Positions 1 to 64,000 of a stretch of 64,000 nucleotides of DNA are shown here, piece after piece. Numbering within the stretch: the first letter of the stretch is position 1; each line of letters opens with the position of its first letter. The stretch lies in contig JADNRX010000046.1 in NCBI GenBank assembly GCA_015501595.1, forward strand, positions 62,001 to 126,000, in the 5' to 3' direction. Position numbers and translations under genes: made by a program. This DNA comes from Hymenopellis radicata. Taxonomy: Eukaryota > Basidiomycota > Agaricomycetes > Agaricales > Physalacriaceae. The notes under the pieces are model-generated. The model searched no databases and was not told the DNA's origin. It saw nothing but the letters and a program-made list of their open reading frames with translations.

Positions 1-2099
1 GGTGGACGTGTGCAGCGGTCAGGCAGCGGTGGAGGTTGCCAGAACGTCGGAATGGGAATAATAACAGAGCCTCATCCAAAAGGAAAAGGATGTCAATCAC
101 GAGAAGTCGATGGGATCAGTCAAGCAGAACGATCGTTCCATAACGATACGGTGAGAGGCACGAAGGTTTGGTGCATTCTGCCATGGGTAGCCGTATGGGG
201 ATGAACAGCGTGCGAAGGCGAGTACCGCGTCCGGCGAGCAAAGATATGTCTCTCTACGTCTTTGCAGGTGAATATTACGAGAGGACAAGGTCGCGCTGAG
301 CGAAAATGGTGGAAAAAGAATCAAAGTGATGGTGAGTCGTGACGAGCTGCCGCCGCCGGCGGCCGGTTCATCCCCATTGATGGGAGCGGGCCGAGCTCCG
401 TTGACTTGCCTTGGTACCACAAAATTGTCACAAATCTCTAGTCTCGCGACTTGCTTCCCGTAAACAGGGATCTTCCCTGGATAAACAGGTGGCTGTCGTT
501 TACCTTGGGTACAACAGCAAGCTTGGTTTCTGTCCCTCTTGTTCGCAAACAGTGTTTTCTCCGGCGATATCTTCTTCAAGCTCCTCAGGCTGTTCTTTCA
601 GAACGTTATCAAAGGGAAATTGCATTCAGTCGGAAAGGGTGCAACGTTATGGATGGCAGTGATACAATGGCACTGAGCCTGGAATTGTTCCTCACTGCCA
701 GAGCACAAGCACCCGCGTCGATGACGCCTGTATTCTCCAGTGCTGCATGTCATTCTTATTCCTCCGGCCTCAAAGCCTTGTCAACGTTTCTGCGGCGCAT
801 CGGACGCCTCGTCCTCTCCATCTTCTACCTGGTTTAGTCTTCGACTCTCAGACTGTGGACAGATCGGTTTATACTGTGACCTACGCACCCGCTGTCCTGA
901 CGTCCTTGTTCCTCTTCGAACATAAGGAATCCTCCTCGACATGACTACTATCTGCATTAGACACAATACGCCTTTCTTCCCAATCAGTCACTTTCTCATC
1001 GGGTCCTCAGAAAACAAGGCAAATCAAGCCGCATGACGTCATGTTCTTGTTCTCATCCTAGTGTTCGCCTGCCTTGTACGCGAAGCGTTAGTGCCTGCAC
1101 ATTCAAGCGGAATAGGTACAATGGTATAGGACGGCACTGATAAAACGGCGCTAGGTCCAAGATATATTCTTTACTGCCAGAGCTCAAGCACCCGCGTCGA
1201 CGTGTGCCAGCGAGTCGTCTGGGTTGTATTCTCTGCTGCATGTCACAATCTCGCTGGTGTCCTCTCTTTTTATTTGCCCTCGTGGCCCACAGCTCGTTAC
1301 TTGTTACCTTTTTTTTGGTATGTCACCGTTACAGATTGGAAAAACTCGATTTGCTGATAATACATAGGTTCTGTCAAAGGAGCTCTAGGTCTAGGTAGTT
1401 GCCTTGGGGGCGCGGCAGCCTAGTCTCCGACATCGGAAGAAACTCATCCAGGTCAATGACATATCCCATAAATGTGGTCTGTCGGGTGTTCCCACCCCGG
1501 CTGCCACTGGTACTTCAATTTCTCCTCCTGCTTTCGGACGTGTTCTGTCGCCTGCTCCCCTACCCAGATTCTAAACTCTTTGTCACCCCAACACTGCCCT
1601 CTGGCGCGTCTTCGGATGTTGTTCGGAAACGCCGTTCGGACATGCTTGTGGATCTTCAGCATGTCGTGAATAAGGCAGTCGACCGTGGTGACTTCAGGGT
1701 GTCGTCTCTGGTACGAGATGAAACGACTCTTGATTGTTTTTACGTCTCTATATCTTGATGGTCAGTGTTATCTCCAATGTGGGGACAGTTGATTGACTTG
1801 CAATTTAGACTCGAAGGATATGATATTAAGCCAGGTTTCGCGGGGCATAGTGTCCAATTGCTCCGCGATGGCATCTATGACCGAGTACCATATTTGGGTA
1901 TGGCACTTTGGGCATAGCTGGAACTCGAGGCTTTGTTCTCCATAGCGCCAACTGTGGAGAGTATCGGCCCTTGTTCTTTGTTGGACTCCTGACCGCCGCC
2001 AACGTATTCATCCGGAGTTCTTATCCTCTTCATCAAGTCAATAACTCGCAACAGCTAACACCCTATGTCACTACGCTCTATGCGGGGTAGAGCAAGACC

Positions 2100-2250
2100 G
2101 GAGGCCTGTCGACGAGAGGCTGCAAAGTAAAGTAATCTGTGCTGCAACACGGGTTAGAAACCGGCGCCCAATGCAGTGTGGACGATGAAAGGTCCGTCTT
2201 CTTCCTTCAGGTACAGTCTAGCTTCAAACTATCAACACTCTATCCACTCG
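2100..2250 (+). repeat. Dispersed repeat, copy a
   Basis: About 150 bp that recurs with clear but imperfect identity at 2615-2765 and 23051-23200, always in the same orientation. Shared tracts include 'gctgcaacacggttagaaacc', 'gcccaatgcagtg' and 'aactatc..acaccctatcc'. The copy near 23.1 kb lies directly upstream of an open reading frame, so the repeat may be a remnant promoter region of a duplicated gene family rather than a transposon. No terminal repeats or target duplications were seen. Confidence 0.6.
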
Positions 2251-2614
2251 CACTAACGATCCGTAGACTGATATTTTTGATTATGCAAACTTGAATTATG
2301 AATTCGGACCTGAGGCTAGCCTAGGACTCGAGATTCATTTCGCACTCATGTTCGTGCTCTTCTTTTCGCCAGCGTTGCACGTCCTTATCTGGCGCGCATC
2401 AGGCTCTGCTTGGTGCACACCCTGTCCGGACTCTTAGCTGACTTCGACGATCGTAAGTACCATGTCTTCTTCTCCTTCCTCCTGTGCACCTGAAATCTCA
2501 CCGCCGATACGTTGATCACCACATCTTCTCCTGTTGCTTTACTCTTCACAAGATTGATAAGTTGCAATGGCTTGCACGTTGCTTGGTTGTGTTATATGCA
2601 TTGTAGAGGGAGAG

Positions 2615-2765
2615 TACGGAGGGTCCGTCGCCGGGGCGCTGCAAGGTAAAGCAATGGCTGCAACACGGTTCAGAGACCCGTGCCCAATGCTGGTGTGGAC
2701 GACGGGTGACCCTACGTCTTCCTTCAATACAGACTAACTTCCAATTATCAAACAACCTATCCAAC
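2615..2765 (+). repeat. Dispersed repeat, copy b
   Basis: The most diverged of three copies. The preceding ~100 bp ('gccgatacgttgatca', 'ttgataagttgcaatggctt') also matches the stretch upstream of the copy near 23.05 kb, so the homologous unit extends to roughly 2500-2765. Confidence 0.55.
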
Positions 2766-2900
2766 CTACTACCCACTTTCCTTAGCCTCATTTTTAGGAA
2801 AATTGTCTTTCGTATCGTCGCTCATCGTTTTGTAGAGTCTAGTACTCTTCGCAGGATACGAGACGATGAGCAGTGAATCGTTATCTGAATAGGTTCAGTC

Positions 2901-3501
2901 TTGACCTACGAGCCACTGCGCACTCATCCCGCCGTAGAGGAAGACAAATCGTATGGTACGTTCATTCGTTCCTCTTCATTTTCACCTCGTCTCAACACGT
3001 GCTTCAGGCGGCTGAAGATGACATTGTACCGCTCTCCGCCCCCATCAAGACGAAGAATGGAGACACCGTTACGAGCATATTCATCGCCAAAGGCACGGTC
3101 ATCTCAATCCCCATCCGCGGTTTGAATAGGTCGGAGGAGATCTGGGGCGCGGACGCGAAGGTGTTCAATCCTGAGCGGTGGCTGGCCGAGGATGTGCTGA
3201 GCAAGAACGCGATGCAAGAGCATAGGCATTTGTTGACGTTTATCGATGGGCCAAGGACGTGTTTGGGGAAGCAATTCGCTATTATCGAGTTCAAGGTGAG
3301 CACTTTGAGGTTGTGTGTGGGCACGGTGCTGATGGCAGTGACATGTAGGCGGCGCTGTCGGTATTGATTCGGAATTATAAATTTGAATTCGAGTCGGGGA
3401 AGGAGGATATGGAGCTGGGCAAGTTTCCGGGGTTGATTGATAGGCCGAAGGAGATGTCGGCGGATGGGCCGTACGTGCCGCTGAGGGTGAGGCATGTGTA
3501 A
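2901..3501 (+). pseudogene. Cytochrome P450 C-terminal fragment
   Basis: Only the last ~190 residues of a P450 monooxygenase remain. A K-helix-like stretch (LRTHPAV) is followed by a region opening AAEDDIVPLSAPI, the PERF-like segment FNPERW, and the heme-binding loop FIDGPRTCLGKQFA with its cysteine. An intron at about 3296-3347 (GTGAGC..TGTAG) is followed by a final exon ending in PLRVRHV and a stop at 3499-3501. The N-terminal two thirds (membrane anchor, I-helix) is absent upstream. The junction between the first two segments has no splice pair that keeps both frames convincingly. The KETLR-type K-helix residues are also altered. I infer a truncated, non-functional relic of a basidiomycete CYP gene; family not assignable. 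Confidence 0.8.
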
Positions 3502-3895
3502 TTGAGGATTGACGACTTGTCTGTTTTGGTATGACGCCACGTTGATAGCTGGGCTTCATCGTGTTTATCTTCCGAGTGGGCTTGTATATTTAGGACTTCT
3601 GCATAATGTTCACGTTTCGTACTTGGCAAGGAATCATGGAGAGTTGATCAACACGGTCATTGGTGAGTACCATAAAAACATAAATAAGTAGATGTAGATG
3701 AATGCATGTGTCTGTAGGCATGGGGTGAATGTAGATGTAGATAATAGGAAATACCAAGGCAATGAATGTGAAGTCAAACCGAATGTTTGTGGAGTATATC
3801 GAGTCAAAATCCTCTAAAGCGCTAATCCGGCCCAAGTGCGATCCAAGAAGGATCTTCAACACCCTCCGGCGAAGCAGTAAAGCGCGGCCACCGCC
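3502..3895. other. Intergenic, nothing recognised
   Basis: AT-rich spacer between the P450 fragment and the 3' end of the split F-box gene. It has short repeated 'gtagatgtagat' tracts at about 3690-3745, and no coding or structural feature I can support. Confidence 0.4.
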
Positions 3896-4483
3896 TCATC
3901 TACTGTTGATAACCATCGGGTACCCAAGATAATTCCTGAATGCGGGGGGTACATTTGGTATACGCATGAGGATTTTCTTATTCTTGAGACGCCGCACGAA
4001 CTGCAGGGTGAGGGGAAGGTCGTATTCTGGGATCTTGGACTTCACCATCTGCTCCAGCGAGAGCGGAGCAGTGGGAGCAAAGTCCCCGAAGGGGGTCCTC
4101 TTTAACGCCAGAAAGTCGAGGTTCTCGAGAGGGATAACGCCCATAATGGTTTTCAACAGTTCCTTGGTCTCCGACTCGACGTCCTGTCTGTGGGCCTCGG
4201 GGTGTGCGGTCACCCATAGGCGGCGGAGTTTTGGTGTTGCGATGTATGGAAGGAATGTGGTAACTTCGCTAGGCGTTGTGTACGCGAGATGGAGAGTGAC
4301 GAGTGACGACAGCTCGAGAGGCTCAACGGCAGCCGTCACTGGTGGTTCCATAAAAAGGGTTTGAAGCATGTACGACAGTTCAAGCTTCCTAAGCGTGTCC
4401 TTGCTACCCGCTAGAATGCCGATCAGCTGGATGTTTGTCGGCCTATCCCAGCAAGGGATGTTGCTGAGACGGAGTTCCGTGAC
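3896..4483 (-). pseudogene. F-box/LRR gene, C-terminal half (split by giant transposon)
   Basis: The last 193 codons plus stop of an F-box/leucine-rich-repeat protein whose first 235 codons are at 20866-21564 on the same strand. The frame is open throughout and contains LRR-like periodicity (VTELRLSNIP, LRKLELSYML, LSSLVTLHL, LENLDFLAL) and ends in PMVINSR. The reading frame runs into the 6-bp duplication (codons GTC ACG, 4483-4478) and would continue into the other half with no shift. In the present arrangement the only ATG available lies inside the transposon terminus (4495), so any product would lack the F-box. F-box proteins of this type are expanded in Agaricomycetes and act as SCF ubiquitin-ligase adaptors. 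Inferred to be inactivated by the insertion. Confidence 0.85.
4478..4483. repeat. Target-site duplication, left copy (CGTGAC)
   Basis: CGTGAC directly abuts the left terminus TATGTTGTTC and is repeated directly after the right terminus at 20860-20865. The two copies are identical. Read on the minus strand the six bases are codons GTC ACG of the interrupted F-box gene. Confidence 0.93.
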
Positions 4484-5114
4484 TATGTTGTTCAAAATGG
4501 CAAAAAATTAAGTCGGTAGTTGATACACGAAAATCGGGTCTGAAGACAACACATACAACATGAGCTAGCAAATTTCACCACTAAGCGGCTTAGACTTGAG
4601 GAGAGAGAGATGGTTGCGCGGGGAGAGAGAGATGGACTCAGATGGTCGCGCGGGGAGAGAGAGATGGTCGCGCGGGGAGAGAGAGATGGTCGTGCGGGGA
4701 GAGAGAGAGATGGTCGCGCGGGGAGAGAGATATGACCTGGCTTGTCGGAGAGAGATATGGGTTGTCGGAGAGAGATATGGGTTGTCGGAGAGAGATATGG
4801 GTTGTCGGAGAGAGATTATGGGTTGTCGGAGAGAGATATGGGTTGTCGGAGAGAGATGACTTATGGTCGCGTGCGGAGAGAGATATGACCTTGGTTGCGC
4901 AGAGAGATATGACTTTGGTCGCGCCGGACAGATATGACGTTGGTTGCGCGGGGAGAGATGACTGTAGTAGGATACTTAACTTGAGCAGAGAGATGATAGA
5001 TGATGGAAGAGGTCGTCAAGGAGTAACACTTCTTCGGAGAATGCCGGTTCCGGTAAATTGCGGGCCGAGAGTGACCAAGGCTTGACGCTCGCGAGGAGCA
5101 ACTGCGCCACACAT
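4484..5114 (+). repeat. Left terminal inverted repeat
   Basis: About 631 bp matching, in inverse orientation, 20301-20859. Landmarks shared by both arms: the terminal ~120 bp including TTAAGTCGGTAGTTGATACA and CACCACTAAGCGGCTTAGAC; the purine-rich tandem array; and an inner block with 'agagatgatagatgatgg', 'acacttcttcggagaatgcc' and 'gagtgaccaaggctt', ending near 'gcaactgcgccaca'. The arms are not identical: several substitutions and one indel occur in the outer 100 bp, and the tandem array is longer here. Confidence 0.92.
4600..4860 (+). repeat. Subterminal tandem repeats (two unit types)
   Basis: Two adjacent arrays inside the left TIR. From about 4606 to 4730 a ~22-bp unit (GAGAGAGATGGTCGCGCGGG) recurs about five times. 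From about 4740 to 4860 a ~20-bp unit (GTTGTCGGAGAGAGATATGG) recurs about six times. The first unit is also repeated in the right TIR (20590-20740); the second appears there about once, so it expanded after the arms diverged. Arrays like this commonly serve as transposase-binding sites, which here is inference. Confidence 0.85.
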
Positions 5115-5179
5115 ACATAAAACACCTTCACCAAATGCTGAATGCGGAAAATACTGGTTGTATTGAATAAACTACTAGG

Positions 5180-8100
5180 TTAGATAGGCCCATTTCCAAC
5201 CTGACCATCCCAGTAGTTAAGATTCGCGGTGCGTGTGCGAATAGCATGATCAAGTCGTTGAGCCGCAGCGATATTACGGCGCGGTGCTGCTTGATGTACA
5301 CCGGTACTTGTGCGTGCACCGGGTGGCTGTGGCGGTCCAACAACTACTCCTTGCAGGTTGTCGTCATCGTCATCGTCATCCTCTTCCTCTTCCTCTTCCT
5401 CCTCTCCATCACGATTGCCGCCACCATTGTCACCACCACCGCCTGCACCATTGCCATCACCAGCATCTCCGCCAGCGTCCCCGTTGTTCTCGTCTTCCTG
5501 ATCGTCCTGGTTGTTGTTTGGCCGATTCTGCCGACGTACGCGCTCAACATTGAAATATTGCCGAGCAAAAAGGGGGTTATAATGCGGACCACCAGCGTTC
5601 TCGCCTGCATCATTGGGGGCATTGTTGCTCGTTTCAACAACAGTTCGTGGAGTCCCTGTAGAGTCCATAAATTCCACAGGCGCGAAAAACGAACCCGGTC
5701 CTGGCAACATGGTTCCGTGAACGTGACTAGAATCAAACGACCTGAAAGCACTGATTACAGTAGGTTCCACAAATAAAACAAAACTCACCAAGCAAAGTTG
5801 GGGCATGTTCGCCAAAAATAACCCCAGCTCGGTTGACAGAAAGAAAAATCTCGGGTTTTGGTATTTCCCCACCACCGAAGCTGACAGCAGAGTGTATGCG
5901 CCACATCTTTATCTGCATGTTGGGCAGCTAAATAATTTTTGCACCGATAAAGATTATATCCTGTCAAGCCTAGACGGTCTGCAGAACGACTCTTTTCTCG
6001 CATATCTGCCGCCATTCCTGGACAAAGAAATTTGGCGAGACACATGAGAGGCATACCATCCTGTCAAAGCATATAAGAATGAATTAATCAAATTTTATAA
6101 TCCCACCTCTGCTAGATCCCAACCCCGATGCATACCGGTGATAGACTCAACCTCATGTTGCGCATCATGCCCGTAAGCATCACCTCGTGCGCCACCTTGT
6201 TTTGCAGTAGCACCAGCGCCAGCCATAGTATTTTTCTGCGTAAAATGTTCAAACTGAGCGCCACGCTTGAATTGACACATAACTGATAATAATTTAGCAA
6301 AAATTAAAAAATTAAAATTAAAAAAATTACATGTGCTGAGATATTCATGCTCGACCATACGTTTATAAATCTCTGGATGGAATGCGTTATATATACCCCA
6401 ATCAATCTGAAATAATATTCAGATTTAATTTTAAAAAAAACAAAGAACGTACAATGCGCTTTCGACCAATAAGTTTTCGTCGAAAAGCATCACCATCATA
6501 GCCATAAACATTTACAAACCATTTCGGACACTCGTCGTCATCCACGCTAGTATCAGCTTCAAGATTCAGTAGCGACGAGGCCTGATGATCTAAATCCAAC
6601 GTAGCCTTTTGCTTTCCTTTATTCTTGCGTTGCTTGCGTTGCTGACGTCGACTAGGTTGTTTTGGCGGTAGAGGAGGATGAAGAGTATTAGCGTCGTCGG
6701 GTGAAATATAGATGATATGGCGACCACAACGAGCAACAATAGCAGGATCACGCTGAAATTCTTGCAAATTCAAGTCTCTTTGAGCGTGAAGTACTTTTGC
6801 GCCCTGTACAAAAATTAATAAACTGTGAAAAATAATAAAATATTATTACCGAAGGTGGATTCGCCAGGAGGTCTTCGTCCATCGTAAGTCCACAGCCGCG
6901 TAAGTTCTCTGCTGAAATTTGCTGAACGTAATGTATTTGGGAACATTGATTTTCCTTCGGCTCGAAATAACATTTTTTACATGTTAAAATCTAAGCAAAT
7001 ATTAGAAAATGCAACACGTCGTTAGTAAAATTACCTGAGGGTCCTTGGGAGTCAAATTATCTCGTTTTCCAATTTCTCTCAACTTGTTAAATTCTGCCTC
7101 CTATTATCGATGAGCATAGAAGTGTTACTGACTGAAAACCTCTTACCGAATTAATCTGATTAGCACGAAGATGTTCGTCTTGCAATTTCTCCAATCGCGT
7201 ACACTCCAAGGTTCGAATAAAACTCATCCCAGCTGCATTTCCCTTCTTGGCCTGGTCTTCCCATTTAGCTCTAACCTCTGTCCGACCTTCGTAATCAAGA
7301 CGAGTGCGCAGAAGACCCAAAAACTTCTTCAGGGTATTCAATCCTTCTCCGATCTCAAAGACGCGAAAACCGCGTTCTTGAAGGGCAGGACCAAGCCATC
7401 GCCAAGCCCGTAAGAAATTTTCCTCGGTTTGTAGAAAATATAAAACGTCGGGTAGAGCTAAGCGTGGGATGATGCGAGGGTTGTCGATAAGAAGTGTCAA
7501 CAGTCTTCCAGCATCATCATAGGTGCAGTGAATCTCGTCTGTGAACTGATGATAGCATTAGTTGATTACCGTCATATACCATAGGCAACGTACTTGTGCA
7601 GCTGACGCAAAGAAATATAAAGCATCAGGTTTCCAGTGATGCGACTCGGGAGACCAACAGTAGAGAAGTAACAATATCGTATCCTGCAGACGACCGAATC
7701 GGAGAAGAGCCTGATGATGATCGTCGCCTTCTATCGTCATGCGTGCAAGATACGCAGGGTCAACGATGCGACGCAAAATGGTATACAGACCGGACGCCTA
7801 TAAATTCATGTCAGCAGAGGAGTTGCAGTTCCTGGCAAAACAAACCCGAAGAGCTTTGACAAGGGTCTTGAGTTTGCCAACTTTGAATCACTTCATATCC
7901 TGAAGGACTAATCCCATGACGGTTCTCTTCAGACTACGAGTCGCTGCATCTTTGGGACGAAGAAACTTCTCACGCCCTTTTGGGACCGTCTTTAATGCAC
8001 GAGTAAGATCATCTATTGAATAGGTGGCCAGCTGTTAAATAAGATGAGGATGGATTTGAAAGGATGCAAAGAACATACCGCATCTTCAAGGAGAGCACCT

Positions 8101-9266
8101 GGCAGGACTGAACCGATAACACGCCTATACTGGGTCATGCGATACCTTAAAGGCACAGGTTTATCACGGAAAATGTAGTATGGGTCCTGCGGAAGCGTCT
8201 TTGTACTGGACGACGAGTCGGTATCAGATTCTGAGCTTGAGGTGTTGTCATCGACAGGATTGTACTGTACCGTTTCGACCGTAAGTTCGCGGGGCGTTAC
8301 GCGTTATGCCGCGAACTTACAGGAAATAAGTTCGTAACCAGGCACACCACCCGAAATTACCATATTTGGATGCTCCCGCCGTAGGCGGGAGCGAAAATTT
8401 CCTTTTTAGGCCTTACGGACCCTGAAAATAAGGTCCGTGATGCGTTATGCTTTATTGTAAGTTAGGTTCTCGACCCCGCGTTACGCGTTATGCGAACTTG
8501 GGGTCGAAACGGTACAGTAGTCCTCGTCATCCTCGTCCTCGTCGTCCTCATTCTCGTCGTTATCTTCCTCGTCGTCATCCTCTTCCTCGTCATCCTCTTC
8601 ATCCTCATTCTTGTTCCCCTTGCGATCGGGCAGTAATCCATGCTCTTCATACTCCTCTGGATCCAATGTTTCCAAAACTGCACCTGCACTTCCTCCGTCA
8701 AACGTGTTATACTCATAGGTGTCGGAGATGGGTGGAAACGTGTTCCGCTGGGTCATAGAGTCCTGCATCTTCATATTATAATGCTAAGAGGTATCAGAGT
8801 GATGTCTGTTTAATGAAATATGACGTACCGCCTTGATAGCTGCATTGAGATATCGCTCAAGCCAAGCCTGAGGATCTTCACTTCTGAATACACGCAGGTA
8901 GTATATCTCCATCAACATATTGACCATGAAAGGAATGGAGATCCCCTCTGTCTCCATGGGTAAGCCTAAGGCGGTGGTCACCCATTCGTGGGCGTGCAGC
9001 AGCTGTTGCCGATAGTCAGACATGACCAAGAGCCAATAAATACAACGTACTGTCTCGTCCTCGCGAATAAACAATGCCGTTAGGCTGTCCTGAAGGTCTG
9101 AACGTTGCTGCTTGTATCTCCTGCTGTTTTCACTTTGAGAGAAGGCAGCATGATAAGATTCGGCAAGCCAAGAAGGCGGTGTGGTGTCCGGCACCTTGAC
9201 ACCTGTGCTGACTACTTCAACATTTCCGATTATGTGTAGGTACTGATGTCCTGGAGGCTCTGACAT
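5180..9266 (-). pseudogene. Large acidic protein of unknown function, 12 exons, broken by MITE and stop
   Basis: Twelve exons joined by canonical 45-55 bp introns (exon ends at 8829, 8079, 7846, 7594, 7147, 7035, 6850, 6453, 6331, 6107 and 5789) give a frame-consistent 1,106-codon protein once the MITE is removed. The splice phases all agree, which validates the model. The ATG at 9264-9266 was chosen because an earlier start would need GTG. Visible parts: a helical N-terminal third; a long Asp/Glu tract (exon 2); a CKKCYFEPKENQC Cys cluster (exon 7); a basic QPSRRQQRKQRKNKGKQK segment (exon 8); and a Gly/Asn- and Glu/Asp-rich tail ending GQVGNGPI. I do not recognise the family. Two lesions: a 253-bp MITE at 8265-8517, and an in-frame TGA at 7888-7890. 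Its 3' end lies 65 bp from the left TIR. A nuclear or DNA-binding role is only a guess from the charged tracts. Confidence 0.8.
8265..8517. mobile_element. 253-bp MITE with TA target duplication
   Basis: Terminal inverted repeats CTGTACCGTTTCGACC at 8265 and GGTCGAAACGGTACAG ending at 8517, extended to about 26 bp with two mismatches, and flanked by TA at 8263-8264 and 8518-8519. This is the pattern of Tc1/mariner-type non-autonomous elements. It lies in exon 2 of the large acidic gene: removing it plus one TA restores the frame (GAC TAC AAT CCT), while reading into it meets a stop after about a dozen codons. Splicing it out through its own GT/AG would leave four extra bases, so it does not behave as an intron. 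Confidence 0.9.
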
Positions 9267-10095
9267 GGTGAGCACTACAATCTAGCGTGATCGATGATGG
9301 TGGTCAAAAGGAAAGTGAGCGTGGGAAACAACAGCCGAACAAAACATAGCTAAAGACAAACATAAATTCATTTCATTCAATTATCTAGTTACATGCAACT
9401 ACGTGAAGCTTAGATCCGGCAAGCAACCGAGAGCAATCCCAAAATCAGACCAGACAATCTTACCTTCGAGGAACCAACAAGCAAGAGTCAAGTCGTCGAC
9501 CAGTCATCGACCACTGTTGAGTACACTCTAGAAGAACGTCAACAAGGAGACCGACACGAGTGAAGGCATGACTAGCCCATGGTAATGACAATTCTGAAGA
9601 AGGAGAGTGAAGGGAAGTCAGTAAATCAAGCAACATACGGTGACATGTTGCCGTCGATGTTGACTGGCGCCGCCCGAGTCAAAGATCCATCAGGTCGAAC
9701 ATGTTGACCAGTTCGTCCTGCACTACGATGTGATCCCATAGGTGATGGTGAGAGCCATTGAACAGTTGTATACCGATGTCCACCTACGCGGCGGCGGTGT
9801 TGTTGTTGGCATCGACAGAGGAAGCTGTAGAGGAGGTGGAGAGGGAAGCAGAGGAGGAGACAGATGAGGAGATGGTGGAAAGTGGTAGTGTCATCCTGTG
9901 TGGCAGCTGGAGTCAAGCCACAGCGAAGGTCGAAGAGATGTGTGATAAATCGCGCGCAGCGAGCCAGATATCCTTGTAGCGGGGCAGAGCCGGCGCGAAA
10001 ACAAGCTGTCATTCACCGAATACGATCCTGTCCATCGTCCATTGTTCGCTAAGGAGAATCTGAGATGGGGATAGCGGGAATGCAGGTGAAGGGCA
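9267..10095. other. Upstream region of acidic gene; no gene supported
   Basis: No convincing gene. A 73-codon plus-strand frame at 9758-9979 is rich in Glu and Val because of a GAGGAG-rich tract. It has no start context, family resemblance or splice continuity that I can defend. The first ~150 bp probably holds the promoter of the minus-strand gene starting at 9266. Confidence 0.4.
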
Positions 10096-10099
10096 CAAC

Positions 10100-10686
10100 G
10101 GGAGGAGACGTCTGTTTGGGGTGGGCAGTGAGCGCGACGTCGGGTGAGGAGGCGCAAGGGCGCCAATCGCAGCGGCAGTGCCCTCTCTATATCTCAGAGA
10201 GGGCACAGACAAAAGACGCCTTAAATCCGCCCAGAAATGGGCGAGATTCGACCATTTTGAGGAGGAAAGGTCCTGCTGGGGTGGGTGGTGTGCGCGACGT
10301 CGGGTGAAGGGGCGTGATGGCGCCAATCGCAGCGGCAGTGCCCTCTCCATATGCTAGAGAGGGCACAGAGAAAAGACGCCTTAAATCCGCCCAGAAATGG
10401 GCGAGATTCCGTCATTTTGAGGAGGAGACGTCTGTTCGGGATGGGTGATGTGCGCGACGTCGGTTGAGGGGGCGCGAGGGCGCAAATCGTTGTGTGGATG
10501 CCCTCTCTATATGTCAGAGAGGGCACAGACGAAAGACGCCTTAAATCCGCCCAGAAATGGGCAAGATTCGACCATTTTGAGGAGGAGACGTCTGTTCGGG
10601 ATGGGTGATGTGCGCGACGTCGGGTGAGGGGGCGCGAGGGCGCCAATCGCAGCGGCAGTGCCCTCTCTATATCTCAGAGAGGGTAA
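10100..10686. repeat. 160-bp tandem repeat array with embedded palindromes
   Basis: About 3.7 copies of a unit with an exact 160-bp period: the tract CGCCAATCGCAGCGGCAGTG (or a variant) starts at 10161, 10321, 10481 and 10641. Each unit holds an inverted repeat GCCCTCTC..GAGAGGGC (25 bp overall; 10180, 10340, 10500, 10660), followed by 'cgccttaaatccgcccagaaatgggc'. A fifth, diverged palindrome follows at 10819-10843, one period on. Because 160 is not a multiple of three, the long minus-strand frames here change frame with each unit and are not genes. Confidence 0.9.
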
Positions 10687-11232
10687 CCGTCCAAGAACAA
10701 GGAAAATCCACCAGGAAGCGAGCGAGATCGTGTGGTTTTGAGGTTGGTGTTATATAATGCCCGGTGGTGGCAGCGACGGCGGCGCGGGCAGCGGCAGGGC
10801 GCGAGACATGGTGTAGTTGCCCTCTCTAAGTTGCAGAGAGGGCAGCCCACGAAGAAGTAGAGGAACCGCGCAGAAACAGACGTGAAACAGACGTGAACAA
10901 GTCGTAGTGACATGAGGGTAGGACAATGGTGGCAGTCCAACAATTCACTCTCCGACAAACCACCGCCCATGTCCCCAGCACCTTGAATGACTGCGAGATT
11001 CATGAGCTTCCTGAGCATTGAGGAGGAAAAGTAAGACCTACCTGGGCGTCGGAAGGAGAAAGCACCATGGAGTTGTCTTCCTCGACATCGAGTTAAATAT
11101 TAGAACTTTGTGCGTGTATCTGTTTGTGCGCATGATCTGAAATCTAACGTCTAATGAGAAAAAGACTCGAGGGAACAATTAGACTCTAACCTTGTGCCAC
11201 TCCGGCGCTATTTTCTCCGTGGCGTGGAGTGT

Positions 11233-11884
11233 TTAGCGACAAAGTTGGTCTTGAGGCAAACGGGGAGTAATGGTGCACTTGAACGGTCTTAGAGTGCACT
11301 GAGAAGTTGAGGCAGATAGTTAGGACACGGAACGACGACTTGAACGCGCAAACTGACCTGATGGTTCGGTGCACCGGCAGGCGCTCAGGTATGATAGGCT
11401 TTCCAGCATCGTCCTTGGCCAGCGAGACATCAAAGGCAGACAAGGACATTGTCATCGTGATGTAGAGCGAAGCATCCGCGAACAGACATCCGGGGCACAA
11501 ACTGGATAGTGTTCAGCTATGACTCGATTGTTCTGATTAGACCAAAACTTACCGACGACCGAATCCAAAGATAATTTCGTACGGATCCTGTTCCGGGTTG
11601 GGTCCCAGGAAGCGCTTGAAAATAGTGCCCTTGGGAATATAGTACCCGTCATGGACGTCGTCCTCGGTGGTCGTATGAGGAATGTCTATAGTTGTGTAGC
11701 GTCCATCATGTGCTGAATCTCAACGAAACGGCTCACCAGAAGGGACAGAAGGACGCATTCTCGTCACTTCCTTTATCAGAGCCTCCAAGTACGGAAGATG
11801 TTCCCGGTCTCCGAAATGCGGTACGCGTTCACGACCGCAGACGGCATCAACTTCTGTCTGCGCCTTCTACGCCTCAGGGTTAAG
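11233..11884 (-). pseudogene. Decayed cytochrome P450 C-terminal region inside the transposon
   Basis: Minus-strand exons resemble the last third of a basidiomycete P450: KAQTEVDAVCGRERVPHFGD, then a K-helix-like LEALIKEVTRMRPSVPSG, then DIPHTTTEDDVHDGYYIPKGTIF, and the heme loop IFGFGRRVCPGCLFAD with its cysteine, ending PFKCTITPRLPQDQLCR and a stop at 11233-11235. Introns fit at about 11509-11550 and 11290-11355. A TAG (LNPEA-stop-KAQTEV, near 11860) interrupts the frame where Gln is expected, and residues expected between the K-helix and PERF regions are missing. It is a relic, most likely host DNA captured by the element or by an element nested in it. It is unrelated in detail to the P450 fragment at 2.9 kb. 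Confidence 0.72.
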
Positions 11885-11886
11885 TG

Positions 11887-12700
11887 CTACCCACCACCAG
11901 CTTCTCTGACGATACGGTGTCCTGGTCCGGCGTGCGACGGTGCCGAGTAGCTGAAATCCGGGGTCATCTTACATGTCGTTAACATCCGTGGCGTCGACCG
12001 GCGCGAGTACCAGTCAAAGAGTCCGTGGTACAGTGTCGTCAGGCTCGACCAGCGCGGAGCCATGTCAACATTCACCGGCGCGGAGCCAAATGATAGATCC
12101 AGTGTCACTGTTGGAACCAAGTAGTTGAAGGCGTCTGCAAAGAAGGTCGGTCCAAATATAGTAAAAGGATGAGTGACGACGTACCATAGAGGAGAAGCCG
12201 TATTCAAGTTACAGCTCTAAAAAGACCCAGTCAATAACAAGTAGTAAGACAGACGGTAATAAATAACACACCGAATATTCGAGCACCCGTCCACCAGCAG
12301 CACTGGCAACTGTCCAGTCATTGTAGTGCGATGTTAGGATCACCGGCGTCGGAATGGCAAGTCGAAAGCATCCAAGACTCTTGAACACGGCTGGTCTGTC
12401 AAACAAAAATGGCGTCAGTTAATTTAATAAAGCTGAGTAAGGATAGACGCACCCCGAGTGATGGTTTCAGAACGGAAAGAAGACATGATTGACAATGGAA
12501 TACGGTAGCGTCATGTAGGGCACGACTGGCGGGTTCTTCTGTGAAAAAGTCAACAAAAGCATTGGAAAAGCAAGTAAATAACGCACTTGAACGTCGATGA
12601 CATGCTGTCTATGTTCTCTGAGCGTCTCCAGGGCATGATCCAGTGCCTGATGGGCGGCTACTTATCATCGTTGAATCCATGTCGGACGATGACTACCGTA
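11887..12700 (-). pseudogene. Decayed multi-exon gene of unknown family
   Basis: Consecutive minus-strand exons with good splice sites can be read: HQALDHALETLREHRQHVID; KNPPVVPYMTLPYSIVNHVF ending FPF-stop-NHHSG; PAVFKSLGCFRLAIPTPV...GGRVLEYS; SCNLNTASPLW; and DAFNYLVPTVTLDLSFGSAP...MLTT. Junction phases agree, but an internal TGA replaces what looks like Trp after FFPF (near 12465-12475). No family is recognised. It lies directly upstream of the P450-like exons on the same strand, and it is unclear whether the two were one gene or separate captured fragments. The exon pattern supports former coding function; the stop supports decay. Confidence 0.5.
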
Positions 12701-13135
12701 GAAAAAGGATCACGCTGGATGTTGGAAGGAATGGGTGCTGCCGCATGTGCACGGAGATCTTGCCGTTGTCGCTTGGGGTGATGCTGGAAGTTCTGCTGCT
12801 TGATGCCAGCATGACTCGAGCGCGACGAGAACCTGTTCGACGGTTCGCTGTGCCGGTGCTGCATGCGAGAAGACACTCGTCTGGCGAGATGGTGGTACGG
12901 AGGAGAGTATGATCGGACGGCAGGCATGGTGGCAGTCCAACGAGATGCGCGTCCTCCACGGCATTTGGACGTGGGGCGTACGCAACGGTGCAGGGAGAGA
13001 AACATATACGAAACTAGGAAAATTGAGGAGGTTGAAATGGGAGTAGAGAGAGACACACCTTCCTCATGATGTGAGCTGCAACCCAAATCATGTAAAACTC
13101 CTCTACACTCGTAGTCTAGACACAGAAAAAGCTTT
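12701..13135. other. No gene supported
   Basis: Overlapping open frames on both strands, none with recognisable domains. The minus-strand frame at 12658-13170 could be a 5' exon of the decayed gene below it (QRDPFSTVVIVRHGFNDDK) but ends in a stop before the next exon. Confidence 0.3.
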
Positions 13136-13470
13136 TTGAAACCGCGTACAGCGTCATCATCCGAAAGCACCTCCTCGTGGAGGGCCGTCTCGGCCTCATC
13201 GCGGTCTCTGCTTCAAAAGGATCCCCCAAATGCCCAAGAAAAGATGATTTGAAACCGCGTACAGCGTCATCATCCGGAAGCACCTCCCCGTGGAGGGCCG
13301 TCTCGGCCTCGTCGCGGTTTCTGTCAAAGAAGATCCCCCAAAATGCCCAAGAAAGACAATGCACAGAGTGCAATGCCGGGAACGCGTACAGCGTCATCAT
13401 CCGGGAGCACCTCCTCGTGGAGGGCCGTCTCGGCCTCATCGCGGTCCAAGAGAAAAAGGTAACCCAGGCT
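13136..13470 (+). repeat. Three-copy imperfect tandem repeat (~115-128 bp)
   Basis: The tract 'cgcgtacagcgtcatcatccg.aagcacctcc' followed by 'gtggagggccgtctcggcct' recurs from about 13143, 13257 and 13383. The spacing differs slightly (about 114 and 126 bp) because the intervening 'cccccaaatgcccaag' stretch varies. The array lies immediately upstream of the Ulp1-like gene, so it occupies its promoter region. Confidence 0.85.
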
Positions 13471-13544
13471 GACCACGTCTTCAAGGAGTCATGTGACCTT
13501 CGTTCGAAAATCAAACGCGTTCTGGCTCTTCCTCTTCAACCTCC

Positions 13545-14985
13545 ATGGCCAAGTCGCGCAAACGAAAGGTGTCGGACACGGCAGAGACACCACCGGCCAA
13601 GCGATTGAGCACGCCCCGGGATATGAGCCCACAGGATGAAATAGCATCAGGATCTGTGGTGCCCGCTGCTCGAAGTACGCGTCCATGCTTGACTGGCCCG
13701 TATCAGACTAATTAGTTGCATTGATTTCAACAGGTCAACTACAAATCTATCGGTCGTTTCGTCACACCCTAGGCTCCAGGCCAGAAGTCAGAGCAATCAC
13801 AATCCAGGACGATTCATTATCACTGTGCTTCAAAAAACTTGTCCGCCGCCTGAACAACAGTGACCTCCTGGCATCCCTATACCAATACCCAGACTGGACC
13901 AACTACTATGGGCTTGACATCATTCTTCAGGATGTCCTGCAGTTTTGCGGTCAGGTGGACAGCGCACCGTATCCTACTCATTCCGACGTGGTATCAGCCC
14001 GGGATGCGGCGGAACCGCTAGTTGACGTTCTGCTCAAGGCCAAACTCTTCTTGCCTGTTCGACGCCCTGACATGATAGCGGACTACGTGGAAGAGGTAAG
14101 TCCTTTGATATTGTACTAGAGTCCTAGTAAACGTGTTTAGGTGCAAAAGATTGCGTCCACTCCCCCGCGAACCAGAAATCCCAGGTTCGACAACGTGGAG
14201 AGCTTGAATCGACTCAAGCCACGTCAGTGGGTTAACGACGACATCATCAACTACCTTGTTCATGTGTGGAATGAGGTTGGGATGTCGAGCGTGCGCGTAA
14301 CTTCGACATTTTTTGGTTTGAAGTATCTTATGAATGGCGCATCGGTGCAGGATGCTCTAACCACCGACACACACGAACGCATTAAGGACGATGTCATTTT
14401 TGGCTTCAAGGTATGATTTTAGTGCATCGAAGCAAGTCTGTACTGAATATAGAATAGGCTAATCTTCGAACTATGGAACGCCTGCTGATTCCTGTTCACA
14501 AAGGCCTGAATCACTGGGTTGTCCTGTTTGCGGACTTTACCTCACGTGAAATGGGAGTCGTCGACAGTCTATCTTGTTCTCTTCGCTTCAAGGAACAAAT
14601 TTGTGCAGTACGTTGAAGTTATATCTATGGCTATGTTGTCTGATCTTGTATAGCGCTTGCAGGATATTATTACTGCGTATTGGTGTAGCCATGAGACAGG
14701 TTCACCACCTATCTTTAGGCGTGTTGACGTTCAGGTATGATTTCGATGAGAACCTGGAATGTAAGGCTGACTCGTGTACAGGTGCCGCATCAAGGTAATA
14801 ACTATGATTGTGGTATTCACTGTATCGTATGGCTTGAGGCTCTCGTGCTTAATGAGCCTATTCCTGTCACTGGGAGATCTGAACCTGCGTTCACGCTGCA
14901 GAATCTTACAGACAATAACATACCGGGCTATCGTATGCATATTTTACATGAGCTTCGCAGATTTTCAGATCACTTTAGAACGTAG
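13545..14985 (+). CDS. Ulp1-like cysteine protease (peptidase C48) carried by the transposon
   Basis: Six exons (13545-13674, 13734-14095, 14141-14410, 14458-14607, 14654-14734, 14782-14985) join in phase to give 398 aa. Ulp1/C48 proteases cleave SUMO-like modifiers and occur as accessory genes in several eukaryotic DNA transposons. The catalytic set is visible: His in GLNHWVVLF (about residue 273), Asp in MGVVDSL (about 290), Gln and Cys in VPHQGNNYDCGIH (about 335 and 341). The domain opens with the characteristic LKPRQWVNDDIINYL. The N-terminus carries a basic MAKSRKRK stretch that could be a nuclear signal. No stop or shift is seen, so it looks functional. It ends about 42 bp from the convergent neighbour. 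A deSUMOylase proper is the alternative, but the host range of the substrate cannot be told. Confidence 0.88.
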
Positions 14986-15026
14986 AAAGGGTTATTCTAT
15001 ACTAGAACTACAAGCGGTATATAGCT

Positions 15027-16116
15027 CTAAAGAACCTCTAGACAAGAGTTAGTAACAACATCAATTCAACGATGTATTGCTTACCGGGATGAGGCACGGG
15101 AGCAGCAGGATCAATCGCGTGAACACATGCATTTTCAGCACGGTAACGAACTTTCGAAATGGCGTCCTCAATAAGGTCCATAGTGGAGAGTATATGACTT
15201 TTACAGTCGTCGTTCATAAAGGGGATATGATTGCCAGCAAGAAGCTCGCGCGCTGTTTTGTATGTGTAATGAGGTCCACGTCCAAAGATTTTCAGGACTA
15301 CCTTGGACGTCCAGAACACAATAAACGCCATGTAACAAGTATCATGCTCTGAACAAGATGGCGCATGGTGAAGCTCTGGAACTGTTAGTGCCATCTCAGC
15401 ACGAACGATATGATAGCGTTCACGAGCCTCTGCAATAATGCGATACAAGCAAAGCCCCAGTGCCTCACACGTATCAGAATCGATGTGTTCCAGACAAATG
15501 TGGTCAGGAGAGAGGAGAGCGTGAATCGGGGAAATCCAGCATTCTGAAGTCAAACTATATCGACGGGAAAGGAGAATAATGTCGGAGGTTCGAAGAAGGG
15601 GATGGCAGTTGGCAATATCGTGTTCCAGCTCGCGAACGGCAAATTGAAAAAGGGCCGAAATCTCCAAGTAGTGGCCGACCTCGATGAGATTCTTTAAGCA
15701 TTCAAGACGATTGTCAGGTGATGGCTGCCAGCCCCTATATATATATCAGTTGAGAGGTCAAATCTAGGGAATGAAGACGCACGGCATTGCCCCCCACCAT
15801 GTTAAGAAATGCTCCGCCGCCTCGGGGGTGAGACCATTGAGCAAATGTGGAGTCTCACGACTGCCACTGATCTTGTGAGAGTCCTCCTGGCTAGCGTCCT
15901 CGCTGGAGTCCTCTGCGCTGGAGGCCACAGTCTCACTGTACGCCTGATCGAGAAGACCCGAAAGAGTGAATAAACGCCTTGTAAAAGGTATAGCGAATAC
16001 TGTTTTGTCGTCACTACACTGAACTAGGGTCAGTTTAAGAGTTTAAGAGAGATGAGTGAACAGACCTTCATATAGAATGGGTCTGGTTGGTCTGGTCGTA
16101 CGACCGTATCTGACAT
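15027..16116 (-). CDS. Conserved-looking unknown protein of the transposon
   Basis: Three clear exons (16116-16066, 16018-15783, 15734 onward) join in phase to about 320 aa. The start is MSDTVVRPDQPDPFYMK. A Ser/Glu/Asp-rich linker (ETVASSAEDSSEDASQEDS) precedes a predicted all-helical body containing LTPEAAEHFLTWWGAMPGWQ, LIEVGHYLEISALFQFAVRE and FIVFWTSKVVLKIFGRG. The 3' end is uncertain: reading on gives a stop at 15038-15040, while using the good intron GTAAGC..TCTAG ends it at 15027-15029 after HPEVL. Family not recognised, function unknown. The gene is transcribed divergently from the integrase across 100 bp and converges on the Ulp1-like gene, so it is part of the compact gene block of the element. 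Confidence 0.75.
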
Positions 16117-16216
16117 GGGAAATAACGCGTCACCAGATGGAAACAGTATATGTGAATGACAGGGGCTTTATAGCACTGTGACATGTCATCACGTCACATC
16201 TTGCACTCCGACATCC
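16117..16216. promoter_or_regulatory. Bidirectional promoter region (inferred)
   Basis: Only 100 bp separate the minus-strand ATG (16116) and the integrase ATG (16217). It must hold both 5' leaders and probably a shared promoter. A weak TATA-like 'ctttatagc' lies at about 16167. The rest shows no motif I can name. Confidence 0.4.
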
Positions 16217-18273
16217 ATGGCGAGCACCATCTTTCCCGATCTACCAGCTCATCTCCGTCGTAATGACAGCATAGTGCAGGCCCATCATACTATTACTGAA
16301 CTATCTGTTCGTGCAACTGCAATCCTGCAGCAGGAGGCAGATGCGCACCAAATTAAGTTTCATATCGATCGCATCAGTAATACTGCGCTTCCTCTTATTG
16401 AAGCACTCTGTGATGCGCCTGATGGACCGTCGGAGGAGTGGCTCTGCAGTGGTCTAGATGCGATGATATTATTAGCGACACAGCTACAACAAGCCCACCA
16501 CGATGCAACTACCAAGTACAGTGTCTTTCTCTCTGAATACATAATCTAAGTTGACGATTATAGGACGGAACCTAATGTTCTGCACTGGAATCCAGTCACA
16601 ATCCTTAGAACTGGCCGTAGGGGACGTCCTCGCAAGATCATATCACCTGCCTTTCTACGCCACGTCACAAATCCTGGCTACAAACGTAATTTGGAGCATG
16701 TTTGCCGTACAATCGGTGTCAGCAGTCAGCACTTTCGAAATCTATGCGATTCCCAAGGGATCAATCACCACAAATATTCTGAAATCTCTGACGATGATCT
16801 GGATCAAATCGTTCGGGAATACGTGGCATCGAAACCCAACAGCGGCCTTCGATATCTCATAGGACATCTTAGAGGCCGAGGGTTGCGTATTCAGAAGCAA
16901 CGAATCAAGGACTCCGTTAGTCGCGTTGATCCTGTCAGTCGCACCATACGAGCATACGCGAGCATTCCTCGAGGCCGCTACGAGGTTCCTCATGCTAATG
17001 CTTTATGGCATGTCGATGGTCATCATAAATTAATCCTATGGGGAATTGTCATTCATGGATTCGTGGACGGCAGAACACGAGCTGTAAGTTTTAAATTAAA
17101 TATTAATTAAATAATTTTATTACTAAAATATTAACTAGGTAACAGGTCTTCGAGCGTCCGATAATAATCGTTCGCTTACTGTTCTAGGACTTTTATTACA
17201 TGCAATTCGTGATTGGGGATTACCCTCCCGAATTCGTGGTGATCGCGGCCTAGAAAACCGCCTAGCAGCTCTTTATATGATTCTTAAAAAAGGATTAAAT
17301 CGTGGATCTTTTTTATTTGGCCCGTATGTCGACTCTGCTCTTAAAAACCTTATGGCTTAATTTTTTTCTAGCTCCACTCGCAATACTAAAATTGAGCGGA
17401 CATGGGTAGAAGTAGGACGCCAGTTCGTTCGTCTGTGGCGTGCCTTTTTCTATCGTCTTGAACGTCTGCACGGCCTGGATCGCAACAATCCTTCTCATTT
17501 ATGGCTACTGCACTATCTTTTTCTAGATGAGATCAATGAGGATTGTGATAAATTCCAAGAGGAATACAATTTACATCCCATCGGCGGCGAAGGACACGAC
17601 AACACACCTATGGTATTTTTCAATATTTACACGTAAAATCTAATTAATATTTTTATAGGATATGTATTTGAACGATCTTCTCGGTGCTGGAATTCATGTG
17701 TCAATGGACGACTTTGAAGGCGTCGATCCTGAAATCTTGGAACAGGTTTATGGGGTTGACGGAAATGAAAAAAAGCAAACATCAGGTGCAGGGCATGAAG
17801 ATGACGACATGGACTCTGATGAAGCAAGCGAAATGGAAATGGAGACGGAGGAGGAGGAGGAGGAGGAGGAAATTGACGATCTCGAAGGCTTTCCAGAACA
17901 GCCGAAAGATGAAACAGAGATTGGCTTCTGGAAACAGCTCCTGATTGGTCTTCGCGATAAATTCCTACCAAAGGCGGTGCACACACCTCGAAAAACGTGT
18001 CCTTTCGATGGCAACGAGATTGAGGACGTATTCGCACCACTATTGGCGGAGATGGAGGATAGCGGTAAACTACCCGAAGGCTATGGATTACTCGAGTCTG
18101 AGTGGCAGACGGAACTGTATCCAAGCTTTGAAATTCTTCGGAGTGGGCGGAAGGGATCAAAGGAGCTACGAATTGCCCTTCGCGTAGAGGACTGGCAGCC
18201 GAAGGCCGTGCGCTGGGGTAGAGCATTACATATTATGAATACTATGATAGCGTATGAGATGGAGACGAGTTGA
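16217..18273 (+). CDS. DDE integrase/transposase of the giant element
   Basis: Five exons (16217-16515, 16564-17083, 17139-17323, 17372-17612, 17659-18273) join in phase to 619 aa. It is a retroviral-type integrase core as found in many Agaricomycete 'integrase core domain' proteins. The first catalytic Asp is in WHVDGHHKLI (about 251), the second in IRGDRGLEN (about 308), and the Glu in TRNTKIERTWVEV (about 343), giving D-x56-D-x34-E. An N-terminal helical region carries a basic GRRGRPRKI patch, probably for DNA binding. After the core come LWLLHYLFLDEIN and a Glu/Asp run (about 435-455) before a conserved-looking C-terminal domain (EIGFWKQLLIGLRDKFLPKA...). No lesions. It should catalyse cutting and joining of the element ends. 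Upstream in-frame ATG at 16178 is less likely because it lies in the short leader. Confidence 0.93.
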
Positions 18274-18386
18274 ATACATTTGGTATAAAAGTCACTTGTA
18301 AAAACTTGATTCAGTGTCGACCTAAGGTTGCCCATTCACTCTTTATTCACTTTCGCTACTTTCGATCAGGTTTCGTAATATCTATC

Positions 18387-19968
18387 ATGTCATCGACACC
18401 GTCTGCCTCTTCCTCGTCACCTCCATCATCATGCGCGCACGGTACTTGCGACTGTCCAGGCTTTATAGCTTTTCCAAGCAACGCCTTTCAGTGCGGCAAC
18501 TGTGGTCATGTTCTCGGGAATCATCCTTCCTCGAAACCTGCATCCGTATCTTCCAAGGGTGCTCCCTCTTCTTTCACGAACACCAGCTTATCATCTTCCA
18601 AGAGCGCCTCCTCCTCATCTAAGACCACTCAGCCTTCCTCCAGTGCGCCACCTCAAGAGACAAGCCAGGAGAAACTCAAATCTCTCAAACACGTTTTAGC
18701 CAACTCAAGCGCGCAATCAGAGGTTAACAAGGGCTTGGCGGTGTGTTGTTTTACGTTGAACTTATGCCTCAGACTCAAACAGGTTATTTTTGATAGCGTG
18801 GTGGTAGTAGTCGATCTTCTTCAGGAGCATCGTCAGGAAAAGTGAGTCTTCTAGCCTTTTACTTCGAGCGAAGCTTACATATTGAAAGACATCACGGTCT
18901 ACCTCAAAGAAGGATGCAAAGAAGGATGCTAAGAACGTTCCTGATAGCAACGTTATAGAGTTAACACGAGTGATTGTTTGGCCACATGGACTGGTGCGAT
19001 TTTTCTTGTAAAGCATGCCGTAGCTCTGACAACAATCCCAGATGTTCGACGACGAGACTGATACCCTTTATCTTCGGACCGCCGATGGCAGTTCTATCGA
19101 GTGCATACCTCATCTCAAGTCGAACGCCAATGCCCTTTATCTGCTGCGCAAATGTGGTCTAGGCTCATTCGCTGATTCTCAGCCCGGCATTCAGATCAAT
19201 AGAACGTCGACGTACAAGGACATTACTACATGGCTGCGCTCAACTCTTCCTGAAGCATTTAATCATATTCCCCTGAACCATCCTACACCGTGGCGCCTTC
19301 TTACTCCCTCCATGTCGAAAGGCAAGGTTGAGCTGCATATAGCTGAGAACCCCACGGGTATCGATGTTGATTTTGCTCGCGGAAATCAGAAGAAACAATT
19401 TGTTGACTCGCAACTTTACTGTGGTACGTCATCTGGTTGATATGATTCATTCACTTATACGGCGCCACAGTTCCGTTCATGCCTATTCCAGAAGAAACTT
19501 TGATCAGGATTGGCTACATGAAGCCTTCGGGAAAGGGTACGCATGCATATTCTCGTCGTCTTGCTTGATTTGATATTGTTACTATAGGAAAGAAGCGCAA
19601 TGTGTCAGGCAACATCAAGAGCGAAGAGGATCACGAGCATCACTCAATGGTGGAGGTTATTGAGATCGGCGATTCGGACTCTGAGCACGAAAGCAAACGT
19701 GTTCGCACAGACGACGATGCCGAGTATGATGCCTCCCTTGTTGGTACGTCTTCTTGCGCTACTCTTTTGTCCAAAATCTCATCCCTCAATAGATGCAGAT
19801 CAGGTTGCGGAATCTGATCGTAAGCTCAGAGAGCGCCGCCATGCCATTACCGACTTAGAAGGCCTTAAAGGTCTTACTCCATTGCTGTACGACTTTTGCC
19901 AAGCTCAGAAGGCTTCTCGTATCGGAATGAAGCCTAAGAACCACTGGTCGGAGTTCTCTCATTATTGA
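18387..19968 (+). CDS. Ser-rich Cys/His-motif protein of the transposon, unknown function
   Basis: Seven exons (18387-18740, 18797-18841, 18910-18993, 19042-19423, 19471-19536, 19588-19743, 19793-19968) give 420 aa with all phases consistent. The N-terminus has a compact Cys/His cluster, C16-C21-C23 and C36-x2-C39-G-H41-x4-H46, resembling small zinc-binding modules, followed by ~90 residues of Ser/Thr/Pro-rich sequence. The middle (IELTRVIVWPHGLMFDDETD, LYLLRKCGLG, WRLLTPSMSKGKVELHI) is globular-looking. Then comes an acidic stretch with KRVR and a C-terminal ITDLEGLKGLTPLLYDFCQA. I recognise no family. It starts 114 bp after the integrase stop on the same strand and ends about 330 bp before the right TIR, so it belongs to the element; a cofactor role in transposition is inference. 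Confidence 0.82.
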
Positions 19969-20300
19969 TTCGCTTCATCCTTCAGCATCATGCCGCCAAT
20001 TTATCAGCAGTAACCTGTCTACGTGGATCTGTTCATACAATACTTGCTTGTGGTCGCAACAGGCAAAGCTACATGTTTGTTGCCCTATCATCATTTTAAT
20101 CACTTTTGCTTCGTGTTGGTAGTATAGGTACAACTTCCTTGTTTATTATTCAGGTTTTAGTGGATTGATCGCTCAGTATTTTCCCTCATTCAATATCTAC
20201 TTTACATACAGCTAGTACACCTTTACTTACCACCTGAAATATACTGTGATAGTTTTTTCTGTGTGGGGTGAAGTTCAAGGTCGACATGACACAGCACGAT

Positions 20301-20859
20301 ATGTGGCGCAGTTGCTGCTAGCATTAAGCCTTGGTCACTCTCGGGCCGCGATTTACCGGAACCGGCATTCTCCGAAGAAGTGTTAGACCACCTCTGCCAT
20401 CATCTATCATCTCTCTTCGTGTGACCCACTGCACGTCATATCTCTCTGCAAGACCATAAGTCATCTCTCTCCGGAGTGACCCACTGCAGCGCTGCAGGTC
20501 GTCTCTTTCCGGCGCGACCTACTGCAGGTCATATCTCTCTCCGCACGCGACCATAAGTCATCTCTCTCCAACAACCCAGGTCATATCTCTCTCCGCATGC
20601 AACCATCTCTCTCTCCGCATGCAACCATCTCTCTCTCCCCGCACGACCATCTCTCTCTCCCCGCGCGACCACCTCTCTCCCCGCGCGACCACCTCTCTCC
20701 CCGCGCGACCACCTCTCTCTCCCCGCATGACCATATCTCTCTCCTCAAGTCTAAGCCGCTTAGTGGTGAAATTTGCTAGCTCACGTCGTCTGTGTTGTCT
20801 TCAGACCCATTTTCATGTATCAACTACCGACTTAATTTTTTGCCATTTTGAACAACATA
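20301..20859 (-). repeat. Right terminal inverted repeat
   Basis: Inverse counterpart of 4484-5114. The inner end near 'atgtggcgcagttgc' and the outer end GAACAACATA at 20859 are both recognisable. The central array consists of 'ctctctccccgcgcgaccac' units (about 20590-20740), fewer and more uniform than on the left. Confidence 0.92.
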
Positions 20860-20865
20860 CGTGAC
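20860..20865. repeat. Target-site duplication, right copy (CGTGAC)
   Basis: Identical to 4478-4483. On the minus strand it forms codons 234-235 (Val-Thr) of the F-box gene, the same two codons that open the C-terminal half. Confidence 0.93.
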
Positions 20866-21564
20866 GTTCAACTGGCACGAGAACTTCGACCAGGAATAAG
20901 AGCTGGCGCTTATAGAGACCACCTCGAGAGATGGGGGAACATATGCCGTCTCGTCATCAGAGACGGTCAGGAATGGCGCCTTGTGGTTCCAGTGTGTATA
21001 TCCCGCCATCAGGAAACTGACTTCTCTGGGAAGACTATCGGAGCGAACACACTCCTGCTCCCAGCGACGAAGATTGGGGAGAGCATGGCACTGCTTGAGC
21101 ATGATCGCGACCGCAACGTGATGCGTCCAGCACGTCCCCTTTAGATGGAAGGAGCGGATGCGACTAGAGTGTGTGAGGAGGAGGCTCATCAGAGCCTCGC
21201 AGTGGTCGACACTGAATAATTCTACTGCTTCCTTGTCGCTGTCGGGTGGGACAGTAAACTCAATGTCAAGAAGCTTTGTGCGAGAGTGGACGAGTGCCAG
21301 CTTCGTCGTCAGGAAGACGTTGGTGTCTGTGAGGGGGATACGGTAATTGGGTGTGGTCCAACCGACCTGGATGGTCGACCACAGTGAGGGCGTCTCCTTT
21401 ATCAACATGTTGATGTCTCTGCAGACGGCGCCGAGACGGAGCAGGGCCTTCTCGACCGGTAAGCCAGAGACAGCGGGAACAAGGCGGATAATCTCGGAAA
21501 GAATCTCGTTGGGCATGCCCAGAAGAGATGGCGTAGTACTGGCGGTGAGGGTAGACATCGACAT
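20866..21564 (-). pseudogene. F-box/LRR gene, N-terminal half (split by giant transposon)
   Basis: The first 233 codons (235 with the duplicated Val-Thr) of the interrupted gene. After MSMSTLTASTTPS comes an F-box (LLGMPNEILSEIIRLVP...ALLRLGAVCRDINMLIKE), then TPSLWSTIQVGW, and LRR-like segments (LLDIEFTV, IRSFHLKGTC, LEVVSISASS). The open frame stops 11 codons into the transposon terminus (at 20824-20826), which would give a truncated protein carrying the F-box but only part of the LRR region. The remaining 193 codons are at 3896-4483. No other lesion is seen in either half, so the insertion appears to be the sole damage. Confidence 0.87.
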
Positions 21565-22480
21565 TGATCTGCCCTTGGAACAAGTTGTCAGTTTGAAGAA
21601 TGTGGCAAGAACGCGATTTGGAGACTTACTGAGATTGTCGGATCGAGATTGGAAATGCTGCCGTTAGAGAAAGTGTGGGATGGCGAAGGGAATAGCAGAC
21701 GCGATGATTATATACGCCAGACTCGCCAGGTCCCGGAATCAGACCGCATGGAGCTAGGCTGTGGACGCGTTTGTTTGTTCGACGTTTTGGGAGCCCATTG
21801 TTCAATGGCAGCCTAGCAAAACGGGTAGCCATTACGTAGTAACGTGGACGCAGCTTGAAGATTGCAGAGACTCCTGCAAGTCGTCGCAGGGCAAGTGAGG
21901 CGTCGTATAATATGATTGGGGAGGTGCGTCGCGTACAGAAAGTTTGCGATACGGGGCATTTTGGAGAGATACTTACCTCCAAATTTAGACAACAATAAAA
22001 ATGACAAGACCATCGCAATTGCATTGTCCTGGATGTTTAGGAGAAACCTGGCGAGTTTAATCTTGTGGACCAGCCGGGTTAGTTGATCCTCCATGTGGCC
22101 GGGGACGTCAGGAACAGAACTGTCCGAGGACAGTGTTACCCTGGACTAAGAAATTCCAGGCGTCGCCGGACGATAGCTTCCTTCTGAACGCGCTGTGGAT
22201 CATGGTGGTCATCTTACAAGTTGAAACGGATCAATTCAATTTTGTGATCCGATCAACCCTGCAGTTGAACCCTCTTCCTGCTTCGAACCACACAGCGTTT
22301 CTGCATGTCTGCGTAAGGCTCTGAATGCTCTAACGAATCTTGAACGAACCGGCCCCTTCATATCACGCCGCGTCTCTTGTCGCAACTCGGCTCCTCTTCT
22401 GGAGACTGCAACCCTTCTTTCCAAGTCCTTTCCCCGCTTCTATATTCATCAGGATCAGTTTCTTCTGCTCGTCGTTCAGT
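21565..22480. other. Upstream of F-box gene; no gene supported
   Basis: Holds the presumed promoter of the minus-strand F-box gene. Minus-strand frames at 21626-22094 contain a hydrophobic stretch (IAMVLSFLLLSKFGG) followed by a splice-like GTAAGT, which could be a relic of a membrane-protein gene, but no family can be assigned. Confidence 0.35.
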
Positions 22481-22502
22481 CAATAAATTGTGACGGCTTC
22501 TG

Positions 22503-22877
22503 TCTTCTCTTATTGCGTTCTAGAGATTGTGGTTCGGCCCGATTCGTCACCATATTGCCTTAATCTGGGTCGTCCAGGAAAACCAGCTTGCGCACGAATT
22601 AGCAGCGTTACCCTTCCGTCGCAATATGACAGACATGGTTCTAGACGTAGAGGACCGTTTCGTCGGCGTCCCGGAATCCCTGGTCAAAGCCTGGTACATG
22701 TCCGTCTTACAGCGTTACGACGCCGACAAGGAGAATGCCCGCCTGCGGATCTCCAGAGCGAGAGCAAAAAATCTACTGGTACCTCTGTGTTCGATGGTTC
22801 TTCCTCCCACCTTCCTCCTCCCGATGATCATGATGATACGGCCCTCGACACGCGCTGCTGTAATCTGTGTCTACTAG
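22503..22877 (+). pseudogene. Fragment of the 'GVPESLVK' protein family
   Basis: A plus-strand frame carries LDVEDRFVGVPESLVKAWYM followed by a Lys/Glu/Asn-rich stretch (DADKENARLR). The same core appears in the frame at 23.3-24.2 kb (VEDRLLGVPESLVKLWHTS..SEKEN) and, more distantly, at 30.7 kb and 39.8 kb. The frame runs out after about 50 more residues and no continuation was found, so I treat it as a truncated duplicate. Family and function unknown. Confidence 0.5.
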
Positions 22878-23050
22878 TCATTGTACTACGTAGTATGGAG
22901 TCATGTACTTTGTCCTCCTGTGTGCCTATAATCTTGCCGCCGACGCATTGATCATTAGCCCTCTCCTGTTCTTCGACTCCCTGCAAGTTTGATAAGTCGC
23001 GATGGCTTTCATGTTTCGTAATTGTATTCTATACATGATAGAAGGAGACT

Positions 23051-23200
23051 GGAGGTCTGTCGACGAGATGCTGCAGAGTAAAGTAATCTGCGCTGCAACA
23101 CGGTTTAGAAACCGGAGCCCAATGCAGTGAGGCCGATGAGAGGTCCTTCTTCTCCCTTCTAATACAGTCTACCTTCACAAACTATCGACACCCTATCCCA
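23051..23200 (+). repeat. Dispersed repeat, copy c
   Basis: Homologous to 2100-2250 and 2615-2765. It lies about 60-200 bp upstream of the open frame starting at 23262. Confidence 0.6.
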
Positions 23201-23261
23201 TCTATCCCATTACCCATGACCTGATTTTTTCACTCGGCCAACGAATCTGAATCTCAACCAC

Positions 23262-24182
23262 ATGCGGTTTCGTCGGGGTCGAGTGACGCTATCGCTTTCC
23301 CCAGATCGGGCGTCATACGCTTACTTCTGTACCCCCACCATCTCCCACCCAACGCATCCGCTATTCATTTTTCCTTGTCCCACAAGGCGTGTCTACAAAA
23401 TCGTCGAATTCTGGCGGGAAAGGCGTATGTATCTCGTGGCGGAAGGGGGACCTTGCTCAGACGTTGGTAATCTTGCCGATCCGGTTGCGGACGTGGAGGA
23501 CCGATTATTGGGTGTCCCAGAATCTTTGGTCAAGCTTTGGCATACATCCATCTCGCAGTATCGCCAGAGCGAGAAGGAGAACTACCCGCCTTCAGATCTC
23601 CAGAGCCTCAACAAACGTACTACCTCTGCCTCGCTTTTGGTGACTGTGAACGGCGCTGGCGCTTTCTCTCATGCTACAATCTTCATCGCAACTTATGTCG
23701 ACGGTTTCGTCCTTCCGGACGACACCACGGAGCCAGTGGTGTCTGACGCACTGCCTGACGTGGAAGATCTCTCAAAGAAGAATGGCACGTTCAACCCTAT
23801 CACGCATATTACGCCGCCTCGTATTCCTCCGATTCCTTCCACTGAAGAACGCACGATCACCGTCAGACCGCAAAGGATGAACGCACCTCCAGCCATATGG
23901 ACTGGCTTCAAGTCCTTCGTGGAATATGAACCTGAACTGCAACTGCCACAGCCCTCTCTCTACGATGATAAGGTCCGAGCGATACATTTTCCGTCGACAT
24001 CGAGGCTATATCCGACCTTCATGGCAATTCTACAAGTCGTCTATAACGTTGAAACAGCGTCTGGCACGACTGAAAGTAAAGGACAGCTCGTTGAAGAAGG
24101 TGATTTGGCGTCCGTGGTTCAGGCAGCGGAGGATGAGATTGACGAGAGGGAGATTGGGGAATTGGCAGAGATGTTGGTGTAG
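23262..24182 (+). CDS. Unknown protein of the 'GVPESLVK' family
   Basis: One uninterrupted frame of 306 codons. The N-terminal ~60 residues are dubious: a splice near 23380-23440 is possible, and a start further in would change them. The core VADVEDRLLGVPESLVKLWHTS (about residues 80-100) matches the neighbour at 22.6 kb and more distant copies at 30.7 and 39.8 kb. The remainder is Ser/Pro/Thr-rich and ends in a Glu/Asp-rich helix (VVQAAEDEIDEREIGELAEMLV). No domain known to me. The 306-codon length without a stop in GC-moderate DNA supports a real gene. Alternative: a decaying duplicate whose frame survives. Confidence 0.55.
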   Translation: MRFRRGRVTLSLSPDRASYAYFCTPTISHPTHPLFIFPCPTRRVYKIVEFWRERRMYLVAEGGPCSDVGNLADPVADVEDRLLGVPESLVKLWHTSISQYRQSEKENYPPSDLQSLNKRTTSASLLVTVNGAGAFSHATIFIATYVDGFVLPDDTTEPVVSDALPDVEDLSKKNGTFNPITHITPPRIPPIPSTEERTITVRPQRMNAPPAIWTGFKSFVEYEPELQLPQPSLYDDKVRAIHFPSTSRLYPTFMAILQVVYNVETASGTTESKGQLVEEGDLASVVQAAEDEIDEREIGELAEMLV

Positions 24183-26470
24183 ATTTGATTTGGATCCTTC
24201 CTTGTTGTATGTACTCTACTCTGCAATACTACCTAACTTGACAACGCTCCTCAGAATGATTTCCTCCTGGTGCCGAGAGCGTGTCGATAATGCCGGGATG
24301 CCGCTGACTGCATATGTGCCGACATCGGCAAGCTCGCGAAAACTTTTCCTTCCGACCACGATGAGGCTTGAGCAGGTCGCCGGGCACAGCGTCCAGCGCA
24401 TTCGCGACCACCATGACGACGCAGGCATACCGTTGACCTCTTCTGAACCCCAGGACGCGTTTACATCCGGCGTCGACCGACGACGACGGTCTTGTACACC
24501 TGTCGTCGCTGGCAGGTTCCCTCGTTCCCTCTTGACAGTGAACGTAGGACATGACCAGCCATCTGCCAGCTCTTGGCTATGCTTCGTCGTCGTTGTACCC
24601 TGATGGGCTAGAAATCCGATACCAATTCCAGCGAGGGAGGCCACTGTATTGCACGATGAACGGGTGCGACCTCTATTCTACTCGTTATTTATTCACGGTC
24701 TAAATGATTTCTAGCTTTCCGTCTTCGCTATCCGGATTTCTTCTCTGGCATCGATCATGAACGCCTTTGGAATTGATTGGCATTCGGAAAGGTGTGCACC
24801 ATTTCCTCTTGCTCCTTCTCCTTGATGATACCCATCCATACCGAGTCGGCGACGGTCTCCGATGAGCCATACTCGTAACATGCATCACCAACTGATCTTT
24901 TCCTTTGCCTTTAGCATTTCTTTACGGTTTCCAGTTTGCTGACTCTATTCTCCAGGCGTCGAGTAAGAATACAATATAAATGTCTACAAAACTCGCGTTT
25001 TCAGAATGGTACGTTCCTCTCCTACTTTGTCGACGAGATGGCGGGCGACACACTACGCGTGCTGGGCCCGTGTTGCTAACAATACAGTAACATATGCACA
25101 CACCACCCTCTGACCTTCTTCTCTTCTCGACTCTTTTTCGTCTTTTCCGAACCCGGACTTACTACTTTTCTTTAGGCTTGGTTCACCGTATTTCTGGAGA
25201 TGGTTCAAGGTAAGTCGTCTTTCCGTCCTGTAAGATGATGTTCCACAATATACAAGCATATGTCCGAATCTACGTGACGGACAATTTTATCGTCTGACCT
25301 TCCTCCTCCTTACTTCTACATTATTCCATGTTGCTGATTCTTCATCAAGGTTACTTGCGATGCAGAAGAACATATCTGCTCGTCGTTATTGCCTCAGGTC
25401 TGTCACAATCCGGCTGTGTTCGCTGTCATACTTATTCAGATGCAGTTTGATAACATTCACCGAATACCTCTCATGCCATGCAGCGAGCTTTGGCAATGCA
25501 GTTCATGACGCGTTCCAATTCATGTGCAGTATGGTACCAATATATCAACCATCTACTCGTGTGGGTTCAAGTTGAACGTTGAAGAATATAGACCTCCTTT
25601 ATTCCTTCCGAGCGACCAAGAGTGAGCAAGGGACAGGCGCCCTGGGACGCGTTCTCCGTTCTTCTAGCGAGAACGTTCGTCCTCGGCGATGATCCTCATT
25701 TCACTGACTGCAAGGAACTACATATATCTTCCGGGGCAAATCTGCGACCAGTGTCGCCGAGCGCGACGACGAAGATGGGACCTGGCGCCTCATTACTGGG
25801 TCAGGAAGTGCCTAGTCCGGGTCGACGTCCAAGACTCAAGTAACAGCGAAGGCCATGACAGCGAGCAGAAGGCGAACGGAAATTCTCATCGCTTCCATCT
25901 TCGTGTCTTTACGATGGCTGACATGCAACAACTGGAGACCTTCCCGAAGTTCCAGCCAAGTTACGCTTGAGTTGTGAGCCTCTAGCATAGTAGCAAGGCG
26001 AAAACGTTCGCCACTCGCGCGGCGTCTCGCGCCGCGCGTAAAAGCACCGACGTGGGCCTGTTGGGGCCTGTCATGATCAGAGCAGGGTTACAATTATCCT
26101 TCCGAGTGTACCTGGATTATCATGCCCTACCCCTTGGTACAACGCTGTACATGGGTGCTAGTCTAGCGAGTATTCCTGAGTATTACTCTCCAAGTTCGTA
26201 ATCTTGTAAGTGACTTTCTGTGCACTTCCTTCGGAGCGCGCTGAACTGAAAGAGACTCGTGCCAGACACCAGCGTGGCGCTACAGGGGCCGAATACTGAA
26301 TTTCGAATGGATGGTGTTATCTAGCGACGGTCTCCGAGACTGGCCCGCGATAAACACCGATGGTCCCTTGACTTGTACACACACAGGTCCACCAACAGAA
26401 TCGACGCGCATAAACCTGTTTTCGACCTCTTCCAATTGCTCAGTCAGCTCCGGACCTGACTTGGCTGCTG
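24183..26470. other. Long intergenic stretch, nothing recognised
   Basis: No gene can be supported on either strand. A strong GC-rich inverted repeat (CGCGCGGCG..CGCCGCGCG) lies at about 26017-26040. Confidence 0.4.
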
Positions 26471-26482
26471 TCGGTATATATC
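26471..26482 (+). promoter_or_regulatory. TATA-box-like element of the carboxylesterase gene
   Basis: 'tcggtatatatc' at about 26471-26482 lies roughly 35-40 bp upstream of the esterase ATG at 26514, a plausible core promoter with a short leader. Confidence 0.4.
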
Positions 26483-26513
26483 CGCCCACTCGTCGCTCGC
26501 TTTCTTCACCAAA

Positions 26514-28935
<2,422 letters not shown>

Positions 28936-29575
28936 TATAGTCATCATGGGGACACTTTCTGTACACCGGAATTACATTGTTGTAGGCTGTTTCTAGCTTT
29001 TGTTTGAGCGGTTTCTATTTTGTATAGGTCAATGCAAACTACACGCTCGCTTACATTATAGTACCCATTGCGGTATGTAGCTCAGGTACTCGTGAATAGT
29101 AACAATTCACTGTTTCTTGGTTGGATGGTTTGTTCAACTTGGAAAAGAATCATGATTGGGGTTGTCCCAATGGACGAGCAAAGGTTTCCACGTCAAGCTG
29201 AGACGTGAATAGTAAATGCGGGGCGTTACATACATATGTGTTTCGACAGAGAAGCTATCATTCTAGCTGTATTGGTCAAAGCGCGATGTGATTGATTATT
29301 GCGCCACATATTGCCCACTTCCCTTTGATCAATCTCTGACACTACTGCGACACAGCGATATTTTTCGGAGTGCAGTATATAACACATAGAAACCTCGTAC
29401 CGCTTCCAGAACACGAATTCAGAAATGTACACTCAAACTCGCAAGTTCGCATCCAGAGTAAACGAAATGTATAGCGTGTAGAGAATACAAACAAATCGAT
29501 AGGACGGTGTACAGTACAATAGATAATGAACATGAAAAGTGTGTGGTATATATCGGCTCCGGGCTATGCGTGACT
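28936..29575. other. Intergenic, nothing recognised
   Basis: The 3' flank of the carboxylesterase gene and of the convergent minus-strand gene. No feature beyond AT-rich terminator-like tracts. Confidence 0.4.
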
Positions 29576-30786
29576 TCATCCCCAATGCCTGAGATAAGCC
29601 GGCAAAAGGTTCTCACACGTCCTATAAAGTCCTTCCTTCAACCGCGCGTACTTGCTTCGGCGCCTGCCTTGATCCTCCGACTCCTCAGGCGCCTCTTCGC
29701 GCGCCTCTTCGCGCGCCTCTTCACGCGCCTCTTCGCGCGCCCTTTTGCGTCCAGCTGAACCTTGCACGATACCCGTCTGTTGCCGTTCCGCGGAGCTTGA
29801 GCCTGCGACGAGCGCTTCCCTCTCTCGTATATCTCTCTGTCTTTCGAGTGTACCGCCGAAGGCATCGGTGACCCAGGGTCCACAATACGGTGAGCGATAG
29901 TGAAGCGAGCTGGCGTCGGTACGGGCTCCAAGTCCATCGTGTTGTCCAGCTGCTCCAAGGCGCCTACCCTTTCCTTCTCTAGTGCATTTGAGCTGATCCT
30001 CGTTTTCGTTGTGGGCGAGGGCGGAAATCTTCAAGAGATGGAAGAGAAGGAGGATGAACTGGTGTTGGGACAATAGAAGTGGAGAGGCTGGCTTCGACAT
30101 CGCAGACAAGATGTGCTCCTCATCGTCATCGACTAAAAGCACTTCCGCCGCCGCCCCGGTACCAGATGATGACAGGTTTGGAGAGGGACGCAATTCCGAG
30201 GTTCGAAAATCCAAGAATATTCAGTAGAGGAACCTGGTTCATGAGCTGAAGCTGGCAGTAGCGAAGGCGAAGAAGGAGTGATCGCGTCTGCAAGTTTCTG
30301 GTCAGATCCGAAGCAGGAGTTTGATGCCGTGTCTGAAGGAATCTCAGAAAGAAGGCCTGCATTGCTCCGAGATTTAGATGTGATGCTCGAATCTGATATC
30401 ATCTCTCCGAGGCGAGCGGGCTGGGAAGATGGTGATTGTGAGGGTGGGATGAACTCTGGAAGCGGCTGCGGTGTCGAAGAGCGACTAGTAGACTTGACTA
30501 AGAGCAACTCTGATAAGGCTGGATCGGAGAGGGAGTTGATTAGGGCAACAGGTCAAGAACGTTCATGGGCGACAATACCTGATGATGATGCCGATTGCCT
30601 ATCATCGTTCGCTTGTTCGACCTCAGAGTCTGCCTCCAATGCCTTACGCAAATCGTACCATCTTCGGACTAGGTCTTCAGGAAGACCAGCATATCGTTCT
30701 TTGGCGGCAACAACAAATATACGTTGGTGTCCGACAAGGATAGAGATAAGTCCCCGATCAAACCGGGCGAGGAAATTTTCCGAGTC
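29576..30786 (-). CDS. Unknown protein with 'YAGLPEDLVRRW' core and REEA repeats (5' end not resolved)
   Basis: Minus-strand exons: an N-terminal stretch FLARFDRGLISILVGHQRIF leads into ERYAGLPEDLVRRWYDLRKALEAD, the core shared with frames at 22.6, 23.5 and 39.8 kb. A Ser-rich region follows (SASS, then after an intron of GTATTG..ATCCAG form, LSELLLVKSTSRSSTPQPLP). A later exon encodes GRKRAREEAREEAREEA, four REEA repeats, and a basic C-terminus ending LLPAYLRHWG. The intron removes an apparent TGA near 30553 and is in phase. The middle exon joins (30126-30214) are uncertain. Upstream exons may extend to about 31000-31250 but I cannot fix them. Function unknown. Confidence 0.55.
29690..29745. 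repeat. 12-bp minisatellite coding for REEA repeats
   Basis: About four copies of a 12-bp unit (CGCCTCTTCGCG on the plus strand). The period is a multiple of three, so copy-number change keeps frame. Confidence 0.8.
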
Positions 30787-32498
30787 TAAGTCCTATGAAG
30801 CTTGGGGCGTGTGGCGTCACTGCAGTAGGACATCGGCGCCCAGAGTGTAAGGATAGAATTTCGCACAGAGATGATACGAATATGTCTTTGTGCTTGCTTT
30901 CGTTCCACGGCCATGGTATCCACCTATGATCACTCAGGATCTTGCAGATAAGTTCGCAACTCGAGGTGAGACAGTAGACTTGCCAGCTCGGTAATTCGTA
31001 CCTATGATACATAGAGAATCTAGACGTTGCAAGTCCAATGGTTGGCGACGGCAAGGAAACTGGAAGAAAGGAGGACAATCTAGTTGCCGGTCGCGACGAC
31101 ACGTGGTATCCATGAGTCACCGGTACGGGCAGGGTCCAGGCAGCATTTGCCTCTCTTTGAGGACGGCCATCACGACAGCGTTCACTTACTGCAATTCCAT
31201 CGCTCGGAGATGCCTGTCTTGTGGCGAGCAGGTAACGCAGCCTCAAGGATCAAACGGGAGAGCGTATTGACCGTTCCAAAATTGAACAACGCCTTGCCGC
31301 AGGCGAGAACTTGTGTGCCCTTCACGCCGTCCTCTAGAGCACGGCCTCAATTCGGTTGATTCTACACTCTGATCGTGCTCGACAGCAAACTTTACCCCAT
31401 TTGCATTCACGCCTTTTCTCTTTCAGAATCGCAGCTCTTATGCCCACACTCGGCGTTTTGCTCTTCGCGTACTTCCATGCATATCGCTTTCAAACTGATT
31501 ACTATTCTACTCAAGTTGGTCCGGACCAATATAACCAAACCGGTCTCACCAGACTGGCCGCTCCATTAGTAAATTGACTTTCCGTATGTTCTGACTGGGC
31601 GTCGCTCCTTAGATTCTACAACGTCACACTGCTTCCACGGCTTTGCGAAACCGCAGCTCGTAATTCATACATCTTCCAGTCGCCGATGGCCACGCTGGTG
31701 TCCTTGACGGTAAGCGAAGCCCTTTCCCTTATCATCCATTCTGTCTACGATGAACCTAAGCTCTTCCTCGACGTACCCCACGTCGGGTACGGGTGTGGGT
31801 CGAATAATTTGCAACCTGAGCTCGCTTCTGTTCTCGAGTACACACTCTGGTTCAATGGGCTAACCATGTTCTAGATACTCCGTCTAGTTTTCCACGTGGA
31901 TCAGTAACGTGCCTATTAATGTGAGTAACGAAGGTCGTCGTCTACATGGGGCTGACGCTTCATGCTACTCACAGTCAGATTGTTCTGCTATCTGGATCGC
32001 TAGATATTCATGTGTGTCAACTATGACATAAGACTCTTTGGTTTTCCCTTTCGTCTGTGGTTTCCCCTTGGCGCTTCTCTTACAGAATCGAACTTGATAC
32101 CGAGTCGGCCGGGGTGCCACGATGATCGCTTACCTCGCTTGTCTGAAAGTCGGTGAATGTTCGCCTAAGGATCATGAGTTAGGAAATGTTCAAGTTGGGA
32201 ATTGTCGGCCATTGACATTCATTGATTCAAGGCGCAATGCGGTGTACCCGCCGCTCCGTGAACCATATCGCTCCATCGCGGCCCAATATAGCACCAACCG
32301 CAACACACCGGGATTCAAATTCATTTACTACCGGTCAATTGTTCGAACACCTATCATTCTTCTGGGCCTGGAAGGCGATCTCCGACTATGCCAGCCGGAA
32401 CCGGTTTCTTCATTAGTACCGGCGCAATTTCAGTTATTGGAAAGAGCACGGGCCAAACTCATTTGGATGAATTCCCTTCTCTCCTTCCAACCGCAACC
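30787..32498. other. No gene firmly supported
   Basis: May contain unresolved 5' exons of the minus-strand gene ending at 29576, in the frame at 30758-31246. The plus-strand frames between 31356 and 32490 have no recognisable domain. The last ~60 bp probably hold the promoter of the aldo/keto reductase gene. Confidence 0.3.
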
Positions 32499-34701
32499 AT
32501 GTCTATCCATGTGTGAGTATCGATTCCGAGGGGAAAATGTGCCTCCAAGCTAATGTTGACTGTGTTATTGTGCTCAGGAATATGATGGACGATGTGCTGA
32601 TCTCTCAATGTGGGTTACTTCGTTACCCTTGGTTGCTCGGGTCGACTGAACTAGAGCTCTTCAGTGTCAGCACCATTACTTCGATCTGCACTTCGTGCTC
32701 TTGTTTCCCAAGGATCAGCCGCACAGAAGGTGTTCGTTGAACACATCCGGTCACGTCTTCGGGAATATGCGCCTTTGTTCATACCCGCAGAAGAGTTGTT
32801 TAAGAACCAGGAGAACGCAGCGGGGTTTCTCTCCTCTATACGTTGTCTCTTCTCGAGCAAGCTGGTTCAAGATTCGTTGCCATAGTAAGTTCTTGGGCAT
32901 CACATCTTACGTGTGTGAGGTTGATGCATTATCCTAGTTTTGTACATTTCATACAGTCTATATCCGACGCCAGTCTACGATGGAGCGACGGCGGCGCACA
33001 GGAGCTTATGTTCGAAGAGGTTTGTGGGGACGTCGTACAAGCTATACAAGCGCTCAAGGAATCATGCCCCGAACGAACACCGGAGCTCCAACGTCTCCTG
33101 CTCGATCTGCGCTCCGCATTGCAAGGCTGTATGAATTACTGCCGCGCAGGCGGGCTCGTATATCCTTTCGGCCGCGCCTTGCTCCAGGTCAATGACGCGC
33201 TTCACGGCTTCTTCCCAGCTGTTACCTTCCACGACAACGACTCGATTTTATCGGACTTGCAATCGGACGTGCAGATCGATGCCAAGGCGGCTGGGAAACT
33301 CGAATATGTGCAGCTAGGACCCAAGTTGAATGTACCGCGTCTCTTCAATGGACTGTGGCAGATGTCGTCTCCTGCTTGGGGCTCGGCGTCGAGTTACAAA
33401 CAGGACGCGGCGCTCAGACAGCTCATCACTGCGGGGCTGGTAGTTACGGATATGGCCGACCACTATGTAAGTTTGGTACAGCTTCGTACAGGACCCGTGG
33501 CCGTCCACATCTCTGGCTAACGTATTTCGTTTCTCAGGGTGATGCGGAGTTGATCTATGGCTCTTTCAGGAATCGCCTCACGGAGGACGTGGGGAGGCAC
33601 GTTTTTGCCGCAACAAAGTGGTGTGTCTTCCGGGCGCTAGATGCACCAGTCACGGCAGAGTTCGTATTAGATGCTGTCAAAGAGCGCGCGCGTCGAGTGG
33701 GAGGGCGAGTGGATCTGTTGCAGGTGCGTTCAACCGGTTTCTTGACTTCGTCCGTATCCAATCTAACTTAATACTTCCTAGTTCCACTGGTATGATGTGA
33801 GCACGCGTCCACGTTGCCCATGCAGATTGATTAACCCTTGATTGTGATTTTTCAGCCGTCAAACAAGGACTACTTGATAATCCTTGCCGAGTTGGTCGAA
33901 ATAACCAAATCCCATCCTCACCTGGTTTCAGCGATTGGTCTCTGCAATTTCGACAGTGAAAGCATGGCTGAAGCATGCGAGTATATCATTGCTAAGACGG
34001 GCTATGTTGGAATCGTCTCAAATCAAGTTCAGGTAAATTTTTGAATACCGAAATTTGCTTTCGCAGCTCGCTGATATGTTCCATTAGTATTCTCTGATTG
34101 ACGGCCGCCCTAAGATGAAGATGGCCGCTGTCTGCCAGAAATATGGCGTCTATCTGCTGACATACGGTTCTTTCGTGAGTCCCTCTATCCGTCGCTAGGC
34201 CTTTTGTTGAAATACCGATACTTATCCCTTGCCCTAGTGTGGTGGTTTCTTGTCGGAGAAGTGGCTTGGTGAAAAATCTCCGGCGATATATTCTGAGAGC
34301 GCGTGTTTAACCCCTTCGCAACGAAAGGTACGCCTCGTTTCAAGGGCTGCGGTATGACGCCACAGTCTGAGTCATTCTTTCAGTATTTCGACATGATCAT
34401 GGCATGGGGCTCATGGAGCGACTTCCAAGTTCTTCTCCACACGCTCAAGTCCATCGCCGATAGTCACGACGTGGAGCTAAGCAATGTTGCCACACGTTGG
34501 GTGCTGGACAATCCTGAAGTAGGCGCGGTCATCGTGGGCACGCGCTTGGGCGTGTCTTCGAATATCGAGTCGAATGTGAAGGTGTTTAACCTCCGCCTTA
34601 CAGCTGAAGAGACCGGCTCCATCGACAAGGTGTCTCTAGGCGACCACCTGGCCGGACTGTACGGTAAGGTTGGGGACTGTGGCCACGAATACAGAGATTG
34701 A
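32499..34701 (+). CDS. Aldo/keto reductase with a helical N-terminal extension
   Basis: The tiny first exons (32499-32512, 32578-32609) splice in phase into 32665-32884 and then 32937 onward. Together they give MSIHVNMMDDVLISQLSAPL followed by ~190 helical residues (REYAPLFIPAEELFKNQENA..., VCGDVVQAIQALKESCP, FHDNDSILSDLQSDV) with no known domain. The reductase part starts at KLEYVQLGPKLNVPRLFNGLW. The AKR tetrad is visible: Asp and Tyr in VVTDMADHYGDAE, Lys in FAATKWCVF, His in QFHWYD. Then IGLCNFDSES, SNQVQYSLID, and a C-terminal NAD(P)H-binding end (NVATRWVLDNPEVGAVIVGTRLG) finishing GDCGHEYRD. NADPH-dependent carbonyl reduction is expected. The extension is unusual, since related fungal AKRs begin near KLEYVQLG. 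A wrong start is possible, but the exon phases argue against it. Confidence 0.78.
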
Positions 34702-36246
34702 TGGAGGATGAAATCCCAATTACTACCGCACCGATAAGTATCTTTTTGTTTATTCTGGATGACTTGTAGCTGCTATACACATATGAATGTCTAAAGTCAA
34801 CATGTATATGTAATTCTCTGTGCGAGTACAATGAAACCTAACGGGGTGCGAATACTACGGTTCGGCAGCAGCAAGCACCGGAAATCTGCGAACACGATCA
34901 ACGCTAACGACTTGAGCGGTAAGGTATATCCATGAATGCTCAATTAGGTACAGTGAGCTTTTGAAGGGTGAAATCATTCGAAGCGATGACTCGATGGAGT
35001 CGTGACGCCGACCAATTAATGCTACCAAGAACCTTCACCTCCTTGGAGAAGTCGCATATTCCTTTCTACATCCTTTAGCTGCTGATACGAACTCTGAAGC
35101 TCAAAGGAGTAAACAGGCGCCTATCTTCAGTGCCGTTGTTTGAGGCGATGAGGACATCGCCAACGATCTAGGAGTCTGACACGAATCTAGCGGCTACGCG
35201 ACAAGTCATGTCCTAGTCCTAGTCATCTGAGGAAGGGCATGAATTCGAGTAGATGCACAAGCTCTCACATCTATGATGGCCACACAGCGGTGAACAAGGC
35301 GTCCGCAACTAAACCCTGGTTGAGAAAGAAATAGATCGAAGGCAGATCCGTGGGATCCGTCCGTAGCCATTGGGCGCGGGACGTTACCCCATTCTGGAGG
35401 CCAACATGACCTCACAGTCTTCCTCGGACGTAGTGATATCTGTCGCCGAGGAATTGCTGTCATCCCGAGCCGCGGCGGGAGAAGAGTATCAGTGCCTCCG
35501 AGACCGTATGATTTTCGGAAAGACAGGCTTAGGAAAACACCGCGTGTCATGGAATTGAGCGACATAAGGTAGTCGGTCTGTCAACTACCATGGGTTAGAT
35601 CAATCACTGCCTCAGAGCTGTAGCTGTGCATACCTCGCATAAGTACCTCCGGGCGGAAACCAAATGCATTTATCGTTGAATCAGGATCGGGACAAACCTG
35701 TCGATAACTGTAAATCGCTAGGTTTATCATGATGGTCCTTCAGATGATGCCTTACAACGCCCAAGAAGACACCGGCGCCAAGTAAGGCTTACCAAAGGCG
35801 AAGGCGAATACAGTACCGGTGTGTGCTAGTTTCCGGTTGAACCCTTGACATACATTGTCTTCAATAAAACAGAGACATCGATGACAGACTTCCACGCACG
35901 TCGTGGTCGCAATATGTCAAGTTGCCAGTCATATCGACTGTCAAGAAGCCCTCGTTTACCTTCCAGACGTTAGCCCGACGAATGGGAAACACTGATAACA
36001 TGAAGACGAGGCGGTAGTTGTTCCTAGTTAAGTAACAGAATGAGAAATCAACAGTTCACCATTGCCGGTACCTAGCGAGCGCCGCATCTAGGATGGGTGC
36101 AGTGGATGTCTTCTGACTTCTACGGGTGTCGATCCAGTAGAACTCCATTTCTGGTGTCAGTGCAAAGCATAGCCCTCTCTTAGAGACTCGGTCTCGGAAG
36201 ATAGCAGTTGAGGAAAAGAAACTGCCTCCAAGCCTGCACGAGTTGT
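34702..36246. other. Intergenic, nothing recognised
   Basis: No supported gene on either strand. Ends at the 8-bp duplication of the hAT-type element. Confidence 0.4.
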
Positions 36247-36254
36247 AATTTGGC

Positions 36255-37551
36255 TAGAGATCGGCACGAGTGTATACCCGGGTGCACCCGGCACCCGTCC
36301 GGCAAATACTTGCGACCCAAAAGCCGGACTTGCCACCTGGAAAAATACTTGCCACCCGTAAGTACTTGACCCGCGGGTCAAGTACTTGGCAAGTACTTGC
36401 TCGAAAGGCAAGTATTTGCACCATCCGGGTGGGCAAGTACTTGCCCACATTCCGCCCATGATTCGTGCCCGCCGCCGACCCCCGAGCAATTGCGCGGGGG
36501 TTAGAGACGTGCACGATACACATTTGCTAGGCCCCGGCCACTTGCGAGAGCAAGAACCGCGGCTCAACAAAGTGCATAAGTGGGAAATGCGGGTGTGGGT
36601 AAGGGAAGAAGTGGCAGCGAGGAGATGGAGATCATGAGGAGATGCCGGGCACAAGGAGATGCTGGGTGTGAGGCAGGCGAGGACAGACTGCGCGACGTAA
36701 ATGAGAAAAGAAAAGCAAAGATGTAGTAAATACGCACCTGTGAGGCTGGATGCGTCCGCGACGCCGTCCAGCCCCCCAGCCTCGGTCACTGACCACCCGC
36801 ACCTCCAGTAACATCGAGATCGTCAATCGGCGCCGTCATAAAGACGAGCGCCGCACATTCCGGGCCCCGTCGAACTGGTGCCGTCGTGCAGACGAGCACC
36901 AGTGTATTGCAAGGCGGCGGGCTGGCAGACAGCCAACCACGCACGAGAATCCAAAGAAAATGGTCCAGTATCGTTGCTGCCTCGCTTGTGAGGGCTTACG
37001 CGCTGCGGGTCCTCGATAAATTGGTGTCGTCGCGAAGACAAACACCAGAATGCACCCCGGAACGTATCCGAGGGCGCAGCGGCCGGCGCAAAGCCAAACC
37101 GCGTCGGGAAAGCGAAGGAGCATAGAGAATAAAGGTAGAACAGGCCCCAGACAAAGTTCTGGGGCCAACGAACACGACGCCGTCGTCGTGCTGTGGTGGG
37201 AGGAAGCAAGAGCTGAGATCGGAGCGGAGCGATCGTTATCCGGCAAGTGCCGGGACGTTCGGCCAGCTCGGCGATCAGAGAAATTTCTTCACAACGTCGT
37301 TTCTGACCGACGTTGAGGTCGTTTGACCCCAAATAAATTTCAATAAATCATGTTTAATATATTTCTACATCTGTGCAAGTACTAGGCAAGTATTTGCCAC
37401 AAGTACTTGCCTCACCAAACTCGTACTTGTCACCCGCGGCACCACCCGTGGGAAACAAGTACTTGCCACCCGGGTGCCGGGTGCGGCACCACCCGGGTGA
37501 TCGAAATACTTGCCGGCACCCGCAAGTATCTGCCACTCGTGCCGATCTCTA
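36255..37551. mobile_element. hAT-type non-autonomous element (1,297 bp) with 8-bp TSD
   Basis: The termini are TAGAGATCGGCACGAGTG at 36255 and its inverse CACTCGTGCCGATCTCTA ending at 37551, flanked by perfect AATTTGGC duplications at 36247-36254 and 37552-37559. An 8-bp duplication and TAGAG termini fit the hAT superfamily. Both subterminal regions carry repeated CAAGTACTTG palindromes and GGGTGCCGGGTG-like tracts. No transposase is present. The core (about 36830-37330, minus strand) is homologous to about 49250-49770 in a second element whose ends differ. Confidence 0.9.
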
Positions 37552-37559
37552 AATTTGGC

Positions 37560-38380
37560 GTTGCCCACCCGTTTGCAACTCATGCTACTACTACCGATGG
37601 GATTGCAAGAATCAGTTGCAGTTTTTCAAATCAAACAGGTAATATAGTTACTGGTGTTTGAAGCCTTAGGCTCCGAGCAGAAAAATGCGCCTCTGTAGGT
37701 TTGTTGTGTTCGTGGCGGTCGCGCTCAAGACGTACACGTGATTGTTCAGCGGGCCGTCATTGTTTGTTACCCACGCTACCGCTTTCTGTCGCGCTCCTGG
37801 TATCTTTGCTGCATTCATGTACCTACGTCTTGAACTACATTCATTTCAGCCAACATCGACTGGACATCGACAGCCCCACATGCTTACGTTCTGGTCTTGA
37901 GAGGTAGGTCGTAGAATAGGAGCGCGCTGACCCTTAAGACTTCGTCGTTATCCTCTACAGGGACACTAAAAGGATCTACTTTCTATGCTTACTTTGTGAT
38001 TCAAATCGTGGCGTATTTTCTCCGAGTCCACCAAGCACGTAAACATGTGAAGTCGCCGGTTCTTGTATTCAGGCGTTCATGCGTCACCCTTTGCTACCGG
38101 CGTTCTTTCTTGAGCATCGGAGGCGGGAAGAATGCCGCAGTATTGGCATGATGCCGTTCTATAGCTCTAGGGGGAAAGTTGCAGGACTTCTAGCTAGTGT
38201 ACCAGCGTCGATGATGCGTGACTATTGAAGCCCGTGGAGGCCCCGGTTCTTTTTGGGTGGTTGTTGAACCTGATACGCGATGCTGATAGGATCGAAGGAG
38301 GATCAATACCAGGAAACAGAACGTGCGAATAACAGTATTACTAGGAACAAGGAAATAAGGGCCCAACTTCACACATATCA
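37560..38380. other. Intergenic, nothing recognised
   Basis: No coding or structural feature that I can support between the hAT-type element and the acidic hypothetical gene. Confidence 0.4.
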
Positions 38381-38926
38381 CTAACGCGAAAACCGATTCG
38401 AATCTTCGTCGTCGCTATCCTCGCAAACGGGTTTCCCATCTTCTTCATCTGTCTCGTCGTCGTCGTCGTCAGCCACCGCATACCGACAAGCGCCATAGAT
38501 ATGTATCTCCTCCTCCATCTCCGAATCATGCTCATCCTCATCGCTCACCCCGCCGACATCTTCATCATCTGATTCCACAAAAAGCCTGAGAACATGCTCC
38601 ACCCCCGTCTCGCTGTCGACAACACTGAGCCTGACATGCGCGTTCTCCAATGTATCATTCAAGTTGTCTTGCGTATCGGGACGCGCGAGGGAGGTTTGGG
38701 ATGATTGATGGCTTGGAGGCGCGGCTGGATCCGTTTCGTAGTCGGTGTGGCGCTGACGTGTCAGGATATCAGTGTCGTGACGTTCTGTGTTAGGCGATAT
38801 GCGCGGTTCGTTGGCAGACGGAGCTAGTGGGGACAAGGAAGGTGGCATGCCTCTCCGAGGTGTCGAAGGGCGTGAGATAGATTCTCGGGAAATCGGACGG
38901 GTGGCGGCGGGCAATTGGTTGTCCAT
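38381..38926 (-). CDS. Acidic Ser/Pro-rich hypothetical protein
   Basis: A 181-codon uninterrupted frame from ATG at 38924-38926. The N-terminal half is Ser/Pro/Arg-rich (RPISRESISRPSTPRRGMPP); the C-terminal half is strongly acidic (FVESDDEDVGGVSDEDEHDS, ADDDDDETDEEDG). A short ordered-looking segment NAHVRLSVVDSETGVEHVLRL lies between. Such composition suggests an intrinsically disordered, perhaps nuclear protein, but there is no recognisable domain. Extra 5' exons are possible. Function unknown. Confidence 0.5.
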   Translation of the reverse strand: MDNQLPAATRPISRESISRPSTPRRGMPPSLSPLAPSANEPRISPNTERHDTDILTRQRHTDYETDPAAPPSHQSSQTSLARPDTQDNLNDTLENAHVRLSVVDSETGVEHVLRLFVESDDEDVGGVSDEDEHDSEMEEEIHIYGACRYAVADDDDDETDEEDGKPVCEDSDDEDSNRFSR

Positions 38927-39213
38927 CGCAGAATGAAAAGACAGGATGTCGTTCGATGATGCTGGGAAAGAAGAAAGCAAACGCTATTGATCGGAGATCG
39001 TCTTCGCTATCTAAACGTGGAAAATACCGCTCAAGTCATGCCTATCACATACGAGGGAATGACAAAGTGCCTACTACAGAAACTAAGGTTACATACGAAA
39101 CAATTAGGATGTTCAATGGAGTCTAGAGAGTCGAAGTGTATGTAAACTGTACAGTGCTAGTATGCGTGCGAGGTGCGTTTACAGGTTGCGCGGTGATTGA
39201 AATATCGATTGTT

Positions 39214-40174
39214 TACTCGCTCTTGATCCGCTTGGGGCTCGGAAGAGTATCGTCTGGCGCATTCGAATGGCCACGCTTTGCATCGACAGTCCGCGCGTGG
39301 GAGCATATTGCCTGTTGCACCTCGGCAGTATTGTCATCGGATGGGGAGTAGATTGAGACAGATGAAGGGGGTTTACAGTCGATGAGGGAACTTGAAAGGG
39401 AAGTGTCGGTTTTTGCGGTGGCGTGAGGAGCAGAAACATCAAGGGCGGGCGCGTCGACAAGGGAGGATGATGGTGTACGCTCTTCCGACTGAGATTGATG
39501 CGCAATTTTGAGCTCGGCGGATGCCGTTTCTGTCGAGGAATTAGGAATAGATGCGGCGACGTCGTCCTGTCTATTGGCGATCGGCTGAACAGGCAGCTCG
39601 CCCGCGCCTTTCCCTTCCCTCTCCAGGCGATATGCGTCATTCCGGCCGCAACCTCCGCCCCAACCCGCTCATTCATCCTCTCACGCTCCTCCTCCTTCGC
39701 AGCCTTGGCAGCGGCTGCTGCTCTCGAGGCCTCTACCAGATGCTCATACTGTGGTTCGGCCAACCTCGCGTGCCAGAGGTCGACAAGCGACGCAGGCAAG
39801 CCAGTGAAGCGCTGAATGAGGCTGTCGTGCAGTTGTGCAAGGCCAGTATGCAGCGGAAAAGATAGGAGGGCTTCATGGAACTCGTCCACGCAGATGACGC
39901 GCCGCCTCCTGTGCATAAGCTTTCCCTTCTTGAAATACGTATCTCTGAATAACTGCTGCATAAGCGGAGTCTCCGCGACGATGTTGGCGCCGTCTCGGAA
40001 TTTCGTCACGAGGATGCTGTACTGAGAACTAGAAATGACAGATTGAGGGTCGAAGCCGCTCTGTGCGATATATTCGTGGGCCACCGTCCGTGCGAGCTGG
40101 CGGGTTTCCGGAAGATGCTTGAGGAATGAACGGAAAGGGATGGGAGTATCTGGGTTGCGCTTGCCTTTTCCCAT
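39214..40174 (-). CDS. Unknown protein of the 'GLPASLVDLW' family, apparent 1-nt frameshift
   Basis: From ATG at 40174 (MGKGKRNPDTPIPFRSFLKH) the frame encodes about 175 residues including SVISSSQYSILVTKFRDGAN, FHEALLSFPLHTGLAQLHDS and LIQRFTGLPASLVDLWHARL, then an Ala/Glu/Arg coiled-coil-like helix (ASRAAAAAKAAKEEERERMN). Near 39641 the sensible reading moves to another frame (NDAYRLEREGKGAGELPVQP...) that continues with Ser/Thr/Pro-rich sequence and ends in a basic SPKRIKSE, which looks like a nuclear signal, at a TAA near 39214. No intron explains the change, so either a single-base deletion or a sequence error is present. The core motif is shared with 22.6, 23.5 and 30.7 kb. Function unknown. 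Confidence 0.6.
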
Positions 40175-40267
40175 GATATCGCTTATAAGGTGACGACGAT
40201 GATGGAAGGAAGGAAGTCTGTTTGGAGTCACCTGATGCCTCATCAAAAATTCCGTCTGGGTACTTGC

Positions 40268-40348
40268 TTAGTTTGTCGTTAGTCTGTTGATAGTCGTTAG
40301 TCTGCTGGTAGTCGATAGTCTGCTGGTAGTCGATAGTCTGTGGCTAGT
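40268..40348. repeat. Short tandem repeat (~19 bp unit)
   Basis: About four imperfect copies of a unit like TAGTCGATAGTCTGCTGG, just upstream of the minus-strand gene starting at 40174. Confidence 0.8.
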
Positions 40349-42350
40349 TTATTCAAGTACCCAGATAACGCCCGTCTCCACCGCGCTTGAGAGTGTATTG
40401 CACACGACGCTACGCGGCTATAGGGGCATTGACAGCACAGCTACGGAGACACGCATTCAAGGTTTCCCTGTATTGTACAGTGTGGAATTTGACTGTACTG
40501 AAGAGAGAGTGCATTTTTCTTTGTTTCAAGAGTGTAGTTGCTCCTGTTGGTACATGAAAGGGAAGAGCATTGATCAACGTGATCAACGTGGACTAGTGTG
40601 AAGGCGATGAGTGTACTAGAAGCGGTATCAATATTCTGTTTAACCGCTAAGTCCAGACCTGGCTAAGTGCTAGTATGCACAGGAGAGAAGTTTTTACTAC
40701 TGAGCCAAGCTGAAAGACGATGGGGTCCTGAGTGATAGAACAAACTTCCAATAGAATTCTTGCTGTGTAGACAGTACTCTAAAGACATATAGGCAGAGGA
40801 ACTACAGCAATCGGAGAGTAATAAGGCTCTCGGAAGGCCTCTGATTTGCGAAGATGGAGGAGCAGACAGAGCTGTGCAGCGTGGGAACTATAAGTGCAGC
40901 TTTGTAAGCGTTAAACAACTTCCTCTTAACTTGCATAGCAGTATCCTTGACGCGTCTCGACGCGAATTTACGCGCCAAAAGACTCGGTCATAACAGATAA
41001 ACTTCCAGGCTGTGCAATCTTTTTTCCGTGGCCTGTGCTCCTCGCAATCTTCATGTACTGGCCCACTTTCCCCCTTTCTCGGCCTTGTATACGTCGCGAC
41101 GACTTGACCTATTCTGTCTACGAACTATGTTTCCTAACATTCAATATTTCTCACAGTAAGAGCACTTGTACATCACGGACCTTGGACGCTTCATGCCCAG
41201 CGAGCATACCAACTCAGGTGCGAAATGTTCGCACTGTTCAACTGCTCTTCGGGAGTAGTTTCACCACTGACGATTAACAGGATAACAGTTGACATGGCTA
41301 CGCTGAAGCGATGAACCTAGCTTCTGAATTAATCTTACACTGCGGCATCCTACTCTTGAATTGTATCGATTTCGTTGCTGGAATTCAACCTCTTCCTTCC
41401 AACGCTACCGTGACTCATCTTCCGACCGCCCTAGATCGAAACACCGATTTCCTCCATTCATTGCGTGACCAGATTTCCCTCTTCAAGCCACTCACTTGTC
41501 TGGCCTTCCTGTCAATTCGAACGCGGGACAAGAAGCGAATACGGAATCGCTGTTGGAGAATATTCTACTATGCCGTTCTTCAATTCAAGAGCAGCCGCGA
41601 TTCTCTACCTCGTCCTCTGCTTTTGACAGTGCTTCTGCTGGAGGCGCAGCATGTTGTCAATACATCGGACCTCTCTCCAGTTCCGTGGCGACGCCCCATC
41701 AGGAGCTTTCCTTTGACCAAGTTCCCCGCAGAGATGTGCGCTGTGTCGTGTATATTTGAAAAGCCGGCTTCTCTATGGGACTGGGGATGTTCGTCTGACG
41801 AGCCTCAGGACTGATGTGCGGGTACGAAGCCAATCAAGCCCAATTTGTAGGATCTTGGTTCTTCTATTCCGTACACTATGAGACTTTGTTGAACAGCGGG
41901 CAGCACCGCCACACTTGACACGACCATTGATGCGGCCGTCAGTCTGGACAAAGCGTTGGACGTATGCTGCTTGTCGATAAAGTTGAAGAACTACTACTGT
42001 ACATCATCCTGGCAGGCTCGGAGCTTTGAACTGGACATCTACTCTTCTAGGTACGTGCTGTACGAGATTACCTCCCAGGCAGTGACGTCCCGAGCTCATC
42101 TAAAGCCTGTTTCAGTGATGGCGGCATTCTGTGGCACGCCTCGACGTGAATGTATGGCTTGACTAACGGGATTTGGACTTCTCACGGTAGCGCCGGACTT
42201 CAAAGCTTTGGTGTTTCTCAAGGATACAGACATCGGAATAATAAAGCTATTCATAAATACAGCAATGCGATAAGGGATACAGGAGTAACGCTACAAACCT
42301 ATGGACCTTGATAACAAATGGAATAGTACAATGCGATGATGTATGCAAAT
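40349..42350. other. Intergenic; one unassigned plus-strand frame
   Basis: A 167-codon plus-strand frame at 41311-41814 starts with a plausible signal-like stretch (LASELILHCGILLLNCIDFV) but shows no domain, and an overlapping frame is equally open. I do not call a gene. Elsewhere nothing is recognised. Confidence 0.3.
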
Positions 42351-42357
42351 TGGTCTA

Positions 42358-43885
42358 GTTGCCACGCGAAGCGAACGCTTCCAACGCTTTCGCCGCCTGC
42401 TGCTTCAGACTCTGACAAGCCACCAAATGCCGGCGAAGATGGTACTGTTCACATCGGGTCAGGGAGCGGTTGCAGTAAGGACAGGTATGCTGGCACCCAG
42501 CCCCGTCTGTGACCTTCTTGCGGAACGAGTCCGCCTCAATCGACTTTGATCCCCCGGACCCGTTTGAAACCGTTACCCTACCATTAGGCAGAACATGAGA
42601 GTCCCGGTGGCCGCTGATCTCATGTATCTTCAGGACAGCAGTACATCCGAGAGCGGGGCAGTTGAACTCGGAAGGGGTGTCCATGAAGAAATAGAAGGCA
42701 GAGGGGTCAATGCGGGGGTATTTGGCTTCCAAATCATCAATTAGGGTGAGCGTGAATTTACTGTTCACACCGCGTTGGTTAGTAACTGAACGTCGCGTTG
42801 ATGAAATCCATACCTCTTTCCAGATGGGATCGGAATCTCTTGAAGGCTCACCAATGGACCGGGAGTCTGGTTGTTTTCTTTTCCGTACTCCGAGCCATCG
42901 TCGACTTGCGGCCACTCATAGGGCGTAGAATGATCTCTGCGAGGCAAGTCAGATAGGACTTAGACTGAAAGTGAGTATCTATGCTAAACCTGACTTGTCC
43001 TGACGTTCGTATTGGGTGAATTATCTGAATAGACCCTTGCGACTGCCTAAATTGGATTAATCAGAGCGATTCGCTCCGGCGTAAGGGAGGACGTACTGCT
43101 GTTTAGGATGGGCGGATAACATTTCACCGCGGAAGTGGCTAAACGACTCAGATTCTTCAGCGTTGAGATAGGTAGCTCCGGGAGGAGGAGGAATGATGAA
43201 CGGCTGAGTTGGGAGAGCCGCCGGGCGGTGAGGAGGTGGATATGACAGTTCTTTGTTCCAGCTAGCGAATGGCATGCCGGTACGTTGGTTAGCAGCAGGG
43301 TTGGCGGAGTTCGCGACTGAGGGTGCAATGACGCTCGTAGATGATTGGGAATAGTGGGACGAAAGAAGATATTGAGGCTCGGGTGCCGGCGCGTAGTATC
43401 GAGCAGCCTCCGTGAATGTAGGAAGGGAATATTGCGAGGGTGTGGGTGAAGGCAAAGGCGGGGTATATGCGTAAAACGACGCGTCGGTGTCGCCCTCGCC
43501 AGGTCCCAAGGACAGTACGTCCTCGTGAAAGTCATTGTAGGCGTCGGAGCGCGAAGAGAAATCGGGAGAGGCCGTCTGGGTGTCGGTCTCGCAGAATTGA
43601 GGAAAGTCGGGCCTGGTCAACGGAACCGACGCGTCGAAGGATAGCGAGAAGTGGGGCGGGGATGTGAGGGCGTCGATGGGGGGTAACGCCAAGTTGCTGA
43701 AGAAGTCATCGAGTTCAGAACCAACGTCGACATGCTCCCAGTGCTCCCAGCTTTTGGAGGTCGGCTTCCCTCTGAAGGATAATGAGAATATAGATAAAAG
43801 GCTAGAATTAAACGTACGGCTCGTATTCGTAGTCAAAGAATTTGTTAACGGCTTTCATAATGGCCTTCTCAAGCTCGGGATCCAT
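42358..43885 (-). CDS. C2H2-like zinc-finger protein, probable transcription factor
   Basis: Exon 1 (ATG at 43885; MDPELEKAIMKAVNKFFDYE) splices in phase across ~45 bp into a long Ser/Pro/Tyr-rich exon (WEHWEHVDVGSELDDFFSNL, PPHFSLSFDASVPLTRPDFP, PPPPGATYLNAEESESFSHF). Later exons give RDHSTPYEWPQVDDGSEYGK and then a C-terminal Cys/His region: FNCPALGCTAVLKIHEISGH followed by RDSH, and CQHTCPYCNRSLTRCEQYHL followed by RRH. Two C2H2-type fingers can be drawn, with the layout of fungal regulators: a disordered N-terminus and C-terminal fingers. Small internal exons around 42930-43056 are only partly resolved. Target genes unknown. No lesions seen. Confidence 0.68.
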
Positions 43886-44423
43886 GGTCGGTGATAGAGG
43901 ATGTCGCGGTCGAAGTGTAGAGAGTGGGCACTTGAATTTATATGTCACGCCTTCCAACCTGAGAAAGCTCCAGTTTCCCAATCCGGCGTGTCGCCCCGGG
44001 GCACGAGGAGTTGTGGTCCTAGCAAACAATGGACTGGGGAGGGGGTCAATAAACAACAACAATGGAAAGACATTCAAGCCCTCGTCCAGTTACTGGATGC
44101 CGGCCTCGCCGAACGCGTCCACAGCAGAGAAACACAGCCAGGGCTTTTCCACGTGTGCGCCACTTTACTGTCTTGGTAACGGTTCCAAATCTAGGCATGA
44201 ACCAAAGCAGGGGAGATTCTCGTGACAGCGTCAAGGGGGGTAAAGGCCGCGGTTGAGCCGAGCTCTCTTCATGCCGGTTCCCCAGAGTCAAACCAATAAA
44301 TTATGACCTGCGCATCGTAGAAGCCGCCCGAGACACCGACGTCGGACATTGTGAAAATTACGGGACGCGACCACTGTGAAATACGAACAAAAAATCAGGA
44401 TTTACGCGGAGGTTTGAGAGATA
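43886..44423. other. Upstream region of the zinc-finger gene
   Basis: Probably the promoter and leader of the minus-strand gene. No further feature recognised. Confidence 0.35.
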
Positions 44424-44765
44424 CTATAGAACACATACCAGATAAAAACAACTCCAGGTCACTTCGAATCCTGAAACAGCGTGATTTTTCCGACGTCCTG
44501 CCATCTCCTTTGGGAAATCCTTGCCTTCAAGTACGAGGCGATGTAGACAGGGACAAGCCTCCAACGACAGTGGGCATGGGCTAACTATCGTCGCGCCCTC
44601 GGCTCCACGCAAGTCGTCCACGAGACGTTGTCCGGTTTCGTGGTATAGGTGTATATACAGAGCCTCCAATCGAGGCAGTAGCTTGTCGCAAGCAAACTCC
44701 GCTAAACGGGTACTCGTTGTCAAGATGCCAAACCAGACCTCCAAGTGTGCTCGTGTTCTCAGCAC
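44424..44765 (-). pseudogene. LRR-like relic, possibly from an F-box gene
   Basis: A minus-strand frame with LRR-like segments (LPRLEALYIHLYHE, CPCLHRLVLEG) and F-box-family flavour, but no F-box and no clean ends. Neighbouring minus-strand pieces (44766-44957, 45332-45667) share a 'DRMFLVRV / DRTFLERV' segment with each other. I regard the whole 44.4-45.7 kb stretch as decayed F-box/LRR-type sequence. Confidence 0.35.
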
Positions 44766-46960
44766 TTAGAAGAGTATCACGATGCTACACTTCCGTGACA
44801 TTATGACTGTTGACTTGCGAATGACGCGCACCAAGAACATCCGATCTGTACCAGTCGTCGCGTCGCTGTCCAGTGTGTACATGCGCCTGTGTTCGGATGG
44901 CCAGTGAACATTGATCAACCATAGAAAGGGCATGCAAGGATGGGAAAAAGAAGGCATTCCGCACGTCTGTCTGCGTCCAGGAGAAGCACTGACAACGAGA
45001 AGTGCTGGTTAATGTCTGGGGATAAAGAGAGCGATAAAGAACGTACGTAGATTACAAGCCGCATGAGTCTGGCGAATCGATGAGTCGTGACAGTAGATGT
45101 ACCAGTAGATGAGTCTGGAGATGAAAACGACCGAGTGTTTCTTAGCGTGAGCTTGAAGCTTGAAGAATTGTTGATTCAGAGCCGAAATATCCAAAAGAAA
45201 GGCACCATACAACTCGCGGAACTGAGAAGGGGCAGGTGAACTGTGTTTCCTGGCCCCTTTCCCGGACCTTTCGTGAAGTGTACCTCTAAATTGAAAGGTC
45301 AGTATTACCGCGCCAGCGAGAATCTGTATATTCAGTAGACGAGCCTTCTTTCAGCATTCGTATTCGTTCCAGACTGTTCCAGAGGACTATTCAATGGTAG
45401 TCGGTTGAAAAGCCCAAGAAGATGAACGCGCTCCAAGAACGTCCGATCTCTACCAGTGGTCCTGAGTTGCGCGTCGCTCGCCAGTGTGTACTTACGTCCG
45501 CCTGTCGTCGGATGGGGTGTGAACGTTAACATTGATGGTCGCGTAAAGCAGTTGGTCACCGTGAGTGGCTGTGCAGTCGACCTTCCTTCCTTACGACGAT
45601 CGCGTTCAATGCTCGAGACCGTCGACCTCCGATGCCTAGCTGTCGATGCCAGGTATTTTCTTGACATTTATTCCTATTACATGGCCTAATTTTTTCTCTA
45701 GTAACACAAGGAAAGCGAGTGTCATTCTTTTCTGAAAATGTTGCGAGGAAACAGTAGCCTCTATGGTCGGAGACGACGGCGTAAATCATCCTGCGATAGC
45801 TCGGCAAGGAAATCTCGTGGAGCTTGAAGGTTCACGAACTAGCAGCTCTCCCAAGGTCGTAGCCGTTCTCACCGCTCTCAAAGACGGTCCAAAACGCGAA
45901 GAGTAGGATTCGAAATGGCCCACTCAGGAGGATTTATGAACTTGCATCCGCATTCGCGCCAGGAAGGACCAGTGCGTCCGTCTTTTTCCTGTCTGTATCT
46001 AACTCACTGCGGCTGCTAGATCCCAATACACGACGTCGAAATCACGCGTGGTCAATTGAGCAGTTGGCATTGCTATCTTGGTGTTTGACGGAGAGACATG
46101 TACGTCTCTCGGAGACTAATAGAATTCTCGAGCTTATATTATGTAGTGTCTCCCTCTCACATAATCCAACGAATCTACACGTCATCAATATGCAAATACA
46201 TATGCCTTCCTCCCCGCCGCCTTCCTTTTCACAGTCGCCAAAGTTGCCCAGGATGCACTTGCCATGCTGCCGATTAATTTTTTGATCTCTCCTTCAAGCA
46301 CGATGGCCAAAGAGTGGTGGCGTCGGTTTTAGCCTGGTGGATGTACCAGTCGAGGCGCACAGCGTAGCGAAAGACATTCGACGATGCTCCTGCATGCCGA
46401 AGTATACGTTTCGCTACCCAAGCGAGTTCCTCATCAGGGCTGCTGCGTCGCAAGTCGTAAGTTCTTTTGATCATTTGGTTGGATTTGTTCGAACTGACGC
46501 ATTAAGCCCGCAGGATTTCGAGCATCTTCAAGTTCACGAGACGCCTCCTCATCTTTCTCGGCGTATATATGGATGCACAAGCCTCTAAGCAAGCTTCTGG
46601 AATGTGTCGCAGATGAGAGCCAAGCAGCGATCTCGCATGGAATACACGTATGCCAGCATACAGTCCCAACACATCCACTCTTTTGGGACGGTTGGCTTCG
46701 ATATCACCACGTCACTGTTCACGCAGGCAGTCGACTATTGCCTTTCCAGGCGCACTGCCGCCGACATCTAGTCGACAGAAACACTCATCCCCACGGACGT
46801 GCAGATTACATATACTGTTAGTCGCGAAATATGATCTCTTCGAGCACGCTGTATAACCCCCCTCGTTTCCCATATCCACTTCCACAACATTCATCACTGA
46901 GCTCCGTGTCTTTGGCGAGGTTCTCCAGGACGACTCGATCACGCCGCCAACATGTGTTTC
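44766..46960. other. Relic-rich stretch with an internal duplication
   Basis: 44825-44930 and 45430-45560 are related (ccaagaac.tccgatct.taccagt, gcgtcgct..ccagtgtgtac, ttcggatgg..gtgaac.tt.aacattgat). A minus-strand frame at 45009-45212 reads YGAFLLDISALNQQFFKLQA but shows no domain. Nothing else is supported; upstream exons of the HAM1-like fragment may hide at 46.3-46.9 kb. Confidence 0.35.
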
Positions 46961-46973
46961 GTTGTCGTCTGTC

Positions 46974-48002
46974 ATGGCGAATGTTGAGGGTCAGAGCGGG
47001 CGTGCCATTTTAGGAAGGACGCGATTACCTCTGTCTAGACGGCGTTGGTGTCGTTCTTTGCGGGTGTGTTGCCCGGTCCATCTGGATTTTGCTTCGTCCG
47101 AATCTACGATTATGCGGTCTGCCAACAAGATTTATATTCACGTGGAAGGACTACTGGCGGGCAAGCATAGAGAGGTCGTCAGTTTTGATGACCTTGGGTA
47201 TTATCTGCGGTACAAGCCGCTCTTTGGATATCGAGACGAGGGTGTGGTGGGAGTTGATATCTGTTTTGGTGGCGGATCGGACGAGGGAAGTATCGACTTG
47301 GTGGTCGACCTCACCGGCGCGATGGAGGAGGATGTTGACGCGCGGCTTTCTGTCGAGTCTGTAAAGGCTAATCTTCCGCCGTCGATGGGTCTCCGCATCG
47401 AGCTCTCGGAATCGAGGCATTGGATGCTGAATGGCCTCATACTCAATCCAGTGATCCTACCGCTGGCGACGTGGTTCGTGAAGAAGCAGGTAGAAGGGAT
47501 GTTGGAGGGTGTCATTAAGGCTGCCGTAGAAGAGATAGGTTCGTTGGCGCAGGTCGTCGCCGTCGAGACGAAAGAGAACAAGAATATCATGTGGGGCGCT
47601 ATCACGCATGCGATTGGGACGTTACTTCCAGAGAGCAACAATGAGACGAGACTGGAGCCCACGGTGTCCCTCAGGGGTGTTCAGATGGATATTGTGGCGG
47701 AGGGTGAGGTGCCAGATACTACGGCTGTGTTGGCTGTTGGAGTCGTGCCGCAGCTGCTTTCGGCGAAGGGCGAGCCGGCACCATTAGAGTCGCCGAGCGG
47801 GATGTATGAGTGGGCGGTGGATGAGATACAAGACGCTGAGGAGAGGGTTGTGGGAGAGGTTAGGAAGGCGGAAGTAGCGGTTAGGGAGGGTGCGGGTACG
47901 CTCCGGGAGGAGATGGATGATGCGCCTGAGAGGGTGGGGAGTGAAGAGCCGACGGTTGAACGGATATGTGGGTGGAGGAGTGATGTCTTTGATATTGCAT
48001 GA
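46974..48002 (+). CDS. HAM1-like protein, C-terminal part
   Basis: An open frame of about 340 codons. The segment KIYIHVEGLLAGKHREVVSF through YYLRYKPLFGYRDEGVVGVD, and SRHWMLNGLILNPVILPLAT with FVKKQVEGMLEGVIKAAVEE, resembles the C-terminal domain of fungal HAM1-like proteins (large proteins thought to bind lipid) as I remember them. The last ~90 residues are Glu/Val/Arg-rich helix (EERVVGEVRKAEVAVREGAG). Family members are usually far longer, and I could not find the N-terminal domain upstream, so this is a truncated gene or one whose 5' exons I missed. The ATG at 46974 is a guess; the first ~45 residues look non-homologous. Confidence 0.5.
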   Translation: MANVEGQSGRAILGRTRLPLSRRRWCRSLRVCCPVHLDFASSESTIMRSANKIYIHVEGLLAGKHREVVSFDDLGYYLRYKPLFGYRDEGVVGVDICFGGGSDEGSIDLVVDLTGAMEEDVDARLSVESVKANLPPSMGLRIELSESRHWMLNGLILNPVILPLATWFVKKQVEGMLEGVIKAAVEEIGSLAQVVAVETKENKNIMWGAITHAIGTLLPESNNETRLEPTVSLRGVQMDIVAEGEVPDTTAVLAVGVVPQLLSAKGEPAPLESPSGMYEWAVDEIQDAEERVVGEVRKAEVAVREGAGTLREEMDDAPERVGSEEPTVERICGWRSDVFDIA

Positions 48003-48314
48003 TTGAGCAGTGGATTCTGTTTTCCGCCGTTTAAAGGTGCCATGCTATCGTTAACTGGTACTTAGGATAATCTTAACATTCTACTTTGAATCATGAGCAG
48101 CAATTAATTCTCAACGAGACTAGCGGAAACTATGTTCACTTGTTCGCGGCAATCATACTAGATGACACTTTCTTCATAATGTACAGTCGCGTACTAATAC
48201 TGATCAGTTACCTACCTACCTTCTACCTAGCCATACACTCTGAATCCATTTTTCACTCCTTTACAGCCGTCGTGGTGCGTCCCACTCTTCTTTCCAGTTA
48301 GCGTCTGTCTGATC
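48003..48314. other. Spacer between convergent genes
   Basis: AT-rich 3' flanks of the HAM1-like frame and the DUF6535-type gene. No other feature seen. Confidence 0.4.
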
Positions 48315-49052
48315 TCATCCCAGCGGATGACTGCTCAATTCCTCCCGCCGAACCTGTCCTTGCGCGCGATCGAGATCGTTTTTGAACGCCTGCCACCGCA
48401 TACTCAGTTCTTCCTGAAGTTGGCAGTGTTCATCCTGGCGAAGGCCTCTCAGGAGAGATATGCCCCCGTCATATTTTTTCAAACCCTCCCAGTATTCGCT
48501 CTCCGGCCGCATCATGTTTGTTACGAGGACCTCGACATCCCTCAGACCCTCTTCGCTCAACGCATCCGAGTCTCCTGACCAAAGATCCTGTAGGATTTTA
48601 TACATATCTGGTAGTAGCCAACCTACCGCCGATATGGTATATGTCATCTCGGAAGGAAGCGAGAGCACAAGGATAGTGACTTGTGCTAGAGAACGAACGG
48701 TAGAAAGATACCGTTGATTCTCGCTCAACTCCTTGTTCAAAGTCCCGTTCGCTGTGTCTTCGTGTGATTCCATGCCAGTGGTGTAAGTTGTGCAGACCAC
48801 AGCAATGTAGCGGGCGAGGAGAGAGTGAACGAGCCGATTGCGATGGTACGGAAAGAGGTTATTCAGGAGATCATTTGTGCGCAAGAATTCAAAGGCCTCG
48901 GGAAGGCCAGAACGAATCCCATTATCCGCCATCGTGACCGCGGGGAGAATGTAATGGTAGCTATCCTCCGAAGGCGATGTCTCCTGAGTCAACACCTGTG
49001 CCAGCAAAGATGAAATAAACGACGGTGAGAACCACGCCTTATATCCATCCCT

Positions 49053-50172
49053 TAGTGAATAGCCCGGGTCGGAGCACCCGGTCCGGGTCACGGATGCGGG
49101 TGTGTCAGGGTCCGGGTAGGGGTCTCGGTCCGAGCACCCGCTGTGACCCGCGTCACCCTTTCTTACCCGTTCCGTGGTCCAGTTGGACTACATGTCGTAA
49201 GAATAATAATAGTATATATTTTTATGTAAATTATGCTATTTTATTTGAGCCCCAACGAGCTCATCGTCACGCCAAAACCACGTCGCGAACGAATTTCCTC
49301 GATCGCCGAGGTGGCCGAACGTTCCGGCAACTGCCGGATAACGATCGATCACCTCAGATCGCATCTCCTTGGCTCTTACCACCACAGCACGACCTCACTG
49401 TCGTGCTCGTCGGCCCCAGAAAAATTTCTGGGCTTCTCTGACTTATCTTTTATGTTCTCCTTCCCTCTCATGGCGCGGTTTGGCTGTGCGCCGGCCGCTG
49501 CGCCCACGGATACATTCCGGGGCGCGTTCTGGTGTTCGTCTTCGCGACGACACCAATTCAACAAGGATTCGGGAGCGTGTAAGCCCTCACAAGCGAGGCA
49601 GCAGTACTACTGGATCATTTACTCGTGCATGGACTGTGTACTTGGCTCAGCGCCAACCGCTGCCTGGACCGCCGTTCAGCTGAATATCAGTGCCGACTGC
49701 TGCAGCTCATCGAGGCGTTGGAATCCGGGCTGGAGGGCGTCGCGGATGCGTCTTAGCTCAACCGGTGCGTTCTTTATATTCTAACTTATGCATTGTAGCT
49801 CATCTTTGCGCGCCTGCAGCACCAACGCCACATCGTCGTCATTGCCGTCACGCCGTCTCTCCTCTTACTATAATCCCGTTCATACTCCCCCACCAGACGT
49901 ATTTTCTGCCCTCTTCCCCTCTCCCCCGCCCAGTACCTATGTCGTGTCCCTTCCCTGTTGTTCAACAACAGGGTGGGCATTGACTATGTACATCGTGCCC
50001 GTCGATAGCCCCCCTGCCATTGCCGGGGGGTCGTCGGCGTGCACGAACAGTGACAACCCGAGACAATCTGCGCGGGTGACCCGCACCCGCACCGCGGGAC
50101 CGGGTAAGTCGAGGGTACGGGTAGGGGTCCCAACCGAAATACCCTCGGGACACCCGCGCTACTCACTACTGG
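49053..50172. mobile_element. hAT-like non-autonomous element (1.1 kb) inside the DUF6535-type gene
   Basis: The left end is TAGTGAATAGCCCGGGT (49053) and the right end, inverted, is TAGTGAGTAGCGCGGGT; four extra bases (CTGG) follow on the right before the duplicated CATCCCT (49046-49052 and 50173-50179). The duplicated block is 7 bp, with the eighth position mismatched. Subterminal regions carry GGGTCCGGGT-type repeats. The core at about 49250-49770 matches the core of the 36255-37551 element in opposite orientation (for example 'gtaagccctcacaagcgagg' and 'gccggataacgatcg'). No transposase coding is recognised. Confidence 0.82.
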
Positions 50173-50892
50173 CATCCCTATATCCGGCTTGGAACTCGAA
50201 CCCGGTGGTGAGTGACAAGGCTTTCTTCCGAATGTCATCCAGATCGCTCCATTTGGGTGGGATAGGCAGATCAGAGAACAATCGGGTAACTACAAGGAAA
50301 ATGATATGACGCTTTTCGCTTTCCGAAGGCGGAAGGTGAAGAAAAGAGGACAGTATTTCATGTACTGCACCGTGGAGGGCGTCCAGCGCAGCAGGATACT
50401 CCTGGGCAGACCGATATTGTTTGTCATGTAGGACCACAAACCAATAATAATTTACAATAGCGATCCGAATTCGAAATCCTTTATCCTTCATCACCCAGGA
50501 AGACGAGTTGAAAGGCGGAGGGATTAGAATACCGTAGGCTGCATCGGAGACCCCGGGGTCAAAAGAGGAAAGTGCCAGGCGCAGAACCATTTCAATCGAA
50601 TTATTCAAGTCTTCGTGACCGAAAATAGCTTTGTAAGTCACGGCATTACTGTCATAAAGATCAGCATTGGGCTCGGTGTTGAAAGAGTTTAAGATAGAAT
50701 GTGGAGTGGTGCAAAGACGAAAAAAAATGGCCATCTCCCAAGGCTTGGGCTGCCGCTCAAAAGGCCAGGGCATTTGTGGACTCGGATGTGTTCCGCGCAA
50801 TTGCATACTTAAGTAGGGCTGGGATAGCACCACCCTCTGAAAGAAGCGCAACCATACCCGCGGATGAAGGAGAAGTCCGGGGTGCTGGACTA

Positions 50893-51125
50893 CTGTACAC
50901 TTTAATTCAATTCGTCGGTCACGGGTCACAGAGGATCCGAAATCGACGAAAAGTCACAAGAGTCACAGCAAAAATTGAGAAAAAGTCCCCGGCGGGGCCC
51001 CCGCCAGCCTCCCGCCGCAGCTCCGCCGCGGCGGCAATTACCATATATGGTAATTCGACGAAACCATAATTTCGTCGGACCGGTCACATGTCACATGGCC
51101 CGACGAATTGAATGAAAGTCTACAG
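50893..51125. mobile_element. 233-bp MITE with TA duplication inside the DUF6535-type gene
   Basis: Termini CTGTACACTTTAATTCAATT and, inverted, CTGTAGACTTTCATTCAATT, both continuing CGTCGG, flanked by TA at 50891-50892 and 51126-51127. The centre is a GC-rich foldable tract (gtccccggcggggcccccgc). It is the same superfamily type as the MITE at 8265-8517 (TA target, CTGTA start), but otherwise a different family. Confidence 0.9.
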
Positions 51126-52989
51126 TACCCTCTCAGCCTCGATCGACGAATAGTATATCCGGAATCCGAACTTGAAAGCAATGGCAGAAGCCACAAGTTG
51201 TGGTGGCAACGTTTCCGGCATGACTGACTCCAGATTAGTAACCAGTCTCCGTTCCGTCTCAGAAGACACGCCACACTGCATGACAACAGCGGCTCGCAGA
51301 ATGCGCTCGAGCTTCTGACCAGCAGCTTGAGAGCCTGTGTCGTTAGCATCGGCGAGCCGAACACCCAGACGGCCCAGTTCTTCAGAGTCCGGTGCAAAGG
51401 CATGTACATATGATAGGGGTATTTCATTTGTGTATTTGAACGAGAAACTGCCAATTGCCTGGTGAATCAGACTTCGAGCCGTGCTGTTGGCCGTGGTCTT
51501 GATCATCCTGTGCAAGACGTCAATGGCATACTCGGGTCTGCGACGAATGACCGCAGATTCCGCATCACGCCGCCAATCTTCACGGAAGGAGGGTGGTGAC
51601 TCGGAGTGAAGCCTCACAATGAATTGCGACACGGAGGAAGGGATGTAGAATAGGCTGGAGATGAAGAAAAGCATATTCGGGTGAAACAAGTACTTGGCAT
51701 AATTTGTCGACGGTGTTCTATAAGGACACTGCAAATAGATGGCAGACATGACATTACTGACAATGTAAGCGCCATAAGTCATCGCAGCAAGCGAGCCGGT
51801 GATGTAGGCAAGGGGTAGGTATAGTTGGATGAGATAAACTGTCAAGCCGACAAAGAACAGACCGAGAGACAGATGCATAAGGCTAGGGAGTGTTTCGGTG
51901 ATGAACGGGACCCCCCATTTCTCGTATCCATCGTACCGATACTGTCGTATCATGCAACGGTCGCGGGGAGGCCCAGAGATTGCCGCCATATACTGGTGCA
52001 TCCATTGCTTAACGAGGGAAGCGACTAGCGCCGTGATCAAATTGAGGGACAAGCTGGTGTACCATAGCGCATTAACCACAATGTATGGCCAGCTAGGTGT
52101 GAAAGGGCTATCGGGGGATGGAGACACCGGAGCGAGATCAACAGACGATCCATTCCCGATCGCGCGCTGGACAACCAGAAGCTCGTACATGATGGACGAA
52201 GACAGCTGAGCATAATCCGGTTGCAGCTGTGCGGAAACCAGCACAAGAAATGATGTAACCACGGCTGAGAAAAGACCAGCCTAATGTCCTGATTAAGCAT
52301 GGGATCTGTTGGAAGAATCAAAGATACTCACGAAAACGAGGAGGACATCTACGATATCCTTAGTATCTTCCGATAGGACCCCGTCGAATATGGCGAACTC
52401 ATCGGCACACATTCTCCACACACGAGCATCCGGTGCAGTTTCTTCGTTGATGGGATCTGGAGCATACTTTGCCTCGTAGTCGAAGGGATCAGGGACTGGT
52501 CGACTTGATCAGCAAGGGATCATCACGGAGCAACAAAACATACTCACTCCGAGTCGCAGTCGCAGTCCCAGGCTGTGGGCGGCCATCGGTCGATAAACCG
52601 AAATGCTTCCTTTTCCTGGGGCGACGCCTGGATGGGAGGACTGGAGCGATATCAACAGCTCCTCCATCGTGCGTCGCATTGTCCTCCGATTCAGAAGACT
52701 CATCGGGCTCCGCTTGCACTGCGATAGCAGCGGGAGGGCGCTCTGATGGCGCATTGGTTGACACTTCCTCGTCAATGTTAGAGACAACAGGCATGAAGGG
52801 TACGAAGATGTCGGCTGAGCTGAGGGAGGTAGGGGGCAGAGCGTCGTCGTGGAAGGGAGGCAACAGCACTGTTACGCAACCAGCCGCATGTTGGTGTCAG
52901 TCGGTGCCAATGTCCACCGGTATCAGTGTACCATCCGTCTGAACCAATCGCGGTAACGCCTAACCAGAGTCAAGAAGCGGAATGGGCAT

Positions 52990-53990
52990 TGCTATTGAGC
53001 ATGTGACATGCGAGTTGCAGGATTGTAAGATTAGATAGATGCCGAACCGTCGACATAGCCAGTCAAGGAAAGAAGAGGAATGGCAAGGATCTGTCGCGTT
53101 CATATTCAAATACCTACAACATGTCTTTGTTGTCAATCGCTGGTACTAGACTCACTTTGCCGGTGGAAAGTCGCGTTTTGGACGGTTCGTGTATCAAAGG
53201 AAGAGTACTGAGGCTCAAAGAAGAAGAAGAAGAATCATAATGGCATCCCAGTGATTATTTGATCAACCGACAGTCCTGCACCACGTGTATGTCCCATGCA
53301 GGGGGTTCCCGGCCGGTAAATCCGTGAAATCAGGGTCTGCCTTGGGGTTCAGCCCTGCGGCAAAGTCCGTACACCATCGCTGCCTCTGTCTCGAGGTTTC
53401 CGTTGATTGTAGTGCCCATGAAATGGCCACAGAGGTCATATGAGGGAGTAGGGGTTCTTTTTGGCATCGTGCTTGACAGGCTCATAGTGAATGGGATACG
53501 GAATGCTAGGTGATTAGTTAGCCATACCTCAGCGGCGTAATTTACAGTGATTAGACATAAAGGTAGTAATTACACAAGCCCCGTATGGCGCATCTTGGAC
53601 ATCGTTGAGTACAGACAGCAACTAACGATGGCAGTAAGATGGTTGAACGTCAACGCTCTCTGAAGCCTGGTCCCCCTGCTTACCCACTTGCTGACTAAGG
53701 GACCCCCCTCGACCAGTGGATTTCAAGGCACGCCAGGACAGAAACCGCCTGGTCCCATGACAGTTTGAAGCGGGTTTTGCCGACGGCAGAACTAACCTAT
53801 CTGACCTTATCAGTACTTGACGCCAGCAGTATGTTCCTGGTCAAATTCCTCGTTCAAGTGAATCCCCAAATCGCTCGCGCCAGCGAACATCCTTTCATAC
53901 CTTGATCCAATTCAATCGAGTCTATACGAACGAAGTATGTACAATGAGACATATCAGGACTACTAGTGTATTCAATCAACAATGCCGTCC
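52990..53990. other. Intergenic, nothing recognised
   Basis: The promoter side of the DUF6535-type gene and the 3' flank of the next minus-strand unit. There is a short GAAGAA-type run near 53217. No gene supported. Confidence 0.4.
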
Positions 53991-54010
53991 AGCCCTTCCA
54001 GATAATCCTG

Positions 54011-54456
54011 CTAGTTCCTGTTCTCGCTACTTCCCTCTCGCCCATCCTCAAGCGCCGGAAACCTCGGCAGACCATCAAAATAGAAGTTTGTCAATGTGAG
54101 GTTTTGCAGCCGGCTAATTTCCTCTTTAGACAAGATCCAAGACGTGGCGCCGTTCATCAAAATCTTGAAAGAAAAGACACGGAAGTCAGAGGCATGTTTA
54201 GCCCGCTCCGGGAGTGCGTCGCAGAGGCGGGAAACGAACATAAAATTCTGTGGCTGATAATCATAACTTTGTGCCCAGGGCGCGTGTTCAGGGCACAAGG
54301 AAGGAAGGAAAACGTCGAGGACTTTGGTTTGCTTCCTAGAGCTACAAAGAACGGGCTGAGAACATCGTCATGAGGCTCCGCCCCTTCCCACCATAAGACG
54401 CGCATATCGAGGACCTCAAGACGCCCACCCACATGGTCAATGACAGTTGCTATCAC
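54011..54456 (-). pseudogene. F-box/LRR gene fragment (3' end), duplicate of the 59.7-61.4 kb gene
   Basis: Pieces in different minus-strand frames correspond to the C-terminal end of the F-box protein at 59739-61369: GRLEVLDMRVLWWEGAEPHD matches LKVLDMRVRWSKGAARDD; QNFMFVSRLCDALPERAKHA with SDFRVFSFKI matches HNFSFVSPVFEAITERSRYP with SDLRVFSFTM; ISRLQNLTLTNFYFDGLPRF matches IARLKDLNLTEFRFERRRYG. The frame breaks and missing 5' four fifths mark it as a relic. Its position just 3' of the first desaturase copy mirrors the arrangement of the second pair. Confidence 0.8.
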
Positions 54457-54558
54457 TATCTAAGACCACCTACTCAACGCGAGCAAGAAGTATCATACAT
54501 TCATCAGAACGGTGCGTTCATTTTCTCTAATTAGGTCATCATGCATGAACAATCATCA

Positions 54559-56204
54559 TCATATCTCCAACCCCTTCCCACCCTTCCTCGACCCAACATC
54601 CTCCTCATCGCTCCAGGCCGTCGTCGAGCCCGCATCCTCCCACATATGGCTCAACTCCGTGTGCTGCGCGACCCACAGACGTTGGCTCGGCGGCACTGTC
54701 TTGGCGATATCCAGAATATGGGGGTATCCTCCGTGGAGGATACCGACGCGTTTCATGGCGAGCAGCTGAAAAGAAGAAGGGTTAGTTAGTTTTGGTAGAG
54801 GAGGTAAAGGCAGGCAGGTAGACGTACGTTGTGAGCTGCATTGGAATGCTCGTAAACGCCACCAAAGAACGCCGTCGTCGCGTCCTTACCGACGAATCGG
54901 TTGATGAGATGCGCACCGCCAGGGTGTTCCTCAACGAACGTCGACACATCGTGGATGAAGCCCGAGATGAGGACGAGTGGGCGCTTCTTCGCTTGTGCTT
55001 GGACTAACAACACCCAATTAGAACTTGGCAGTTGAACGTATAGAAGACAGAAAACTCACAGCTCTCGAAACTAATAATCGGCAAATCATTCGCATTAACA
55101 GGCCACTTGATCGCGTCTTGGACCTTCTTCAAGCGCTTCAGCTCCATGGTGAGGACACCCTTTTGAATCTCGTTCGACGGGAAGGTCTTGAGCTGCCATG
55201 CCAGGCCGATCTTGTACATGCACCAGATGAACCATTTGGTGGGATCGTATTGGTACCATTTGATGGCATTGCGGTAGTCGGTGGGGAACTGCAAAGAGAT
55301 TAAGATAGGAATGAAATGGTGCATGAAGCGACTTACCTGGTGGTGGAAGTTGTGGTATCCTTCTCCGACAGTGACGAACGCGGTTATCATATGGTTCTTC
55401 GGCGTATGCTTGTCGTCGAAGGGCGTCTCGCCGAGCCAGTGAGCGAGCGAGTTGACGCAGAACGTAGACTAAAAGCAAAGGATGAGTGACGATGGACGAC
55501 GAGGAAACGAAGTACGCGCACATGATGAACAAACACCAAGCGACAGACACCAGCGAACACAAATCCGCCACGCGCATCTCCCCATCCTAACCACGCCACA
55601 AGCGTCGGGAAACCAAGACCCATGAACAGAATCAAAGGCAGATAGTACCGATGCTGCCACTTGACAACAGCACTCTTCGACAAATCGCTAACATCCGCAA
55701 CACCAGGCTTTCTCCTCGGCCTCACCAGCATCCACCCAACATGCGAATAAAAGAACCCTCGCAGCGCGTTATACGGATCGAGGTCCGTGTCCGTGTAACG
55801 ATGATGCGCACGATGGCCGCGCGACCACCACTTGATAGATCCCTCAACAGCGCCCGACCCCGCCATCGCCAACCCGTACTCCAATATCCAGTGCGCGTTG
55901 TACGAGCGATGCGCCCAGAGCCGGTGATACCCTGCAGTGATGCCCAGACCAGTGATGAGGTAGTAGATGAAGCTCCAGACAGCGGTCTGCCATCGGAGGG
56001 AGGTCGTCAGCGCGCCAATAAACCAATAATCGGCATGCTGGTGAGGATGGTAAACGAGAGCCAGTTGATTTCCTCGCGCAGCGTTTTCAGCGTGATGGGC
56101 GGAAGGGGTTCGACGTTCTTGAGCGTCTGCTCGATGTAGTTGTCGGGCACGTCGATGTCGATGGGTGTGAGCTTGTCCCTTCGAGGAGCCATTTTCTTGG
56201 ACAT
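54559..56204 (-). pseudogene. Delta-9 fatty acid desaturase with cytochrome b5 domain, copy 1 (one frameshift)
   Basis: From ATG at 56204 (MSKKMAPRRDKLTPIDIDVP) to stop at 54559, with introns at about 54797-54830, 55010-55060, 55290-55335 and 55470-55530. This is the stearoyl-CoA desaturase family, which introduces the first double bond into acyl-CoA at the ER. Histidine boxes: HRLWAHRS, HRAHHRY and HNFHHQ; then the DPTKWFIWCMYKIGLAWQLK segment and a C-terminal cytochrome b5 domain with FVEEHPGGAHLINRFVGKDA, ending GGKGLEI. Near 56018-56024 the bases 'ccaataaacc' lack one base relative to copy 2 (MPIIGFIGALTTSL there), shifting the frame after MPIIGL. All else is intact, so a homopolymer error in the sequence is a real alternative. 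If genuine, the gene is dead. Confidence 0.85.
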
Positions 56205-56460
56205 TGTGGGGGAGATGGACAAATCATTTTGAACGTATTACTCGCGCTTATATGCGATGCCCAAGCACAGGCGGTGGCATGTTGGACTCGGCCCACGGCT
56301 AGACCGGCTGGAGCATCCAGAGCCGCGGCCATCGACCCTTTGGGGCCCGGGGACGCGGAAGATTGGGGAACTGCCTATTTTGGGCGATGTGGGTGGATGT
56401 AGGTCCAGGCTTCCGGTCCAAGATGGCTCTTTTGGGCCGACGGGGATGTCGGAGACAAGC

Positions 56461-57372
56461 AGACTCCTTCCCATTCGCTCTTACGCCCAGCGAAATAATC
56501 TCACTTCCTTGGGCGGTGGAGGGAAAGATCTAGCAATGTATTTTAATCTAATCTACTTGTTATCTATTTGTTATCCCTTATCTCCCTTATCTTAGCAGTC
56601 CCATCAAACCTTAATTATTTAGCTAGGGCGTAAGAGCGACTGGCATAACTTGCAAGGTTTGTTTGTTTGGCTGCGGCGTCTTGCGTGTACTCGCTGCTGA
56701 GACTGGTGGGCTCCACCTACTCCTGCTGCCTCATTCGTTTGCTACTGCATCATGTAACCTTGAAGGAATGAAATTGATTTATTTCCCACTGAATAACCGT
56801 GTCCGCTGTTTCAATGGCTGGTCGTGCACTGGCGAACCATGACTGTAAGCCGAAAAATATGCAACAGCTTATCCCATGGTCGAGGCATGGTTGGGCATGG
56901 TCCTGTTGCAGCCTTCCCCCTCAAAGGGTCAGAAATTCCTTGCAATCAAGAATGCAGTCAACACTGAACAGTACTGTCGGCGCAATGGGTTGCTGACAGT
57001 GTTGCTGTCGCTGAGACTGCATTGACACCGTCAAGACACAGAAGACTATTCCATTTTTGCATATGGCATGTATCAGTATAGAGCTCACAATGACTTATAT
57101 GTATGGATCTGGCCACCCGACGCCCGTCGCGCGCTGGTCGCCCGTGGCCGCGAATGTGCTGGATGGTGTTGCCAAACAAACAGCACCCTACAAGTTATGC
57201 CAGTCGCTCTTACGCCCTAGCAGAATAATTAAGGTTTGGAGTACTTACATAAGCATCAAAATACGATCGAGGGTTCAATTCGCGTTCAAACCAAATATAT
57301 TTTACGCCACATATTACTGTACAGGGATTTAGGATTATTCTGCTGGGCGTAAGAGCGAATGGGAAGGAGTCT
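56461..57372. repeat. Nested inverted-repeat complex (foldback or MITE pair)
   Basis: The outer arms 56461-56491 and 57342-57372 are inverse copies (31 bp, containing CCATTCGCTCTTACGCCCAG). The inner arms 56608-56652 and 57191-57235 are also inverse copies (45 bp, containing GGGCGTAAGAGCGACTGGCA) with a few mismatches; similarity continues into GTTTGTTTGGC. Each side thus looks like a ~165-bp unit with its own CGCTCTTACGCCC / GGGCGTAAGAGCG ends, yet the ~115-bp interiors of the two units do not match. It lies immediately upstream of desaturase copy 1 and is absent from copy 2. Confidence 0.8.
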
Positions 57373-59738
57373 GGGAGACAAGGCGATTAGTGGTAGGGAT
57401 TTGATGGAATAGCCGGGCTGGATACAAAAGAGGACATCGCAGGACAATCTGCCCACAACTGGGCCCAATCATGAACCGACGTCGAGTCTGACCGTGAGCT
57501 AAATCGGAACTATATTCAATCAATCGTTCATGTTCGTTTGAAAAGCACCAGCAAAGTATCGCTGATTAGTCTGAGAAGCGATTGTGAGCACCATTCTGAA
57601 ATCGAGACGATTGGGCTCACATTACAAACAGACCGAAGAACCGGGACGCAACTCGAGCAAGTGGCCCTTCACGTCAAGCCCAGAACGCGCTGGGGGAGGG
57701 GCGCAAGACAGGCAACGTCTTCCACGACGGTAGCGTCGAGTCTGAGACACGCCGTAGTGTCGCATGCCGTCGACGTCCCCTGCACCAGACACGAGAAAGG
57801 TATGGTCCAAAACATCCCGACAACTGCTCCGAAGATGCAGCATCGACCTGCGCAGTTCCAAAACGCGCTCGTCGCTCGTCCTTATAAACCAATATCATCT
57901 CCGCTATATGTCGTCCCAAAACGCCCGCGTTTATGGACGCGCTCGTCTTCGTCCTATGCAGTATCCTTGTCCTGCGGACCAGATAGCCTGCTGGTGCGCG
58001 CGCAAAGCACATCTAAGCCGTCCTACAAGGCGCTCATGCCGCATAGTCGCACGCCCCTATGCGCAGCCGAAGATCATCCTCGATGATGCCCAGCACTGCC
58101 AGCCAGCAGCGTGCTTGAAAGCCCGGCGACGTGCCCGGCGCCAGGCGCGAGAAAGACTACGACCTGATACCCCATACCGCCAGCATCCGACGATATACAT
58201 AGCATCGACCTTTGCGCTTGTCCTTCTGGGTGTCGATGAAATCAGCACTGATAAGGTTACAGCCCATATTACTGACTGCGAGGATTGTCCACTTCGAAGA
58301 GCTGTTCACAACGCCCGTGGCCATGTCTTCGTCGCTGCCTGGAACACTCCTGGAACGTCCTGCTCGTCGTGATCGGAAATGGCCGAGCGTCACTTGTACG
58401 TGACATTTTTTTTCGTACCCCGCCCTCTTCTTGACCGCCATGATCGATGATCAAACCTCGGAAAGAAAACGGGGACGACGACGCGTGCCATACGCGCCCA
58501 GCATCGAGGGAGACGCGCAGGTAAGTCGTCATCTTTAAGTTTGCCCCCATTTTATGAGGACACGCGCTTACCCAAAAACTTTAGAAACGTACCCCCGTGT
58601 CCTGCGCACCTACTCCTCGCCACGTCCGGCTAATGCCCGATTTCCATCGTCCTGAAACATTGCGATGCAAAGCATCCTGATTACGACGTCGCCCACTTGG
58701 TCCTTGAGATTAAATCGATGAACGCTTCAGGCAGGTAAGATCATCTCCACTTTTTTCCCGTTCGTCTATGATGTTTGAGGCATTTGGCTTTACGCGTTTC
58801 CTTCGCACTGCAGAAACCTATCTCAGCTACCTTCGGGCTTTGACCCGCTTTTCTGATCCCTTACTTTTCATTTCTGGCTCCCTAGTCTCCGTGTACTGAT
58901 GAGACTTTTCTCTAGACCCCTTGTAGCCCAGAACATGCGCGATTCTTTCTAATATCCGTGAGTTTACTCCCCACCTCACCTGCTCCTTCACTCGTATATA
59001 TGATGTTTGAGGCATTTGGCTTGACGCGGGCAGTTGCTGTACTAGTAACCGTCTCGCACTGCAGAAACCTATCTCAGCTACCTTCGGGCTTGACCCGCTT
59101 TTCTAACCCATTATTCCTTCCTTTATTCCTGGCAGAATCTTCTTTCTGATGATCGATATTTCCACAGAAATTGCACTTGGGCGACGCCATTCCTAGTGAT
59201 GCGCGCCAGCTTCCCAAAACATTTTATGGTAGAGCATCCTGCGCGGCTGGCATAAGCCAGTTAGTTAATCTTTGATATTGTTCACATCCCAGAAGGTTTG
59301 CACTGTGTAGGTAGTTGTTCCAATGCTGACGGCTTGATAGGTACTGTTTTGAACATTCTATCACTGTAACCGTTGTCTCTTCATTCGCCTTGTAACGATA
59401 TCGCGGTATTCTCTTGTTGAATCGCATCAATTTATCCACCAGTCTTTCTTGTTCAATGCGCCTGTTCCTATCATAGTGCAGATTTCGAAGATCCTTCCAG
59501 AACAGACATTTACTGAAGTTGTCAAGATTTCACCACCGGGAAGCCCCCGGTCCCCAAATCCTCCTGAGTATCGCTGTACCATGCATGCTTGCCAAGTTGC
59601 ATTTGATTATAACTTGAAGTTACATCAGAATAGTAAGTAGATATATACAACACCTTCGTTGATGTACCAGAAAGGACTCAATCCTCATCATTCCCTTCCG
59701 AACCCGAGTCGTCCATAGTCAATCCTGCCTTCTCCATA
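57373..59738. other. Intergenic stretch with one direct repeat; no gene supported
   Basis: Frames at 57538-58550 on both strands are open but without recognisable domains. A direct repeat (58767-58854 and 58999-59104) is listed separately. A small plus-strand frame at 59449-59640 ends in YRCTMHACQVAFDYNLKLHQ, which resembles half of a C2H2 finger, but no context supports a gene. Confidence 0.35.
58767..59104 (+). repeat. Direct duplication of ~90-105 bp
   Basis: 58767-58854 and 58999-59104 share 'tatgatgtttgaggcatttg' and 'gcactgcagaaacctatctc' with 'agctaccttcgggct'. The second copy has an ~18-bp insertion between the two blocks. Confidence 0.8.
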
Positions 59739-61369
59739 CTAGGTTCCGTACCGCCGTCTCTCAAATCGGAATTCAGTCAGATTGAGGTCTTTCAACCGCG
59801 CAATATCTCCATCAGCTAAGCACCAGGTTGACAAATCACTTGGAAACATCGTGAAAGAAAAGACACGCAAGTCTGACGGATATCTCGAGCGCTCCGTGAT
59901 TGCCTCGAAGACCGGGGAAACGAAGGAAAAGTTGTGAGGCTGAACGGGTTTCTCCCAAATGTCAAAATAGTCTTCTTCGGTTCTCGTGACTGCTCCCGCT
60001 ATCGAAAGTCGTAGCTCCTGCAACGTAGGAAGCAAGGAGAACATTGAGGCGTTTGTTCTAGTTCCAAAGGCTCTGAAGAAGCGGGCGAGAACGTCGTCGC
60101 GCGCCGCCCCTTTCGACCAACGGACGCGCATATCAAGGACTTTGAGCGTCGGCACGTTGTGCAAAAATTGCAGAAACTCGTCGACCAACACAATGCCGTG
60201 CGACAACTTCAGCGTCATCAGCGAGCACCGAGACGCAAGCAGCATGTCTGACACGCGCTTGCATAACATTCCACTTGTATAGGAGTCAAAGACGCCGTGC
60301 TTCTCTTCAGTCCCTATAGAAAGCATACGCAAGGATGGGAAAGAGAAGGTGTCCAGCACGTCCGCCTGCGAAGTAACGAGGTGAATAACACCGTCGTGTT
60401 CAACACGACCGGAGGTAGATACACGGTTTGAAGATGATGCGCTTTCGGGGTCCATGGAAATGAGTACACAATGTTCGAGAAGTGGAAACTTCTCTTTCGA
60501 TAACGACAGCTGGCCTTTCCACAAAGCTAGGTCGTACGCGGAGTGGGAGTAGCACGTGAGCTGTAGGATCTGTTGACAGGGAAGAGGGACGAGATTGAGC
60601 AACAGAGTGATGTGTACTGGGCTGGGAATGTCGATGTGCACAGTATCTAGTAACGGGGCGCTGAGAAGTGTTGAAAGTGTCGGAGAAGACAGGCTCGAGA
60701 TGCCCCGAAGGCTTTGCGATCCCCAAAGCTTGAGGGACCGCAGAAGTGGCAGCCGTCGTTCTAACGGAGGAAACAACTCCAAGATGGCACGTATCAATTC
60801 TCCGTTGCTCTCGACAACGAGAGTCTCCCATGTGGGGGAGGAAGATATAATGGTGTCTAAGAGTTGACCGAAGGACTCATTGATATTCCGCCACTCCTTA
60901 TCAATCAGGGACAGCTTCATGTGGATATGGCGAGGCCCACAAAACTGAAGCGCTTGCGCAAAAGCGGCGCGGCGCACATCGTCGCGGCCCACAACAATGC
61001 TCGTATTTGGGGACATCCCTCGACGATGCTTGCCCACTTTCGACACACTCTCCTCATCTTCCAGGGCCCCTCGTTCAGGTGTCCGACTCGAAAATGCTGA
61101 TCGCCAGAACACAGAAGGAATATCTTCACAAGAATTTCGTTCGGCAGTCGTCTCAATATCGAAAGCGCCCCGGCGTGTTGGACCGAGATATCGCTTAGAG
61201 CACGCCGGCGTGCGTACAGCACCTTCCACGCGGTGTTGAGATTACCGAGGTCTTGCGTGATGCGACGGTGTTCGAGATCAATGAAGTCCTTCGAGGACGC
61301 TATGGAGGCAAGCTGAAGCGAGGTGGGCTCGTCGTTGTGAGATACAACGGTCTCAAGAGTCCTATCCAT
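59739..61369 (-). pseudogene. F-box/LRR protein gene, probably with one frameshift
   Basis: The first frame (ATG 61369, MDRTLETVVSHNDEPTSLQL) encodes a coiled-coil-like lead, then the F-box (ALSILRRLPNEILVKIFLLC...RRVCRKWASIVEGCPQIRA). Near 61003-61009 the coherent reading moves by one base into the long downstream frame (TSIVVGRDDVRRAAFAQALQ, HIHMKLSLIDKEWRNINESF), which continues with leucine-rich segments (LPLLRSLKLWGSQSLRG, CSLMTLKLSHGIVLVDEFLQ, LKVLDMRVRWSKG) to the stop at 59739. No intron covers the change, so I infer a 1-base lesion or a sequence error. Total length would be about 540 aa, normal for Agaricomycete F-box/LRR proteins. Its 3' end is duplicated at 54.0-54.5 kb. It lies about 470 bp downstream of desaturase copy 2. 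Confidence 0.75.
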
Positions 61370-61834
61370 GGAATATGAAGTGACCCAGTCGTAGGAAGAG
61401 AGAATTTCGCTAAGCGCTCTTCGAGGTATTCAGTGTAAATTGCTACATGGTCACTGGTTTAAGACTTACTTCATTGTTGATTGGTTGGTGGCACGAACAA
61501 GGATAGTGCGGAAAGACGTCGAAGGAGTTCTAGTAGCAGAGGGATGGTTTCTAAGTTCTGGGACTACAAAAAGGAAATTAAAGCTTACATTTGCCGAAGC
61601 AGACGACCGTAGTGACGGTCAGAAACAAGCCACTCCTTTTATTATTAAATCAGGACAAGCGATCACGTTATGCTAAACCAGGTGATTCAAGAACTACGTG
61701 GTGAAGAGAAAAAGACTGGTACTGTGAATAGGGTGTCTGATTACTCACTGAAGAGAGCAGGCAATATTATACATTGTCATTCATTCATCAGAGCGAGCGT
61801 CTGCCATAGGGCCCTTGTCCAAGCTCATAAATCA
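61370..61834. other. Spacer between F-box gene and desaturase copy 2
   Basis: No gene. The stretch 'cattcatcagagcg..ctcataaatcatcatatctccaacc' near 61790-61845 aligns with the equivalent position 3' of desaturase copy 1, showing where the duplicated unit becomes alignable. Confidence 0.5.
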
Positions 61835-63479
61835 TCATATCTCCAACCCCTTCCCACCCTTCCTCGACCCAACATCCTCCTCATCGCTCCACGCCGTCGT
61901 CGAGCCCGCATCCTCCCACATGTGGCTCAGCTCCGTATGCTGCGCGACCCACAGGCGCTGGCTCGGCGGCACCGTCTTGGCGATATCCAGAATATGGGGG
62001 TATCCGCCGTGTAGGATGCCGACACGCTTCATGGCGAGCAGCTGGAATGACCGGTATTAGAAGGGCAGGTAAAGGAGGAAGAGAAGACGTACGTTGTGAG
62101 CGGCATTGGAATGCTCATAAACACCACCAAAGAACGCCGTCGTCGCGTCTTTCCGACGAATCGGTTGATGAGATGTGCACCGCCAGGGTGTTCCTCGACG
62201 AACGTCGACACATCGTGGATGAAGCCCGAGATCAGGACGAGTGGGCGCTTCTTGGCTTGTGCTTGGACTAACAACACCCAATTAGAACTTGGCAGTTTAG
62301 ATTACAGAAGAAAACAAAACTCACAGCTCTCAAAACTAATAATCGGCAAATCATTGCATTGCCAGGCCACCTGATCGCTCCTTGGACCTTCTTCAAGCGC
62401 TTCAGCTCCATCGTCAGGACACCCTTTTGGATCTCGTTCGAAGGGAAGGTCTTCAATTGCCACGCCAGGCCGATCTTGTACATGCACCAGATGAACCATT
62501 TGGTGGGGTCGTATTGGTACCATTTAATGGCGTTGCGGTAGTCGGTGGGAAACTGCGAAGAGAACGTTAATGCAGATAGACAAGGGAAGGGGAGAAAGCT
62601 ACCTGGTGGTGGAAGTTGTGATATCCTTCTCCGACAGTGACGAACGCTGTGATCATATGGTTCTTCGGCGTATGCTTGTCATCGAAGGGCGTCTCTCCGA
62701 GCCAGTGAGCGAGGGAGTTGACGCAGAAGGTGGACTGAAAATGAAAGGGTAAGCCCAAGAAGACGCCAAGGAAACGAAGAACGCATACATGATGGACAAA
62801 CACCAATCGGCATACACCAGCAAACACGAATCCGCCGCGCGCGTCTCCCCATCCAACCACGCCACAAGCGTCGGGAACCCAAGACCCATGAACAGGATCA
62901 ATGGCGAGTTGTACCGATGCTGCCACATGACAACAGCGCTCTTCGACAGATCGCTAACGTCGGCGACACCAGGCTTTCTCCTCGGCCTCACCAGCATCCA
63001 TCCAATATGCGAATAGAAGAACCCTCGCAGCGCGTTATACGGATCGAGGTCCGTGTCCGTGTAACGATGATGCGCACGATGGCCGCGCGACCACCACTTG
63101 ATAGATCCCTGCACAGCGCCCGACCCCGCCATCGCCAATCCATACTCTAATATCCAGTGCGCGTTGTACGAGCGATGCGCCCAGAGCCGGTGATACCCGC
63201 AGTGATGCCCAGACCGGTGATGAGGTAGTAAATGAAACTCCAGACAGCGGTCTGCCATCGCAAGGAAGTCGTCAGAGCGCCAATGAAGCCAATGATGGGC
63301 ATGCTGGTGAGGACGGTAAACGAAGGCCAGATGATTTCCTCGCGCAGCGTTTTGAGTGTGATGGGCGGGAGCGGCTCGACGTTCTTGAGCGTCTGCTCGA
63401 TGTAGTTGTCGGGCACGTCGATGTCGATGGGCGTGAGCTTGTCCTTGCCCGGCGCCATTTTGGACGTCGACTTGGACAT
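61835..63479 (-). pseudogene. Delta-9 desaturase with cytochrome b5 domain, copy 2 (at least four frameshifts)
   Basis: Same architecture, intron positions and length as copy 1. From ATG at 63479 (MSKSTSKMAPGKDKLTPIDI) the segment MPIIGFIGALTTSLRWQTAV is intact here. Single-base losses relative to copy 1 occur near 63194-63201 (before HRLWAHRS), 62850-62857 (in [13 protein letters not shown]), 62351-62360 (in WPVNANDLP) and 62148-62155 (in FVGKDATTAFFGG, the cytochrome b5 domain). With four scattered shifts this copy cannot encode a functional enzyme. Histidine-box sequence remains well conserved, so inactivation is recent relative to the duplication. Confidence 0.87.
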
Positions 63480-64000
63480 TGTGGGGGAGATGGACAAATC
63501 ATTAACGTATGATTGGCGCTTATACGCGACGGCCAAGCACAGGCAGTGGCATGTTGGACTCGACCCACGGCTAGACCGGCTGGAGCATCCAGAGCCGCGG
63601 CCATCGACCCCGGGAACGCGGAAGATTGGGGAGCTGCCTGTTTTGGGAGATGTGGGTGTATGTAGGTCCAGAATTACTTTGAAAGAACGGCCGGCGTCGG
63701 TGAGCTGGAGGCTGTGCTTGAATATGCTGAGATGCGAATGGATGCGCGCTGAAAATACGTCTTTGTTGTTTTCCACACTAATTATAAGTACAGCATTCGC
63801 GCTATTGGGAAAGCATGTCTTGAATTGAAAAGCGTTCTGAAGATGATATCGCGCAGAGAACGGGGTTCCCATGAATGAGTCACCAGGACTATGGCACAAA
63901 AAATCGTCTGAGGATGACGTGTGAGGAAAAGTTAGACAACTCAGAAGGCTGACGCTCACATTGCAGAAAGAATACAGGGTAGAGAATCGAACCATGACGC
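63480..64000. other. Upstream region of desaturase copy 2
   Basis: The first ~190 bp align with the corresponding region upstream of copy 1 (gctagaccggctggagcatc, ggaagattgggga.ctgcct). From about 63670 the sequences diverge, marking the end of the duplicated unit. Nothing else is recognised up to the window end. Confidence 0.5.

Follow-up and report, generated by a model that had tools for sequence, protein, structure and literature searches.

The window, a 64-kb stretch of a Hymenopellis radicata contig, contains a transposon that interrupts an F-box gene of the host (Table 1). The exact left junction reads ...CCGTGAC|TATGTTGTTC and the exact right junction GAACAACATA|CGTGACGTT. The inverse copies of about 560-630 bp and the identical CGTGAC on either side, both claimed in an earlier note on this DNA, are confirmed by an exact 6-bp repeat at both termini and by an alignment of the arms (620 and 559 bases) in which 476 bases are identical, with 53 mismatches and 121 gap columns. 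Across the outer 120 bp of the arms, 115 aligned bases are identical, 4 are mismatched and 2 columns are gaps. In the left arm, a conserved outer section of ~120 bp is followed inwards by drifting 20-24-bp tandem units of AGATGGTCGCGCGGGGAGAGAG and its variants. An uninterrupted paralogue of the F-box gene, 92% identical and located on the same contig, represents the empty site. The joined flanks of the transposon match this site at 160 of 167 positions without gaps, and CGTGAC is present there only once.

Table 1. Features of the transposon and its insertion site (positions in the 64-kb window).
Feature	Position	Strand	Description
Disrupted host F-box gene, 3' part	3896..4483	-	without Pfam match of its own
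Target site duplication, left copy	4478..4483	.	CGTGAC
Transposon, whole	4484-20859		16,376 bp; long inverted ends and CGTGAC duplication
Left terminal inverted repeat	4484..5103	+	~620 bp
Gene A	5180..9267	-	12 exons with 44-48-bp introns, modelled on the C529 copy; exon lengths sum to ~1,100 aa
Nested 256-bp repeat	8264..8519	.	inverted ends CTGTACCG..CGGTACAG, TA duplication, within gene A exon
160-bp tandem repeat	10101..10683	.	3.6 copies; common to the C529 copy
Mosaic of host-like fragments	10873..12510	.	copy-specific; includes P450 piece
Ulp1/SENP-type cysteine protease gene (C48)	13545..14985	+	6 exons, 398 aa, triad H273-D290-C341
Gene B	15038..16116	-	3 exons modelled, 315 aa; no family match; in this genome matched only in these elements
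DDE integrase/transposase gene	16217..18273	+	5 exons (16217-16515, 16564-17083, 17139-17323, 17372-17612, 17659-18273); 619 aa
Gene D	18387..19968	+	~420 aa; Cys-rich N-terminus (CDCPGF..CGNCGHVLGNH), Ser-rich linker; no family match
Right terminal inverted repeat	20300..20859	-	~560 bp
Target site duplication, right copy	20860..20865	.	CGTGAC
Disrupted host F-box gene, 5' part	20866..21663	-	F-box-like, E 5.7e-06

Copies and families in the genome

A 22-base end pattern with one N, searched with up to 2 mismatches, matched 19 places in the 75.5-Mb genome. The reversed control matched none, hence the end matches are not due to chance. All 19 matched ends start with TATG or TATC, a count to be read in light of the pattern itself starting with TATG and tolerating up to 2 mismatches. 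Exact and differing 6-bp direct repeats, none extending to 7 bp, flank five of the six end pairs located on a single contig. The sixth pair (C402) has mirror-image flanks and no direct repeat. Three further insertions were assembled across contigs through matching 6-bp flank duplications, bringing the total to 8. These account for 18 of the 19 end matches; the C484 end has no partner.

The insertions include two diverged families and short derivatives. The family of the window element (F1) has three insertions, as does the second family (F2), with elements ranging from 16 to 26 kb. The F2 integrase is 68-74% identical to that of F1 (dN 0.18 over 474 codons, dS saturated), and the terminal 27 bp are nearly the same. 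Two 1-kb elements carry F2-type ends and duplications. The second F1 copy (C529:13596-33186; 19,591 bp) retains both ends and has a different 6-bp duplication. Two of the checks proposed in the earlier note were positive, with one paralogous empty site and further copies flanked by different duplications.

Copies differ in their internal sequence and in the state of their genes. The nested 256-bp repeat is missing at the same place in C529 and C916. A cytochrome P450 fragment lies on the minus strand of the mosaic (~11186-11850), where C529 has an unrelated stretch. The integrase is open in both the window and C529 copies, which are 11 nt and 5 aa apart. Gene A is intact in none of the three F1 copies examined, being broken by frameshifts in C529, by stops in C916 and, in the window, by the 256-bp insert together with an in-frame stop (7888-7890). 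The Ulp1 gene is interrupted in C529, and in the F2 copy C473 exons of both the integrase and gene A contain stops. Given these lesions in gene A, Ulp1 and the C473 integrase, the copies are not necessarily mobile at present.

Gene content of the element

The retrovirus-like integrase matches Pfam rva_4 (4e-56), with D251, D308 and E343 intact in an open reading frame. It has 158 homologues at E <= 0.001, and the three residues are invariant in all 12 aligned rows, 11 of which were picked from the homologues. Of 121 stored homologues, many of them partial or variant, only 42 showed D, D and E together in a strict three-motif text search. Integrases with ~35-45% identity exist in genomes of the Agaricales (Marasmius, Mycena, Pleurotus, Favolaschia). 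The Ulp1 gene matches Pfam C48 (1e-12) and SENP1 (1.5e-9) and encodes the His-Asp-Cys triad. By sequence, its product belongs to the Ulp1/SENP cysteine proteases and is a predicted protease.

Gene A has no accepted match in Pfam, PDB, PHROGs or a scan of viral contigs, and its sub-threshold matches are mostly to acidic stretches. A homologue search found none, a weak negative given the acidic and serine runs in the query. The C-terminal domain contains HxDxD and a downstream HGTMLP, both invariant in all 7 aligned domains. These 7 rows stand for families; L051, L060 and L062 are incomplete, and the near-duplicate loci L049, L050, L052-L055, L058 and L061 were omitted (L054 also for a stop). 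The HxDxD...H pattern would fit an Fe(II)/2-oxoglutarate oxygenase; were that enzyme a relative of TET/JBP, the element would be another TET-carrying IS3EU. Fungal IS3EU families with TET/JBP genes are known, and one strongly diverged TET type was recognised by structure-based comparison according to the rust report (PMC12730594). Direct comparisons speak against such a relationship, as gene A matched neither the Tet_JBP profile nor TET proteins. None of the 9 matches of Tet_JBP (PF12851) in the own genome at E <= 10 fall on gene A places, and hhalign gave a probability of 0.1% against five candidates for TET-like proteins from this genome, which are themselves below the Pfam cut-off. The domain matched neither Pfam (E <= 1 or 10) nor PDB (E <= 10). 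The HxE hallmark given for the diverged TET type in that report (PMC12730594) is absent from gene A, and the alignment has no conserved Arg after HGTMLP. A TET/JBP-related oxygenase is possible, though somewhat short of likely, and would be compatible with the overall assignment to IS3EU.

Genes B and D matched no known family. Gene B resembles BTB proteins on visual inspection, but this name was dropped for want of any family match. A public gene model in the C529 copy, P0121, backs the first four exons of gene D, and a homologue search with gene D found only the host's own protein, a weak result in view of acidic and serine runs in the query. Single-sequence folds of the gene B main exon and of P0121 were discarded at mean pLDDT of 38.7 and 38.3.

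Several intron-containing genes besides the DDE integrase, as claimed previously, are indeed present, and they form a block. Gene order and orientation are common to F1 and F2, with A(-), Ulp1/C48 protease(+), B(-), DDE integrase(+) and D(+). All five genes are present in the window, C529 and C473 (F2), and part of the block, with the order kept, in C968, C471 and C1273. A compact integrase transposon might alternatively have been swollen by cargo, in which case only the integrase and the ends would matter and the other genes would be chance host genes. Chance cargo is indeed present in the window copy, as nested repeats and the host-like mosaic with the P450 piece that C529 lacks. Several gene A relatives also lie on contigs where the integrase is not among the listed matches. 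However, two families share the same five genes in order and orientation, with 49-53% identity between families for gene B and 44-45% for gene D. Gene B, gene D and the first exon of A moreover have no other match among those listed in this genome, the counts being lower bounds. The cargo explanation is already weakened, and we consider it quite unlikely. A close pair of gene A and integrase on C619 has no convincing ends within the 4.9 kb covered.

Class assignment

The IS3EU link suspected in the earlier note fits the TA..TA termini, the 6-bp duplications and an integrase in which no HHCC pattern was found. The duplications are present in five of the six same-contig pairs and in the three cross-contig insertions, with C402 being mirror-image. 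The first D of the integrase (D251, followed by D308 and E343) lies within the 100-300 residues expected for IS3EU. By its ends, duplication length and integrase features, the window element is very probably an IS3EU-type DNA transposon with several genes. The IS3EU/GingerRoot description (PMC10045372) includes the same termini, duplications and DDE transposase without HHCC. This likeness is by features rather than phylogeny, and the element differs from what is described there in its four conserved partner genes, 16-26 kb size, ~0.5-kb ends and subterminal repeats.

Multigene IS3EU families with transposase, TET/JBP and alpha-kinase genes have been published for rusts (PMC12730594). These TET+ families share with the element 6-bp duplications, inverted repeats >30 bp and several genes, one of which is opposite to the transposase. 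They differ in carrying TET/JBP between the transposase and alpha-kinase and in their TAYGG..CCRTA ends, a feature of the rust TET+ families and not of the whole group, whereas the element has the genes A, Ulp1, B and D, and its termini start with TATGTTG. Pfam searches that covered 30 of the 76 open frames together with the spliced models detected no alpha-kinase or TET/JBP gene of the rust type. The earlier claim that the gene set exceeds known IS3EU elements hence stands for this conserved set and size, but not for multigene fungal IS3EU as such. The gene set is not described in titles and abstracts of the literature searched, which largely excluded subscription papers and Repbase reports. 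We consider the conserved gene set, the 16-26 kb size and the 0.5-kb ends with subterminal repeats as novel.

Ginger1 resembles the element in having an integrase-like transposase with a Ulp1 protease domain in some families, but differs in 4-bp CCGG-type duplications, TGTNR ends, a zinc finger, Ulp1 fused to the transposase and a size of ~2.6-7 kb (PMC2836005). The element has neither 4-bp CCGG-type duplications nor TGTNR ends nor a fused Ulp1.

Maverick/Polinton elements are large, encode an integrase and a cysteine protease, and create 6-bp duplications. The window element shares these properties at >15 kb, yet it is highly improbable that it is a Maverick/Polinton or another integrated virus-like element, as Pfam scans covering 30 of the 76 open frames plus 5 spliced models detected no polymerase B, packaging ATPase or capsid, none of the 41 and 64 seed-pattern stretches found in IMG/VR for the integrase and gene A domain was confirmed as a relative, and the 1-kb elements, which have F2-type ends as well as duplications, resemble ordinary transposon derivatives. 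The copies, the empty site, the conserved genes and the lack, in these scans, of any Polinton-type gene apart from the integrase and the protease uphold the earlier view of a multigene integrase transposon with a gene set other than that of Maverick.

Proposed roles of the partner genes

Few large DNA transposons are known to have a conserved non-viral gene set. The four partner genes were kept with the integrase across two diverged families and are therefore probably needed for mobility or survival, which is testable. The integrase would bind the ~27 terminal bp that the ends have in common, possibly with the aid of the subterminal repeats, cut the ends and insert them with a 6-bp stagger. 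The Ulp1-like protease might deSUMOylate the integrase or silencing proteins of the host, tying an integrase transposon to SUMO removal via a separate gene. Genes A, B and D may be accessory genes retained alongside the transposase, with end binding or relief from chromatin or DNA silencing as their most likely roles. The partner genes, including the SUMO-type protease, suggest that the element is itself equipped to deal with its host. Only tentatively, and with some doubt, we propose a fixed anti-silencing kit, in which the protease would be deSUMOylating, gene A would represent a new HxD-type class oxidising DNA or chromatin that is related to TET/JBP in structure only, and B and D would serve end binding or targeting. 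The 1-kb elements with F2-type ends are too short to encode an integrase and were thus presumably mobilised in trans. Several insertions, their short derivatives and a paralogous empty site are thereby available for study within one mushroom genome.

Structure and insertion site of the window element

The window element runs from TATGTTGTTC to GAACAACATA, with CGTGAC on either side. Its inverted arms are ~620 bp and ~560 bp long. Over the outer 120 bp the two align with 115 identities, 4 mismatches and 2 gap columns; further in, they consist of drifting 20-24-bp tandem units. Joining the host flanks with a single CGTGAC rebuilds one continuous open frame on the minus strand, with an F-box-like domain in its right part. 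An uninterrupted paralogue of this disrupted frame lies on the same contig beyond the window (92% identity over 499/500 bases) and is continuous through the insertion site, with a gap-free junction region (160/167 identical) and a single CGTGAC. It is a paralogous empty site.

The element holds five genes, modeled with a small splice-aware script and manual checks: A, an Ulp1-like protease, B, an integrase (INT) and D. The first four exons of gene D agree with P0121, an independent public Hymenopellis radicata gene model. The integrase (619 aa) carries D251-56-D308-34-E343 and matches Pfam rva_4 at 4e-56, and the HHCC pattern looked for in it was not found. Among 7,992 candidates scored, 158 homologues had E <= 0.001, the best of them 42-45% identical and from Marasmius, Mycena and Pleurotus. 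D251, D308 and E343 are invariant in 12/12 aligned rows, 11 of which were picked from the homologues; a stringent motif search requiring all three matched 42 of 121 homologues. The protease is similar to C48 at 1e-12 and to human SENP1 at 1.5e-9, with H273, D290 and C341 retained. Against PHROGs the only match came from part of the integrase, which hit a family of transposases at 1e-4.

Copies, families and the conserved gene set

The host genome (75.5 Mb, 1,405 contigs) was the only fungal genome searched for copies and gene set. The left end of the element as query returned three further contigs. The complete second copy of its family, F1, on C529 also carries gene D and has its own nested inserts; where the two copies correspond, identity is mostly 94-99%, falling to 89.7% in a tandem-repeat stretch. 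On C916 and C1273 there is a single F1 end each; these contigs are probably halves of a single insertion, because their outer six bases agree. Searching the host genome with a terminal 22-mer containing one N and allowing up to 2 mismatches returned 19 matches versus 0 for the reversed control and revealed a diverged family, F2, with ends (TATGTTGGTCAAAATGGCAAAATATTA) identical to F1 at 25/27 bases and integrase exons 68-74% identical. Between the integrases of the two families dN is 0.18 across 474 codons and dS is saturated, consistent with purifying selection.

Six end pairs share a contig, and five of these have an exact 6-bp direct repeat. The sixth, on C402, has mirror-image flanks, and the contig is therefore palindromic at that place. 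Three insertions were pieced across contigs by outer-base agreement of single ends in the right orientation; they are weaker evidence because flank agreement was itself the pairing criterion. In total, 18 of the 19 ends were assigned to insertions, with the C484 end left over, and none of the repeats compared extended to 7 bases. We interpret C402 and C319 as one half of an F2 insertion; their palindrome, with two gene A copies oppositely oriented, 99.7% alike and with mirror-image flanks, is either a genuine inverted duplication or an artefact of the assembly. A 1-kb locus on C1329 with F2-type ends has long internal inverted repeats and is a near-foldback.

Insertions and other features, with gene placements from own-genome searches, whose match counts are lower bounds (contig:position)
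Feature	Location	Length	Duplication	Genes (strand, position)
F1, window element	C807, window 4484-20859	16,376 bp	CGTGAC	A-, Ulp1+, B-, INT+, D+
F1	C529:13596-33186	19,591 bp	AATGGT (other strand: ACCATT)	
F2	C473:68964-95405	26,442 bp	CCATAG	A- 69938, Ulp1+ 82647-85888, B- 86145, INT+ 88643, D+ 91245
Short, TATCTTGG ends	C918	1,080 bp	TGCGAC	
Short, TATCTTGG ends	C1329	1,006 bp	CGCCAG	
F1, pieced across contigs	C916/C1273		GGCAGA	C1273: D-, INT-, B+, Ulp1-
F2, pieced across contigs	C402/C319 with C968		GTAGCC	C968: Ulp1+ 3008-4202, B- 4373, INT+ 5822, D+ 8696
F2, pieced across contigs	C471 with C918		GGAGAC	C471 (reversed, ended by contig edge): INT- 145, B+ 4198, Ulp1- 4836-6027, A+ 10973
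Paralogous empty site	C807:49127-49622			
Palindrome	C402:113064-123786 and C319			
Near-foldback (L079)	C1329:91580-92600			
Variable cargo site	window 10873-12510			
256-bp repeat	window 8264-8519	256 bp	TA	
Relatives of 256-bp repeat	C529:13632-13892, C529:33232-33477, C1273:152249-152507			
Direct repeat	window 54555-56408 and 61831-63671	1.88 kb		
Inverted pair	window 36955-37337 and 49240-49623	~390 bp		

The five-gene set is conserved across copies of F1 and F2. Gene B has at least 6 matches in the host genome and, among the matches listed, all are on contigs with such an integrase. Gene D also has at least 6, five of those listed being on such contigs; the sixth lies on C918, 6 kb inside an F2 end, and the integrase part of that insertion is on C471. 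The first exon of gene A has at least 3 matches (window, C529, C916) and its C-terminal exon at least 15. C435 and C619 combine a match to the latter exon with a more distant integrase, and on the gene A contigs C402, C319, C840, C907, C642, C1040 and C239 there was no integrase among the matches listed. Homologue searches for genes A and D gave weak negatives.

The variable cargo site holds a mosaic of host-like gene fragments that resemble several other contigs at 70-97% similarity and include a P450 fragment (Pfam 9.5e-22). This segment is missing from the C529 copy, which has an unrelated 1.4 kb instead; chance cargo therefore exists, separate from the conserved block.

Classification and the nature of gene A

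Judged from its sequence, the element would move as DDE transposons do, by cut-and-paste or copy-and-paste and with target cuts staggered by 6 bp. Its ends, duplication and transposase features agree with the three group-wide criteria for IS3EU that were examined (PMC10045372). Compared with rust IS3EU, its gene set and ends differ. Ginger1 has another type of duplication, other ends and a different gene arrangement. Pfam scans of 30 of the 76 open frames and of five spliced models turned up no polymerase, packaging ATPase or capsid of the Polinton kind.

The C-terminal domain of gene A keeps H-x-D-x-D in 7/7 aligned rows, as well as HGTMLP 51 residues downstream of the first His. Such a pattern is that of the iron site in 2-oxoglutarate oxygenases. 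Fungal transposons often carry TET/JBP genes (PMC12730594). The gene A domain was negative against PF12851, Pfam and PDB and by hhalign, for which the five partner proteins had only weak, sub-threshold similarity to Tet_JBP. The same source describes a PE-type TET as barely detectable by sequence and carrying HxE, which is absent from gene A. That gene A encodes a 2-oxoglutarate oxygenase is a tentative and somewhat doubtful reading. The host genome has candidate TET/JBP genes on C391, C1362, C699, C625, C1285 and C634, each a weak Tet_JBP match (E 1.7e-4 to 2.7e-3, every one under the cut-off); hhalign of five of these six loci against gene A found no relation.

State of the copies and further repeats

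The integrase frame is open in the window and C529 copies, which differ there by 11 nt and 5 aa. Gene A is disrupted in the window by a 256-bp insert and an in-frame stop, in C529 by frameshifts and in C916 by stops. Ulp1 is interrupted in C529. Three inserts, each ~5-8 kb long, interrupt C1273: one is in Ulp1 and the other two are in the final portion of the integrase gene. C473 has one stop in the integrase and one in a gene A exon. The family moved recently enough for exact duplications to remain.

The 256-bp repeat has inverted ends. Relatives occur within the end of the C529 copy, beside that copy and in the C1273 copy, which suggests frequent insertion into or close to such elements. Elsewhere in the window, the two members of the direct repeat are 89% identical and those of the inverted pair 79%.
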